From: a virus
IMG/VR virus record: IMGVR_UViG_3300044712_002664
Span: 1 to 39,539 of that record
DNA: 39,539 nt
Reading direction: 5' to 3' (one strand)
In this document: positions 1 to 39,539 of the stretch, one piece after another
Layout: every line of letters begins with the position of its first letter
Numbering within the stretch: position 1 is the first letter of the stretch
The notes under the pieces: model-generated
What the model was told of the DNA's origin: nothing
Databases searched by the model: none
Seen by the model: only the letters and a program-made list of their open reading frames with translations
Made by a program: the position numbers and the translations under genes

Positions 1-819
1 TTAAAAGAGTTTTAAATCGTCTTTCAAATTAGAAAAATCATAATTTGCGGTTAATACTTCAATCTTTCTCTTCCCGGAACCTCCAGTACCATTTGCTACG
101 CTTACTGGCTGATCCAATGTTTTATTATACCATCCTTTATTGACCGTGTATTCTTTTAAAATATCGCTTGGGTAACTGCTCATCAAGAACTTCCCCTTAA
201 TTAAGGATAGAGCCTTTAAAAGCTCTTCAAAATCGTCGCGAGTATAACCATCATAATGACCACAATCACTATTAAAATAAGGTGGATCACAATAAAAAAA
301 AGCATCTTCATGATCCCTTGATCTTATGATGCGAAGCGCATCTGTACATTCAATCTGAACATTTTGAATCCGGATTGCATAATCAATAGTAAAAGAATCA
401 CGCTTATTGGTTATTTTTAATGATGTAGTTCCTTTTTGCTTATCATAGCCCCATGAGCCGTCAAGCATTGCGCTAAACGATTGTGCGGCCAATACCCAGA
501 CCGCCCAAGCTCTTTTTATACGGCTAAACATATGGGGATTATTGTAAATGACCGTTGCGTCATTATGCAACGATCTTGAATGAAGGCTTATCCGTATCAT
601 TTTTTCAAGCTCTACAAACTCGCTCTGTACAACTTCATAAAAGTTAATCAGTTCTCTGTTATTGTCATTAATAATCTCTACCTCACTTTTTGATTTTGAC
701 CAAAATATTGCTCCACCACCCACAAAAGGCTCAACATAAGTAGTATGCTTTGGTATTAGTGGCAAAATTGTGGTTACGAGGTTTTGCTTACCTCCATAAT
801 AGCTAATTGGTGTTTTCAT
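1..819 (-). CDS. Dam-like N6-adenine DNA methyltransferase (D12 class)
   Basis: Transfers a methyl group from S-adenosylmethionine to adenine N6 in DNA; in phages this usually protects the genome from host restriction. Seen: an N-terminal SYYGGKQNL segment (the FxGGK SAM-binding motif of the D12 family), EPFVGGGAIFW shortly after, and the catalytic DPPY motif in FFYCDPPYF, with the order typical of this family. About 272 residues, a usual length. I chose the ATG at 819 because the longer alternative (GTG at 855) starts almost inside the terminator-like hairpin just upstream. The gene ends at the window edge with its stop codon, so it is complete. It lies after the tail operon but beyond a strong hairpin, so it may have its own promoter. 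The target sequence cannot be read from this. Confidence 0.9.
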   Translation of the reverse strand: MKTPISYYGGKQNLVTTILPLIPKHTTYVEPFVGGGAIFWSKSKSEVEIINDNNRELINFYEVVQSEFVELEKMIRISLHSRSLHNDATVIYNNPHMFSRIKRAWAVWVLAAQSFSAMLDGSWGYDKQKGTTSLKITNKRDSFTIDYAIRIQNVQIECTDALRIIRSRDHEDAFFYCDPPYFNSDCGHYDGYTRDDFEELLKALSLIKGKFLMSSYPSDILKEYTVNKGWYNKTLDQPVSVANGTGGSGKRKIEVLTANYDFSNLKDDLKLF

Positions 820-867
820 TTTTTTAACTTTTTCATTTATCTTTGTTTCTCTCACATTAAAAAAAAT

Positions 868-924
868 AAGGTGCTACAACACCGCATAAGGCATTTAGCC
901 TCTGGCGTGGTGTTGTAGCACCTT
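868..924 (-). terminator. Long hairpin with U-tract, terminator of the tail operon
   Basis: Arms at 868-885 and 905-924 pair over about 18 bp with one bulged base; the loop holds a second short stem (AGGC/GCCT). Read on the minus strand the hairpin is followed by a run of eight T, which fits a Rho-independent terminator for the leftward tail operon. The inner stem makes it more elaborate than a plain terminator. Confidence 0.7.
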
Positions 925-983
925 TGTTATTAACCGGCGATGTGAGAGTTTACGGTTGGTGAAGCCGGGGGCTTCTATGTTAT

Positions 984-1709
984 TTAAAAATATCGTATAG
1001 CCCTCACACAGGCCGTCCCATATTTATTACGATTTCGTTCAGTACCATCACTCATCCGTAAGTTGTGTGCTTCGTCGATATCGAACTCTGACGAAGACCA
1101 ATAAATCAAAGAGCCTATACCTATCGCGGTTTTATTAAGGTAAATTTTATCCAATTCGCTGGCGGTTGGTAGCCCCCAATCACTGTATCCTCCGCTTGAA
1201 TATTCATAACACGCCCTGGCGGCATAAGTTATGGATGAGCCTTGTATAGCATATATTTCATTTGTATTATTGATAGCCTCGCCAATAGAGCTACTTGTCG
1301 TTCCAATTAAAACATAACTTCCAGTAACCCACGAATAACTACAACCTAAATCGGCGCTTGATATGATAAACCCATGACATTCGCCTGAAATATAGCCGGG
1401 ATCGCCTGATTGAAAAATATAGGCGACAATTCCACCCTGAAAGCTATCACCTACTGAAGGGCATGTATAATGATAATTCCTGAAACCCATCATCGTTTTT
1501 GGATTCATGGTTTTGCTTCCATACGCAGGGTCAAAATAGTCAGCATTTGAGGCCGTAAAAGCATCCGACAGGTTTCCAGAACTGTGGCTGCCATAAACAG
1601 CATCCAAAACATCAAACAGACTAAATGAATCTGTATTTGGAACCACATTTGTTTGAGCCACCAGCCCAATCCATCCAAAAACCAACAATATCAGCAATTT
1701 ACTTTTCAT
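984..1709 (-). CDS. Exported DUF1566-like (Lcl C-terminal) protein
   Basis: Function unknown; the DUF1566 family has a C-type-lectin-like fold and is often found in surface or adhesive proteins. Seen: an N-terminal hydrophobic signal (KSKLLILLVFGWIGLVAQ), a low-complexity stretch of about 60 residues, then GDSFQGGIVAYIF, WGLPTASELDKIY, YWSSSEFD and a C-terminal CVRAIRYF, the usual DUF1566 landmarks. The start at 1709 gives the signal peptide directly; a longer start at 1739 exists. It overlaps the fibre gene by 11 bases and is the last gene of the leftward tail operon, so a host-binding role is inferred. Related proteins are DGR targets in other phages, but its 3' end does not match the template repeat of this window. 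Confidence 0.75.
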   Translation of the reverse strand: MKSKLLILLVFGWIGLVAQTNVVPNTDSFSLFDVLDAVYGSHSSGNLSDAFTASNADYFDPAYGSKTMNPKTMMGFRNYHYTCPSVGDSFQGGIVAYIFQSGDPGYISGECHGFIISSADLGCSYSWVTGSYVLIGTTSSSIGEAINNTNEIYAIQGSSITYAARACYEYSSGGYSDWGLPTASELDKIYLNKTAIGIGSLIYWSSSEFDIDEAHNLRMSDGTERNRNKYGTACVRAIRYF

Positions 1710-3390
1710 GGCGTTCAAGTCTTTTAATTCGTTTTTCAAGTTCTTTTATCCGCTCTTCCATTCGGGCCATCTTGCCAACGAGCAATTCAGTATAGTTTAC
1801 GGCCTTTAATCCGTTTGAATCTGTATAAACCAGCTCCGGGATTACTTTCTCAACTTCCTGTGCAATCACCCCGTAACGTTTTCGCTTTAACGAATCATCA
1901 CGCATGGTAAAACCATAAAATATGATTGAATCAAACCTGTTTTTGAAATGCAATGGCCTAATGTTTTCTTTTAATCGTTTGTCTGAAAGCTGAAAGTTTG
2001 AACCAGTTACTACGCCAGAAAATGTTGCGGTTGTACCATTTAATGCTCCCGTTAAAGTACCTCCAGATAGTGATAAATATGAGTGCGTGTGGGAACTATT
2101 GGCATACCTTCCATCTAAATTAGTTGACAGATCGGTTAATCCACTTCTTGTAATGGTCAAATTACCAGTCTGATAAGCAAACGACAACCCAGTTGTGTAA
2201 TTATTACCGTCTGCATATTGAGGTATATTTAATGTTGAGCCAACCAATGTTGCTGCACCTGATGTTCCGGTAGTCGTAAGTGATATATTGTTTTGTTTTC
2301 CATTTAATTCAGTATAAACTGAGCCACCATCTACAGGATTTGTATCACCAGAACTTATACTGCCCATTTGAAGTCCCATGTAACCAGCGGCAACCCAAAA
2401 ATGTGTCGGGTTAAATGACACATAATCACTCACAGTATTTAAATAAATTTTACCCATATTAGAGTAAGCAGTATTCCAATTCGCAGAATTATTGGTTATT
2501 GAAGTTCCCCACGCTGTACCTGTTGACACGGGTATTCCCGCCCCAGGGTAAACCATTCCTGCGGGCAGCGTTTGCCATGTTTTATCTCCTCTCCAATATT
2601 GTGCTGTTGTTCCACTTGAAATTACTGGTTCGTAAACTCCGCTATGATTATGGCCCGCACTTGCAAAATCGGTAGTTGCCGAATTAGCGGCGGTTCCAAA
2701 AGTTCTTCCCTCTAAAACCGTTCCTGTAGTTGTGCCAAAATTTTTATTAAACCCAGTATTTTTTGAAAATGCTGGTTCGTAAACACCGCTATGATTATGG
2801 CCCGCACTTGCAAAATCGGTAGTTGCCGAATTAGCGGCGGTTCCAAAAGTTCTGCCCTCTAAAACCGTTCCTGTGGTTGTGCCAAAATTTTTATTAAACC
2901 CGGTATTTTTTGAAAATGCCGGTTCGTAGTTCCCTGCAACCTGCGCCCCAACCTCTGAATAAGTATAAGTTGGCTTTGTACTTGCTTTCGCCCATGAGTA
3001 TATCGTCGGGTCAGTTTCAGTAAACGATGCACTCAATACTGCCGTAGTCGGGTTGATGCTTAGGTTTGTCCCCACCTTTATACCGCCTTTTACTGTCGCG
3101 CTTGCCGTTGGCAGAACATACCCTCCATGCCCGGCATAATACCAGGGCGACCACGTTGGATTTGCTATTGGCCTAAATCGTACACTGTCGGTTTTATAAT
3201 CGGCATAAAGCAGCAATTCTTTGTGGATCGTGTCGCCCTTCCAGTAAAAAGTATTGTCTGCCTGAAGCCATTTAGTTGTCCATAACCCGTAATATTTACC
3301 GGGTGCATAATTCAGCCAACCGCTTTGTGCCATTGTTGAAACGGCATTTAAACACAGTAAAAACAGTGTTATTAAAATTAACTTTTTCAT
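1699..3390 (-). CDS. Tail fibre with C-terminal S74 chaperone domain and a signal peptide
   Basis: Probable receptor-binding fibre. Seen: signal-like N-terminus (KKLILITLFLLCLNAVSTMAQ), fibre-like Gly/Thr/Asn-rich sequence, two identical-looking 49-residue repeats ending in SAGHNHSGVYEP, another ANSSHTHSYLSLSGGTLTG segment (typical phage-fibre GGTLTG motif), and a C-terminal intramolecular chaperone: SDKRLKENI, then FRYGVIAQEVEKV-like sequence and a charged coiled coil (EERIKELEKRIKRLE). The S74 chaperone usually trimerises the fibre and then cuts itself off at the Ser of SDKRLKEN. The ATG at 3390 overlaps the upstream stop as ATGA, suggesting translational coupling. A Sec signal on a virion fibre is odd; see findings. 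Confidence 0.85.
   Translation of the reverse strand: MKKLILITLFLLCLNAVSTMAQSGWLNYAPGKYYGLWTTKWLQADNTFYWKGDTIHKELLLYADYKTDSVRFRPIANPTWSPWYYAGHGGYVLPTASATVKGGIKVGTNLSINPTTAVLSASFTETDPTIYSWAKASTKPTYTYSEVGAQVAGNYEPAFSKNTGFNKNFGTTTGTVLEGRTFGTAANSATTDFASAGHNHSGVYEPAFSKNTGFNKNFGTTTGTVLEGRTFGTAANSATTDFASAGHNHSGVYEPVISSGTTAQYWRGDKTWQTLPAGMVYPGAGIPVSTGTAWGTSITNNSANWNTAYSNMGKIYLNTVSDYVSFNPTHFWVAAGYMGLQMGSISSGDTNPVDGGSVYTELNGKQNNISLTTTGTSGAATLVGSTLNIPQYADGNNYTTGLSFAYQTGNLTITRSGLTDLSTNLDGRYANSSHTHSYLSLSGGTLTGALNGTTATFSGVVTGSNFQLSDKRLKENIRPLHFKNRFDSIIFYGFTMRDDSLKRKRYGVIAQEVEKVIPELVYTDSNGLKAVNYTELLVGKMARMEERIKELEKRIKRLERHEK
2627..2920 (-). repeat. Two tandem 147-bp repeats inside the fibre gene
   Basis: Units 2627-2773 and 2774-2920 are nearly identical, differing at only a few bases (for example ttccc/tgccc). 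Each encodes a 49-residue unit beginning EPAFSKNTGFNKNFG and ending SGVY. A third, partial copy of the first residues follows on both sides. The low divergence indicates a recent duplication. Confidence 0.9.
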
Positions 3391-5783
3391 ATATTCATGT
3401 TTTTGGTAAAGCAATATTCAATTACAATTCCACTAAGGCTTTCGCTTGCATCGATGGTTAATTCAAAACCGTCAACTAATCCGTCCGCGTTGGTCGTAAA
3501 CGCAAAGCTGTGCCATAGCACGTTTTGATCCAATATTAATCCGGCTTCAGGCTGAACAGTACGGTAAACATGCAGCGATCCGCGCCCAACAGGCGGCGTA
3601 TCGAACGGGAAATCGAACTCATGTTGCACGCTGGCCGAAACCAAACCGGTAATGATACCCGACTGCATGGCTCGCAGGTATATCCGAACAAAACCATCAA
3701 GTCCCTGTATGGCAACAAAATCATCATCGGCCATAAAGCCGGGACTTGATACCAATACCCCTTCGTCGCTAATCACATTTACCCGATGATCGATGCTATC
3801 TGGCTTTGTTGGGGTACTTTTAGCTCCATCAGTAGACTTCTCCTGGTAGTCAACTGAAGTGACCACCGACGCTTGTGTCAGATCAACCGGAAGCATCTCA
3901 ATCCATCGGCCATCTATGGCCTGGTAGCGGTCGTCATAACTTAAACCACACTCTATAAAATACTTTCCTGCATTATTCGGATCAATAACTATAAAATTAG
4001 TCCCCGGCATAATATCGGCAATACGTGCATTATAGCTTTGGCGTGGTGTACGCCGCGACGATGCTGCTATACGTGCGATAAAGTCAGCAAAAGCATAAAC
4101 TGTTGTGTCCCCAACAACTTTCCAGCCTACTGTGGCGGTATTATCCGACCGGGTAATGCCACCCTTAAATAAAATCAGTTTATTCGGGTTATCCGGAAAA
4201 TCACCGATAAGCAGCGAAACATCTTCAGGTATAAAATTATTGCGGGTGGAAACGGTTGCTTCTAAGGTCTGATTGGTTGGATAGCTGTCGTTATTATCAT
4301 CGAGCAAACTGGTAGAAAAAGAGTCGTAAGCTACACCAACTACATTCGTATCGCTCGACATCGCGCCGTAGAGATAAATTTCAATGGACCCATCTTCGGG
4401 AATACCAAGAACTGAATCAGAAAAAGTTTCGAAATGATCTGGTATTTTCCAGGAAGGCCATGCATTTACTTTATCAATAGCTGGGTAATACAAACCAGCC
4501 GGGTCTTTTGCCGCGTGAAATTTATAGTGAACAATTGGCTTGTACGCTCCTCCCATATCTTCTACCCAAACCAGACTTAGCACATTATCGACCGAGCCAA
4601 ATTCGGGCTGTAAAAAGTAGGTTTTAGTAGCTGTTATCAGCTTAATGCGCATAAAAACATTGCCCGACGAGCCTTCGCCGCCAACCAGCGCATATTTAAC
4701 ATTGAACTTCACTGCTCCATCAGTAGCTTTTACATCGATGGAATTGATTATATATTGATTCGAAACATAGTTTACATCGTGGTTTACGCGGCCTTCAATA
4801 ATTATAAACTTATCTCCATCGGCATTCAGTTGACGGGCAAGTATATTGACGTTGTTGCGTGTCCATCCCGTAAGTTCAAGCGAACCCGTCAAAGGCGAAG
4901 GGTTGTCGGAGTAAATATAATCGGCAAACGAACCATTATTAATCAGGTTCGATACATAGCCAAAATCCTGTTTTACTGATAATTTTTTTACGGCTGGCAG
5001 TATTTCCATGGCCGATTCGCCTTCAAACCAAAATCCGGTAGCGACAGGATCAACACTATCGACCGACGACGAACCACCGGCAGTATCTTTATAAAATGAG
5101 AATGTTGAATGGCCAATGGTATTCGCTAATATCCACCACTCGCCTTTGCGCTGAAACACGCGACATTCAGGCAGCAGTTTTTCAATCACTTCGTAACAGC
5201 TTAACCCCAAATAGATGTCACAGTCAACCTTGTGAACCTTCAGAATATTGGTTGATTCGGCCTGACCAGTTTCCTGCCAGTTAATAGCTGTGTTTACGGT
5301 CAGGTCAAGTCCCGTTTTCAGCAAACAAATCTTCAGGATTTCGAACATCGTTTTACGGCCCGTGTAATCGTCGCCAGCATCGTCGGTAAAATCAATATCT
5401 TTCAGGAAGCCAAGACCATCGTAGGCCGTGCATTGCACCGGGTAAGGAGTTGCAATCAATGGCTCAGTCCAGCTATCTGGTTCAATGTAACCGCGCCAGA
5501 ACATATTGCCGCCCTTTTCAATCTCAACCAAATGTTTGCGGGCATCGGCTGAAAAAAGATACAAGTATTCATAATCGAACTCCGAATCGAAAAAGATGGT
5601 ACACGACGAACCATATACCAGTGGCATAGCTTCGCTGCCCTGATCGCCCCACTCAGCACGAAACCCCGCATGCGCATAACGAACATCAGCCGATCCCGAA
5701 TAACCGTCCTGGTAGATGTTAATGCGCGTCAGTACATCTTTGATGTCGTTATATTCAATGCGAAGGCGAAGCCCGTAAGCCAT
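3387..5783 (-). CDS. Large tail-tip / hub-like protein
   Basis: 798 residues without an export signal, between the tape-measure side and the fibre genes, so probably part of the tail tip or baseplate hub. Seen: an N-terminus beginning MAYGLRLRIEYND followed by TRINIYQDGYSG and FFDSEFDYEYLYLFSADARKHLVEI, GNMFWRGYIEPDSWTEPLIATPYPV and CTAYDGLGFLKDIDF, a pattern I associate with Bacteroidota siphophage tail proteins in which an N-terminal hub-like part is followed by long beta-rich regions. No catalytic motif was recognised. Its stop overlaps the fibre start (ATGA). The assignment rests mostly on size and position. Confidence 0.65.
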   Translation of the reverse strand: MAYGLRLRIEYNDIKDVLTRINIYQDGYSGSADVRYAHAGFRAEWGDQGSEAMPLVYGSSCTIFFDSEFDYEYLYLFSADARKHLVEIEKGGNMFWRGYIEPDSWTEPLIATPYPVQCTAYDGLGFLKDIDFTDDAGDDYTGRKTMFEILKICLLKTGLDLTVNTAINWQETGQAESTNILKVHKVDCDIYLGLSCYEVIEKLLPECRVFQRKGEWWILANTIGHSTFSFYKDTAGGSSSVDSVDPVATGFWFEGESAMEILPAVKKLSVKQDFGYVSNLINNGSFADYIYSDNPSPLTGSLELTGWTRNNVNILARQLNADGDKFIIIEGRVNHDVNYVSNQYIINSIDVKATDGAVKFNVKYALVGGEGSSGNVFMRIKLITATKTYFLQPEFGSVDNVLSLVWVEDMGGAYKPIVHYKFHAAKDPAGLYYPAIDKVNAWPSWKIPDHFETFSDSVLGIPEDGSIEIYLYGAMSSDTNVVGVAYDSFSTSLLDDNNDSYPTNQTLEATVSTRNNFIPEDVSLLIGDFPDNPNKLILFKGGITRSDNTATVGWKVVGDTTVYAFADFIARIAASSRRTPRQSYNARIADIMPGTNFIVIDPNNAGKYFIECGLSYDDRYQAIDGRWIEMLPVDLTQASVVTSVDYQEKSTDGAKSTPTKPDSIDHRVNVISDEGVLVSSPGFMADDDFVAIQGLDGFVRIYLRAMQSGIITGLVSASVQHEFDFPFDTPPVGRGSLHVYRTVQPEAGLILDQNVLWHSFAFTTNADGLVDGFELTIDASESLSGIVIEYCFTKNMNI

Positions 5784-5793
5784 TTTTTAAAGT

Positions 5794-7779
5794 TTATTGA
5801 GTTACCAGTGGGTTACCATTGCTATCTAAAAGCGGTTTTCCCGTTGAATTCAGAAGTGTTTTAATATATAAATCCGGGTTAAGGATGTCCTTCAGCACCA
5901 CCATAGACGTATAAGGTTGAAGGGTTACCGTTGACGTATGCCTTGCTCCGGTTACATCGATTCCAGGAAACGGCAAAGTAACCGTAGTGGGTGATGACGT
6001 TGCATTGTAAGCAAAGGCAATATCTGATTCTGAAGAGATGGATTTTGGCGATCCGGTTGAATTGGTATCAACACCCGAAAATGTTTTCCATTGCGCCAAG
6101 GTTTTATAGCTATCCGATTGGGTCGATGGCTGATAAACCCGAATACAATTAGTGTCATCCATTGGGCGGGCATACACATTGCCAGAGGCCGAACTAATAA
6201 ACGTAGTAATGTCGTCATAAACGCTATTGGTATAAAGAGCCATCTGATCATCATACCACGGTATTCCGGTGTTGATTGATAGGGCAATCAGTTTATTGTT
6301 GGTTACTACATTATTGTTTATGCTTCCTGAAGCTTGAGTCAGGTTATTCATTGAAAGTGCAGACCTTGTATTATCGAAAACGGTGTTGCCACTTATTGTA
6401 TCATGGTCTGAACCCGAATTCAGGTAAATTCCATCCCAACAATATGCAACCGTGTTGTTTGAAACGGTAATATTTGCGGAATTACTGTCCAAATAAATTC
6501 CTCTTGCACCAACATATCCATTTTGTTCCCCAAGTGGATAGCCAATTGAATTGAGTATTATATTTCCATCAATAATTAAATGGGTTGTTTCAACGGTTGT
6601 GTAAATACCACCGCCATCGCTGCGGTTTAAAAGGCTGTAATTAATAAAATTGTTTCGGACCTGACCAGTTAAACCAGTGTGCATAATGCCATCGTAACCA
6701 CTGTGTTGAATGGTGTTGTATTGGACCAATGAAACATCGGTATTGGTGTGGATAGCAGCCGCCTGGTACAATCGGCCAACACCAAGTACCATATAGGTAC
6801 TGTCAATGGTATTATTAGTAATTGTTTCGTTGGTGTTCTTTGTTCCGCCATACGAGAACACGGCTGAATAATTACAATTTTTAATCGTGTTTCCGTTAAC
6901 CACATAAGTGCCTGTGTTGTAAAAGTAGATGCCTTCCAAACCTATTTTACTGATTGTGCAATTTGAGATAGTAATATTACTGCACGCATTAAATTTCAAA
7001 GCCATTTCGTTCGCACCCTGAAAGGTGATGTTCTGCACTGTAATATTTGATTTTGCGTAATTATCAGATAAAATACTTACAGTTGGCACATATACATTTA
7101 CAGGCTGTGATGTGCTGTATATCCTTAGTTTTTTTGTATTTGGATTATAGTACCATTCGTTCTGAATATCTAAAGTTCTAGTGTCTGCCTGAAAAAAGAA
7201 ACCACAATTATCGGTAGGTGTAAAAGTGCCTTCATCGGTATAACTTACAGTACCTCCCGATTGACTTGTAACAGTACCTACTTGCCATGTCCAGGCGTTT
7301 TTTCTAATTACAACCTGTGCCCCTGTCCAATTTGGAGTTCCAGATAATTGATTGCTTGTAATTGATATGTTAGCATTATGGGTTTGCGCTGTATAAACCG
7401 ATCCGGCATTTGGGGTACGTCCCATTGCGGTATTAACCCCATTAATGATAACAATATTTAGATTTGAAAGGGTTGAAACTTCATTGGTGCTTTCCCAAAC
7501 ATTTGAACCTAAATTAGTCCATGAAGTAACCTGATTGAATCCTGTAATTACGGGATTTGCACCTGTTCCATAAGCTGCATAAGTTACACCAGATCGAAAG
7601 TTTAATGCACCAGAAAATATTTCACCTCTTTTCAGTTGTACATGATCACCTGATGCAAAAGCATAAGTTTGCGCTGTCGTAAAGGTCATATCACCACCAG
7701 AAGGAGCAACCTGATAAGTTGCTGAATATGCTGAAATTGTGAATATCAGCAAAATATATAATAGTAGTTTTTTCATCAC
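5794..7779 (-). CDS. Exported right-handed beta-helix protein
   Basis: 661 residues. Seen: signal peptide (KKLLLYILLIFTISAYSATYQV), then from about residue 230 to 480 a run of short repeats rich in N-x-I/V (SNITVQNITFQG, ACSNITISNCTISKIG, NTIKNCNYSAVFSYGG, NTIQHSGYDGIMH, ISGNTVFDNTRSALSMNN) typical of parallel beta-helix repeats of the pectate-lyase/tailspike type. The fold fits a carbohydrate-binding or depolymerising tailspike, but no catalytic residues could be assigned. Its stop abuts the start of the DUF-less upstream gene at 7780, so both belong to one leftward operon. Confidence 0.75.
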   Translation of the reverse strand: MMKKLLLYILLIFTISAYSATYQVAPSGGDMTFTTAQTYAFASGDHVQLKRGEIFSGALNFRSGVTYAAYGTGANPVITGFNQVTSWTNLGSNVWESTNEVSTLSNLNIVIINGVNTAMGRTPNAGSVYTAQTHNANISITSNQLSGTPNWTGAQVVIRKNAWTWQVGTVTSQSGGTVSYTDEGTFTPTDNCGFFFQADTRTLDIQNEWYYNPNTKKLRIYSTSQPVNVYVPTVSILSDNYAKSNITVQNITFQGANEMALKFNACSNITISNCTISKIGLEGIYFYNTGTYVVNGNTIKNCNYSAVFSYGGTKNTNETITNNTIDSTYMVLGVGRLYQAAAIHTNTDVSLVQYNTIQHSGYDGIMHTGLTGQVRNNFINYSLLNRSDGGGIYTTVETTHLIIDGNIILNSIGYPLGEQNGYVGARGIYLDSNSANITVSNNTVAYCWDGIYLNSGSDHDTISGNTVFDNTRSALSMNNLTQASGSINNNVVTNNKLIALSINTGIPWYDDQMALYTNSVYDDITTFISSASGNVYARPMDDTNCIRVYQPSTQSDSYKTLAQWKTFSGVDTNSTGSPKSISSESDIAFAYNATSSPTTVTLPFPGIDVTGARHTSTVTLQPYTSMVVLKDILNPDLYIKTLLNSTGKPLLDSNGNPLVTQ

Positions 7780-8490
7780 CTATGGCTCATAGATTACACG
7801 AAATCCCTCTAACGATGCTGTTTCTGTATTCACCTGCATTTGGATTGTAACTGTAATAATCCAGTCAACTGCATAACTAAGAGAATGAGTAGCCAGTGCG
7901 GCGGTTGATCCCGCATAAGCATTTGAAGAACTAGATGTTGCACTCTGTCCAATTTGTGAATTTCCAGATATTAACCACAAATGCCATAATCCTTGAAATG
8001 CCACCTGTCCGGTCGTTGCAGTATTCCAATATCCTACCACATCAGTTCCATTAATTTTAACCCTGAAATATTTATTGTTGGTAGAGTTAGCGAATGAAAA
8101 CAATCCCATAAATTTCAATACACCACCAGCACTTAACGTATTCGCCGGAATAGTAGCGGTAAAAACAACGGTTTCGACATTGTTATTCACCAGCGAATGT
8201 TGGGTGTAATTAGTTATTAATTTGTGAGAAAATAAGGCATTTGCATCTGTCTTAGTATAGAACTCATTCGCAGCTGGAACCCCGTCTGCAACCTTCAGCG
8301 TACCGGCGAGGGCGGTTGCTATATTGGTTGTTTGCCCATTCAACGATTTAATCTCGGTGGTATCAATTACCGTTTTTGTTTTTCCAGCACCTACAACCAA
8401 TGCTTTAGGCACCTTAGTCCCTTCGGGGTCAACTGCCATACTTGTCAGTGCCAACAACGCTATTGCGAATAATAAAATAATCCGTTTCAT
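7780..8490 (-). CDS. Exported protein of unknown function, tail region
   Basis: 236 residues. Seen: signal peptide (KRIILLFAIALLALTSMA), a Lys-containing linker, then a beta-rich C-terminal part (NNVETVVFTATIPANTLSAGGVLKFMG ... HSLSYAVDWIITVTIQM, split here for length) resembling small jelly-roll appendage domains. I do not recognise the family. It starts the run of signal-peptide proteins at the distal end of the tail operon and is followed directly by the beta-helix gene with no gap. Confidence 0.6.
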   Translation of the reverse strand: MKRIILLFAIALLALTSMAVDPEGTKVPKALVVGAGKTKTVIDTTEIKSLNGQTTNIATALAGTLKVADGVPAANEFYTKTDANALFSHKLITNYTQHSLVNNNVETVVFTATIPANTLSAGGVLKFMGLFSFANSTNNKYFRVKINGTDVVGYWNTATTGQVAFQGLWHLWLISGNSQIGQSATSSSSNAYAGSTAALATHSLSYAVDWIITVTIQMQVNTETASLEGFRVIYEP

Positions 8491-8509
8491 ATTGTCAAGT
8501 TTTAAAAGT

Positions 8510-8944
8510 TTAAAATCCTCCTACATTCATCCAGTCACCTGTTACTCCGCCGTCAGTAGATTCTGCCCCTGAAAAACCGAGCGCGGTCAATTGCTTATCC
8601 ACATAAAACATACTGTCGCGTATCTTAATACGGAACGAGTATGCCGTGTCTGGATCGGGTATTAACAACGAACCGTCGGAGCCGCCTGTGCTTACCCTAA
8701 AAAAAAAATCAGTCGATAATTGGGTTATCAGGTCGTTGCGGTTGGTGGCTGCGGGTACGGTAACATCGGGTACATAAATGCGGATGCCGTCAGCCTCGTT
8801 TTGCGGGTTTGCCTTTTCGGAGATCACGATAAAATTCTCATCGCGTGGATCGGGTTTCACAAAGGCGCTACCAGGTGCGCTAGTCACATCTGTGCCAATC
8901 GTAATCAGCACGTTCGAACCATTCTTTACAAAAGTTGTTGCCAT
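8510..8944 (-). CDS. Conserved phage tail-region protein, unknown
   Basis: 144 residues, no signal peptide, beginning MATTFVKNGSNVLITIGTD. Beta-rich with KPDPRDENFIVISEKANPQ and TAYSFRIKIRDSMFYVDKQ. No domain recognised. Lies between the tape measure and the exported proteins, so a small virion or tail-tip component is inferred from position alone. Confidence 0.55.
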   Translation of the reverse strand: MATTFVKNGSNVLITIGTDVTSAPGSAFVKPDPRDENFIVISEKANPQNEADGIRIYVPDVTVPAATNRNDLITQLSTDFFFRVSTGGSDGSLLIPDPDTAYSFRIKIRDSMFYVDKQLTALGFSGAESTDGGVTGDWMNVGGF

Positions 8945-8986
8945 ATCTTTTTTATTTATAATTTATAATTCATCATTTATAATTTA

Positions 8987-10765
8987 TTAGGTGCGTTTCC
9001 GCACGTTGTTTTGTTCCTGTTGCAGCCTTACCCGCAGTCCGCTATACCCAAGCTCCAGCGATGGGCGCAAAATGATAGCCTGCTGATTTCCACCGCCTAT
9101 AAGCGCCTTTAATTTGCTGAGCGGTGCAATTACTTCGGGGTTCGACGATGCGCCCGGATATTCGCCAATCATGCCCATGGTGGGGCCGTAGGCCAAGCCG
9201 CCACTTGCAAACTTTGGAATAGCGGCAAATGCGCCCATAACTCCCGCAATCGCAGTTGCAATAAAAGCCGGAGTTGTAAAAATAGCAGCCGGGCCCGTAG
9301 CAGTTCCTGAAGCAGTTGCGCCTGCAATTGAATTAGCGAGCGACTCAGAAAGCATAATGCTAATGAGCTTAATAGCCGTTTCAGCCAAACCACCAATAAA
9401 ACCCTCGAACCCTGTTTGTGCCAAACCAAGACCAGCAATAACACTTTCGCCAATCTGGTTAAAACCTTGCTCGAAAGCAGAAGCAACAACCTGCGCATCG
9501 TTTACTAACTGCTCGCGCCAGTCGGCAACCTTCTTTTTATTATTCTCCAGGTTCTCATTTATCTGGTCGGTTCCAAATAATTTAGTAGGGTCAACCTGGT
9601 CAACCGATTTATACAAGTCCCAGCCAACATTTTGAGCCGAGGTTCCACGCGCCGCAATCGGTGTAAGTTTATCGCTCCTAAATCCCGATTTTTTATCATC
9701 GGCCATTGTGGCCATTGCGGCTTTTAACTTATCAATTTTCTTAATTTGCTCTTCAATGGCATTAATCTGGGCAAGCTTAGTCATCAGTGCGCCACGGTCG
9801 TTTGGAGCAATCTGTTTAAGCTCTTCGTTGTAATCTTTCAGACGTTCTCCAAGCCCTTCAATGGAGTTGGCGTATTGTTTTACAACGATTGGTGATTTAG
9901 GATCAAGCGGGCCGCCTGAACTTTCCTGCTCCGGAATGTTCAGCCATTTAGCTATCTCAGCAGCCTTCCGGGCTTCTTCGGCAAAATAAGTTGCGCTTTG
10001 ACCGGTTACATCGATGAATGCTTTGAACTTTTGCCAACCCGTTAAGTTTTTGGAAAACATGGCTGTCATAAAATCGTCAGCCTCTTTAAGTTCATTGCTT
10101 ACCCAATCTTTGAAGCCGGGATCTTCAGCAACCGATAATTTAAAATTTTCCCATTTAGCCGTTATAGATTCAATCTTAATGGCGTTGGTATCGAGTATGT
10201 CTCCGGTTTTCTTGAAACTATCCTGGGCAATTTCGCCAACGGCTTTCGTCAATTCGGCAGCGCTTACGCTCTCGAGGCCAACGCCGTGCAGTTTTTCTTT
10301 TAACTGTGATGCCGAAATACCAAGGTTATCAAGAATTAACGGCGATTTACGGCCAATACCTGTTACAATTGAATCGACCAGGTAATCAACCGACTGACCC
10401 GTATCTTGTGCGCGTTTGGTAGCGAAAGCAAACAGGTTACCCAATTCTTTAACCGGAATGCCAAAGTTTTGAGCCGATACGGCACGTTTCATTAAGTTTA
10501 AGTCGCTTACCGTACCATGTACCGAATTTCGTAAAGCATCAAGATCGTTTGAGTTTGCGATTTTATTGAAGGCAGTATGAACACCTTCAGCCTCCCCCGA
10601 CATTTTAGCTAATTCACCAACAAAGTCAACGGCCTGTTTTGCTCCAAAAGCTAAACCGGCAGCGGCAGCCACGCCCTTTAAGCTTGACATTACACCGCTG
10701 ATACTTCCCTGTATCTGTTTGGTATTGCCCTGAAAATCGAGTATGTACTTAAAGGTTTTCGACAT
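8987..10765 (-). CDS. Tail tape measure protein
   Basis: 592 residues; determines tail length and is placed in the tail lumen. Seen: N-terminal KYILDFQGNTKQIQGSISG with an Ala-rich helix (KGVAAAAGLAFGAKQAVDF), long helical and coiled-coil stretches (residues about 270-360), and a hydrophobic Gly/Ala region towards the C-terminus (IAGVMGAFAAIPKFASGGLA) followed by YGPTMGMIGEYPGA, which is characteristic of tape measure C-termini. It is short for a tape measure, implying a modest tail length if each residue adds about 1.5 angstrom. It follows the two chaperone frames, as expected. Confidence 0.85.
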   Translation of the reverse strand: MSKTFKYILDFQGNTKQIQGSISGVMSSLKGVAAAAGLAFGAKQAVDFVGELAKMSGEAEGVHTAFNKIANSNDLDALRNSVHGTVSDLNLMKRAVSAQNFGIPVKELGNLFAFATKRAQDTGQSVDYLVDSIVTGIGRKSPLILDNLGISASQLKEKLHGVGLESVSAAELTKAVGEIAQDSFKKTGDILDTNAIKIESITAKWENFKLSVAEDPGFKDWVSNELKEADDFMTAMFSKNLTGWQKFKAFIDVTGQSATYFAEEARKAAEIAKWLNIPEQESSGGPLDPKSPIVVKQYANSIEGLGERLKDYNEELKQIAPNDRGALMTKLAQINAIEEQIKKIDKLKAAMATMADDKKSGFRSDKLTPIAARGTSAQNVGWDLYKSVDQVDPTKLFGTDQINENLENNKKKVADWREQLVNDAQVVASAFEQGFNQIGESVIAGLGLAQTGFEGFIGGLAETAIKLISIMLSESLANSIAGATASGTATGPAAIFTTPAFIATAIAGVMGAFAAIPKFASGGLAYGPTMGMIGEYPGASSNPEVIAPLSKLKALIGGGNQQAIILRPSLELGYSGLRVRLQQEQNNVRKRT

Positions 10766-10838
10766 AAATCGGGTTTCGCGTTTCGGGTTTCGGGCTTCGG
10801 GTTAACTCGCAACCCGCAACTTGCAACACGTAACATTT
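10766..10838. repeat. Intergenic GGGTTTCG/AACCCGCAAC repeat
   Basis: The gap between the tape measure and the chaperone gene is filled with tandem GGGTTTCG-like words followed by CGCAACCCGCAACTTGC. The same words occur in opposite orientation at 21938-22045. It looks like a host-type intergenic repeat. Confidence 0.6.
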
Positions 10839-10840
10839 TT

Positions 10841-11190
10841 TTACTTCCATTTTTCGGCCAGTTTCCGGGCTCGTTCTTCCTGCTCTTCTTTAGTTAACTC
10901 TTTTTGCTTTGGCTTTTGGGGTTTATCGCCCGTAAGCTCCAGCAGATCAACAACGCTGATTGGCCCTTTTGTTTCAGGTGGGCAAAGTGTTCGCCAAACC
11001 TGCCAGCGGGCCACTTGCCAGGCTGTTAATTCGGCCTGTTCGCGGTCTTTATTGGTTTTCTCGATAAACCGGCGGTAAGCCTCTGCAAATTGGTAAGGGG
11101 TGAGCGAAAGGTAATCCTCGTAGCTCAGCCCCATTACACCGAGAGCCACCCCAATTTCTTCAGTAATGCTTAGAACTTTTATTTCTTTCG
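10841..11190 (-). CDS. Tail assembly chaperone C-terminal part (T-like frame), reached by -1 frameshift
   Basis: The open frame runs from inside the previous gene to the stop at 10841. Its only stand-alone start is a GTG at 11149 without an obvious ribosome site, giving 102 residues. The frame is open upstream through KEIKVLSITEEIGVALGVMG into the end of the G-like gene, and it is offset -1 from it. The C-terminus is charged (KELTKEEQEERARKLAEKW). This is the position, size and relation of the lambda G/GT chaperone pair that escorts the tape measure, so I infer a G-T fusion made by frameshifting. Coordinates given start at the slip site. Confidence 0.6.
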
Positions 11191-11490
11191 CCCCGTCTTC
11201 GGGGCTTGCTGGTTTCCCGCGTCACGCGCCTCCGCCAATCGTTTAAACACTTCAATCACATCGGGATCGGAAGCATCGATAAACTGTTCGAACGAATCTT
11301 CGATAGGCGTGTTCGCCCGTTTGGCACAGTCGCGCATATGGAAATAAACCAGGGCAAGCGTTGCCTGCGACTGGCCTTCAAGAACCTGGTTCATGGTAAA
11401 CCCGGCATTCTCGAAATCGACATTTCCCCGGTTGGTTTTGTAAAACGGGTAGGTTTGTCCGTTGTAGGTAATGGTAGTACGTGGCTCCAT
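11179..11490 (-). CDS. Tail assembly chaperone (G-like)
   Basis: 103 residues, MEPRTTITYNGQTYPFYKTNRGNVDFENAG, mostly alpha-helical after residue 30. Lies between the tail tube and tape measure genes, the standard place of the tail chaperone. The gene ends CGA AAG AAA TAA; the AAAG just before the stop is where the frameshift into the next frame could happen. No sequence family was recognised with certainty. Confidence 0.65.
   Translation of the reverse strand: MEPRTTITYNGQTYPFYKTNRGNVDFENAGFTMNQVLEGQSQATLALVYFHMRDCAKRANTPIEDSFEQFIDASDPDVIEVFKRLAEARDAGNQQAPKTGRKK
11185..11188 (-). other. Candidate -1 ribosomal frameshift site (A AAG)
   Basis: On the minus strand the zero frame reads CGA AAG AAA TAA. 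Slipping back one base on A-AAG moves into the frame GAA ATA AAA GTT, which stays open to 10841. A-AAG is a known slippery tetramer of tRNA-Lys. No strong downstream stem was established. Confidence 0.5.
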
Positions 11491-11530
11491 AGTTTTTAAT
11501 GATTAATGATTAATGATTGGCGGGTCGTAA

Positions 11531-11550
11531 GGCCACGACATGTCGTGGCC
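11531..11550. repeat. Perfect 20-bp palindrome
   Basis: GGCCACGACATGTCGTGGCC lies between the tail tube and chaperone genes, next to a short TAATGAT tandem repeat at about 11497-11518. It is related to the palindrome at 13809-13847. It could form a hairpin in RNA or be a REP-type element. Confidence 0.85.
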
Positions 11551-11572
11551 CTACATCATCCCAACCTTGTTT

Positions 11573-12055
11573 TTATGGTGCGGCTACCGTTTTAACTTCG
11601 GGCAGTCCTGAGTTTTCGAAGGTTGCCTTCATGGTGCTGTCGGCATTCTTGGCGTCGGTTGAATCGAGCGAAGTAATGATAAACATGCCCTCTTCGTATT
11701 TGTCGCCCACCTGTTCGGCAACTTCAACCAAACCTGCGGCCAAATCAGCAGCCGGACGTCCTGAGTATTTCAACTGCACTTCGGTTCCGGCCAGTTGAAT
11801 GGCGCGAAGATCGAAATAGTTGTATGCTCCATATGTACGCAAAGCGCTAACATTAATGGTTGTCGTTTGCTCAGCGGCTTTCTTCTCCGAAGATTTGCCG
11901 GTATCTTTCGTCATTCGTTTCCTGATTTCGGTTGAATGACTGATTGAACATTCGGTGCAATGTGCTACCGGAGTCCAGGTTGGTGACAGAACTGTGCCTG
12001 TGTTGACATATACCAGAATGTCGCCACCATCGATAATACCTGTGTTTGCTGCCAT
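11573..12055 (-). CDS. Major tail tube protein-like
   Basis: 160 residues. Seen: MAANTGIIDGGDILVYVNTG, AHCTECSISHSTEIRKRMTKDTG, then TTINVSALRTYGAYNYFDL and a C-terminal EEGMFIITSLDSTDAKNAD with TMKATFENSGL. The order (start, strand change, 'TEIRK..TKD', 'Y.G.F.I.S.' and 'ATFENSG') matches TP901-1-type tail tube proteins. It precedes the chaperone and tape measure genes, which supports the call, and a long, non-contractile (siphovirus) tail is implied because no sheath gene was seen. Confidence 0.8.
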   Translation of the reverse strand: MAANTGIIDGGDILVYVNTGTVLSPTWTPVAHCTECSISHSTEIRKRMTKDTGKSSEKKAAEQTTTINVSALRTYGAYNYFDLRAIQLAGTEVQLKYSGRPAADLAAGLVEVAEQVGDKYEEGMFIITSLDSTDAKNADSTMKATFENSGLPEVKTVAAP

Positions 12056-12065
12056 AATATTGAAT

Positions 12066-12560
12066 TTAGATTTTAAGTTTTAAATAGCGTTTCAATAGCA
12101 TTACAACGAAATATAAACCGGCCACAACTAACAGGAAGCGGCCAGCCCAAATCTGTAAAATCTGCCATTGTGTAAGTTTGTTTACCTCCACCGGAACTTC
12201 AACCCGCAATGGAATTTCTTTGCTGATGAATACCGTATCGGCTTTCACCCATACCGTATCGTGTTTATAAATCAACTTATAGGTTAATTTTCCGTTCTGA
12301 AAGTCGATGTTGCTTTGTGCTTTTCCCTTCATTTCCCGAAGTTGTTTCAGGATAACCTGTTTATCAGAGTCGCATTCGAACAGGGCAAACAAGGCAGAGC
12401 TGTCAGCTGGAATAATTTTTGGTACCAGGCGTTCGACAATGCGCTCGCGGTATTGAATAGGCACATCGGAACCTACCGGCGGTTTAGTCTTGCACGAAAA
12501 CAGCATAATGGCCATCAGCGCAATAAATGCGATGTAGATGATATAGGATCGGTCTCTCAT
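12066..12560 (-). CDS. Unimolecular spanin-like lipoprotein
   Basis: 164 residues. Seen: N-terminal hydrophobic segment with a lipobox-like LFSC (cysteine at about residue 23), a charged periplasmic stretch with ERIVERLVPKIIPADSSALF, and one C-terminal transmembrane helix (LLVVAGLYFVVMLL) followed by KRYLKLKI. A lipoprotein anchor at one end and an inner-membrane helix at the other is the topology of u-spanins, which fuse inner and outer membranes in the last step of lysis. The start overlaps the stop of the upstream membrane gene (TAATG). It sits in the lysis cassette, which supports the inference; no sequence family was identified. Confidence 0.65.
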   Translation of the reverse strand: MRDRSYIIYIAFIALMAIMLFSCKTKPPVGSDVPIQYRERIVERLVPKIIPADSSALFALFECDSDKQVILKQLREMKGKAQSNIDFQNGKLTYKLIYKHDTVWVKADTVFISKEIPLRVEVPVEVNKLTQWQILQIWAGRFLLVVAGLYFVVMLLKRYLKLKI

Positions 12561-12778
12561 TACTGATTCTTTTTAAGTGTGCTGAACCATTCAGGTATCG
12601 TAAGTCCGGCAAGTCCAAAAGCCAAACCAACAACTGCCCAAACTACAATTTCATTTACATTGGGATTTTGAATTGCCCTGGATAACATCCATAGACACCA
12701 AAAAAAGCCCAGACGTTTCGATGATATACTTCCGGCCTTATCCTCGATTGCACTTGCAAACCATTTAATTATTTTCAT
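12560..12778 (-). CDS. Small membrane protein, lysis cassette
   Basis: 72 residues with two likely membrane segments (about residues 22-38, LGFFWCLWMLSRA, and 43-60, EIVVWAVVGLAFGLAGL). It overlaps the spanin-like gene by one base (TAATG). Size, topology and neighbours make a holin or pinholin possible, in competition with the protein at 13547-13786. Confidence 0.55.
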   Translation of the reverse strand: MKIIKWFASAIEDKAGSISSKRLGFFWCLWMLSRAIQNPNVNEIVVWAVVGLAFGLAGLTIPEWFSTLKKNQ

Positions 12779-12792
12779 CGTTTTTATCGTTT

Positions 12793-12863
12793 GTAGAGAC
12801 GCATGGCATGCGTCTCATGTGTTATCAATTTGTTTTATCAGACGCACAGCCGTGCGTCTCTAC
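12793..12863. repeat. Composite palindrome A, downstream of the endolysin gene
   Basis: Outer arms GTAGAGACGCA (12793-12803) and TGCGTCTCTAC (12853-12863) enclose two smaller hairpins: 12796-12816 (GAGACGCAT/ATGCGTCTC) and 12840-12859 (AGACGCAC/GTGCGTCT). The same plan is seen at 13479-13540 on the other side of the endolysin gene. Confidence 0.9.
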
Positions 12864-12864
12864 A

Positions 12865-13467
12865 TTAAACCCTGTTCATCCACCCATAGAAATAAACCTC
12901 CTGATCGGGATGGTCGCGGCAAATCTCGGTGTAGCGTTCAAATTGCAAACCGTTCATTACCTTCAGGAGTGTGCGTATGTTTCGCTCGGTTGATCGTCCG
13001 GGGAAATTGGAAGTAAGCATGTAAGCCGCATAAGCTTTCAGCGTTCCGGGGCCAATGTGTCCATCGATGACGATATCCGAATAATGCTTTTGGTTATTAT
13101 TCAACAGGTTCAAAGCCTCCTGAAACGATTTAACCGCTTTAACCGAAGCCTGGTTAATGGCAGTATCGAAGAGTTCAGCAGCAATGTCCTGCTCTTTAAT
13201 TTGGTCGAGCAATAACTTTTCCCAGAATTCCGAATTGTAAAACTGAATGACTAGTTCGTCAAGTTCGTCGTCGGCCCGCAATGCTTTAACCAGGTCGCGC
13301 TCCGAAACATTGGCTTTAATCTGGTCGATAATTTCCCATCCTGCCCAGTCCGGATAATTTTTTCGGCTGATACCCTTCCATGTTTCACCGCCCAAATCGC
13401 GCGGATCGTTCGAGTACTGGCCTTCGTGGCTCATCGTTTGGTTATATGCTAATATGAAATTGCTCAT
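12865..13467 (-). CDS. Endolysin: GH108 N-acetylmuramidase with peptidoglycan-binding domain
   Basis: 200 residues; cleaves peptidoglycan glycan strands during lysis. Seen: SHEGQYSNDPRDLGGETWKGIS at residues 13-34 (split motif: catalytic Glu in HEG, then SNDPxDxGGxT), the GH108 signature; TWKGISRKNYPDWAG follows. The C-terminal half (about residues 117-200; SDIVIDGHIGPGTLKAYAA) is the type-3 peptidoglycan-binding domain. No signal peptide, so a holin or a membrane leak is needed for export; membrane proteins on both sides fit. The gene is bracketed by two similar palindromes (see findings). Confidence 0.9.
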   Translation of the reverse strand: MSNFILAYNQTMSHEGQYSNDPRDLGGETWKGISRKNYPDWAGWEIIDQIKANVSERDLVKALRADDELDELVIQFYNSEFWEKLLLDQIKEQDIAAELFDTAINQASVKAVKSFQEALNLLNNNQKHYSDIVIDGHIGPGTLKAYAAYMLTSNFPGRSTERNIRTLLKVMNGLQFERYTEICRDHPDQEVYFYGWMNRV

Positions 13468-13478
13468 TGTTTCATTGT

Positions 13479-13540
13479 GTAGAGACGCACGGTGGTGCGT
13501 CTAATTTTCTTGTTTCAGACGCACTGCCGTGCGTCTCTAC
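13479..13540. repeat. Composite palindrome B, upstream of the endolysin gene
   Basis: Outer arms GTAGAGACGCAC (13479-13490) and GTGCGTCTCTAC (13529-13540). Inner hairpins are AGACGCAC-GGTG-GTGCGTCT near the left and AGACGCAC-TGCC-GTGCGTCT near the right. The plan and much sequence match composite palindrome A at 12793-12863. Confidence 0.9.
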
Positions 13541-13546
13541 TAAATT

Positions 13547-13786
13547 TTATAGCGGGCCGTCATAATCCTGGCTCTCGTAGGCATTAATGGCTTCGCGTGT
13601 TTTCGATTTGAATACATTCTTTTTTCGTGAGAAATGCTGGATTCCCTGGGCGCAAAGCCATTTGCCGAGATATGCCAGCGCGCCGCCTAAAAAAGCGACT
13701 AAAAGCGAGATTACCAGATCAGTCCAGGCTTCCCAACTCAGGAAGCTTAGTATAATTCCGGTGATTGGTTCGAGGAGTTTTTTCAT
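13547..13786 (-). CDS. Holin-like membrane protein
   Basis: 79 residues. Seen: two hydrophobic segments (about residues 8-20, ITGIILSFLSW, and 24-42, LVISLLVAFLGGALAYLG) and a charged C-terminus (HFSRKKNVFKSKTREA). Directly upstream of the endolysin in the same operon, so it may form the lesion that lets the endolysin out. The family was not recognised; other small phage membrane proteins look alike. Confidence 0.6.
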   Translation of the reverse strand: MKKLLEPITGIILSFLSWEAWTDLVISLLVAFLGGALAYLGKWLCAQGIQHFSRKKNVFKSKTREAINAYESQDYDGPL

Positions 13787-13808
13787 TGACTTTTTGGGCT
13801 TTAAAAGA

Positions 13809-13847
13809 TTATGGTACGGCCACGATACGTCGTAGCCGTAACCATAA
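13809..13847. repeat. Imperfect palindrome
   Basis: The segment from TTATGGT to ACCATAA pairs imperfectly with itself; the core CACGA-TACG-TCGTA resembles the palindrome at 11531-11550. It lies between the capsid and lysis genes and could reduce read-through or be a REP-type element. Confidence 0.7.
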
Positions 13848-13884
13848 TTCAGTCACAATCAAAGTTTAATTACATGGGAATATC

Positions 13885-14826
13885 CTAGTTGTCTTCCAGA
13901 AGTGCAATTACACCTTTCTGGTCGTAACGTGCAGGCGCAGCCCCAAAGCGTGTCCAGGTTTCGATAATGGTTGCTCCCATATAACCTGGTGCATTTGGAT
14001 TAATGCTGGTTTTCAGCATACCTTCAGCCGAAGCGGTCATCTTGTCGTGCCAGAACAAGTTGCCGGGGCAACTGTTAACCAGTACATCGGCATCGATAGC
14101 CAGCTTTTCGTAAGTGCTCGAATACACCAGCCCGGTGTGTTGCTCTTCGGTAGAACGTACCATGATGTTAATATTCATGATACTACCGAGGATACCCTGT
14201 GCCAGCTTGCTGTCTTTTCCGGTTTTATCGTAATCGACAAACTCAGCAATTGCAAGCAAATCGCTGTAAAAGTCGGCAGTTACCAACCCCCACAATTCGC
14301 CCTGGATACCACTCAGGTTCATACGCATCAAAAGGTTATGCACCTTAATCATATCGGCTTTGGTTACCGCTTTACGGTTGGCAATTACACCACCGGCAGC
14401 TTTTATCACGTTCGAAGCGCGTGACGATCCTGTTGTTTTCAGGATGTTGGTTGCTACGGTTGGCCCCCAGTTTACGGCGGCAATGTTGGCAACACGAGTG
14501 TTGATTTCACCGGCTTGCTGTACCTGTTTGGCTGCACGTTTGTTGTAGTTCAGGGCAAACTCATCCGGAAGATCGACGGCAATAGGATCGGCGTAAACCA
14601 AACCGGTTGCATAGCTGTCTTTCGAATCGCGGGCAGTGCGTACCTGAAGCGGCAGGGTTGGATTACCTGATTTCGCTTTCCCGATTGATCCCTGGTATGG
14701 CCTTTCAACCGATTCAGTGGTATCGGCTATGCCGGTTTCCTGAATGGAGTGTTTGTAAAAGCTGTTGTCAGGGAAAATCTGTACCTGTAACTCTTTCGAG
14801 TATTTAATTGGATTAATTTCTGGCAT
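13885..14826 (-). CDS. Major capsid protein
   Basis: 313 residues, beginning MPEINPIKYSKELQVQIFPDN. Seen: ELQVQIFPDNSFYKHS, SVERPYQGSIGKAKSGNP, VDLPDEFALNYNKRAAKQVQQ, a central basic segment (AAGGVIANRKAVTKADM), and a C-terminal APGYMGATIIETWTRFGAAPAR. I recognise this as the capsid protein seen in Bacteroidota Mu-like phages and not a classical HK97 major capsid by motif alone. It follows the protease/scaffold gene on the leftward operon, as expected. Not the longest capsid in the family; no N-terminal propeptide boundary could be placed. Confidence 0.8.
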   Translation of the reverse strand: MPEINPIKYSKELQVQIFPDNSFYKHSIQETGIADTTESVERPYQGSIGKAKSGNPTLPLQVRTARDSKDSYATGLVYADPIAVDLPDEFALNYNKRAAKQVQQAGEINTRVANIAAVNWGPTVATNILKTTGSSRASNVIKAAGGVIANRKAVTKADMIKVHNLLMRMNLSGIQGELWGLVTADFYSDLLAIAEFVDYDKTGKDSKLAQGILGSIMNINIMVRSTEEQHTGLVYSSTYEKLAIDADVLVNSCPGNLFWHDKMTASAEGMLKTSINPNAPGYMGATIIETWTRFGAAPARYDQKGVIALLEDN

Positions 14827-14845
14827 CGTATTTAATTTTTATGGA

Positions 14846-15187
14846 TTAATCGATTTGAACAGGGGTTCCGGCTTCAACAAAGTTGGTTCCGTCGTAGATA
14901 AACTCAACGCATTTGGTTTTCCCGGCTGCACCTGTAATGGTGGCGCCTTGCATGGTAGTTCCAAAAATGGTTGTTTCGGTTCCGTTGGTTTTGCTCTTAA
15001 CGAACATGCGGGCTCCTGCATTAACAGAAGGGTCAACGGTTAGGTTAAGGGTTCGGTTTCCGGTTGCTTCAACAGTAACACCATCAACAATGGTGAGGTC
15101 GTTATCAACCGCAATAGCCTGGGCCCCGGTTGCGGTTAAAGCAACTTCAGTAGCCGGGCCGAATGGATATTTTACAATTTGTGTCAT
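14846..15187 (-). CDS. Small head-region protein, possible decoration protein
   Basis: 113 residues, rich in Thr, Val and Gly (VEATGNRTLNLTVDPSVNAG), beta-rich by composition and lacking a membrane segment or signal peptide. It lies between the protease/scaffold and the major capsid, the place of decoration proteins in several Mu-like and lambda-like phages. The role is inferred from position; no family was recognised. Confidence 0.5.
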   Translation of the reverse strand: MTQIVKYPFGPATEVALTATGAQAIAVDNDLTIVDGVTVEATGNRTLNLTVDPSVNAGARMFVKSKTNGTETTIFGTTMQGATITGAAGKTKCVEFIYDGTNFVEAGTPVQID

Positions 15188-15207
15188 ATCTTTTCAGAAT
15201 TTAAAGG

Positions 15208-15687
15208 TTACTCGTACCGGGCATCGTCGGCAGCTTTCAACTTCGCGAACTTTTCAGGGTCGGTTTGTTCCATACGTGCCAATGCTTTTGGGTCGTTCTT
15301 TTCGTACCAGGCAAAATCCTTTTCACCTGCGGCGGCTGCCTGCGGGTTTTGTTTGGCCTGTGCAATCAGTTCACTCATCCGTGCCTGTGGAGCCGGAGTA
15401 GCCTTTGGGGCTGGAGTAGTGGTTAACTTGTCGATACCGAGCATATCAACGAACAATTCCATGTCGGTATCAGCCAACTTTCGGAATTTAGCTTCATTGC
15501 CGGTTTCGCCTTCGGTTATTGCGCCTGTTTTCTTACCAACGGCAATCAACTGATCGACCAACTTTGCAGCCGGTTTTTCGCTCGATCCTGTGGGTAACTG
15601 ATCCATAGCTGCAACTACCTGGTCTTCGTTTGCATCCTCAGCGAGTTGCAATCCAAGGCCGTTTAGCTTTGCAATTACTTTTTTCAT
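15208..15687 (-). other. Candidate internal start producing a scaffold-only product
   Basis: The ATG at 15687 begins MKKVIAKLNGLGLQLAED, right where the protease domain ends and the scaffold-like part begins. The upstream codons are A/T-rich. This resembles the nested Mu Z gene. It is an inference from layout, without proof of translation. Confidence 0.45.
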
Positions 15688-16317
15688 ACTTGTAAAATTT
15701 GAGTTATTTTCTTGTTTCAGTTTTGCAACCAATTTCATCGGTTCGATGGCTACCAGTTCAGCCTTACGGCCTGTAGATACTATTTCGTCAACCAGCTTTT
15801 CAGTGAGCGCTTCATCGGCGCTAAACCAGCTATCCGTTTTCATTAATTCGGCAATGCGCTCTGCGGTGATCCCGCGTTTGGCCAGCAGATTATTCAGTAT
15901 CTCTTTAATACTGTTCAGCCCTTTCTTAGCCTTGTCGGTGAGGTTTTTTATGGCGTCTCCGTTTTCGTCGACATAATAAGGAGAATGAATCATCACCTTG
16001 GCATAGTCGTTCATCTTAACCTTATCGGCTGCGGCAAGTAACACGGCCCCCATCGAGGCGGCAACGCCATCGACACTGGCAATAATATAAGCCGGGCTAA
16101 TCATCATTTCCGAAATAATGCTCAGTCCGTGCAGTACATCGCCGCCTTCGCAGTTAATGCGAACCGTAATTTCGTCGTAGTTGCGACCAACCCAGTTTAG
16201 TTCCTGGGCAAAGTAATGACCGTTCACTTCGCCAGCGGCTTCGCCCAGGCATCCGTAGATGAACATGTCAACTTTCTTTTTTTCGCGATCGACTATTTTT
16301 GAAAATTTCAATTCCAT
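15208..16317 (-). CDS. ClpP-like head maturation protease with scaffold domain (Mu gpI-like)
   Basis: 369 residues. The N-terminal about 205 residues form a ClpP-fold serine protease: INCEGGDVLHGLSIISEMM, then SVDGVAASMGAVLLAAADKV with the nucleophile Ser in AASMG, and KVMIHSPYYVDENG with the catalytic His. The remainder (residues about 210-369) is Lys/Glu/Ala-rich, as in scaffolds. In Mu the same gene is I, with scaffold Z made from an internal start; here an ATG at 15687 (MKKVIAKLNG) follows an AT-rich stretch and could serve similarly. The gene starts the leftward virion operon. Confidence 0.9.
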   Translation of the reverse strand: MELKFSKIVDREKKKVDMFIYGCLGEAAGEVNGHYFAQELNWVGRNYDEITVRINCEGGDVLHGLSIISEMMISPAYIIASVDGVAASMGAVLLAAADKVKMNDYAKVMIHSPYYVDENGDAIKNLTDKAKKGLNSIKEILNNLLAKRGITAERIAELMKTDSWFSADEALTEKLVDEIVSTGRKAELVAIEPMKLVAKLKQENNSNFTSMKKVIAKLNGLGLQLAEDANEDQVVAAMDQLPTGSSEKPAAKLVDQLIAVGKKTGAITEGETGNEAKFRKLADTDMELFVDMLGIDKLTTTPAPKATPAPQARMSELIAQAKQNPQAAAAGEKDFAWYEKNDPKALARMEQTDPEKFAKLKAADDARYE

Positions 16318-16454
16318 GTTTCGTTTTTTTTGCTTTACCTTTGTGCGTTCGACAATCCAAAAGTCAACAGATTTTTTTTATAAAATCGGAAAGTGTCCAA
16401 CCGTAAAACACTAATGTCCAACAGTTTTACTATTCAATCCAAAGTCTATTATTA
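16318..16454. promoter_or_regulatory. Divergent late promoter region
   Basis: This gap separates the leftward protease gene from the rightward terminase genes, so it must supply transcription both ways. Seen: a Bacteroidota -7-like TACCTTTG at 16336-16343 (plus strand); two direct TGTCCAAC words at 16394-16401 and 16415-16422, 21 bp apart (two helical turns); and an inverted pair GTAAAAC (16403-16409) / GTTTTAC (16424-16430). These suggest binding of a late activator (Mor/C role in Mu). No such activator gene was recognised, and no minus-strand -7 box was seen. Confidence 0.55.
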
Positions 16455-16967
16455 ATGTCCATTTTTGACCAGAAAACGGTCAGGAATATGGCACTTACAA
16501 AACATTCGGCAATCGACATATTATTTAATGAAGGCTGGGATCAAAAGGATATCGCCCGCGTACTGAAGCTTTCGGAAGTCACGGTTTCGCGCCATGCCGG
16601 AAAAAACGGACTTCGGAAAAAACGTACCATGCAGTCGCTTGCCCGGAAGACTTCGGAAGAAAATGCCCTGATTGCCCTCGAACACCAATCGACCATTATC
16701 CGCATGATTGGCGAAAAACTACGCAACCAACTGGGCGAAGACCCCACGATGGAAGACCTGAAGGCCGCGCTGATACCAAAAGGTGAAATTGACGCGCTTC
16801 AGAAACTCTTTACTACTATTAAGGGAAAAGAACAGGAATGGTCGGCAGTGGTAAAAATTATCCGTGAATTTACATCGTGGCTCCGCGAGGTTGACATGAA
16901 AGCTGCCCAGGGAGTGGTTGACCATGCCGACGACTACATTAACGAAAAGCGGAGGGTAATGTCATGA
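16455..16967 (+). CDS. Small terminase subunit-like DNA-binding protein
   Basis: 170 residues. Seen: an N-terminal helix-turn-helix (SAIDILFNEGWDQKDIARVL and EVTVSRHAGKNGLRKKR), then a long helical region. Position before the large terminase with a 4-base overlap (ATGA) and the HTH support small terminase; in Mu the corresponding protein is gp27/gp26 region. An internal ATG at 16488 (MALTKHSAID) is an alternative start and would remove ten residues. Site recognition for packaging is inferred. Confidence 0.75.
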   Translation: MSIFDQKTVRNMALTKHSAIDILFNEGWDQKDIARVLKLSEVTVSRHAGKNGLRKKRTMQSLARKTSEENALIALEHQSTIIRMIGEKLRNQLGEDPTMEDLKAALIPKGEIDALQKLFTTIKGKEQEWSAVVKIIREFTSWLREVDMKAAQGVVDHADDYINEKRRVMS

Positions 16968-18547
16968 CCGGCATATTACGGTTAAAGGAACGGCAGGAAT
17001 ACGAGGCGTGGCTTCAGGAAAAAGCCGCCATTAAACGCCTGAGCCCTGAGAGCCGCGAAAGCCAGGAAGCGAAGAAAAAGCGCATTGCCGAATTACTGAA
17101 ACCAGGACACGAGCCACAGTTTGCCAAATACTATTGCAGCCACCTTGCCTTATCGGACTTTGGCTATTTCCAGAAACGCGATATGAAAAAGGTGAGCGAA
17201 GTGGCTGACCTGATGGCATTGATGGAATATCCGCGCGAACATGCCAAATCGACCATTTTTGGGGTTATTGTACCCATGATCCTGATAGCCCGGAAAGACT
17301 TTAGCGGGATGGTTGTTGGTTCGGCTACCGAAACAAAAGCCAATAAACTGCTGGCCGACCTTCAGAGTGAACTCATGTTCAACAAACGGTTTATCGACGA
17401 CTTTGGCGAACAATACGGATCGGGCAAATGGACGGACGGTTATTTTGTTTCGGCTCAGGGTTACGGTTTCTGGGCGTTTGGACGTGGTCAGTCGCCGCGA
17501 GGCATAAAGGAGTCGAGCTTCAGGCCGAAATATGGTCTGATCGACGATATTGACGATAAGAAGTTTGTTAAGAACGAAGACCTGGTAGACGAATGCCTGG
17601 AATGGATTTTTGAAGACTTCTACGGCTGTTTACCCATTACCGGAAGCCGCCTGATCATGATTGGCAACCGTATTCACCGTAAATCGGTATTGGCTAAATT
17701 TGCCGGCGACATTGAGGAGGGCGACCCCATACGTGAAGGACTTTACCACAGTAAGGTTTACGCGCTCGAAAACCCACGTACCCATAAAATGGATTTGACT
17801 GAGCGTGGCGTACCGGCATGGAAAGAACGGTACACTTACGAAATGCTCTGGAATAAGATTAACCGCATGGGCAGGCGCAGCGGCTTAAAAGAGTACTTCC
17901 ATCAGCATATTATTTTAGGCAAAATGTTCAAGGAAGAGCATTTGCCGTGGGTAGATGTATTGCAACTGAGCCAGTATGAAGAGCTGATTACTTATAACGA
18001 TCCATCGTACAAAAACTCGATGACCAGCGACTGCAAGGCCATTGGACTGATTGGTAAGATTGGCCGCTATTACGACATTATTGACATCTTCGACCGCCAG
18101 TGCAGCACCGGTGAAATGGTGCGGGGACATTATACCATAGCCAAACAAGTTCCTGACAACCTGAAAGTAAAACACTGGATGGAAGCCAATTTCATACAGG
18201 ACTTGATGCTGGAGGAATATTACCGGTATGGTGAAGAGTTTCCGCCTATGCTGCGCATACGTGGCGACAAGCGTAAAAAGCCCGATAAGGAGGTTCGTAT
18301 CGAGAACCTGACCCCACTGACCGAAGCAGGGTTTATCCGCTTCAACAGGGCTTTGAAGCAAAAGCCGGACATGATTACCCTGCGTGACCAGTTTTTAGGC
18401 TTTCCGGATAAACGGATAAAAGACGACGGCCCCGATATGGTGGAAGGCGCAATACATAAACTGGATACCCGGAAAGGCAAACAGGGTAGCGAACGCGATG
18501 TACGAATGGGGCAATATGCCCGAAACGAAAACAGATCTATTTATTAA
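16964..18547 (+). CDS. Large terminase subunit (ATPase-nuclease)
   Basis: 527 residues; the motor that packages DNA into the prohead. Seen: Walker A-like YPREHAKST at residues about 89-97 (PREHAKS is typical of Mu-type terminases), Walker B YGLIDDIDDKK at about 190-200, and a nuclease-region aspartate in TYNDPSYKNSMTSDCKAIGL (about 344-363) with further acidic residues downstream. Full family length. The start overlaps the small terminase. A headful-type packaging mode is inferred for Mu-like phages, not visible here. Confidence 0.92.
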   Translation: MTGILRLKERQEYEAWLQEKAAIKRLSPESRESQEAKKKRIAELLKPGHEPQFAKYYCSHLALSDFGYFQKRDMKKVSEVADLMALMEYPREHAKSTIFGVIVPMILIARKDFSGMVVGSATETKANKLLADLQSELMFNKRFIDDFGEQYGSGKWTDGYFVSAQGYGFWAFGRGQSPRGIKESSFRPKYGLIDDIDDKKFVKNEDLVDECLEWIFEDFYGCLPITGSRLIMIGNRIHRKSVLAKFAGDIEEGDPIREGLYHSKVYALENPRTHKMDLTERGVPAWKERYTYEMLWNKINRMGRRSGLKEYFHQHIILGKMFKEEHLPWVDVLQLSQYEELITYNDPSYKNSMTSDCKAIGLIGKIGRYYDIIDIFDRQCSTGEMVRGHYTIAKQVPDNLKVKHWMEANFIQDLMLEEYYRYGEEFPPMLRIRGDKRKKPDKEVRIENLTPLTEAGFIRFNRALKQKPDMITLRDQFLGFPDKRIKDDGPDMVEGAIHKLDTRKGKQGSERDVRMGQYARNENRSIY

Positions 18548-18564
18548 TTTTTAAATTATAAATC

Positions 18565-18960
18565 ATGAAAAATTCTAATCAAAATGTTGAAGTACAAGCT
18601 GAAGTTGTGGCTGAAGAAATCACCGAAGTAGCTAACGAAGATACCAATCTGAAAGCTCCGGAAGAAACTGAAGTTGAAGAGTCCAACGATGCAGTCTCAG
18701 AAGAAACTGAAGTTGAAGAGCCTAACGATGCAGCCGCAGAAGAAACTGAAGAGGTGAAAGTTGAAGAGCCCAACGATGCAGCCTCAGAAGAAACTGAAGA
18801 AATAGAAGCTGAAGAGCCGGTTCTTAAAAAGAAAGAATTAAAGGTAAATCACTTTCAGCTTCCCGAAGACCTGGTAAAATTTTTTAATGAACACAATTTA
18901 AAACTTGTGGCAATTGTAGCCTTCGACCGCTTCCATGCATTGTATTATTACGAAAAATAA
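18565..18960 (+). CDS. Acidic repeat protein in the head operon
   Basis: 131 residues. About two thirds is an acidic Glu/Thr-rich stretch containing imperfect units of roughly 15 residues (EETEVEEPNDA with variants), visible in the DNA as repeats between 18661 and 18815. A conserved-looking basic-hydrophobic C-terminus follows (KELKVNHFQLPEDLVKFFNE, then LVAIVAFDRFHALYYYEK). Function unknown; place between terminase and gp36-like protein is that of Mu-like 'head' small proteins. The acidic run may be expanding or shrinking by slippage. Confidence 0.6.
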   Translation: MKNSNQNVEVQAEVVAEEITEVANEDTNLKAPEETEVEESNDAVSEETEVEEPNDAAAEETEEVKVEEPNDAASEETEEIEAEEPVLKKKELKVNHFQLPEDLVKFFNEHNLKLVAIVAFDRFHALYYYEK

Positions 18961-18966
18961 ACGGCT

Positions 18967-19386
18967 ATGCAATTCCTTACCACTACCGATTTTAACGGCA
19001 TTATAGGCGCTAATACGTTTACCTCGCTGCGGGGAACCGCCGACGCCAACCTGGTAACCGCTGAAGAGCTTGCCATAACCGAACTCGATCCGCTGCGGGC
19101 AAAGTTTAACATTCCGGTTGAGCTGGCTAAATCGGGCACCAGCCGCAATGGCCTGATGATTCGGTTAATGATTCATATTACGGCCTATTACCTGTTTAAT
19201 ACGGTTGAAGACGTGGATATACCCGACCGGATTACCGAGAACTACAATACGCAGATTAAAAACATCGCGAAGATTGCAGCCGGTTCGATGGAATGTACGC
19301 TAACCCCGTTGTATGATTCGGATGGTGAACAAAAAACAAGCTACCGGTTTGGCGGCGACGCATTAAGGGATAACAATATTTATTAA
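18967..19386 (+). CDS. Mu gp36-like protein (DUF1320-like)
   Basis: 139 residues, MQFLTTTDFNGIIGANTFTSL with EELAITELDPLRAKFNIP, then YYLFNTVEDVDIPDRITEN and a C-terminal SYRFGGDALRDNNIY. The length, helical start and R-x-x-x-N-Y pattern fit the gp36 (DUF1320) group of head-tail connector proteins. Followed by a palindrome and the portal gene. Role as head-tail connector is inferred from the Mu order. Confidence 0.65.
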   Translation: MQFLTTTDFNGIIGANTFTSLRGTADANLVTAEELAITELDPLRAKFNIPVELAKSGTSRNGLMIRLMIHITAYYLFNTVEDVDIPDRITENYNTQIKNIAKIAAGSMECTLTPLYDSDGEQKTSYRFGGDALRDNNIY

Positions 19387-19400
19387 AACATTAATCGTAC

Positions 19401-19420
19401 GGTCAGGGCATGCCCTGACC
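19401..19420. repeat. Perfect 20-bp palindrome
   Basis: GGTCAGGGCATGCCCTGACC sits between the gp36-like and portal genes. The GCATGC centre is shared with the palindrome at 22477-22502. Confidence 0.9.
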
Positions 19421-19437
19421 ATACCAAATCAAATAAT

Positions 19438-20655
19438 ATGGATTTACGTTTCTGGAATAAAAAGGAGGTATTACCACCACCACCAACCAAACCAAACGGT
19501 AAAAAAGGTAGCCGTAACAGCGATACTGTAAATCTGCCGCAACCCGACCGCGTACAAATGGAGCTGGGCGTTTTGCGCCAACACATTACCGATGCGAAGG
19601 ATACACAAAACCCATCGTGGACAGAACTGTACCGGATGTATGAAAATACGCTGACCGATCCGGAAGTTTCAACCCAGCGCGAAATAGCAGTGAATAAGAT
19701 TAAGGCCGAAAAGTTTATTATATCGAAAGACGGAACCGACAACGAAGAGCTTAGCGCCTTGTTTATGCGGCCCTGGTTCGACAAGTTCCGCGAGTTTATT
19801 GTTGATAAGGAACTGTGGGGTTACCGGTTGGCCGAGTTTGGCCAGTTCGATGCCGACGGACAGTTTATCGACTGTGATCTTTTCCCGGTGTATAACGTTT
19901 ATCCGCACAACAAAAATATCATTATCAATGCCACCGACAGGCAGGGTATTCCGTATGCCAACGACGATCCGGAAAAGGGGCCTCTTATTCTTCCTTACGA
20001 ATTGTTTCTGATTGAGCTGGGTGAAAAGAAATCGCTGGGAAAGCTCGAAAAACTAACCCGCGAAGTGATTATTAAAAGCTTTGCCCGGCGCGACTGGAAC
20101 GAACACAGCGAAAAGTGGGGACAGCCTCGTATTGTTATTAAAACCGATGCTGAAGGCGCTGAACTGAATAAGGTGGAAGCCGGAGCGAAAAATTTTAGCC
20201 GCAATGGTTATGCCCTGGTTGGTACCGATGATACTGTTGAGAAGTTTGAAGCCTCGAACAATGGCAGCGGATACCTGATTTACGACAAGAACATTGACAA
20301 GTGCGACCAGTATATTGCCAAAATAATTAACGGCCAGTATGGCACCGGAGCCGAAAAAGCTTTTGTGGGTACCGCGCAGGTGGCCGAGCATATACTCGAC
20401 GACTTCCATAGTTCGCGGCTTCGCGAGGCGCAGAACATTATTAACTACGAGCTTATTCCATTCCTGATCTATTGGGGTTACCCGCTCGAAGGTTGCACCG
20501 GACGTTTCCCTGTACTGGATGAAAAAGCGCAGGCCGATCCAAATGAAAATACAGCTATCGATCCCGAACAGCAAGACCCGAATAACCCTGATCCGAATAA
20601 AGGAACGCCACAAAACAGGCTGATCAGTAAAAAAAAAAGTACGAATCCCTGGTAA
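19438..20655 (+). CDS. Portal protein (DUF935, Mu gp29-like)
   Basis: 405 residues; forms the ring through which DNA enters the head. Seen: QHITDAKDTQNPSWTELYRMYENTL, then LWGYRLAEFGQFDADG, PYELFLIELGEKKSLGKL and the 'FARRDWNEHSEKWGQPRIV' block, then YIAKIINGQYGTGAEKAFVGTAQ, all characteristic of DUF935 portals. The acidic C-terminus ends after a run of ten A (20629-20638). The reading frame then passes close to the next gene, which lacks an ATG. Confidence 0.9.
   Translation: MDLRFWNKKEVLPPPPTKPNGKKGSRNSDTVNLPQPDRVQMELGVLRQHITDAKDTQNPSWTELYRMYENTLTDPEVSTQREIAVNKIKAEKFIISKDGTDNEELSALFMRPWFDKFREFIVDKELWGYRLAEFGQFDADGQFIDCDLFPVYNVYPHNKNIIINATDRQGIPYANDDPEKGPLILPYELFLIELGEKKSLGKLEKLTREVIIKSFARRDWNEHSEKWGQPRIVIKTDAEGAELNKVEAGAKNFSRNGYALVGTDDTVEKFEASNNGSGYLIYDKNIDKCDQYIAKIINGQYGTGAEKAFVGTAQVAEHILDDFHSSRLREAQNIINYELIPFLIYWGYPLEGCTGRFPVLDEKAQADPNENTAIDPEQQDPNNPDPNKGTPQNRLISKKKSTNPW
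20629..20638 (+). other. A10 slippage tract at the portal/head-morphogenesis junction
   Basis: Ten consecutive A codes for Lys-Lys-Lys near the portal end (ISKKKSTNPW stop). The next frame, offset -1, is open from 20631 (KKYESLVIVNAIDKRL) to 21398 without any ATG before 20940. Polymerase or ribosome slippage here would join portal and head morphogenesis protein. A sequencing error in the homopolymer would give the same picture. Confidence 0.5.
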
Positions 20656-21398
20656 TAGTTAATGCCATTGACAAGCGGCTTGAAAATTGGCTAAAGCGTT
20701 TTTTCGAAGGACAGCAAGGCATTGACCCCGATATTTGGGAGCTAAACTTTAAAAGTTTGCTGGCCGGAATTGAAGATGCCGGGTTGAGTTTTGAAGCATC
20801 GTACCAATACCAGTCTCTTGCTGAAGAGCTCCGCGCCAACGCGGCATCGTTCGCAGCCTTTAAGAACCACAACGAACAGCAAACCTTATTCGACTTACTG
20901 ACTAACGCGGATGGTAAACCCCGAAGCTGGAGCGAGTTTAAAAAGGAGGCCATGCCGGTTACCCAGGATTATAACATGAACTGGCTGCAAACAGAGTATA
21001 ACCAGTCGGTTGCATCGGCGCAAATGGCCGAAAAGTGGGCAGGGTTTGCCGACAATGCCGATATATACCCAAACCTGGAATACAGGGCCGTAATGGACGG
21101 GCAAACACGTCCGGAGCATGCCGTACTAAACGGAATAGTCAGGCCAATTAACGACCCGTTCTGGAACTCGAATTATCCTCCAAATGGTTGGGGATGCCGT
21201 TGCTCGGTGGTGCAAACCGACAAAGCCGAATCGGAAACCAAAGATTTTACTCCGCAAAAAGGTTTCGACTTTAATCCGGGCAAGGATAAAAAGCTATTCT
21301 CCGACTCGAATGGGTACCGTGCCGATGTAACCAAAAAGGATGTTAAACAGGTGGATAAACAGGCCGGGGCATTGCTGACCAATTATTTAAATAAATAA
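20631..21398 (+). CDS. Head morphogenesis protein (Mu F / SPP1 gp7 family)
   Basis: Minor head protein needed for DNA ejection and capsid assembly. Seen: QTEYNQSVASAQMAEKWAGF, then YRAVMDGQTRPEHAVLNGIV, FWNSNYPPNGWGCRCSVVQ, the core SPP1 gp7-type motif (WxxxYPPNxWxCRC), with the Cys and the DGxTRPEH segment. The frame is open from 20631, directly at the A10 tract, and the first in-frame ATG comes only at about 20952, inside the conserved part. A non-ATG start (TTG at 20757) would give 213 residues. I therefore give the full open frame as the extent and flag the start as unresolved. Confidence 0.8.
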   Translation, partial: KKKYESLVIVNAIDKRLENWLKRFFEGQQGIDPDIWELNFKSLLAGIEDAGLSFEASYQYQSLAEELRANAASFAAFKNHNEQQTLFDLLTNADGKPRSWSEFKKEAMPVTQDYNMNWLQTEYNQSVASAQMAEKWAGFADNADIYPNLEYRAVMDGQTRPEHAVLNGIVRPINDPFWNSNYPPNGWGCRCSVVQTDKAESETKDFTPQKGFDFNPGKDKKLFSDSNGYRADVTKKDVKQVDKQAGALLTNYLNK

Positions 21399-21401
21399 AA
21401 T

Positions 21402-21473
21402 AACCACATAGACACATAGGCCACAATAGAATTATTTAAAACAAAACGATGTGTTCTATGTGTCTATGTGGTT
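21402..21473. repeat. 18-bp perfect inverted repeat
   Basis: Arms AACCACATAGACACATAG (21402-21419) and its exact reverse complement (21456-21473) enclose a 36-base loop. It lies between the head morphogenesis and gpG-like genes. It could form a large hairpin in the mRNA. Confidence 0.9.
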
Positions 21474-21487
21474 CATAAATTTTAACC

Positions 21488-21937
21488 ATGAATGCCGAAT
21501 TTCTGAACAAACTGAAAGAAATAACCCGCCGGTTGCCGGAGGTAGTTAAACGTTTGCCTGGCATTGCCAAGGTAGAAGGCTTGCAGTTTATACATGATAA
21601 TTTCGATAAGGAAGGTTTTGAAGATCGACCAGGATCGGTAAGGAAATGGGAAAAGCGGAAGCCTGAAAAAGGCAAGAAAAGCAAACGATCAGGACGCGGT
21701 ATATTGATCGACAAGGGAACCATGCGCCGTTCGTTTGATACGGATACGCAGGCCAAACAGACAAGCGTTGAGTTTACCAGTTCGATGCCTTATACCGAAG
21801 CTCACAACGATGGATTGACCGCCGGACGACCTCCGGGCTTTACTATGCCTGAACGTAAAATGATTGGCGACTCGCTTGCCCTGGATAAACGCATTGAGGA
21901 TAAGTTAGACCGTATGGTCGCACAAGTGATTGAATGA
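21488..21937 (+). CDS. Mu gpG-like virion morphogenesis protein
   Basis: 149 residues. Seen: N-terminal helical segment (NAEFLNKLKEITRRLPEVVK), a Lys/Arg-rich middle (WEKRKPEKGKKSKRSGRG), ILIDKGTMRRSFDTDT and SSMPYTEAHNDGLTAGRPPGF, with ERKMIGDS. The 'ILIDKGTLR.S' plus 'YA.iHN.G' pattern is typical of the phage virion morphogenesis / tail completion family. It belongs to the rightward head operon. Confidence 0.75.
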   Translation: MNAEFLNKLKEITRRLPEVVKRLPGIAKVEGLQFIHDNFDKEGFEDRPGSVRKWEKRKPEKGKKSKRSGRGILIDKGTMRRSFDTDTQAKQTSVEFTSSMPYTEAHNDGLTAGRPPGFTMPERKMIGDSLALDKRIEDKLDRMVAQVIE

Positions 21938-22045
21938 TACGAGTTGCGGGTTGCACGTTGCGGGTTGGCTTCGACAAGTTCAGCCACCACTTCGCAACCA
22001 GGAACCCGAAACCCGAAACACATAACCCGTAACAATTTAAAAACC
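21938..22045. repeat. Intergenic GTTGCGGGTT / CCCGAAACC repeat cluster
   Basis: The gap before the last head gene holds GTTGCGGGTTGC words, a GGCTTCGACAAGTTCAGCC block and then ACCCGAAACCCGAAAC, the reverse of the words at 10766-10838. It looks like a host-type repeat and has no gene of its own. The open frame from 21944 through it was judged a run-in. Confidence 0.6.
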
Positions 22046-22471
22046 ATGTTAAACGACATTTACACAGCTATTAAAGCGCAATTAATTGCGGAAGACGAAG
22101 ATTTGATCCTGAAGGGAATTGAATGGTATAACGTACAGTACGAAAGCACGATTGCCAATACGCCACGCATTTTTGTGGAGTTTCCTGAACCTTTGGTTAT
22201 TGATGCCATAAGTAAGGAAGCCAGGCGCACACCTGTTAAAATGCGGCTGCATGTAGTTACCCAGGTTATTACCGGAACCGATGGAACCATACCCGACGCC
22301 CTGGTAACTGCGCACGAAACTATAGCGCTTTGGGTAAAAAATACCATTGAACACTTTTTACCGGCAAATGGCATTACCACGCGCATGAACCTGACCGGCT
22401 GGCAACACTGGCATAAATACAAAGGCTGGATGGTTACGTTTGTGGAGTTTGAGGCGAAGAGAACGGTATAA
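22046..22471 (+). CDS. Mu gp37-like protein, possible tail terminator
   Basis: 141 residues from the ATG at 22046, beginning MLNDIYTAIKAQLIAEDEDL. Seen: PRIFVEFPEPLVIDAISK, KMRLHVVTQVITGTDG and a C-terminal HKYKGWMVTFVEFEAKRTV. Size and place at the end of the head/neck operon match the Mu gp37/gp41-type joining proteins that cap the tail. The open frame extends upstream to 21944 but that part is repeat DNA, so the ATG at 22046 was preferred. The operon meets the early operon 40 bases downstream. Confidence 0.6.
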   Translation: MLNDIYTAIKAQLIAEDEDLILKGIEWYNVQYESTIANTPRIFVEFPEPLVIDAISKEARRTPVKMRLHVVTQVITGTDGTIPDALVTAHETIALWVKNTIEHFLPANGITTRMNLTGWQHWHKYKGWMVTFVEFEAKRTV

Positions 22472-22476
22472 AAATG

Positions 22477-22502
22477 TAGAGACAAGGCATGCCTTGTCTC
22501 TA
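22477..22502. terminator. 26-bp perfect palindrome between convergent operons
   Basis: TAGAGACAAGGCATGCCTTG and its completion to 22502 form a perfect palindrome with GCATGC at the centre. It lies in the 39-base gap where the rightward head operon and the leftward early operon meet, so a bidirectional terminator is likely. It also belongs to the palindrome family of the window. Confidence 0.6.
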
Positions 22503-22510
22503 TATTACAA

Positions 22511-22735
22511 TTACAAATCTTTAATCTCATCGAACATGGCACGGGCCTGTTTATGGTCGGGCAACATTTCTTTAAGGAGGTTAAAGAGCGCATGGTAGTT
22601 GTCGCTGGTATTCAGCTCACGGTCGTTGCATTGCAGACAGTCAATAATGTCGTTCATCGTTTCAACGTAATCTTCGGCAGGATGGCCACCTGTTTTAACT
22701 TCAACAGAAAAGCCTTTTTCGGTACGTGTAATCAT
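22511..22735 (-). CDS. Small phage protein, last gene of the early operon
   Basis: 74 residues from ATG 22735 (MITRTEKGFSVEVKTGGHPA), acidic and helical afterwards (DYVETMNDIIDCLQCNDRE). The start overlaps the upstream stop as ATGA, which decided the start over one 21 bases upstream. No family recognised. Confidence 0.6.
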   Translation of the reverse strand: MITRTEKGFSVEVKTGGHPAEDYVETMNDIIDCLQCNDRELNTSDNYHALFNLLKEMLPDHKQARAMFDEIKDL

Positions 22736-22944
22736 GCCTGGCCTCCTTTCGCACATGCTTTACAACGAATTACATGCTCCAGGATATGCCCGGTTAAATC
22801 GATTACAATAATGCCGTTTCGGCGGTTAAATTCCTTCTGGCAATTGCATTTCAGGCGTGTACGGTACACATCATTCCCTAAAGCCTCTTGCGCTTCTTTT
22901 GCTGTAGTTAGCTCGCTCTTACGGTTTACAAATATGGTTTTCAT
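22732..22944 (-). CDS. Small Cys-rich protein, possible zinc-binding
   Basis: 70 residues with four cysteines in two pairs: RLKCNCQKEF and IRCKACAKGGQA, spaced as in a small zinc ribbon. It starts with the stop of the antirepressor-like gene (TAATG) and overlaps the next gene (ATGA), so the three are probably co-translated. Function unknown. Confidence 0.6.
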   Translation of the reverse strand: MKTIFVNRKSELTTAKEAQEALGNDVYRTRLKCNCQKEFNRRNGIIVIDLTGHILEHVIRCKACAKGGQA

Positions 22945-23483
22945 TATTCGAGTCCTCCCATCATTAGTTTGCTGGCAATACTGAGGCGCAATTCGCGGTC
23001 ATCAATCCGGGTAACATCGGCCATGATAGAGAGTAGCCGCTCGGAGGTTAACCGATTGGCGCGGGTACGACGGGCGGGTAATGCTCCCTTCGACACGCTT
23101 CGCTGCTCAGGGAGCGTAGTAGCATCGATTACCAACTCTTCAGCCCAATCGCGGAACAATTTGGCACGCTCCGATTTAATGAAGAAACCAAGGCGGACAA
23201 TACCCCGCTTTGTCCAAAGTACTGCATTATGTGCACATCGCAACGCGGTCGGCAGATCGCTGTTACAAATTGTAACAGCAATCACATAATGTTTCCCTTC
23301 AATTAATTCATCAGAATGGCGAAGTTTTGTTACTCTAATAGAATAGTCGGATGTACCATAACCACGCGATACTTCTTTTGAAGTCATTAAAAACTCGTGT
23401 TGTGAATTTGGAAGAATGTTAACTGTTACTCCTTCCGTAACGGTCATTGGTAGTAAGTTACCAACTTCATTTTTCTTTTCCAT
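22944..23483 (-). CDS. Antirepressor-like protein
   Basis: 179 residues from ATG 23483. Seen: FLMTSKEVSRGYGTSDYSIR and HYVIAVTICNSDL, then a block around NAVLWTKRGIVRLGFFIKSE with RAKLFRDWAEELVI, typical of phage antirepressor/BRO-type N-terminal domains that use FLM(T/S)..VA.. and TKRGIVRLGFF. A longer start at 23546 reads through a repeat-rich region and was rejected. The C-terminal half carries a palindromic insertion (23083-23115) in frame. A role in controlling induction is inferred from the family. The leader holds an unusual alternative-pairing structure. Confidence 0.65.
   Translation of the reverse strand: MEKKNEVGNLLPMTVTEGVTVNILPNSQHEFLMTSKEVSRGYGTSDYSIRVTKLRHSDELIEGKHYVIAVTICNSDLPTALRCAHNAVLWTKRGIVRLGFFIKSERAKLFRDWAEELVIDATTLPEQRSVSKGALPARRTRANRLTSERLLSIMADVTRIDDRELRLSIASKLMMGGLE
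23083..23115. repeat. Palindromic element inside the antirepressor-like gene
   Basis: Arms GCTCCCT (23083-23089) and AGGGAGC (23109-23115) flank CTTCGACACGCTTCGCTG, words typical of dispersed palindromic repeats. It is read in frame as EQRSVSKGA, an insertion after the conserved helix. Confidence 0.65.
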
Positions 23484-23484
23484 T

Positions 23485-23675
23485 TTGTAGGACTTTAAAT
23501 GGTTAAAAAAGAACACAGCCCGATTTAGGTGTGTCCTACAATTCAACGCGGGGCGTTAGAATCAGTTCCGTCGTTTCCTCCGGAGCCACCATGTCAGGCT
23601 GTGCCTTTATTTTAATTAAAAATAATCTCAGGAATTTTGCCCCTGAGTTGTTGCATTGTAGGACAGGGGCAAAAT
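23485..23675 (-). promoter_or_regulatory. Leader with three copies of a 9-bp word able to pair in two ways
   Basis: On the minus strand the order is copy 1 GTCCTACAA (23664-23656), copy 2 TTGTAGGAC (23541-23533), copy 3 GTCCTACAA (23493-23485), the last ending at the start codon of the antirepressor-like gene. Copy 2 can pair with copy 1 (extending to 11 bp, TGTCCTACAAT) or copy 3. Copy 1 lies in the loop of a perfect 12-bp hairpin (ATTTTGCCCCTG at 23634-23645 with its complement at 23664-23675). Pairing 2:3 would hide the start site; pairing 1:2 would free it. These words could instead be binding sites for a DNA-binding protein. Short reading frames of 14-18 codons exist here but were not accepted. 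Confidence 0.5.
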
Positions 23676-23703
23676 AAAAGAATTAATTTGATTAATCCAA
23701 ATT

Positions 23704-23907
23704 TTAATATAAATCAGGATCATCAGGCGATTTTAACTTATCGAGTAATTTTTCAAGCTTGTCGTTGATTCGCTCACTCGATTTTAATTGCTTCTCATGC
23801 AATTCTACAATTGTATTTATTCGGAAATACCATCTTATTAAGTCCCTGATGGCAAAGAAGAAAATAATTGCAACGACTAAAATGATAATTGAAATTGTTG
23901 TTGACAT
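23704..23907 (-). CDS. Small membrane protein with coiled coil
   Basis: 67 residues: N-terminal transmembrane helix (TISIIILVVAIIFFFAI) and a charged helix likely to coil (LHEKQLKSSERINDKLEKLL). No family recognised. Upstream gene ends 23 bases away, so it belongs to the early operon; a superinfection or envelope role is only possible, not shown. Confidence 0.5.
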   Translation of the reverse strand: MSTTISIIILVVAIIFFFAIRDLIRWYFRINTIVELHEKQLKSSERINDKLEKLLDKLKSPDDPDLY

Positions 23908-23930
23908 GATCTAAATTTTAATTGTGAATA

Positions 23931-24167
23931 TTAATCGAATAAAGCAAGTTGTTTTTTGTTTGGTTCGTCCATTTCTTTCAATAGTTTGGCGGCTGGTGTT
24001 TTCAGGAATTCGTAGAACAGTGAGCGCGAAATGCGGTACTTCGGAAAAATAACATTTTCATAAATCCACGTGGCGTCACTTTCACCATCAAAGTTTTTGC
24101 TGTGCTTCCGGTAAAGTTCCTGAACATCAACAATGCGCATCAAACGGTTTCTTTTGGTATAAGCCAT
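23931..24167 (-). CDS. Small early phage protein
   Basis: 78 residues, MAYTKRNRLMRIVDVQELYR, with RISRSLFYEFLKTPAAKLLKEM, a helix-rich charged protein that could bind DNA. A similar short protein beginning with a KRxxRI.VQELY pattern is frequent in Bacteroidota Mu-like phages, to my memory. Function unknown. Confidence 0.55.
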   Translation of the reverse strand: MAYTKRNRLMRIVDVQELYRKHSKNFDGESDATWIYENVIFPKYRISRSLFYEFLKTPAAKLLKEMDEPNKKQLALFD

Positions 24168-24188
24168 AATACGAAAGTAAGGGTTTTA

Positions 24189-24461
24189 TTAAGTATTGTC
24201 AAGATCGAGTTTCATTTGTCCGGATTGCGATTTGCCGAGTACAAACAGTACATTCAGTATTTTACGGTTATTGGTTGTGCGGAGTATTTCGCCATAGGTT
24301 AAATTACACTCTTTTGAATAGTCGATTGTTGTTTTCAGTCCCAGGTGATCGCCAACCGTTTCAATCAATTCTATTGCCCCGGCTTCAGTCCATAAACCTT
24401 GCTTCAGGGTTTCGGCCAGCCGGGCTAAAGCTGTTTGTTCGTATGGGGTTAATGCTGCCAT
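24189..24461 (-). CDS. Small early phage protein
   Basis: 90 residues, MAALTPYEQTALARLAETLK, mostly helical, with NVLFVLGKSQSGQMKLDLDN at the end. Starts one base into the stop of the GemA-like gene (TAATG), so translation is likely coupled. No family recognised. Confidence 0.55.
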   Translation of the reverse strand: MAALTPYEQTALARLAETLKQGLWTEAGAIELIETVGDHLGLKTTIDYSKECNLTYGEILRTTNNRKILNVLFVLGKSQSGQMKLDLDNT

Positions 24462-24943
24462 TAGTTTTCGTTTGCTTCAGGAAAACCATAATGCTGGTAC
24501 CAGGCTTTGTTACCGGCTTTTTTTGCGCTCTCCAGGTAGTTTGCTTCCAGCCCGCGAAATTGCTTAACCAGGTCGTCGAGCTCTTCAATAGTGTATTTAA
24601 TGAGCCGTTTTTTCAGTATGCTGCGCGTTTCCATAAAGGCGTTAAACTTATCGAAGTTAGTTCCTTCGTGTATGCCTGTGCGCTGGGCAATGGTTAAAAC
24701 AATGCTGCGCTTTTGTTTCAGGGCCAGTTGGCGCAAAACATCGACCGAACGGGTAATGTCGTGCCCAAAAGCGAAGTCGTGTTCAATCTTCCAGATGAGG
24801 TCGGTTAATTCCTGGTCGAAAAGTTCGCGGCTGCTGGATGTGCGCCCCGCTGTCCAGTAATATACCAGGTCGTGCCGGGTATCGTCTTTAATTCCCTGTT
24901 TGGAGAGTATAGTCATCAGGCGGCGGTGTTTTTCGGCGTTCAT
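24461..24943 (-). CDS. GemA / Mu gp16-like regulatory protein (DUF1018-like)
   Basis: 160 residues. Seen: an N-terminal KHRRLMTILSKQGIKDDTRHDL followed by TAGRTSSSRELFDQELTDLI, which resembles the DUF1018 pattern (two helices, then SSxxLTxxEL). The second half is helical (ILKKRLIKYTIEELDDLVKQ). In Mu, gp16/GemA modulates host gene expression. Position just downstream of a DnaA-domain gene with a 4-base overlap. The identification rests on one region and is moderate. Confidence 0.5.
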   Translation of the reverse strand: MNAEKHRRLMTILSKQGIKDDTRHDLVYYWTAGRTSSSRELFDQELTDLIWKIEHDFAFGHDITRSVDVLRQLALKQKRSIVLTIAQRTGIHEGTNFDKFNAFMETRSILKKRLIKYTIEELDDLVKQFRGLEANYLESAKKAGNKAWYQHYGFPEANEN

Positions 24944-25332
24944 GTGGTTTGCTTTAAGTTGTTGTTGTAAACGGTTATGCCGTTTGGATATCGAATCGAT
25001 TTGCTTATTTTATCGACAGTTGCCCGGAATGCTTTATCGGTCTCGTACAGGTCGTTCACCGTTTTATAGGCATGAAGTACAGTGCAATGATCTTTATTAT
25101 ACTGGCCACCAATTACGGATAACGAATCTTTGGTATGCTTACGCTGAAAATACATGGACAATTGCCTGGCAATAACTATTTCGCGTTTGCGGGTCTTTTG
25201 CTTTAATTGTTCGGGTTTTAGATCGAGCTCTTCACAAACGCTTTTTTCAATTTTAATTTTATCGATGATTAGTCTTAATATTCCGGGAACGGCATATGCC
25301 GAAATCTTTTGAGTTGTAATTGGTGCTTTCAT
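24940..25332 (-). CDS. Stand-alone DnaA domain IV protein
   Basis: 130 residues. Seen: KQKTRKREIVIARQLSMYFQRKHT (split: TRKREIVIARQLSMYF) followed by SLSVIGGQYNKDHCTVLHAYKTVNDL, the DnaA domain IV helix-turn-helix signature (xRKREIVxARQxAMYLxR...SLxxIGxxFGxRDHxTVxHA). No AAA+ or domain I/III is present; the first 40 residues look like a small helical cap. DnaA domain IV binds DnaA boxes, so a role in phage or host replication control is inferred. The gene overlaps its neighbour by 4 bases. Confidence 0.85.
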   Translation of the reverse strand: MKAPITTQKISAYAVPGILRLIIDKIKIEKSVCEELDLKPEQLKQKTRKREIVIARQLSMYFQRKHTKDSLSVIGGQYNKDHCTVLHAYKTVNDLYETDKAFRATVDKISKSIRYPNGITVYNNNLKQTT

Positions 25333-25344
25333 GGTATTTTTATA

Positions 25345-26550
25345 TTAAAATAAACTTGGCATACTTGACTTATCTTTAAATATTTGAGTAAATTGTTTTG
25401 TCGCTAGAGGTTCAGTTCCATCCCATCTTTGAGGCCAAATATTATTTTTCCAATGCCATTTTATGCGTTCAAATTCTTCTTGATTAAGAAAGTCAATTGG
25501 CTGTTTACCTTGATCAATAGCCATAAGGTTTATTTTTGTCTGCACCTCAAATATTCGATCTGTAAAATGTTTCCTAGCATCCATTGTTAACGGTCCAACC
25601 CGAAAAGGATTCTTGGAAAGTTTACCGTCGTTGTTGGTTTCACCGTGTTTTCTGAGTCGATGTTCAAATAATCTCATCTCTCTGTAAATTGGCCGTAATT
25701 CTTTGATTGGTTCGATGTATCCCCATTCATCCGGATACAGTTTTAAAACAGAATCGAGTGCCGTATCATGATCTACAAGCGGGCAACCGTTGCAACCGGT
25801 TCTAGCATTTATCTCATTGGCTTTGTCACCACCATAAGCTTGTGCTAACATTCTGGTATCCCAGCCTCCATATTTCTTTTGTGGAGCGAAGTACATTAGC
25901 CAATCCCAAACGTTACAAACCCGCCAATGAATAATTGGGGCAATGGTAGCAGTTACTTTGTTGTCTAATGTATTCATATACCAACCTTGACCACATTCTG
26001 CACCGTTCTTTGTGCAAGCCATAGTCAAACGTCCATCTCTTATTGCACTTTCGCCCATCCTGACGCCGGTGATTGTTAGAACTTTTTCTGATCGGGTTTC
26101 AAATTCTTCCGATATAGCCTTTTGCATCGGCCATATCTTGATCTGATCTGTACACCATCGCATAGTATTGCTAGGTGGCGGAACTCCACGTCCTAACATA
26201 TACACGAAAAACCGGTGATCAATGTCTGTTTGTACAACCTGAGTTTTTAACCACGGAAAATTTAAATCGTTTATTTGTTTGATTAATTTGGCTGCGGAAA
26301 TAGCAAGCGGTGGAAGCTCCATCCTGGTATCTGCATACATTACAGTCAATGTTTTCGGCTGTGGAATTTGCCCGGAAAGGATAAGATAAATAACTAGGGT
26401 CATCGTAGCAGTTGAATCCTTTCCACCTGACCACGCTATAACCCAGTGTTTATGACTATATGCGTATGCTTTTAGTGATAGAATTGTCAATTCCTGGCAC
26501 TCACCAACGCTTATTTTTTGAATCCCAAATAAATTTGATGTTTGTATCAT
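25345..26550 (-). CDS. DndC-like / PAPS reductase-type ATP pyrophosphatase
   Basis: 401 residues. Seen: the PP-loop SGGKDSTATM at residues 41-50, MYADTRMELPPL, TMRWCTDQIK (Cys133), and two later cysteine pairs at 179/186 (MACTKNGAECG) and 253/256 (TGCNGCPLVD) that could ligate an Fe-S cluster, as in DndC. DndC-type enzymes activate or cleave ATP and hand sulfur to DNA in phosphorothioation; relatives in phages have no proven function. No dndB/D/E partner was found in the window. Its start overlaps the next gene by 4 bases, so it belongs to the early operon. Confidence 0.85.
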   Translation of the reverse strand: MIQTSNLFGIQKISVGECQELTILSLKAYAYSHKHWVIAWSGGKDSTATMTLVIYLILSGQIPQPKTLTVMYADTRMELPPLAISAAKLIKQINDLNFPWLKTQVVQTDIDHRFFVYMLGRGVPPPSNTMRWCTDQIKIWPMQKAISEEFETRSEKVLTITGVRMGESAIRDGRLTMACTKNGAECGQGWYMNTLDNKVTATIAPIIHWRVCNVWDWLMYFAPQKKYGGWDTRMLAQAYGGDKANEINARTGCNGCPLVDHDTALDSVLKLYPDEWGYIEPIKELRPIYREMRLFEHRLRKHGETNNDGKLSKNPFRVGPLTMDARKHFTDRIFEVQTKINLMAIDQGKQPIDFLNQEEFERIKWHWKNNIWPQRWDGTEPLATKQFTQIFKDKSSMPSLF

Positions 26551-26954
26551 ACTCTTTTTATTTTATGTGGATGGATGTCGTAAAACCCGCAAGCCGACGA
26601 CTGCATTAAAAGTCCTGAATTGGGGCCAATAACGGCGAATGAGAGAAACCATTTTGGCCGTTGGTTGAAAAGATCGGCCTGATGTGGTTTTTTCTTTGGA
26701 TCGATTATTTCAAAAAGGATATCGGCGCCAAACTTACCGGCGTAGATCATAAATCCATAACTAAGCTCAAACGATGTTCTGTCTTTTCCACTGTCGAAGC
26801 CAATAATCTTATCGCCCGGATTAATCGTATTGCTGTATAAGGTAATTGGTTCCTGTTTAATACGGTCTTCCGATCCATTTATAAAACCATAATAATGAAC
26901 GTTTCCCTGAATGCACGAAAGAACATTTTCGCTATGTTGATAAACGTCGGCCAT
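26547..26954 (-). CDS. Conserved early phage protein, unknown
   Basis: 135 residues from ATG 26954 (MADVYQHSENVLSCIQGNVH). Seen: GFDSGKDRTSFELSYGFMIYAGKFG and DPKKKPHQADLFNQRPKWFL, soluble, no membrane segment. The start at 26954 was preferred to 26966, which would begin inside the upstream gene. Overlaps the PP-loop gene by 4 bases, hinting at joint function. Family not recognised. Confidence 0.5.
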   Translation of the reverse strand: MADVYQHSENVLSCIQGNVHYYGFINGSEDRIKQEPITLYSNTINPGDKIIGFDSGKDRTSFELSYGFMIYAGKFGADILFEIIDPKKKPHQADLFNQRPKWFLSFAVIGPNSGLLMQSSACGFYDIHPHKIKRV

Positions 26955-26956
26955 GA

Positions 26957-27181
26957 TTATTCGCAAAAACCAATGTGGGTTAATAAATCTTTGTTTTTAA
27001 GGGCTACGAGCTTCTTTTGATCCTGATCAACCTTTAATGAAAGATCGTCGTTCAGAAGCCGGATAAGTACTTTGTTTATTTTCTCGAATGAAGGATGCTG
27101 ATCGGCATAACGGACAATTCCTTTCTGAAGGTTTCCGTCGATATCGATGTAACTTACCAGTATGCCACTATTTTTATTCAT
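26957..27181 (-). CDS. Small early phage protein
   Basis: 74 residues, MNKNSGILVSYIDIDGNLQKG, basic and soluble. It ends two bases before the start of the preceding frame and is part of the leftward early operon. No family recognised. Confidence 0.5.
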   Translation of the reverse strand: MNKNSGILVSYIDIDGNLQKGIVRYADQHPSFEKINKVLIRLLNDDLSLKVDQDQKKLVALKNKDLLTHIGFCE

Positions 27182-27208
27182 GGGTTTTAATTTGTGGTTC
27201 TTAACCGT

Positions 27209-27934
27209 TTATTGCCAAACTCCTTCCGCATTAATCGGTTTCTTCACTTCCGGAGTCCATGTATCTTCGCGGCCATCCAGATGCTCATTAACCCAGCGTT
27301 TAACATACGAAACAACTGCAACTCTCCAATCTTTTTGCGATTTGGTTGAAAGCATTAATTTTTCATCGGCTGTTTTGTGTTCGCCAGCCAGATTACGGAC
27401 ATCGGCCATGTGCATGTATTCTTTTATTTCTCCGGATAAATTAACCCGGATCAAGTAAAACCAATCTAGTTCCAGGCACATGGCCAATTTATCGGCAAAG
27501 CAAAGTTTTGAAGGTTGAGCGCCGTCTTTTTTGGCATAAAACCTGGAATGATAAAGTGAAAAATTATACCATGTTCTTTTTCTGCGTCTGTAAAATGATG
27601 GCCCCCAGCATTGATAGAATCTTCTTATTGGATACCATCCGTCATCAAGTAAACTTTGTTCTAATTGCTTTGAAGGCCGAAATATGGTATGAAACTCATA
27701 CTTCCAATCAAAAAGAAAATGCATGATTTTACCACCCAATTCAACGTGTGTTTCACCTTCCGGGCCGTCCATATTGGGTTTTCCCCAATATCCTAAATCA
27801 TGTACAAAAAAGGCTATCCAGATTCGTGGATCAAAAGGAAATCCATACAATTTTATCCATGCTATTGCAACAAAAATTGGATGTAAAAAGAAGCAGTGCG
27901 CTCCGAATAATACTGATTTTGTTCCTACTTTCAT
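27209..27934 (-). CDS. HD-like phage protein
   Basis: 241 residues. Seen: GAHCFFLHPIFVAIAWIKLYG, then PRIWIAFFVHDLGYWGKPNM with HD, and GETHVELGGKIMHFLF, followed by SLYHSRFYAKKDGA and LCFADKLAMCLELDW. The HD pair with flanking His and Asp (H...HD...H...D) resembles metal-dependent HD phosphohydrolases, which act on nucleotides; the active residues cannot be confirmed without alignment. It lies between the early small genes and the DGR. Confidence 0.6.
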   Translation of the reverse strand: MKVGTKSVLFGAHCFFLHPIFVAIAWIKLYGFPFDPRIWIAFFVHDLGYWGKPNMDGPEGETHVELGGKIMHFLFDWKYEFHTIFRPSKQLEQSLLDDGWYPIRRFYQCWGPSFYRRRKRTWYNFSLYHSRFYAKKDGAQPSKLCFADKLAMCLELDWFYLIRVNLSGEIKEYMHMADVRNLAGEHKTADEKLMLSTKSQKDWRVAVVSYVKRWVNEHLDGREDTWTPEVKKPINAEGVWQ

Positions 27935-27958
27935 TTAAGTGTCTTTTAAAGTTTAATT

Positions 27959-28270
27959 CTAAGTAAACATGTATCTGTCATTCTCTTCAACAATAATAGT
28001 GGTAAACGGAAACCCGGTTTCGGGTATCTTTTGTATCACCTCAATCAATCCGACCGATGAAGTAAAAACAACATGTTTCCGGTTATCGAACGATATTTGA
28101 AGGTGAAGGCATTTTCCCGATCCTTTCTCCTGGAATGATTTAACTTTCGAATCTTCCAGCTTGAAATGATGTACAACGATCTCACGGTTCAGAATCTTCG
28201 ACATTTTTATTTTATCGCCTTCAAACGACTGGCTCTCTATTTTAATGTTGAATTGGCTAAATGAATTCAT
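27959..28270 (-). CDS. Small protein overlapping the RT stop, possible DGR accessory
   Basis: 103 residues, MNSFSQFNIKIESQSFEGDK, predicted mixed alpha/beta, no membrane segment. Its start overlaps the RT stop by 4 bases (ATGA), so it is probably translated with the RT. I recall similar small proteins in other Bacteroidota phages but know no function. It is not the usual Avd protein (a four-helix bundle) judging by composition. Confidence 0.6.
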   Translation of the reverse strand: MNSFSQFNIKIESQSFEGDKIKMSKILNREIVVHHFKLEDSKVKSFQEKGSGKCLHLQISFDNRKHVVFTSSVGLIEVIQKIPETGFPFTTIIVEENDRYMFT

Positions 28271-29217
28271 GCGAGTAATTTTTTCATGAGGTTTTTACTG
28301 TTACAATGCGATGCCCACCCGTTATATGAAGCAATTGATTGGGCATTACGCCGCTTTTTCAGCATGCGGGCAAAGCGTTTTTTGATGTTTTTCCGGAGAA
28401 GTACGTGTGTGTGCCGAAAGACATAACCAACAAAGTCAATGCCGCGATCTTTAACAGGGAATAGTTGATAATTACCTTTTAATTCGAGCTTCAGATTGTC
28501 ATGTAAATAAATTCTTATATCGGAAAGTATTTGGTGCAAATAAGGCTTGTTTGAGGCCAGTATAACCAAATCGTCGGCATAACGGAAATAATATTTTACT
28601 TTCCGGTCTTCTTTAATCCAATGATCGAAATAAGCGAGGTAGAAGTTTGCAAAATACTGGCTCAGGTAATTACCAATTGGAAGTCCAACGGTGCTGTCTA
28701 TGATCTCATCAAGCAACCATAGCAGATCGTTATCTTTAATTTTACGGCGAAGTAAGTTTTTTAGAATTTCGTGATCAATCGAAGGGTAAAACTTTTTGAT
28801 ATCGAGCTTCAGACAATAGCGGGTATTTTCAATATCGGTTAAAGCACACTTCATCGCTTTTAGTGCGGCATGTATCCCACGGCCCTTAATACAGCTATAT
28901 GTGTCATTGGTAAATGTTGAAACAAAAACAGGCTCCAGTATATTCATTACCGCATGGTGGGTAATACGATCGGGGAAGTAGGGCAAACGGAAGATCAGGC
29001 GTTCTTTGGGTTCGAAAATTGTAAATGTAGTATATGCTGACGTCCGGTAAGTTTTGTCGCGTAGCATTATATGCAGTGCCTGAATGTTTTGTTCGCGGTT
29101 CCGGTCGTGCTGAATGACTCCTGGCTGATTCAATTTTCCCTTTCGGGCAATTTCATCGGCCAGTTGCAGGTTTTCGATGCAGTAAATTTTCTGATATAAG
29201 TTATTTATTCGTTTCAT
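28267..29217 (-). CDS. DGR reverse transcriptase
   Basis: 316 residues; makes mutagenic cDNA from the template RNA. Seen: LKLDIKKFYPSIDHEIL (residues 136-152) with the catalytic Asp139, VGLPIGNYLSQYFANFYL (177-194) where the usual PQG is replaced by IGxxxSQ as is typical of DGR RTs, and YFRYADDLVIL (210-220) with the YADD active site. The C-terminal thumb region (KDRGIDFVGYVFRHTHVL) is present, and the basic C-terminus is complete. It starts 102 bases after the template repeat, giving the order target, target, template, RT. An AAAGGA lies directly before the ATG. Confidence 0.95.
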   Translation of the reverse strand: MKRINNLYQKIYCIENLQLADEIARKGKLNQPGVIQHDRNREQNIQALHIMLRDKTYRTSAYTTFTIFEPKERLIFRLPYFPDRITHHAVMNILEPVFVSTFTNDTYSCIKGRGIHAALKAMKCALTDIENTRYCLKLDIKKFYPSIDHEILKNLLRRKIKDNDLLWLLDEIIDSTVGLPIGNYLSQYFANFYLAYFDHWIKEDRKVKYYFRYADDLVILASNKPYLHQILSDIRIYLHDNLKLELKGNYQLFPVKDRGIDFVGYVFRHTHVLLRKNIKKRFARMLKKRRNAQSIASYNGWASHCNSKNLMKKLLA

Positions 29218-29318
29218 TCCTTTGCTTTTTAATGAGTCGTTTTCTCTTTACAAATACCAACGCCCCGTTAAACATTCGTTATTTTTTGCACTGTTGGCAA
29301 GGTTTACACCGCAGAATA

Positions 29319-29399
29319 GCATAGGTGAGAGCTGACAGTCGTATTCGTGTTATCGTAGTTGTAATTCGAATTCGAAAAACTGAAACCGGAAGACAGAAC
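29319..29399 (-). repeat. DGR template repeat (TR)
   Basis: The 81 bases align without gaps to VR1 (29513-29593) and to VR2 (29934-30011). In the coding direction it reads CTG TCT TCC GGT TTC AGT and continues through AAT TAC AAC TAC GAT codons; translated it is N/Y/T-rich (NSNYNYDNTNT). Differences from the variable repeats are at A of this strand: 15 of 16 for VR1 and 15 of 15 for VR2. The segment lies in the noncoding gap between the second target gene and the RT, as in most DGRs. Confidence 0.93.
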
Positions 29400-29431
29400 T
29401 AGCAGCATCGCAGTGTACAACCTGTTTTATC

Positions 29432-29848
29432 TTATTCTGAATACAACAAAAAGTCGCGATATTCAGACTCAAATTGCACAGCTATGTACATGGCCTTTTC
29501 GCTGGTATCAACGCAAAGGCGAGAGCCGACAGCCGTACCCGTGCCATCGCAGCCGTCATACGAACGCGAAAAACCGAAACCGGAAGACAGAACCTCAAAC
29601 CAGGGATAGTATTTGTATTGATCCCAATCGCTCCAATCTGGCTTCCATCCGTTATTTATAGCTTTATAAATAACCAGGAGTTTATAGTAAGCCACAACAT
29701 GCTTTTTCATTTCTTCGGGAATCATGGATACGTCGGGCAATTGTTGCGGATCAATGTTCTCTTTAGCGCAGGCGTCTTCAAAGGTTTTGATTGATCTGAA
29801 ATCAAATTCAATCACTTTATTTTCTTCGTTTGCTGATTTTGTAGTCAT
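29432..29848 (-). CDS. DGR variable protein 1
   Basis: 138 residues. Seen: INNGWKPDWSDWDQYKYYPW just before the variable repeat, then VLSSGFGFSRSYDGCDGTGT, AVGSRLCVDTS and a helical tail (VQFESEYRDFLLYSE). The variable residues sit in the short GFGF...GSRLC window, so the binding site is probably there; the fold is expected to be C-type-lectin-like as in other DGR targets, but this was not shown. No signal peptide or membrane segment, no fibre features. A paralogue lies immediately upstream (4-base gap). A ligand is unknown. Confidence 0.9.
   Translation of the reverse strand: MTTKSANEENKVIEFDFRSIKTFEDACAKENIDPQQLPDVSMIPEEMKKHVVAYYKLLVIYKAINNGWKPDWSDWDQYKYYPWFEVLSSGFGFSRSYDGCDGTGTAVGSRLCVDTSEKAMYIAVQFESEYRDFLLYSE
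29513..29593 (-). repeat. DGR variable repeat 1 (VR1)
   Basis: Aligned to the template: AGT to GGT, AAT to CGT and TAT, AAC to GGC (twice), TAC to TGC, AAT to GGT, ACT to GCT, AGC to GGC, CAC to CGC, CTA to CTT, plus one T change (TAC to GAC). Unchanged bases are almost all non-A, as expected for adenine mutagenesis. Confidence 0.92.
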
Positions 29849-29852
29849 AATT

Positions 29853-30320
29853 TTATTTTTTAATGGTTAAAAACTGTTCGTAAATTTCAATGAATTGCTT
29901 TGCTGCAAAATTGCTTTTGGCTTCAGTTTCAAAGCAAAGGCGAGAGCCGACAGCCGCACCCGTGCTACCGTAGAGGTAACCCGAATACGAAAAACCGAAA
30001 CCGGAAGACAGATTAAACCACGGCCACCACTTTTGTTGATTGTTATTGCTCCAATCCGGAGTCCAGCCCTGGTTGATAGCCTTAACAACCATTTTTAACA
30101 TCCGATATGCCCATTCATCAGTCGATTCTTCGTCCGAAATTTTCAGATAGCCTTTGGTATGTCCGGTTTCTTCTGCCGCATCTTCAAGCGTTTTTATGTC
30201 CTCAAAACCTCGTTTTGCAAAAGTTTCTTTACCAAAGTTTTCTACAAGTATTTCCTGAAACCAGACCGGAGCTTCCGGATAGATTTTTTTTGCTGTTGAT
30301 TTTTGAATTGTTAATCCCAT
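29853..30320 (-). CDS. DGR variable protein 2
   Basis: 155 residues, paralogue of the protein at 29432-29848. Seen: MGLTIQKSTAKKIYPEAPVW, a charged helical part, then AINQGWTPDWSNNNQQKWWPW and the variable window NLSSGFGFSYSGYLYGS, TGAAVGSRLCFETEA, ending in a helix (AAKQFIEIYEQFLTIKK). The block GWxPDWS...PWF is common to both. No signal peptide. First gene of the DGR. The function of the pair is unknown. Confidence 0.9.
   Translation of the reverse strand: MGLTIQKSTAKKIYPEAPVWFQEILVENFGKETFAKRGFEDIKTLEDAAEETGHTKGYLKISDEESTDEWAYRMLKMVVKAINQGWTPDWSNNNQQKWWPWFNLSSGFGFSYSGYLYGSTGAAVGSRLCFETEAKSNFAAKQFIEIYEQFLTIKK
29934..30011 (-). repeat. DGR variable repeat 2 (VR2)
   Basis: All 15 differences from the template within 78 bases are at template A positions, e.g. 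AAT to TAT, AAT to GGT, AAC to CTC, GAT to GGT, AAC to AGC, ACG to GCG. It shares with VR1 the 3' changes ACT to GCT, AGC to GGC, CAC to CGC and CTA to CTT. Confidence 0.92.
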
Positions 30321-30328
30321 AATTTTGA

Positions 30329-30532
30329 TTATTGATTATTATTTTGTTCGAATAAGATTGGCTGTAGTGCATCGGCAACGACAGTTTTAACCGGATGCTG
30401 ATTATTTGAGAGGATATCGTCAATTTCGCGTTCGGCCCTTTTGCAGGCCTGAAGCGTAAGCGGATCGCGACTGCTGAAGTACTGTTTTTGTAGTCTTCTC
30501 ATTTCAGCAACTTTTTGGATGAAGTCTTCCAT
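30329..30532 (-). CDS. Small early phage protein
   Basis: 67 residues, MEDFIQKVAEMRRLQKQYFS, helical and charged. Starts one base inside the stop of the DUF4494-like gene (TAATG) and lies 8 bases before the DGR target gene. It is not a recognisable Avd protein. Confidence 0.55.
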   Translation of the reverse strand: MEDFIQKVAEMRRLQKQYFSSRDPLTLQACKRAEREIDDILSNNQHPVKTVVADALQPILFEQNNNQ

Positions 30533-30981
30533 TACATTACCTCTTTTGGTTCGCTTTCAAAATAGGGGAATACATCAACTATATTGCTGATCGTTAGGGA
30601 GGTGATTTCGTAAGGAACCAGGATGTAACTTAATCCATCTTCAAAGGCTTTTAAAGCGTGTTTAAAATCGGTGGCTTCTATCAGGAATGATTCGTTGATA
30701 CGCTTTTCCCGGCCTGCATGTTCATCGATGGTTACAATCGATATTTTACCGGTGTAGTAACAACCACCTTCGGCGTTTGGAAAAATTTCGACAATGTTTG
30801 TTTGTGTAATTTGTTTGACAACAAACTCACCTCTGACCATTTGGCGGCATTGCTCTGTAATGCGCGATTCGGCATCGGTATAGGATACCGCATCGACTAA
30901 ATAAGCTTCTGACACTTTGCGTTCGCGTCCATCGTCGTCGACCTTAAGGTATCGGACTACGCATTTAAACCATGTTTGCAT
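30532..30981 (-). CDS. DUF4494-like protein
   Basis: 149 residues, MQTWFKCVVRYLKVDDDGRER with YLVDAVSYTDAESRITEQ, then TGKISIVTIDEHAGREKRIN and SFLIEATDFKHALKAFEDG. This twice-repeated pattern is the DUF4494 family, common in Bacteroidota phages and mobile elements. Function unknown. The stop overlaps the next gene by one base. Confidence 0.75.
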   Translation of the reverse strand: MQTWFKCVVRYLKVDDDGRERKVSEAYLVDAVSYTDAESRITEQCRQMVRGEFVVKQITQTNIVEIFPNAEGGCYYTGKISIVTIDEHAGREKRINESFLIEATDFKHALKAFEDGLSYILVPYEITSLTISNIVDVFPYFESEPKEVM

Positions 30982-31003
30982 ATTTTGTAATTTAATTGTG
31001 ACT

Positions 31004-31063
31004 CCCGACTATTCGGGTTTGTCCCCGATCGGGGAATCGAACCCCGATCCTGAACCATTCAGG
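31004..31063 (-). ncRNA. Three adjacent small hairpins, T-arm-like
   Basis: Stems: 31004-31017 (CCCGACTATTCGGG), 31030-31046 (CGGGGAATCGAACCCCG) and 31049-31063 (CCTGAACCATTCAGG). Read on the minus strand the middle one is exactly a tRNA T-arm shape, five-base stem with a TTCGATT loop. No complete cloverleaf could be built, so a tRNA is not called. It may be a tRNA remnant or a leader structure of the DUF4494-like gene, which starts 23 bases later. Confidence 0.4.
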
Positions 31064-31065
31064 GA

Positions 31066-31296
31066 TTACTCTGCTTTTTCAAAATCAAGGTAATAGCTTT
31101 TACCTGCTTCGAAAAAGTCAGAAGCCGGAGTTTCATAACTTATGTTTAAATATGCTCCACCTGCTGGAGTGAACTTAGCAAACGACTTATTTTCTTCGCT
31201 TCCATCAGTTACCGCCAGAAAATCAACTAATTTTTGCTGAGAATCGGGTTGATCCTCTACTTTTACACATTGAAATTTTGCTCTAACTTTTTCCAT
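31066..31296 (-). CDS. Small early phage protein
   Basis: 76 residues, MEKVRAKFQCVKVEDQPDSQ, with NISYETPASDFFEAGKSYYL at the end. I recall such a protein in Bacteroidota phages without a known role. Followed by the hairpin cluster and the DUF4494-like gene. Confidence 0.55.
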   Translation of the reverse strand: MEKVRAKFQCVKVEDQPDSQQKLVDFLAVTDGSEENKSFAKFTPAGGAYLNISYETPASDFFEAGKSYYLDFEKAE

Positions 31297-31334
31297 TGAA
31301 TTAAATTTTTATGTTTCTGGCTTATGCCATTGGA

Positions 31335-31362
31335 GGGTATGAGACGTTAAAATCTCATACCC
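31335..31362. terminator. 10-bp perfect hairpin
   Basis: GGGTATGAGA (31335-31344) and TCTCATACCC (31353-31362) pair perfectly with an 8-base loop. It lies in the 181-base gap upstream of the 76-residue gene. On the plus strand it is followed by TTTT, on the minus strand (the transcribed direction) by no T-run, so its role as terminator or attenuator is uncertain. Confidence 0.5.
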
Positions 31363-31395
31363 TTTTGCCCTAATTATTGCATTTAGGCGTGAGAC

Positions 31396-31509
31396 TTATC
31401 TTGCAGTCACCCGTGTTCCCTTTTCTTCAGAGACCAATAGCACCCGTTTGAATTCTGGGTACACCGAATCAATAAATCTTACACGGCGCTCATGGTCAAT
31501 GCCAACCAT
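31396..31509 (-). CDS. Small ORF after DUF3164 gene
   Basis: 37 residues, MVGIDHERRVRFIDSVYPEF, then KRVLLVSEEKGTRVTAR. Starts inside the last codons of the DUF3164 gene in another frame and fills the gap downstream. The sequence composition looks protein-like, but no ribosome site is clear. Low confidence. Confidence 0.35.
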   Translation of the reverse strand: MVGIDHERRVRFIDSVYPEFKRVLLVSEEKGTRVTAR

Positions 31510-32138
31510 TGCCAAATACCGTTTTCGTCCTTATATTTCGCTTTCACGTAAGTTGAAGTCTTAACCGGGCGATACTGACTCTGAATGAAATTAACGTGCT
31601 TAATAAGCTCCATATCGCCGCGTTTATGCGCTTCGTTCGATAATTCCAGTACTCGGTTGGCTTTCAATGCACCGCTCTTATCGGGGCGGAGTAATGTGCG
31701 GATAATGGCCCGGTCGTCGGGATCGGTAATTTTGGAATCAATCCAGTCGTTTACACCCTGAATACCGATACCTACATCGTCAGTCCATCCATCGATGGCG
31801 TTTGAGCCAATGATCAATGATTTGTCGTTTGTTTTGTTGGTAAATGTGTGCGATTGCTGCAACTCCATTTGTTCGTCGCTAAGGTTATATAACTCTTTTT
31901 TCATTGCCAGGATCGCTCCAAATTGATTGAAAATATCAACCTTAATTTCTTCGAGATTAAGGGAAAGGGCTTGAAGAAATTTAAAAGACACATTGATCTG
32001 CTCTTCTTTTAGCGACTCGTAATCACTTCGCATCTTATTTACTTTTTCTTTTTCGGCACGCTCTTCGGCTTCCATCTGTTCGCGTAATTCGCGTTTCTGA
32101 TCCGGGGTTAACTTACTGTAATCTACTAATACGTCCAT
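31479..32138 (-). CDS. DUF3164 protein of Mu-like phages
   Basis: 219 residues. Seen: KLTPDQKRELREQMEAEERA, coiled coil, MKKELYNLSDEQMELQQSHT, then DKSLIIGSNAIDGWTDDVGI and IRTLLRPDKSGALKANRVLE, characteristic of DUF3164 proteins in Mu-like phages. Function unproven. Overlaps the upstream gene by 26 bases. Part of the early operon. Confidence 0.85.
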   Translation of the reverse strand: MDVLVDYSKLTPDQKRELREQMEAEERAEKEKVNKMRSDYESLKEEQINVSFKFLQALSLNLEEIKVDIFNQFGAILAMKKELYNLSDEQMELQQSHTFTNKTNDKSLIIGSNAIDGWTDDVGIGIQGVNDWIDSKITDPDDRAIIRTLLRPDKSGALKANRVLELSNEAHKRGDMELIKHVNFIQSQYRPVKTSTYVKAKYKDENGIWQWLALTMSAV

Positions 32139-32376
32139 TTTTGTTGTTTTTTAAAAGGTTTATAATCGTTTCATCAATCAATTTTTCAAAGAATTCTTTG
32201 GCCGGTTTTACCGATCCGTCGGAAAGTACCACGTGAAGCCTGGAGACTGTTACCGGTTCACTTCGGTTATGGTATTCGCTTCGCCATTCCGGAACATCAA
32301 CCATTTGGGTTTCGTAACCAACTAATTTCAGGTATTCTTCCAGTTGAGTATCGGTAAGGTGTATTTGTATGATCAT
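32113..32376 (-). CDS. Small early phage protein
   Basis: 87 residues, MIIQIHLTDTQLEEYLKLVG, then SDGSVKPAKEFFEKLIDETI and basic C-terminus. Overlaps the DUF3164 gene by 26 bases. Unrecognised. Confidence 0.55.
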   Translation of the reverse strand: MIIQIHLTDTQLEEYLKLVGYETQMVDVPEWRSEYHNRSEPVTVSRLHVVLSDGSVKPAKEFFEKLIDETIINLLKNNKNGRISRLQ

Positions 32377-32378
32377 TT

Positions 32379-32609
32379 TTATTGCTTTTTTGGTACTTCA
32401 ATTTCAAATTCGGTTCGATAGGTTGACTCAAAACTGCCGCTTAACCTGTTTTCAATAACTTCCATGTGGTAGCGTAAAACGTTTATTTTGCGGGCTAATT
32501 CAATCGAAAAATCGCCCGCCAGTTGTGCGCTTTCCAGTTCGGTAAGTTTTTCAGCACACTTGTTTAACTCGGTGTTTAATTGATGTTTGAATTCTAAAGT
32601 GCTCTGCAT
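32379..32609 (-). CDS. Small coiled-coil early phage protein
   Basis: 76 residues from ATG 32609 (MQSTLEFKHQLNTELNKCAE), a helical protein likely to form a coiled coil, ending IEVPKKQ. A start six codons earlier (32627) is possible. It overlaps the preceding gene in another frame by 59 bases, which is long and makes one of the two starts uncertain. Confidence 0.5.
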   Translation of the reverse strand: MQSTLEFKHQLNTELNKCAEKLTELESAQLAGDFSIELARKINVLRYHMEVIENRLSGSFESTYRTEFEIEVPKKQ

Positions 32610-33009
32610 TGTTTTGTTGCCGCCCATCGGTGAAAATTTTAAAAAGTACGTTTTGTGGAATTAAACTGGTATTAAACATTAGTCGTATGTACACTTCGGT
32701 TTCCTTTTCGTCAGGGAACGTATAACATACGCGCCAGAGTTGCGAGCTCCACCAGTTCCAGAAGTGAGGCGATAACAAAACCGAACGAAAGGTTTGTTCA
32801 GGCGTTTGCTTTAGCCTGATGGCGCTCAACAATTCGCCAAACTGAGCCTGAAAAACGGCGTAGTTTGATATCCGGTTTCGTAACTGGTCGAGGTAATCAC
32901 ATCCGGAGTCGAAAAATAACGACCACAAATCGAGTTCTTTCAGGCTTGAATTTTTAGCCATTTTCTGAACCGATTTTGAATTGATTGATTTGAATATTAA
33001 ATTTTCCAT
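32551..33009 (-). CDS. Early phage protein, unknown
   Basis: 152 residues from ATG 33009 (MENLIFKSINSKSVQKMAKN), just six bases after the stop of the ATPase gene. Seen: WSLFFDSGCDYLDQLRNRIS and SPHFWNWWSSQLWRVCYTFP. The frame is open further upstream into the ATPase gene, which was rejected as a run-in. No family recognised. Confidence 0.5.
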   Translation of the reverse strand: MENLIFKSINSKSVQKMAKNSSLKELDLWSLFFDSGCDYLDQLRNRISNYAVFQAQFGELLSAIRLKQTPEQTFRSVLLSPHFWNWWSSQLWRVCYTFPDEKETEVYIRLMFNTSLIPQNVLFKIFTDGRQQNNAEHFRIQTSIKHRVKQVC

Positions 33010-33014
33010 GCTAA

Positions 33015-33635
33015 TTATTTGTTTGATAGTCCCCAATAATCGTTTGCTTTTTCTTCGCTTATGTCGATGTATTCTCCACCTCCGTACCGGCCAACAGGGA
33101 AGGCCCTGAAACCTTCGATTCGAAAAGCGCAGTTTGCATCGCGCCAAATATTCTGCGCTACTTTTCCGTCGGGCTTTCTTCCGTCGGTATGAGAAACATA
33201 AATGAATAGTTTGTGTGGAAATTCAGCTTTCAGTTTTTTATAGTCGGAAAAACGGATGCCCCAAAACTGAATGGTATCGATAACTACCACATGCGGGCTT
33301 TTATGAGCCGATAAACGTTCGCGAAGCTCATCAGCCGATTCGTTGGCAACCATGATAAACTTACCATGTACATCGGCCATGTTGGTACGCGAATAAGCCT
33401 CCTGAATGGATAATGATAATCCTTCCTCGACGGCATTGTAAAGGATGCGCCCCCAATTGGTCAGATATTTCGTTAATTCCATGGTGAATGATGTTTTACC
33501 GTTTTTTATGTCTCCAAAAACTATCCATGTACCGCAAAATTCGGGGCAACCAACAGCGTCTTTCCATTTTCCGGCGAATGGTAAAACCTTGAATTTTGCA
33601 TCGAGAACATTCTTTACAGAATAGGCTCGCTTCAT
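33015..33635 (-). CDS. RecA-fold ATPase
   Basis: 206 residues. Seen: Walker A FGDIKNGKTS at residues 40-49 and Walker B HVVVIDTIQFWG with Asp120, then PHKLFIYVSHTDGRKPDG, a pattern like RecA/DnaB-type (KaiC/RadA-like) ATPases. Length is short, so only the ATPase core is present. It overlaps the MuB-like gene by 4 bases and may assist in replication or transposition. A specific activity cannot be named. Confidence 0.75.
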   Translation of the reverse strand: MKRAYSVKNVLDAKFKVLPFAGKWKDAVGCPEFCGTWIVFGDIKNGKTSFTMELTKYLTNWGRILYNAVEEGLSLSIQEAYSRTNMADVHGKFIMVANESADELRERLSAHKSPHVVVIDTIQFWGIRFSDYKKLKAEFPHKLFIYVSHTDGRKPDGKVAQNIWRDANCAFRIEGFRAFPVGRYGGGEYIDISEEKANDYWGLSNK

Positions 33636-34516
33636 TTATTTTTAGTTAGTTCGTTGTATATTCGTCGTAATGAGGGGCGGCCATCTTCGCCCATTGTGTT
33701 GCGCAGTATCATACCGTGATTCGATCCTTCAGGAGCGTTGGCTTTAATAATCATAGTAGCGGTGGCTTGCAATAGTTTTCCACCTTCGTCGCTTCCGGAA
33801 GGGATTACTTTGCCGTATCGTTTGCCAAAACGGCTGAAAAGTTCTGAAAAACCTACTTTATGGTAGTTGATTGAATTACGCATGCGGGCTTCAAGTCCGT
33901 CGGCTCCCATCATGTAAAAGCTGCAAAAAGGTGCAGTAGCATTCCATAGGGCCTTTATCTCCAACAATGCGGTATAATCCAAATCACCGGCTTCGTCGAG
34001 TACAACCTGGGGAGTGATTAAACTTTTCAGGTAAAAAACAAGATCCTGGTAAACTTCGGAGTAACGGCCTGCGCTTCCCACTCCAAAACCCTGGGCAATT
34101 GCCCGAATCAAACGCTGTTTGCTTTTAACCTGGCTGCAATCGATGTACACTGAATTTTTGTTATTCCGGCAGTAATACATAGCGGCGTAAGTTTTGCCAA
34201 TGTCGCTTAAATCGACCAGCATAGAGCTCAATCCCTGGCGTTGGCATACGTCTAACTGAGTGGTTATAAACTGGAAGACTGGAGTATTAGCCGTTTGCCA
34301 TGCCGCGCGGTTATTCAGGCTTATATTGAAGTGGCGACCCAAACTAATCCATTTGGCATCGGAAAGTACCTGGTCGGTTTCTCCTTTTTTAATTCGGGAA
34401 TAAATGGAATTGTTAATTCCGATTGATACAGAAAAACGGGTATCGGAACCTGAGAAGTTAGCGCGTGAAACGGCTATCGCTTCTACTACCTTGATTTTAA
34501 ATTCATCTGTGATCAT
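33632..34516 (-). CDS. MuB-like transposition ATPase
   Basis: 294 residues; in Mu, MuB delivers target DNA to MuA. Seen: an N-terminal DNA-binding helix-turn-helix region (about residues 1-65, with INNSIYSRIKKGETDQ), a degenerate Walker A VDLSDIGKTY (GKT at 107-109, first Gly of the loop replaced), and Walker B PQVVLDEAGD (Asp174, Glu175). A sensor-like SFYMMGADGLEAR follows. It directly follows MuA, as in Mu. Confidence 0.85.
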   Translation of the reverse strand: MITDEFKIKVVEAIAVSRANFSGSDTRFSVSIGINNSIYSRIKKGETDQVLSDAKWISLGRHFNISLNNRAAWQTANTPVFQFITTQLDVCQRQGLSSMLVDLSDIGKTYAAMYYCRNNKNSVYIDCSQVKSKQRLIRAIAQGFGVGSAGRYSEVYQDLVFYLKSLITPQVVLDEAGDLDYTALLEIKALWNATAPFCSFYMMGADGLEARMRNSINYHKVGFSELFSRFGKRYGKVIPSGSDEGGKLLQATATMIIKANAPEGSNHGMILRNTMGEDGRPSLRRIYNELTKNK

Positions 34517-34530
34517 GATTGTGAGTTTAA

Positions 34531-36579
34531 TTAGAGTGAATCAATTGCTTTAGCTGCCCAATCGTCGTAGTTAAACTCATCGGCTTCGTATCCGGTGGGT
34601 TGCACGGTTTCGGGAACTATAATGGTTTCTGTTTCGTCAATCTCTTTAGCCTGTTTGGCGTCCATACTGCCTACAATCGGAATGTCGGAACGGCGTTCGC
34701 GTATCATTTTATCGAATTTAGCGAGGCGTTTTTCCTGGTGAAGCATTCCGGCAGCATCGTCGTCGGTACGTTCAATCTTACATTCGTTATAGGCCCATTG
34801 TATTTTGTTATGCGCTTCGCACAGGTAAGTGTCGCCCTGGTATAGATAAGCGGTAAGGCAAGTGCCATCCTGTTCGGGCATCCAGTAGGCGTTAATGCTG
34901 GTATTGTTTGGTTTTAGCCGGTTAATGGCTGTATAGTCGGCAATCTCGAAACGCTCGTTGTTTATCCAGCACCAGTCGTTATTATTCAGGCTCGTTTCGG
35001 TAACATTGCCAATAAATTTATACAGGTACCAGTTTTCAATCTGTTTAAGCGCCGGGTTAATACGTTGCATCAGCACATCGCGGCGTGTCATTCCTGGGTA
35101 AGTCTTTTGTAAGGGGTGCAGTTCGTTGTTGTGTTTTACCACGTCGGCCAAATCGTCGGCGACAATGGTTTGAGGCTGTAATTTGTCGGCTTTAAAATTG
35201 TTAGTCTTAATCGTTCCGTTCAGGAGCTTATCCGATTCCTTACCTTCAATTACATAGTCGCCATTTACTTTATTGCGCACACTTCGGTAGGCTTCGTGTC
35301 CGGCATACCAACGCCCGCGCGTGTGGCCTTCGTTTTTCGATACTCCATATTTAAAAGCCTTAATAGCATGCTCGGCGCGTTTTTCGGTAAAACTTTCACA
35401 GAACCGAACAAAAGGAAACAACTCATTCAGCCAACTGATATCCTGCATGAGGTGGTATTCAACTTCCAGTTCGCCAGGCATCGGCATGTTTAATTCGGCC
35501 AGTTCGCAAAACATGTTGCGGAACGATTCGATAACAGTGTTTGCCGTTGGTTTACCAACCACATAGGCCGGGCGGAACCAGTAACCGCTAACCACATCAA
35601 CAGCAATGTATTTATAAACCCATCCGCGAACACTCTGGCGACTCATGGCCACGTCATCCATCGAAATTTTACTCAATGAGAAGGCTCCCAGTTTGCGCTG
35701 ATGCTTTGGCCGTTTTTTATTCATGTAATCGAAGTTTCCGTTACGGTCGGTGTAAACTGAGGTATTATTAATTTCGTCTTTCAGGTAATTCCATACAGTT
35801 GCTTCGCTTACTTCCATTGCCCGGCCTTTATGCCTGAAGTCGGAAGGGTTAAATATTTCGCCAGTTGTGCGGTCGTGAAGTTCTTTCGATCCGGAAACGA
35901 ATTCGAGGTAACGCTGATGAACTGTTGTAACGAATGGCTTATCGTATGTGCGCCATAAGGCTAAAAACAAATTCTCGATTGAGGTAGAAACTTTGCGGCT
36001 GTTGTCGTTACCCTGGTTGCCGTGAATAAGACTGTCGTAACCGTCTTTTAAATAAGTTTTAAAAACCCTTTCAAGACTACGTGAATTGCTTATGCGGGCG
36101 CATGGGTATTTTATTAATTGTTGATTATACCAGTCAACAGCCTGCTCCCAAAATTCGCCCATTTTAATACGCTTACCGGCTTTAGCGCGGGCGGCTTGCT
36201 GCATTTGCAAACCTCTGCGTAATCCGTTCAGTATGCTGGCCCGGTTGGTGTACTCTTCAACGGCATCAACTTCAAGCGGTGCACCGTCGTTTTTCCTGAA
36301 TGTCAAATAATAGTCGCGGGCCTTAGTGTCAATTTGTACCGAATAAGTTGGTAATACCTTAGCCGGTTGATCTACTTTTCCAAATGCAGCCTCAATAATG
36401 CGTTTCCGGTCGGGTCGCTTTATCGAATGAACATCGATCATTGTGTTACCATTGATTGACCGGTGAACGATTTTGAGAAAACCGCGCTTTGAGTCGTGTT
36501 CAAATTGACTTCGTGTAAATCCGAGATTAATCCAATCGTTTACAGAAATTGCAACCGTATTGTCAAGAGTTTGGTACAT
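34531..36579 (-). CDS. MuA-like DDE transposase
   Basis: 682 residues; joins phage ends to target DNA. Seen: an N-terminal DNA-binding part (residues 1-80, ISVNDWINLGFTRSQFEHDS), a catalytic core with SMDDVAMSRQSVRGWVYKYI (first Asp 308 or 309) and AVDVVSGYWFRPAYVVGKPT, and the third acid in FTEKRAEHAIKAFKYGVSKN (Glu403), followed by the typical GRWYAGHEAYR. The central Asp is not obvious; PGELEVEYHLMQ stands where it is expected, so its identity is inferred. Ends with an acidic C-terminus. Confidence 0.92.
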   Translation of the reverse strand: MYQTLDNTVAISVNDWINLGFTRSQFEHDSKRGFLKIVHRSINGNTMIDVHSIKRPDRKRIIEAAFGKVDQPAKVLPTYSVQIDTKARDYYLTFRKNDGAPLEVDAVEEYTNRASILNGLRRGLQMQQAARAKAGKRIKMGEFWEQAVDWYNQQLIKYPCARISNSRSLERVFKTYLKDGYDSLIHGNQGNDNSRKVSTSIENLFLALWRTYDKPFVTTVHQRYLEFVSGSKELHDRTTGEIFNPSDFRHKGRAMEVSEATVWNYLKDEINNTSVYTDRNGNFDYMNKKRPKHQRKLGAFSLSKISMDDVAMSRQSVRGWVYKYIAVDVVSGYWFRPAYVVGKPTANTVIESFRNMFCELAELNMPMPGELEVEYHLMQDISWLNELFPFVRFCESFTEKRAEHAIKAFKYGVSKNEGHTRGRWYAGHEAYRSVRNKVNGDYVIEGKESDKLLNGTIKTNNFKADKLQPQTIVADDLADVVKHNNELHPLQKTYPGMTRRDVLMQRINPALKQIENWYLYKFIGNVTETSLNNNDWCWINNERFEIADYTAINRLKPNNTSINAYWMPEQDGTCLTAYLYQGDTYLCEAHNKIQWAYNECKIERTDDDAAGMLHQEKRLAKFDKMIRERRSDIPIVGSMDAKQAKEIDETETIIVPETVQPTGYEADEFNYDDWAAKAIDSL

Positions 36580-36611
36580 TTTTGAAAAGTTAAGTTGATT
36601 AATGACCTTTG

Positions 36612-36779
36612 TTATTTTTCAATTTCAACTCCGCCGCGTTCTACAGCGGCTTTTTTAATTTTAAGAGCCAATGGTGATGCCAGTCTTCCGTTCAGAGCTT
36701 CGCGAACTGTGACATGACTCACTTTGAAGATTTTCATTAGCTCTTTTTTTTCCCCGTGCATTACTAAAATTTTGCTCAT
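36612..36779 (-). CDS. Small HTH protein (Ner-like position)
   Basis: 55 residues, MSKILVMHGEKKELMKIFKV, then SHVTVREALNGRLASPLALK, a helix-turn-helix of the type seen in small DNA-binding regulators, then IKKAAVERGGVEIEK. It is the first leftward gene after the divergent region and lies 32 bases before MuA, the place of Ner in Mu. The HTH is clear by eye; the Ner equivalence is inferred from position. Confidence 0.75.
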   Translation of the reverse strand: MSKILVMHGEKKELMKIFKVSHVTVREALNGRLASPLALKIKKAAVERGGVEIEK

Positions 36780-36877
36780 TGTTTTGTGAATTATTTTGCG
36801 TTAACTTTGAATAGACTTTCACTATTGAAATAGATTTCAAAACTGCGAAGATTTTCGCATATATCCAAATAATTGCG
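36780..36877. promoter_or_regulatory. Divergent early/repressor control region with operators
   Basis: Between the HTH gene and the repressor. Seen: a perfect inverted repeat TTGAAAT-AG-ATTTCAA at 36825-36840 and TGCGAA-GATT-TTCGCA at 36844-36859; these are candidate operators. A Bacteroidota-like -7 box TAGATTTC (36831-36838) with TTTG at 36806-36809 upstream could serve the repressor and is overlapped by the first operator. No clear leftward box was seen. Confidence 0.6.
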
Positions 36878-37258
36878 ATGAATTTAGTAACATCAAAAGA
36901 AAGATTATTGCAATATCTTGAAAATAAAGACATTGACAAGTCAACTTTTTACGAAAAAACGGGAATTAAAAGGGGGTTACTTGATGCTGACAAGTTAAAA
37001 TCAGCATTAAGTGATCAATTTATTGCTAAAATCATCGCAATTTATGATGATTTAAATATTAGATGGTTAATTACTGGAAAAGGATTAATGATTGAAGTCT
37101 CAACAGCATCTATGTATGATAATGGTAATAAATTACAACTTGAGATGATTGTTAAATTATCTGCGGAAAATGCGCTTTTAAAAAAAGAAAACGAAGAATT
37201 GAAGCTTAAAAAAAAGTATGAAAACCCAACTAGCATGTCTATTGCTTCAGAACCTTAA
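36878..37258 (+). CDS. Phage repressor-like HTH protein
   Basis: 126 residues. Seen: N-terminal helix-turn-helix (SKERLLQYLENKDIDKSTFY and IKRGLLDADKLKSALSDQFI, with YDDLNIRWLITGKGLM typical of Bacteroidota XRE-like regulators), then a coiled coil (LSAENALLKKENEELKLKKK) probably for dimerisation. The only rightward early gene, opposite the early operon, as the Mu c repressor is. The C-terminal signal peptidase-like domain of LexA-type repressors is absent. Confidence 0.8.
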   Translation: MNLVTSKERLLQYLENKDIDKSTFYEKTGIKRGLLDADKLKSALSDQFIAKIIAIYDDLNIRWLITGKGLMIEVSTASMYDNGNKLQLEMIVKLSAENALLKKENEELKLKKKYENPTSMSIASEP

Positions 37259-37424
37259 TGTTTTTTCGTTGTAAATACGCATAAATTGGTGTAATTCAAT
37301 AAATTAAGTCGATTTTAAGCTATTTTAATGTATATAAATAGAGGTATTAAAGGGTATTAAATACTTATAAAACAGCCATTTTTTAAACACATTTAAACCT
37401 TAAAGTATATATAATCGACTGTAT

Positions 37425-37457
37425 TTGTGCCGTAATTGTGCCGTAGTTTTGCCGTAA
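37425..37457. repeat. Three tandem 11-bp iterons
   Basis: TTGTGCCGTAA, TTGTGCCGTAG and TTTTGCCGTAA follow each other without gaps, one per helical turn, about 340 bp inside the predicted phage end. They could bind a regulator or transposase. Confidence 0.75.
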
Positions 37458-37557
37458 CTCATGTACAAATCGTATTTTAAATAAAAATTATAGGTTTTGT
37501 AAATCTGCTAAACAAGGGAGGTAATTAAACAGGAATGCTAGCGGTAAAGACATAAAA

Positions 37558-37581
37558 AAACAGGCCGTTTTTAGCCTGTTT
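37558..37581 (-). terminator. Terminator facing into the prophage
   Basis: AAACAGGC (37558-37565) and GCCTGTTT (37574-37581) form an 8-bp stem. In the leftward direction it is followed by seven T, so it would stop transcription coming from the host side. Confidence 0.65.
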
Positions 37582-37691
37582 GCCGCGTATTTAAAGGTAT
37601 TGTAAGCATATTATTACGCCTAATTATAGTAGTGTTTAAATGCTGCCAAAATTTTCGCCCAGAATTAAACTCTCGTTCAACTAAATTTCAT

Positions 37692-37777
37692 GTTTTGTAC
37701 AATTTGTTTTTTGTCGCTCTTTGCTAACTATCACATATTCAAATTAATCAATGTTTTGTTTTGTACAATTTGTTTTT
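37692..37777. repeat. Two direct repeats near the phage terminus, putative transposase sites
   Basis: The 20-bp word GTTTTGTACAATTTGTTTTT occurs at 37692-37711 and 37758-37777, 66 bp apart. The inner core TTGTACAA is palindromic. From the phage end at about 37793, the first copy begins 16 bp inside. This is the arrangement of MuA end-binding sites. Confidence 0.65.
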
Positions 37778-37792
37778 ATCCCCTTATTTTAC

Positions 37793-37794
37793 AG
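37793..37794. mobile_element. Predicted prophage-host junction
   Basis: The last phage-like bases read ...TTATTTTACA, so reading inward the end starts TGTAAAATAA, as expected of Mu-type ends (5'-TG). Just outside, the coding sequence of the fasciclin-like gene begins (GATACATGG). The exact base is an inference. Confidence 0.5.
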
Positions 37795-38503
37795 ATACAT
37801 GGAATATCACTGTTTAAATAAAACAATGTATTTATCTGATTTTGAATCTACGTTTTATCCCATCCTTTCATCAGAGAATAATGTCTCGGTTACTATTAAC
37901 GATGATTATAAGTTAAATCTCAATTCTAAAACCCAAAAATATACAGGTTTTTATATTCCTCAATCAAATATCCCGACGATAAATGGTGCTATCCATGTAA
38001 TCAACGACTTATTACCTGTTACAATACCGGAACGTAAACCAATAACATTTGAGACAACTGATTTTTTCGATTTCCGTATGGGCGACCACTATAAAGACCA
38101 TATTATGAAATGGGCAACTGATACATTTCCGAATGGAACTACCCAATTTGCAAAAATTCATTGGCTAGGTGAAAATTTAATATATTGGTACTTTCCCAGT
38201 GCCAATCATTTTATTAATTGCGATTGCCTGGAGATGTTGGGTTTCTGGCGTTTATCTGTAACTTTTCCAAAAATTATGAAAGGGAAATATCAAATCTCGT
38301 TTATTTCCGGTTTAGGCGCTTCTGACTTTTCGGTTGAATTGGATGGAAAAATGATGCCTGGCATTTATACTATTCCACAAGGAACAAGGAAAGTTATAGC
38401 AATTGCGGATTTTCCAACAACTTCAGAGCATACTTTTACTCTAAAATCAATGATTTATGGTTATATTTTTTGGGACGGGTTACTGTTTGAACCAATAGAT
38501 TAA
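37794..38503 (+). pseudogene. Host fasciclin-domain (DUF5108-like) protein, 5' part cut off by the prophage
   Basis: The open frame continues into phage DNA (an ATG at 37751 gives 250 residues) but homologous-looking sequence starts only near residue 15, YRYMEYHCLNKTMYLSDFES. Seen: TKYTGFYIPQS... NIPTINGAIHVINDLLPVTI, the end of a fasciclin domain, then a beta-rich C-terminal domain (GMIYGYIFWDG). Such proteins sit in polysaccharide utilisation loci. Signal peptide, lipobox and the first fasciclin parts are missing and probably lie beyond the other phage end. Confidence 0.7.
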
Positions 38504-38546
38504 AGATTGAATGAAATAAAAACAAGTATCAAATATTTCAAAATCG

Positions 38547-39539
38547 ATGAAAAAAATCCTTTACACAAGTCAGATATTATTGTTACTTACTTTGCTTTTA
38601 AGTATTTCAATAGAAGCACAGGTTCTGTATGTCGGTGCTAACTACCACCCACACGACGATAAAAATCCTGAAAAAATAAAAAAGGACATTGAGTTGATGA
38701 AAGCTGCCGGGTTTACCGCTGTCCGATTGGGGCATTTGGCCTGGGACAGCTACGAACCATCAGAAGGTGTTTTCGACTTTGAATGGTTCGATTTGGTGAT
38801 GGACGAGATGAATAAAGCCGGTATAAAGGTTATTCTTGACATTGCCGTGCGTCCCGCACCCATGTGGCTGCACCATAAATTCCCATCGATTGATGTAGTT
38901 GATAAAAATGGTGATGTGCAATACCCGAACCATCGCTACATGGAAGATGTGGGTGATCCGAATTACCAGAAATATGCCCTGCGTTTTGCCGACGAAATTA
39001 CAAAACGGTATGGAAAACATCCGGCGCTGGCGGCTTTTGGCGTTGACAATGAATCCGGTGACGGTCCTATTTCTTATTCAGAAACAGCTAAACAACGATT
39101 CATTGTTTGGCTGAAAAATAAATATTCGAATATTGATAATTTAAACAAAGCGTGGGCTACCCAACGTTGGTCGAGACGATTTAACCAGTTTGAGGAAATT
39201 GGGTTCCCTGTGGCAACCCACACCAACGATGTGCCCGAACGGATGCTCGATTTCAGGCGTTTCGTATCGGATGAAGTCAATCAATTCCTTTTCAGGGTAA
39301 TTGATAAAATCAACACCAATGCGCCCAACGCCCTGGTAAACACTAATGCCTGGTATTACAGCCCCTTGAAATATTTCGATTATTCCGAGATTGCCTATTC
39401 GGGCAAAATGACGCGGGAAGGTTGCGGCTTTTATCCCGGGACAACATTAACCACCAACTGGGGTGTTATGAATGCCCTGTTCGGAATTGCCCGTATTCAG
39501 TTCGAAAGTACAAACCCTTTCTGGTGCAGCGAGTTTACC
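38547..39539 (+). CDS. Secreted GH42 beta-galactosidase, 3' end outside the window
   Basis: 331 residues visible, frame open to the last base. Hydrolyses beta-galactosides. Seen: signal peptide (KKILYTSQILLLLTLLLSIS, then IEAQ), GANYHPHDDKNPEKIKKDIE, TAVRLGHLAWDSYEPSEGVF, DIAVRPAPMWLHHKFP, and GVDNESGDG with the expected acid/base Glu169. These are the GH42 TIM-barrel landmarks; the nucleophile would lie beyond the window. Host gene, next to the fasciclin-domain gene in a likely polysaccharide-use locus. Confidence 0.9.
   Translation, partial: MKKILYTSQILLLLTLLLSISIEAQVLYVGANYHPHDDKNPEKIKKDIELMKAAGFTAVRLGHLAWDSYEPSEGVFDFEWFDLVMDEMNKAGIKVILDIAVRPAPMWLHHKFPSIDVVDKNGDVQYPNHRYMEDVGDPNYQKYALRFADEITKRYGKHPALAAFGVDNESGDGPISYSETAKQRFIVWLKNKYSNIDNLNKAWATQRWSRRFNQFEEIGFPVATHTNDVPERMLDFRRFVSDEVNQFLFRVIDKINTNAPNALVNTNAWYYSPLKYFDYSEIAYSGKMTREGCGFYPGTTLTTNWGVMNALFGIARIQFESTNPFWCSEFT

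Follow-up and report, generated by a model that had tools for sequence, protein, structure and literature searches.

A diversity-generating retroelement with two tandem paralogous targets and a candidate accessory gene in a Mu-like phage

Phage diversity-generating retroelements (DGRs) have so far been assumed to target mainly tail adhesins, and most of their characterised targets are indeed tail proteins (PMC8144416). In the BPP-1 element (mtd, avd, TR, brt) the one target is a tail fibre, and the spacer between the template repeat (TR) and the reverse transcriptase (RT) serves both to recruit the RT-Avd complex and to prime the synthesis of cDNA (PMC12875486). DGRs with multiple variable repeats (VRs) are common (28.6%; PMC6642488). 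The Bacuni and tentaclin phages have two targets per TR (PMC8143477, PMC10743442), both described as C-lectin adhesin-type proteins. Non-structural second targets have been reported for Quimbyvirus, near methylases and a tRNA ligase (PMC8008677), and for four gut prophage species (PMC12629997), in each case with a suggested role in conflict; because they are accompanied by a tail target, that role has been left open. The Mu-like Bacteroides Hankyphage (PMC6199706) is a transposable Bacteroidota phage with a DGR whose only target is a large ORF of more than 2200 residues that includes a C-type lectin domain; a small ORF near its RT was described as Avd-like.

The window analysed here, the whole 39,539-bp IMG/VR virus record IMGVR_UViG_3300044712_002664 (positions 1 to 39,539), carries on its minus strand the genes and elements T2, T1, TR, a structured RNA, a DGR-type RT and orf103, in that order (Table 1). 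A reading made from the sequence alone had proposed a complete DGR in which two tandem targets, a template repeat and an RT lie in order on one strand; the TR/VR alignment and an unbiased scan support this, and the element is almost certainly a DGR. RT, TR, T1, T2 and orf103 are all intact, the RT having a strong phrog_1423 match (E=7e-127) and an intact YADD catalytic site; its best phage matches are RTs of tail-target DGR cassettes. Like BPP-1, the locus combines a target-TR-RT order with adenine-specific TR/VR differences, an IMH/IMH*-like asymmetry at the 3' end and a structured TR-RT spacer; unlike BPP-1, it has two small non-tail targets, no detected Avd-like gene with orf103 downstream of the RT instead, and about 27 further codons after the VR in the target gene, where no conserved hairpin was found. 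It shares a non-structural hypervariable protein in a counter-defence neighbourhood with Quimbyvirus and the double-VR gut prophages, but there the protein is the distant second target of a tail DGR, whereas in the window the T family is the sole target, duplicated and in cis; the Quimbyvirus ORF is likened to the T family by description, not by sequence. The kind of element is known; its exclusive, paired non-tail targets and its RT-linked accessory gene set it apart. We found no paper describing an exclusive duplicated T-family target or orf103, and prior naming in key surveys is possible.

Table 1. Coordinates, in the window, of the cassette and of the transposition genes
Feature	Position	Strand	Remarks
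orf103, 103 aa, accessory candidate	27959..28270	-	phrog_19665; predicted OB-like beta-barrel
DGR-type reverse transcriptase, 316 aa	28267..29217	-	phrog_1423, RVT_1, YADD active site, LPIGNYLSQ motif
Structured RNA between TR and RT	29218..29304	-	covariation; sub-threshold full-length Rfam RT-17 (RF03020) match
RNA helix 1	29299-29296 with 29290-29287	-	
RNA helix 2	29266-29260 with 29240-29234	-	
Template repeat (TR), non-coding	29319..29399	-	near RT; counterpart of VR1 and VR2
TR last 18 nt	29319-29336	-	IMH*-like GTCAGCTCTCACCTATGC
Target gene 1 (T1), 138 aa	29432..29848	-	phrog_11581 family
VR1 in T1	29513..29593	-	16/81 mismatches vs TR, 15 at template A
VR1 last 18 nt	29513-29530	-	IMH-like motif as in VR2, GTCGGCTCTCGCCTTTGC
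Target gene 2 (T2), 155 aa	29853..30320	-	phrog_11581 family; N-terminal segment longer than in T1
VR2 in T2	29934..30012	-	15/79 mismatches vs TR, 15 at template A
VR2 last 18 nt	29934-29951	-	IMH-like GTCGGCTCTCGCCTTTGC
MuB-like ATPase	33632-34516		phrog_296, E=2e-23
MuA-like transposase	34531-36579		phrog_310, E=8e-17

Our overall reading, to which we give a probability of roughly 0.8, is that of an intact DGR of a Mu-like Bacteroidota phage that diversifies the paralogous T1 and T2. The RT would copy TR RNA, with its structured 3' spacer, into cDNA that is mutated wherever the template has adenine; orf103 probably takes the place of Avd as the RT's partner in binding nucleic acid. This cDNA would replace the matching stretch of T1 or T2, with a fixed limit on the 5' side and an IMH-like one on the 3' side.

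Alignment of TR with both VRs bears out the mismatch counts previously given by hand, apart from a VR2 length of 79 rather than 78 bases; the one VR1 mismatch away from template A is T>G. Differences are concentrated at template A rather than spread evenly (binomial p=9.5e-9 for VR1, given 20 A in 81, and p=1.1e-9 for VR2), supporting the earlier interpretation as adenine-specific mutagenic retrohoming. Fifteen of the 20 template A's common to the repeats are changed in VR1 and 15 in VR2, with 12 changed in both. When the whole window was scanned without a preset VR position, exactly VR1 and VR2 were recovered, on the same strand; a hidden third VR is rejected, none being recovered on either strand of the 39.5 kb. 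Ordinary divergence of tandem paralogs alongside a pseudogene copy, with no retrohoming, would fit the paralogy of T1 and T2 and the fact that at eight of the 12 A sites changed in both VRs the new base is identical, but is refuted by mismatches that fall at A in 15/16 and 15/15 cases (p about 1e-8 and 1e-9) and by near-identical contigs that differ at 9-13 A sites but at none of 60 to 64 non-A sites; we give it practically no weight.

These contigs belong to a set of 80 IMG/VR loci (L001-L080) with an RT 70-87% identical to that of the window. In VR2, L013 and L015 differ from L014 at 9/25 A-sites, 0/60 other VR sites and 0/945 RT positions, with 20 differences in the 315 nt downstream of the RT; in VR1, L040 and L045 differ at 12/22 A-sites, 0/64 other VR sites and 1/945 RT positions; and in VR3, L043 and L044 differ at 13/22 A-sites, 0/61 other VR sites and 0/945 RT positions. 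Since the VR differences of near-identical relatives in T1, T2 or T3 are confined to template-A positions, the family is, judging from these comparisons, very probably active. The sequence-only reading had held that both targets are or were active and had pointed to variation in related strains as a check; such variation is found at template-A sites of VR1 and of VR2 in these close relatives. No near-identical sibling of the window was found in the collections, and its exact TR core was absent from the IMG/VR search, so that activity of the window's own DGR is deduced from the relatives. Two of these, L004 and L017, have a TR one base from that of the window in the aligned core, and their VRs differ from the window VRs at template-A sites alone, save for the single T>G of VR1. 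A decayed DGR, whose duplicated targets reflect past activity and which is now inactive in the window phage, would accord with the within-population variation being seen in no sibling of the window and with a BPP-1-type hairpin not being seen as conserved; we consider it very improbable in view of the intact RT, TR, target genes and orf103, the different VRs of relatives with nearly the same TR, and the variation present in close families today.

The boundaries of the diversified tract were surveyed in 246 TR/VR pairs from the family, whose cores have almost no mismatches away from A and in which variation falls on 17-20 template A's. At the flanking template A's, by contrast, the family VRs carry a different, fixed base: A>G in 164/166 pairs on the 5' side, and A>G in 224/225, A>G in 221/221 and A>T in 175/178 pairs on the 3' side. 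In the window these sentinel positions read, by codon, CAG>CGG near the 5' end and CAG>CGG, CAC>CGC and CTA>CTT at the 3' end. Four of the 15 A-changes in each window VR, three of them at the IMH end, are thus family-wide fixed differences, which leaves 16 template A's as true diversification sites, with 11/16 changed in VR1 and 11/16 in VR2. The earlier estimate that about 15 of the 20 template A's are changed in each repeat therefore stands as a count, but not as a count of mutagenesis. The 3' fixed set forms an IMH/IMH*-like pair, the VR version of which is nearly invariant in the family (partly imposed by the search pattern). We infer that conversion stops at or short of the sentinel sites, and propose that TR is spared as a recipient because it carries A at these positions. 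A conserved post-VR hairpin is unsupported: a search for the BPP-1-type inverted repeat 3' of the VR gave a stem score of 6.0, close to the 5.7 of shuffled sequence, over 176 VRs, a comparison that weak conservation could escape.

The spacer between TR and RT is also conserved, and its two helices covary, 7/10 pairs having changes on both sides. Across the alignment 96% of cells in the helices are paired, and the covariation score was reached by 0/500 shuffles and exceeds all slid controls. The full-length match of the window spacer to Rfam RT-17 scores 24.2 bits, below the gathering threshold of 40.4; seven further loci match RT-17 at 27.2-39.0 bits, always in the TR-RT spacer, and RT-14 matches one locus at 39.7 bits. 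We infer that RT-17 RNAs are DGR spacers, and by analogy the window spacer RNA may have the same role as that of BPP-1, which would make RT-17-like spacer RNAs candidate priming RNAs for DGRs without a detected Avd.

In all, about 120 relatives have the same cassette, T2-T1-TR-structured RNA-RT-orf103. Nearly all 80 IMG/VR loci keep the order T2, T1, RT, orf103, and place two VRs some 800 and 380 nt ahead of the RT start and the TR about 190-100 nt ahead of it. A second set of 52 loci, obtained by scanning GTDB genomes with orf103 alone, mostly carries this cassette as well, in Prolixibacteraceae, Chitinophagaceae, Sphingobacteriaceae, Flavobacteriaceae, Weeksellaceae, Spirosomataceae, Cyclobacteriaceae and Ignavibacteria. 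At least two VRs occur in 110 of the 119 loci that have a TR, and no opposite-strand VR was found in 1.5 Mb. All 245 of 245 family VRs lie inside T-family (phrog_11581) ORFs, a count that shows consistency and not independent homology because the T-family HMM was built from the same proteins minus the VR; an independent tblastn search with T1 and T2 of the window matches most loci. Most loci span just 6-10 kb per side and cover the tail genes in part, those of the window having been searched in full. The arrangement is conserved across Bacteroidota phages, which the sequence-only reading had not remarked; the sentinels, the TR-RT RNA structure, the accessory gene and the non-structural nature of the targets were likewise absent from it.

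The start of orf103 lies within the RT stop codon, and its product is 33-90% identical among aligned relatives. In pattern searches every orf103 match with enough upstream sequence had a DGR RT directly upstream, and its other matches in the phage collection stand only behind the DGR RTs of the archaeal viruses vir525 and ANMV-1. A reading of orf103 as a general phage protein is rejected because it occurs only beside DGR RTs where sequence suffices. In the archaeal viruses the homologs (31% identity in ANMV-1, 35% in vir525) are directly downstream of the RT as in the window, but the targets are single and of tail type, and the RTs are only 37-41% identical to that of the window. AlphaFold predicts a barrel of five strands in an OB-like order (pLDDT 89), as opposed to the four-helix bundle of Avd; PDB matches are non-significant and include OB-fold HIN domains, RPA and TOP3B-TDRD3. 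No Avd-like Pfam match was found among the neighbours from 26.5 to 32.1 kb. The figure legend of the ANMV-1 paper marks an Avd ORF, and the ORF meant is not identifiable from that legend. On balance orf103 is quite probably a DGR accessory, and its family, common to archaeal-virus DGRs, offers a candidate accessory factor where no Avd is found.

The window also encodes a Mu F-like head protein, a portal, a head protease and a tape-measure protein, which together with the MuA-like and MuB-like genes mark it, by gene content, as a transposable (Mu-like) phage. The nearest chromosomal cassettes come from Prolixibacteraceae MAGs (orf103 83-90% and RT 81-83% identical), suggesting a host in or near this family. 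Throughout the window and its relatives, T genes stand among MuA/MuB-type, methylase, RecT-like and helicase-like genes.

Neither T1 nor T2 matches a known domain in Pfam, NCBIfam or PADLOC, so this possibility is rejected, and no N-terminal signal sequence is recognisable by eye. The AlphaFold model of T1 has helices before and after the VR, the VR itself being of low confidence (pLDDT 52-57). This model has no fold match in the PDB, and searches for solved-structure relatives of T or orf103 gave nothing significant; the BFVD matches of the T1 model with E below 1e-3 are seven uncharacterised phage proteins. That the targets might be ordinary host genes is rejected: phrog_11581 was absent from 295 other genomes sampled across the phylum (0/295), and in five carrier genomes checked all its matches lie within DGR loci.

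The T family recurs in gut phages. Versailles (Bacteroides), PV4-TP1 (Phocaeicola), LoVEphage, BT-TP2 and the crAss-like cr53_1 carry a VR in a T-family gene, the TR for which sits beside a distant RT and has a second VR adjacent to that RT, in a tail protein where annotated. Outside the VR the T proteins of gut phages are homologous to the window family (E 1e-22, 3e-20, 3e-16 and 1e-6), and two LoVEphage genomes (OY731433 and MW660583) differ in the T gene at 20/25 A-sites, 0/85 other VR sites and 0/475 positions elsewhere in the gene. In Versailles and LoVEphage the T homologs are thus not static genes outside any DGR: they carry VRs of a distant tail DGR. The neighbourhood in LoVEphage and PV4-TP1 (methylases, tRNA ligase), with its VR in a T-family gene, resembles the Quimbyvirus description, and the gut-phage T-family target is apparently of the kind reported there.

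Two roles can be weighed for T1 and T2. They could be virion proteins, receptor binders of the tail tip or spike through which the DGR would change the host range, as it does in BPP-1. Tail proteins are, as noted, the usual characterised targets, in gut phages a single TR serves both a tail adhesin and a T gene, and with hhalign the T-family VR falls in register with C-lectin tail VRs over 25 columns (E=0.0023 but probability 13%); the common TR argues for a hairpin in the T-family VR similar to that of the tail adhesins. However, the T genes have the MuA/MuB-type, methylase, RecT-like and helicase-like neighbours described above and lie in early regions of Versailles and LoVEphage also, T1 and T2 are without a tail-attachment domain, and the tail genes of the window contain no VR on either strand, so that we regard virion targets as unlikely, though with a real share of the probability; an early-operon location is not proof of absence from the virion. 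We instead favour a pair of proteins that bind in the cytoplasm through randomised C-lectin-like hairpins and would act in phage-host conflict, by counter-defence or superinfection control, rather than in host attachment. For this intracellular role, argued from the place of T1 and T2 in the early/DNA-metabolism operon, from the lack of a recognisable signal sequence and from the gut-phage members of their family, we see about even odds. A broader proposal, which we advance tentatively and as somewhat less probable than that, is that a DGR lineage with a compact five-part cassette in phages and prophages of Bacteroidota and Ignavibacteria solely diversifies an intracellular protein pair against host defences or rival phages, with an OB-like orf103 replacing Avd. 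If true, it would provide a randomised, ready-made binding repertoire inside the cell. As this widespread cassette has the non-structural target alone, duplicated and kept as two old paralogs, it parts that target's function from that of the tail target, and the role of the former can be tested directly.

Both paralogs appear to have long been maintained. A T2 ortholog is present in nearly all relatives, and in a quick tree built without the VR columns, many forks of which are unresolved, 82 of the 87 T1 fall into one group of 87 rows that holds only five T2, with 21 label changes over the tree against 70 when shuffled; this grouping and the few label changes point to an old duplication of which both copies were kept. 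T2 has a median of 41 N-terminal residues before the IKTF motif against 16 in T1, and this longer segment weakly resembles that of the LoVEphage T protein (E=1.4e-4), by which T2 looks the more ancestral of the two.

Two DGR loci, L155 and L203, lie ~40 kb apart on contig DMSQ01000040.1. One of these DGRs is a cassette with the paired target genes T1 and T2, and the other combines an RT (50%) and a homolog (36%) of orf103, the RT-linked accessory candidate, with a single tail-type target. In a further related locus, L170, homologs of the RT, T1, T2 and orf103 were all found, a search there for a TR/VR pair detected none, and the locus is possibly a diverged or dead cassette.

The Rfam family RT-17 matched the structured TR–RT spacer below its gathering score in the window (29218-29304, minus strand) and in L067, L075, L048, L078, L196, L046 and L015, with RT-14 also matching the L078 spacer under gathering score. 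The names of RT-17 and RT-14 tie these families only to reverse transcriptases.

Other features of the window
Feature	Position	Strand	Remarks
Tail-end protein, Lcl/DUF1566-like C-lectin C-terminus	984-1739	-	adhesin_Lcl E=7e-8, phrog_4245
Tail protein, 571 aa	1699-3414	-	tandem repeated segment YEPAFSKNTGFNKNFGTTTGTVLEGRTFGTAANSATTDFASAGHNHSGV
131-aa protein, acidic EETEVEEPNDAA-type repeats	18565-18960	+	between terminase and head genes
DndC-like sulfurtransferase / PAPS-reductase family protein	25345-26550	-	TIGR03183 E=2e-40, under cut-off

The C-terminus of the tail-end protein is of a typical DGR target type, and the window's TR showed no match of any kind to this gene. The DndC-like gene adjoins the DGR module, and a PAPS-reductase-like gene is likewise annotated close to the T-family gene in the gut phages LoVEphage and PV4-TP1. 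By eye, the C-terminus of the 571-aa tail protein resembles a peptidase S74-type chaperone.

Follow-up and report, generated by a model that had tools for sequence, protein, structure and literature searches.

Why would a phage aim targeted hypermutation at proteins encoded among its early genes? Phage DGRs are read almost entirely as tail-tropism devices, and two DGR targets far from any tail gene do not fit that reading easily. They lie in what we call the window, the 39,539 bases that make up the whole of IMG/VR record IMGVR_UViG_3300044712_002664 and that belong to a Mu-like temperate phage of Bacteroidota. The original prediction described two diversified proteins of about 140-155 residues at 29432-30320, with no signal peptide or membrane segment and a position among early and DNA-metabolism genes, and raised the possibility that they act on an intracellular partner. 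The description holds: the open reading frames encode 138 and 155 aa, and the adenine bias between VR and TR is plain. The interpretation stands in part, and we develop it below from the organization of the cassette, its relatives in other phages and its resemblance to known systems.

The cassette is compact and lies entirely on the minus strand. T1, the first target (155 aa, 29853-30320), carries an extra N-terminal helical part; its stop codon lies 4 nt from the start of T2, the second target (138 aa, 29432-29848), in a tandem arrangement. An 87-nt repeat is found in T1 (VR1, 29926-30012) and in T2 (VR2, 29505-29591), and its third copy, TR (29311-29397), is intergenic between T2 and the reverse transcriptase (RT) gene. 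Adenine occupies 21 of the 87 TR positions, and these adenines take 16 of the 20 mismatches with VR1 and 16 of the 21 with VR2. When the whole 39.5-kb record was scanned with TR adenines as wildcards, the T1 and T2 sites scored 1.0 and 0.967, and no other site exceeded 0.567. The mismatch bias and the scan scores together argue that the TR/VR match is not due to chance. The record holds no third TR target, and no tail gene in it is diversified. Fourteen TR codons contain an adenine, and approximately 2e11 amino-acid variants are open to each target.

An IMH-like block lies at the 3' end of each repeat, at 29934-29950 in VR1 and at 29513-29529 in VR2, both on the minus strand. The VR1 copy, TCGGCTCTCGCCTTTGC, encodes the conserved GSRLC. 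The IMH-like motif TCGGYTCNCGCCTTTG is seen again at target genes of related phages, with 58 sites in 29 of 33 related records, and all 58 sites lie at target genes of this family. The VR 3' ends are thus marked by a conserved block that, judged by sequence, is a putative IMH. The RT (316 aa, 28267-29217, minus strand) is of DGR type, adjoins TR, contains the motifs VGLPIGNYLSQ and RYADD, and matches the phrog_1423 (E 6.8e-127) and RVT_1 (8.4e-17) profiles. Overlapping its end is a conserved 103-aa cassette protein (phrog_19665, 27959-28270, minus strand). By neighbour clustering, the phrog_19665 protein follows the RT at 64 loci, against 89 loci with an RT, and it shows a weak resemblance (E 0.025) to what follows the split RT of LoVEphage. 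It is a candidate for an uncharacterised DGR accessory factor, of the Avd type or otherwise. Promoter and terminator scans scored at or below chance level, leaving a private promoter unsupported, and the RNA of the TR region folds no better than shuffled sequences (z 0.55).

The same mutational signature extends to related phages. Across 134 VRs from 71 loci, TR adenines hold 2005 of 2437 TR/VR mismatches, while adenine makes up 25.6% of TR positions; six rows in this set (L017, L036, L052, L066, L083 and L084) seem to align one VR with another rather than with a true TR, which dilutes rather than inflates the figure. Four cassettes in the terminase region (L048, L049, L064 and L090), each with three tandem DGR targets, are especially informative. 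L048 and L049 have 13 differences over 5997 bp, all 13 in the T1 VR; L049 and L064 have 12 differences over 4705 bp, all 12 in the T2 VR; and L048 and L090 have 13 differences over 6861 bp, of which the third target's VR holds 12. Nearly identical phages that differ almost only in their VRs indicate that diversification is live. Each compared pair differs in another target, and these single-VR differences indicate that the targets vary independently and have done so recently. The cassette is a working DGR, active in nature.

The position of the targets is equally clear. The early operon of the window starts with a MuA-like transposase (phrog_310, 34531-36579) and continues on the same minus strand with a MuB-like DNA transposition protein (phrog_296, 33632-34516) and a DUF4494 protein (30532-30981), which also neighbours the cassette in several Mu-like relatives. 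Other neighbours of the targets are an ATPase, a phrog_846 protein (whose relative in L026 is a DUF3164 protein), a PAPS-reductase-like protein and a DnaA C-terminal protein. Tail and head genes occupy 1-16 kb and packaging genes 16-22 kb. The recognised tail genes, encoding the tape measure, the major tail protein and an S74 fibre, lie at 1.7-12 kb, past the head and packaging genes. The sole nearer gene of connector type is a neck/tail-completion gene at 21488-21937, approximately 7.5 kb from the targets and on the opposite strand.

The proteins themselves offer few handles on function. Kyte-Doolittle hydropathy detects neither a leader-like N-terminus nor a membrane segment in either target (19-residue maxima 0.41 and 0.59), and by the same measure the hydrophobic N-terminus or membrane segment of a TvpA-type surface lipoprotein is absent. 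Both are acidic, with net charges of -2 and -8. All 132 aligned family members match phrog_11581, a label without a function; searches of the targets against Pfam and NCBIfam gave no match, and the family profile, run against PDB sequences, returned only noise. The lone match to a virion family comes from one member that hits a 'tail protein' PHROG. Outside the VR, scaffold residues are strongly conserved across the family. The N-terminal part of T1 was found on no other protein of the collected loci, so that no domain fusion hints at a function.

Structure prediction, proposed along with the original claims, has been partly rewarding. For T2, AlphaFold with 132 sequences models a helical core with confidence (pLDDT 84.7, pTM 0.78); the VR is placed there as a low-confidence strand-loop (pLDDT about 62-66) that runs between an aromatic KYYPWF stretch and GSRLC. 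A first model of T1, from 17 sequences, is poor, with a VR pLDDT below 50. Neither Foldseek nor VIA-align found a PDB fold match for the T2 model, the VR part of which is of low confidence, and the fold matches in a viral library are uncharacterised phage proteins only. The modelled arrangement of two helices followed by short strands round the VR would fit a C-type-lectin-like core in reduced form, and a C-type lectin fold itself went undetected in every search (Foldseek, VIA-align and sequence profile).

Searches of viral contigs place relatives of the targets at more than 300 sites, and a search of the plasmid collection returned none. The order T1-T2-TR-RT-103-aa protein recurs in more than 80 related loci. 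Pairing of the targets was counted in 82 RT-bearing loci, a few of them near-duplicates, whose 5' side is intact: 67 have two targets, five have three and ten have one. Tandem targets are separated by at most 12 nt in 63 of 80 cases. In L011, a single in-frame ORF of 318 aa (5126-6082) unites two target domains, both with intact VR 3' ends; this natural fusion, about 40 kb from the cassette of L051 on the same contig, hints that the paired proteins work together. The fusion sits upstream of genes without an assigned function, possibly structural ones. A 43.9-kb phage (L018) encodes a third, stand-alone family member at 1986-2384, approximately 5 kb upstream of its cassette. The RT is absent from the analysed stretch in 28 target-bearing loci, some of which are merely cut off.

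How the cassette is distributed speaks to its function. Thirty-five loci share nothing but the cassette with the window, the RT being 72-82% and T2 50-68% identical; 13 of these loci hold at least 14 kb, and each is only part of its phage. The opposite pattern is seen in L071, where TerL is 93% identical to that of the window and T2 only 60%. A cassette shared without other genes, together with the contrast between TerL and T2 in L071, indicates that it moves between phages; over 10 loci, the link between cassette identity and identity of the phage backbone is not significant. Twenty-three loci place the cassette in the early block of Mu-like phages and about 17 in phages with TerS or TerL, mostly between these two genes, and the remaining cassettes lie among replication, ParB, DUF4406, DUF5131 and DNA methyltransferase genes. 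Phage early regions often encode RtcB and DNA methyltransferases; such neighbours point weakly to a role in conflict. The cassette was seen in a tail module in none of the related loci, and fibre and baseplate families are missing from the 25 most frequent neighbour families, a list that could miss rare ones. An adhesin of the tail would be expected to stay with that tail, so the portability of the cassette counts against a tail role.

The targets have relatives among known DGR targets, and the original prediction needs correcting in this respect. Viral DGR targets are mostly tail proteins, with some non-structural ones among them (Roux 2021). The LoVEphage protein QVQ57199.1 aligns with our family profile over its full length (hhalign 99.7%, E 8e-27). 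Like T1 and T2, it is DGR-diversified (19 of 19 TR mismatches at A), lacks a leader and has a DNA-metabolism setting, with methyltransferases, a DUF2400 protein and RtcB as neighbours. Unlike the tandem pair that adjoins the RT in the window, it is a single target, far from its RT, and its TR is common to the tail collar fibre. In Quimbyvirus, a counter-defence island encodes the second of two DGR targets, a non-structural protein for which a role in phage-host conflict was proposed, and a C-type lectin domain was reported for this homologue (Benler 2021, PMC8008677). Each of LoVEphage and Quimbyvirus shows a match of approximately 95% to the B. dorei CP011531 prophage, and this shared match, together with matching neighbour genes, makes QVQ57199 very probably the second DGR target of Quimbyvirus (ORF80/84). 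With this protein in the family, non-structural phage DGR targets have a precedent. Four inducible prophage species likewise have a distal second VR near counter-defence genes (2025 Nature, PMC12629997). We found no description of a self-contained two-target cassette in the open-access literature, supplements aside. What is new here is this dedicated, mobile, two-target and tail-free form, and the link of its targets to the Quimbyvirus/LoVEphage protein.

LoVEphage and the phage Versailles also connect the family to tails. A single TR in LoVEphage feeds both the collar tail fibre and QVQ57199, whose VRs are 88% identical at the nucleotide level, and outside the VR we detect no relation between the scaffolds of the tail protein and the early protein. 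In Versailles, one TR feeds the tail protein WAK79192 and the early-region protein WAK79127 (VR identity 87% nt; sites at L130 13833-13944, L130 13631-13742 and L094 10244-10355). Like T1 and T2, WAK79127 belongs to the family, is encoded in the early region and carries a VR, with A at 15 of 16 mismatches, but its TR also serves a tail protein and the RT lies approximately 44 kb away in the linear record. We considered the 'tail protein' label of WAK79127 as virion evidence and rejected it; the label is probably explained by the VR that it has in common with the real tail protein. Homology to a fibre-associated adhesin, which the original prediction would have counted against itself, therefore extends to the VR piece, while the scaffolds are unrelated.

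The closest named RTs, at 48-59%, are those of crAss-like phages (e.g. cr60_1 and LMMB), in which the RT adjoins a tail protein, whereas the RT of the window adjoins early proteins. The LMMB DGR target is a tail protein (PMC7290462). In a plausible history, a tail DGR gained an early-protein target and some lineages then dropped the tail target, giving rise to a portable two-target cassette. A TR that serves both a tail adhesin and an early protein, as in LoVEphage and Versailles, would provide a route by which a tail DGR is captured for a second purpose. The BPP-1 Mtd DGR has the same TR/VR/RT logic and adenine bias, but Mtd is a tail-fibre tropism determinant with a C-type lectin fold, whereas the window targets have another scaffold and lie outside the tail module. 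DGR targets of Thiohalocapsa and other cells, which we liken to T1 and T2 by description, are cellular proteins associated with NACHT/STAND and other conflict genes and proposed to be bacterial sensors; they provide a precedent tied to anti-phage conflict, not adhesion (Dore 2024, PMC10907252).

On balance, we lean slightly toward reading the cassette as a self-contained mobile DGR that diversifies two leaderless paralogues, encoded among early and DNA-handling genes, as cytoplasmic binders. Its parts differ in strength. That T1 and T2 are non-virion proteins is probable, and, should this be so, a role in conflict is fairly likely. The original suggestion of an intracellular target is upheld where it sets the proteins apart from conventional tail or surface targets, given more than 80 non-tail loci, the portability of the cassette and a leaderless scaffold of their own; the intracellular part of the suggestion is plausible. 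In the mechanism that we propose, the RT would introduce errors at A while copying TR RNA, and the resulting cDNA would overwrite VR1 and VR2 as far as the GSRLC/IMH block. Each target would be a compact helical scaffold that displays its VR as a short strand-loop region, and T1 and T2 would probably act together, as a complex. They would act in the cytoplasm of the infected cell by binding a partner that changes fast; host defence proteins and proteins of competing phages are the likeliest candidates.

Several consequences would follow. The variants are written into phage DNA, so each new variant would be tested in the next infected cell, with a tight linkage of genotype and phenotype. The cassette shares its strand and gene block with MuA and MuB and, by what is known of Mu regulation, should be silent in the lysogen and active in infection or induction. 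Such timing would favour takeover or counter-defence over lysogenic immunity. One could envision an adaptive binder repertoire in the host cell, in which the DGR re-randomises the cytosolic pair against fast-evolving proteins of host defence or of rival phages and the unit is exchanged between unrelated phages. This fuller scenario is tentative, and we doubt it somewhat more than we credit it.

Alternatively, T1 and T2 could be virion adhesins or decoration proteins that join the particle late, with VRs that bind cell-surface or mucus ligands, and the system would then generate ordinary tropism variation from an odd position. Virion proteins are encoded outside the tail block in some tailed phages, and the terminase genes near the cassette in about 17 loci lie at the early-late border, where late expression is possible. 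Moreover, the segment that VRs of this family have in common with tail adhesins in LoVEphage and Versailles is fed by the same TR, so surface ligands may be what the VR face evolved to bind, and the RT has its closest relatives beside crAss-like tail proteins. We nonetheless consider a virion role unlikely: beyond the VR, no relation between the scaffold and the tail protein is detected, the same T1 and T2 occur in phages with unrelated structural genes, the neighbour families listed lack fibres and baseplates, and the one 'tail protein' PHROG hit aside, no virion family is matched, the Versailles label probably reflecting VR similarity. The VR in common with a tail adhesin, and the small size and lack of a leader of the targets, would also suit cytosolic proteins freed in bulk at lysis, which would coat receptors on debris or neighbouring cells and so shield virions or exclude competitors, their VRs binding the same class of ligand as the tail adhesin. 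This is improbable in our view, since an early-operon position in Mu-like phages predicts early rather than bulk late synthesis and phages of the window type have no tail VR.

Other readings keep the proteins inside the cell or give them little to do. As regulatory or immunity factors, the VR proteins could bind repressors or nucleic acids of co-resident prophages in an anti-repressor-like manner, instead of defence proteins. The phages are temperate, anti-repressor-type genes occur in the same regions and two paralogues would fit a heteromeric binder; the absence of a detected DNA-binding motif and the acidity of the targets speak against this idea, which we hold to be no more credible than release at lysis. 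The remaining explanation, that the targets matter little and serve a selfish mobile unit as a harmless place in which to dock its own VR, seems to us very improbable. High mobility and the 28 target loci without an RT in the analysed stretch would agree with it, with the caveat that some of these are truncated, but the scaffold shows strong residue conservation outside the VR, 67 of 82 loci retain two targets, and the family also survives in phages without an adjacent RT in view. Conservation, pair retention and persistence without an RT indicate that the proteins are probably selected for themselves.

Read as cytoplasmic binders, T1 and T2 suggest that targeted hypermutation may be a weapon of phages within the infected cell. 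A dedicated, mobile DGR outside the tail, widespread among Bacteroidota phages, would mean that hypermutation of this kind also serves intracellular conflict. T1 and T2 offer a concrete, testable pair, with inducible homologues known from the LoVEphage prophages of B. thetaiotaomicron and P. dorei.

Other features of the window deserve mention. The PAPS-reductase-like protein is encoded downstream of the cassette (25345-26550, minus strand; phrog_12882, E 8e-149), and in LoVEphage and BI-TP1 (L095, L096) the homologous target likewise has a PAPS reductase nearby. The product of the last gene of the tail block (984-1739, minus strand) starts with a hydrophobic stretch and resembles Lcl_C/DUF1566 at its C-terminus, with an Lcl_C Pfam score of 1.8e-7 that is just under the cut-off. 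Domains of the Lcl_C/DUF1566 type are diversified by DGRs in other Bacteroides phages; a VR matching the window TR is absent from this gene. At the right end, 37751-39539 on the plus strand encodes a beta-galactosidase of family GH42 (PF02449, E 1.8e-68), apparently with a signal peptide, adjoined by an ORF of 250 aa. This end probably belongs to the host, as DNA next to an integrated Mu-like prophage, and not to the phage.
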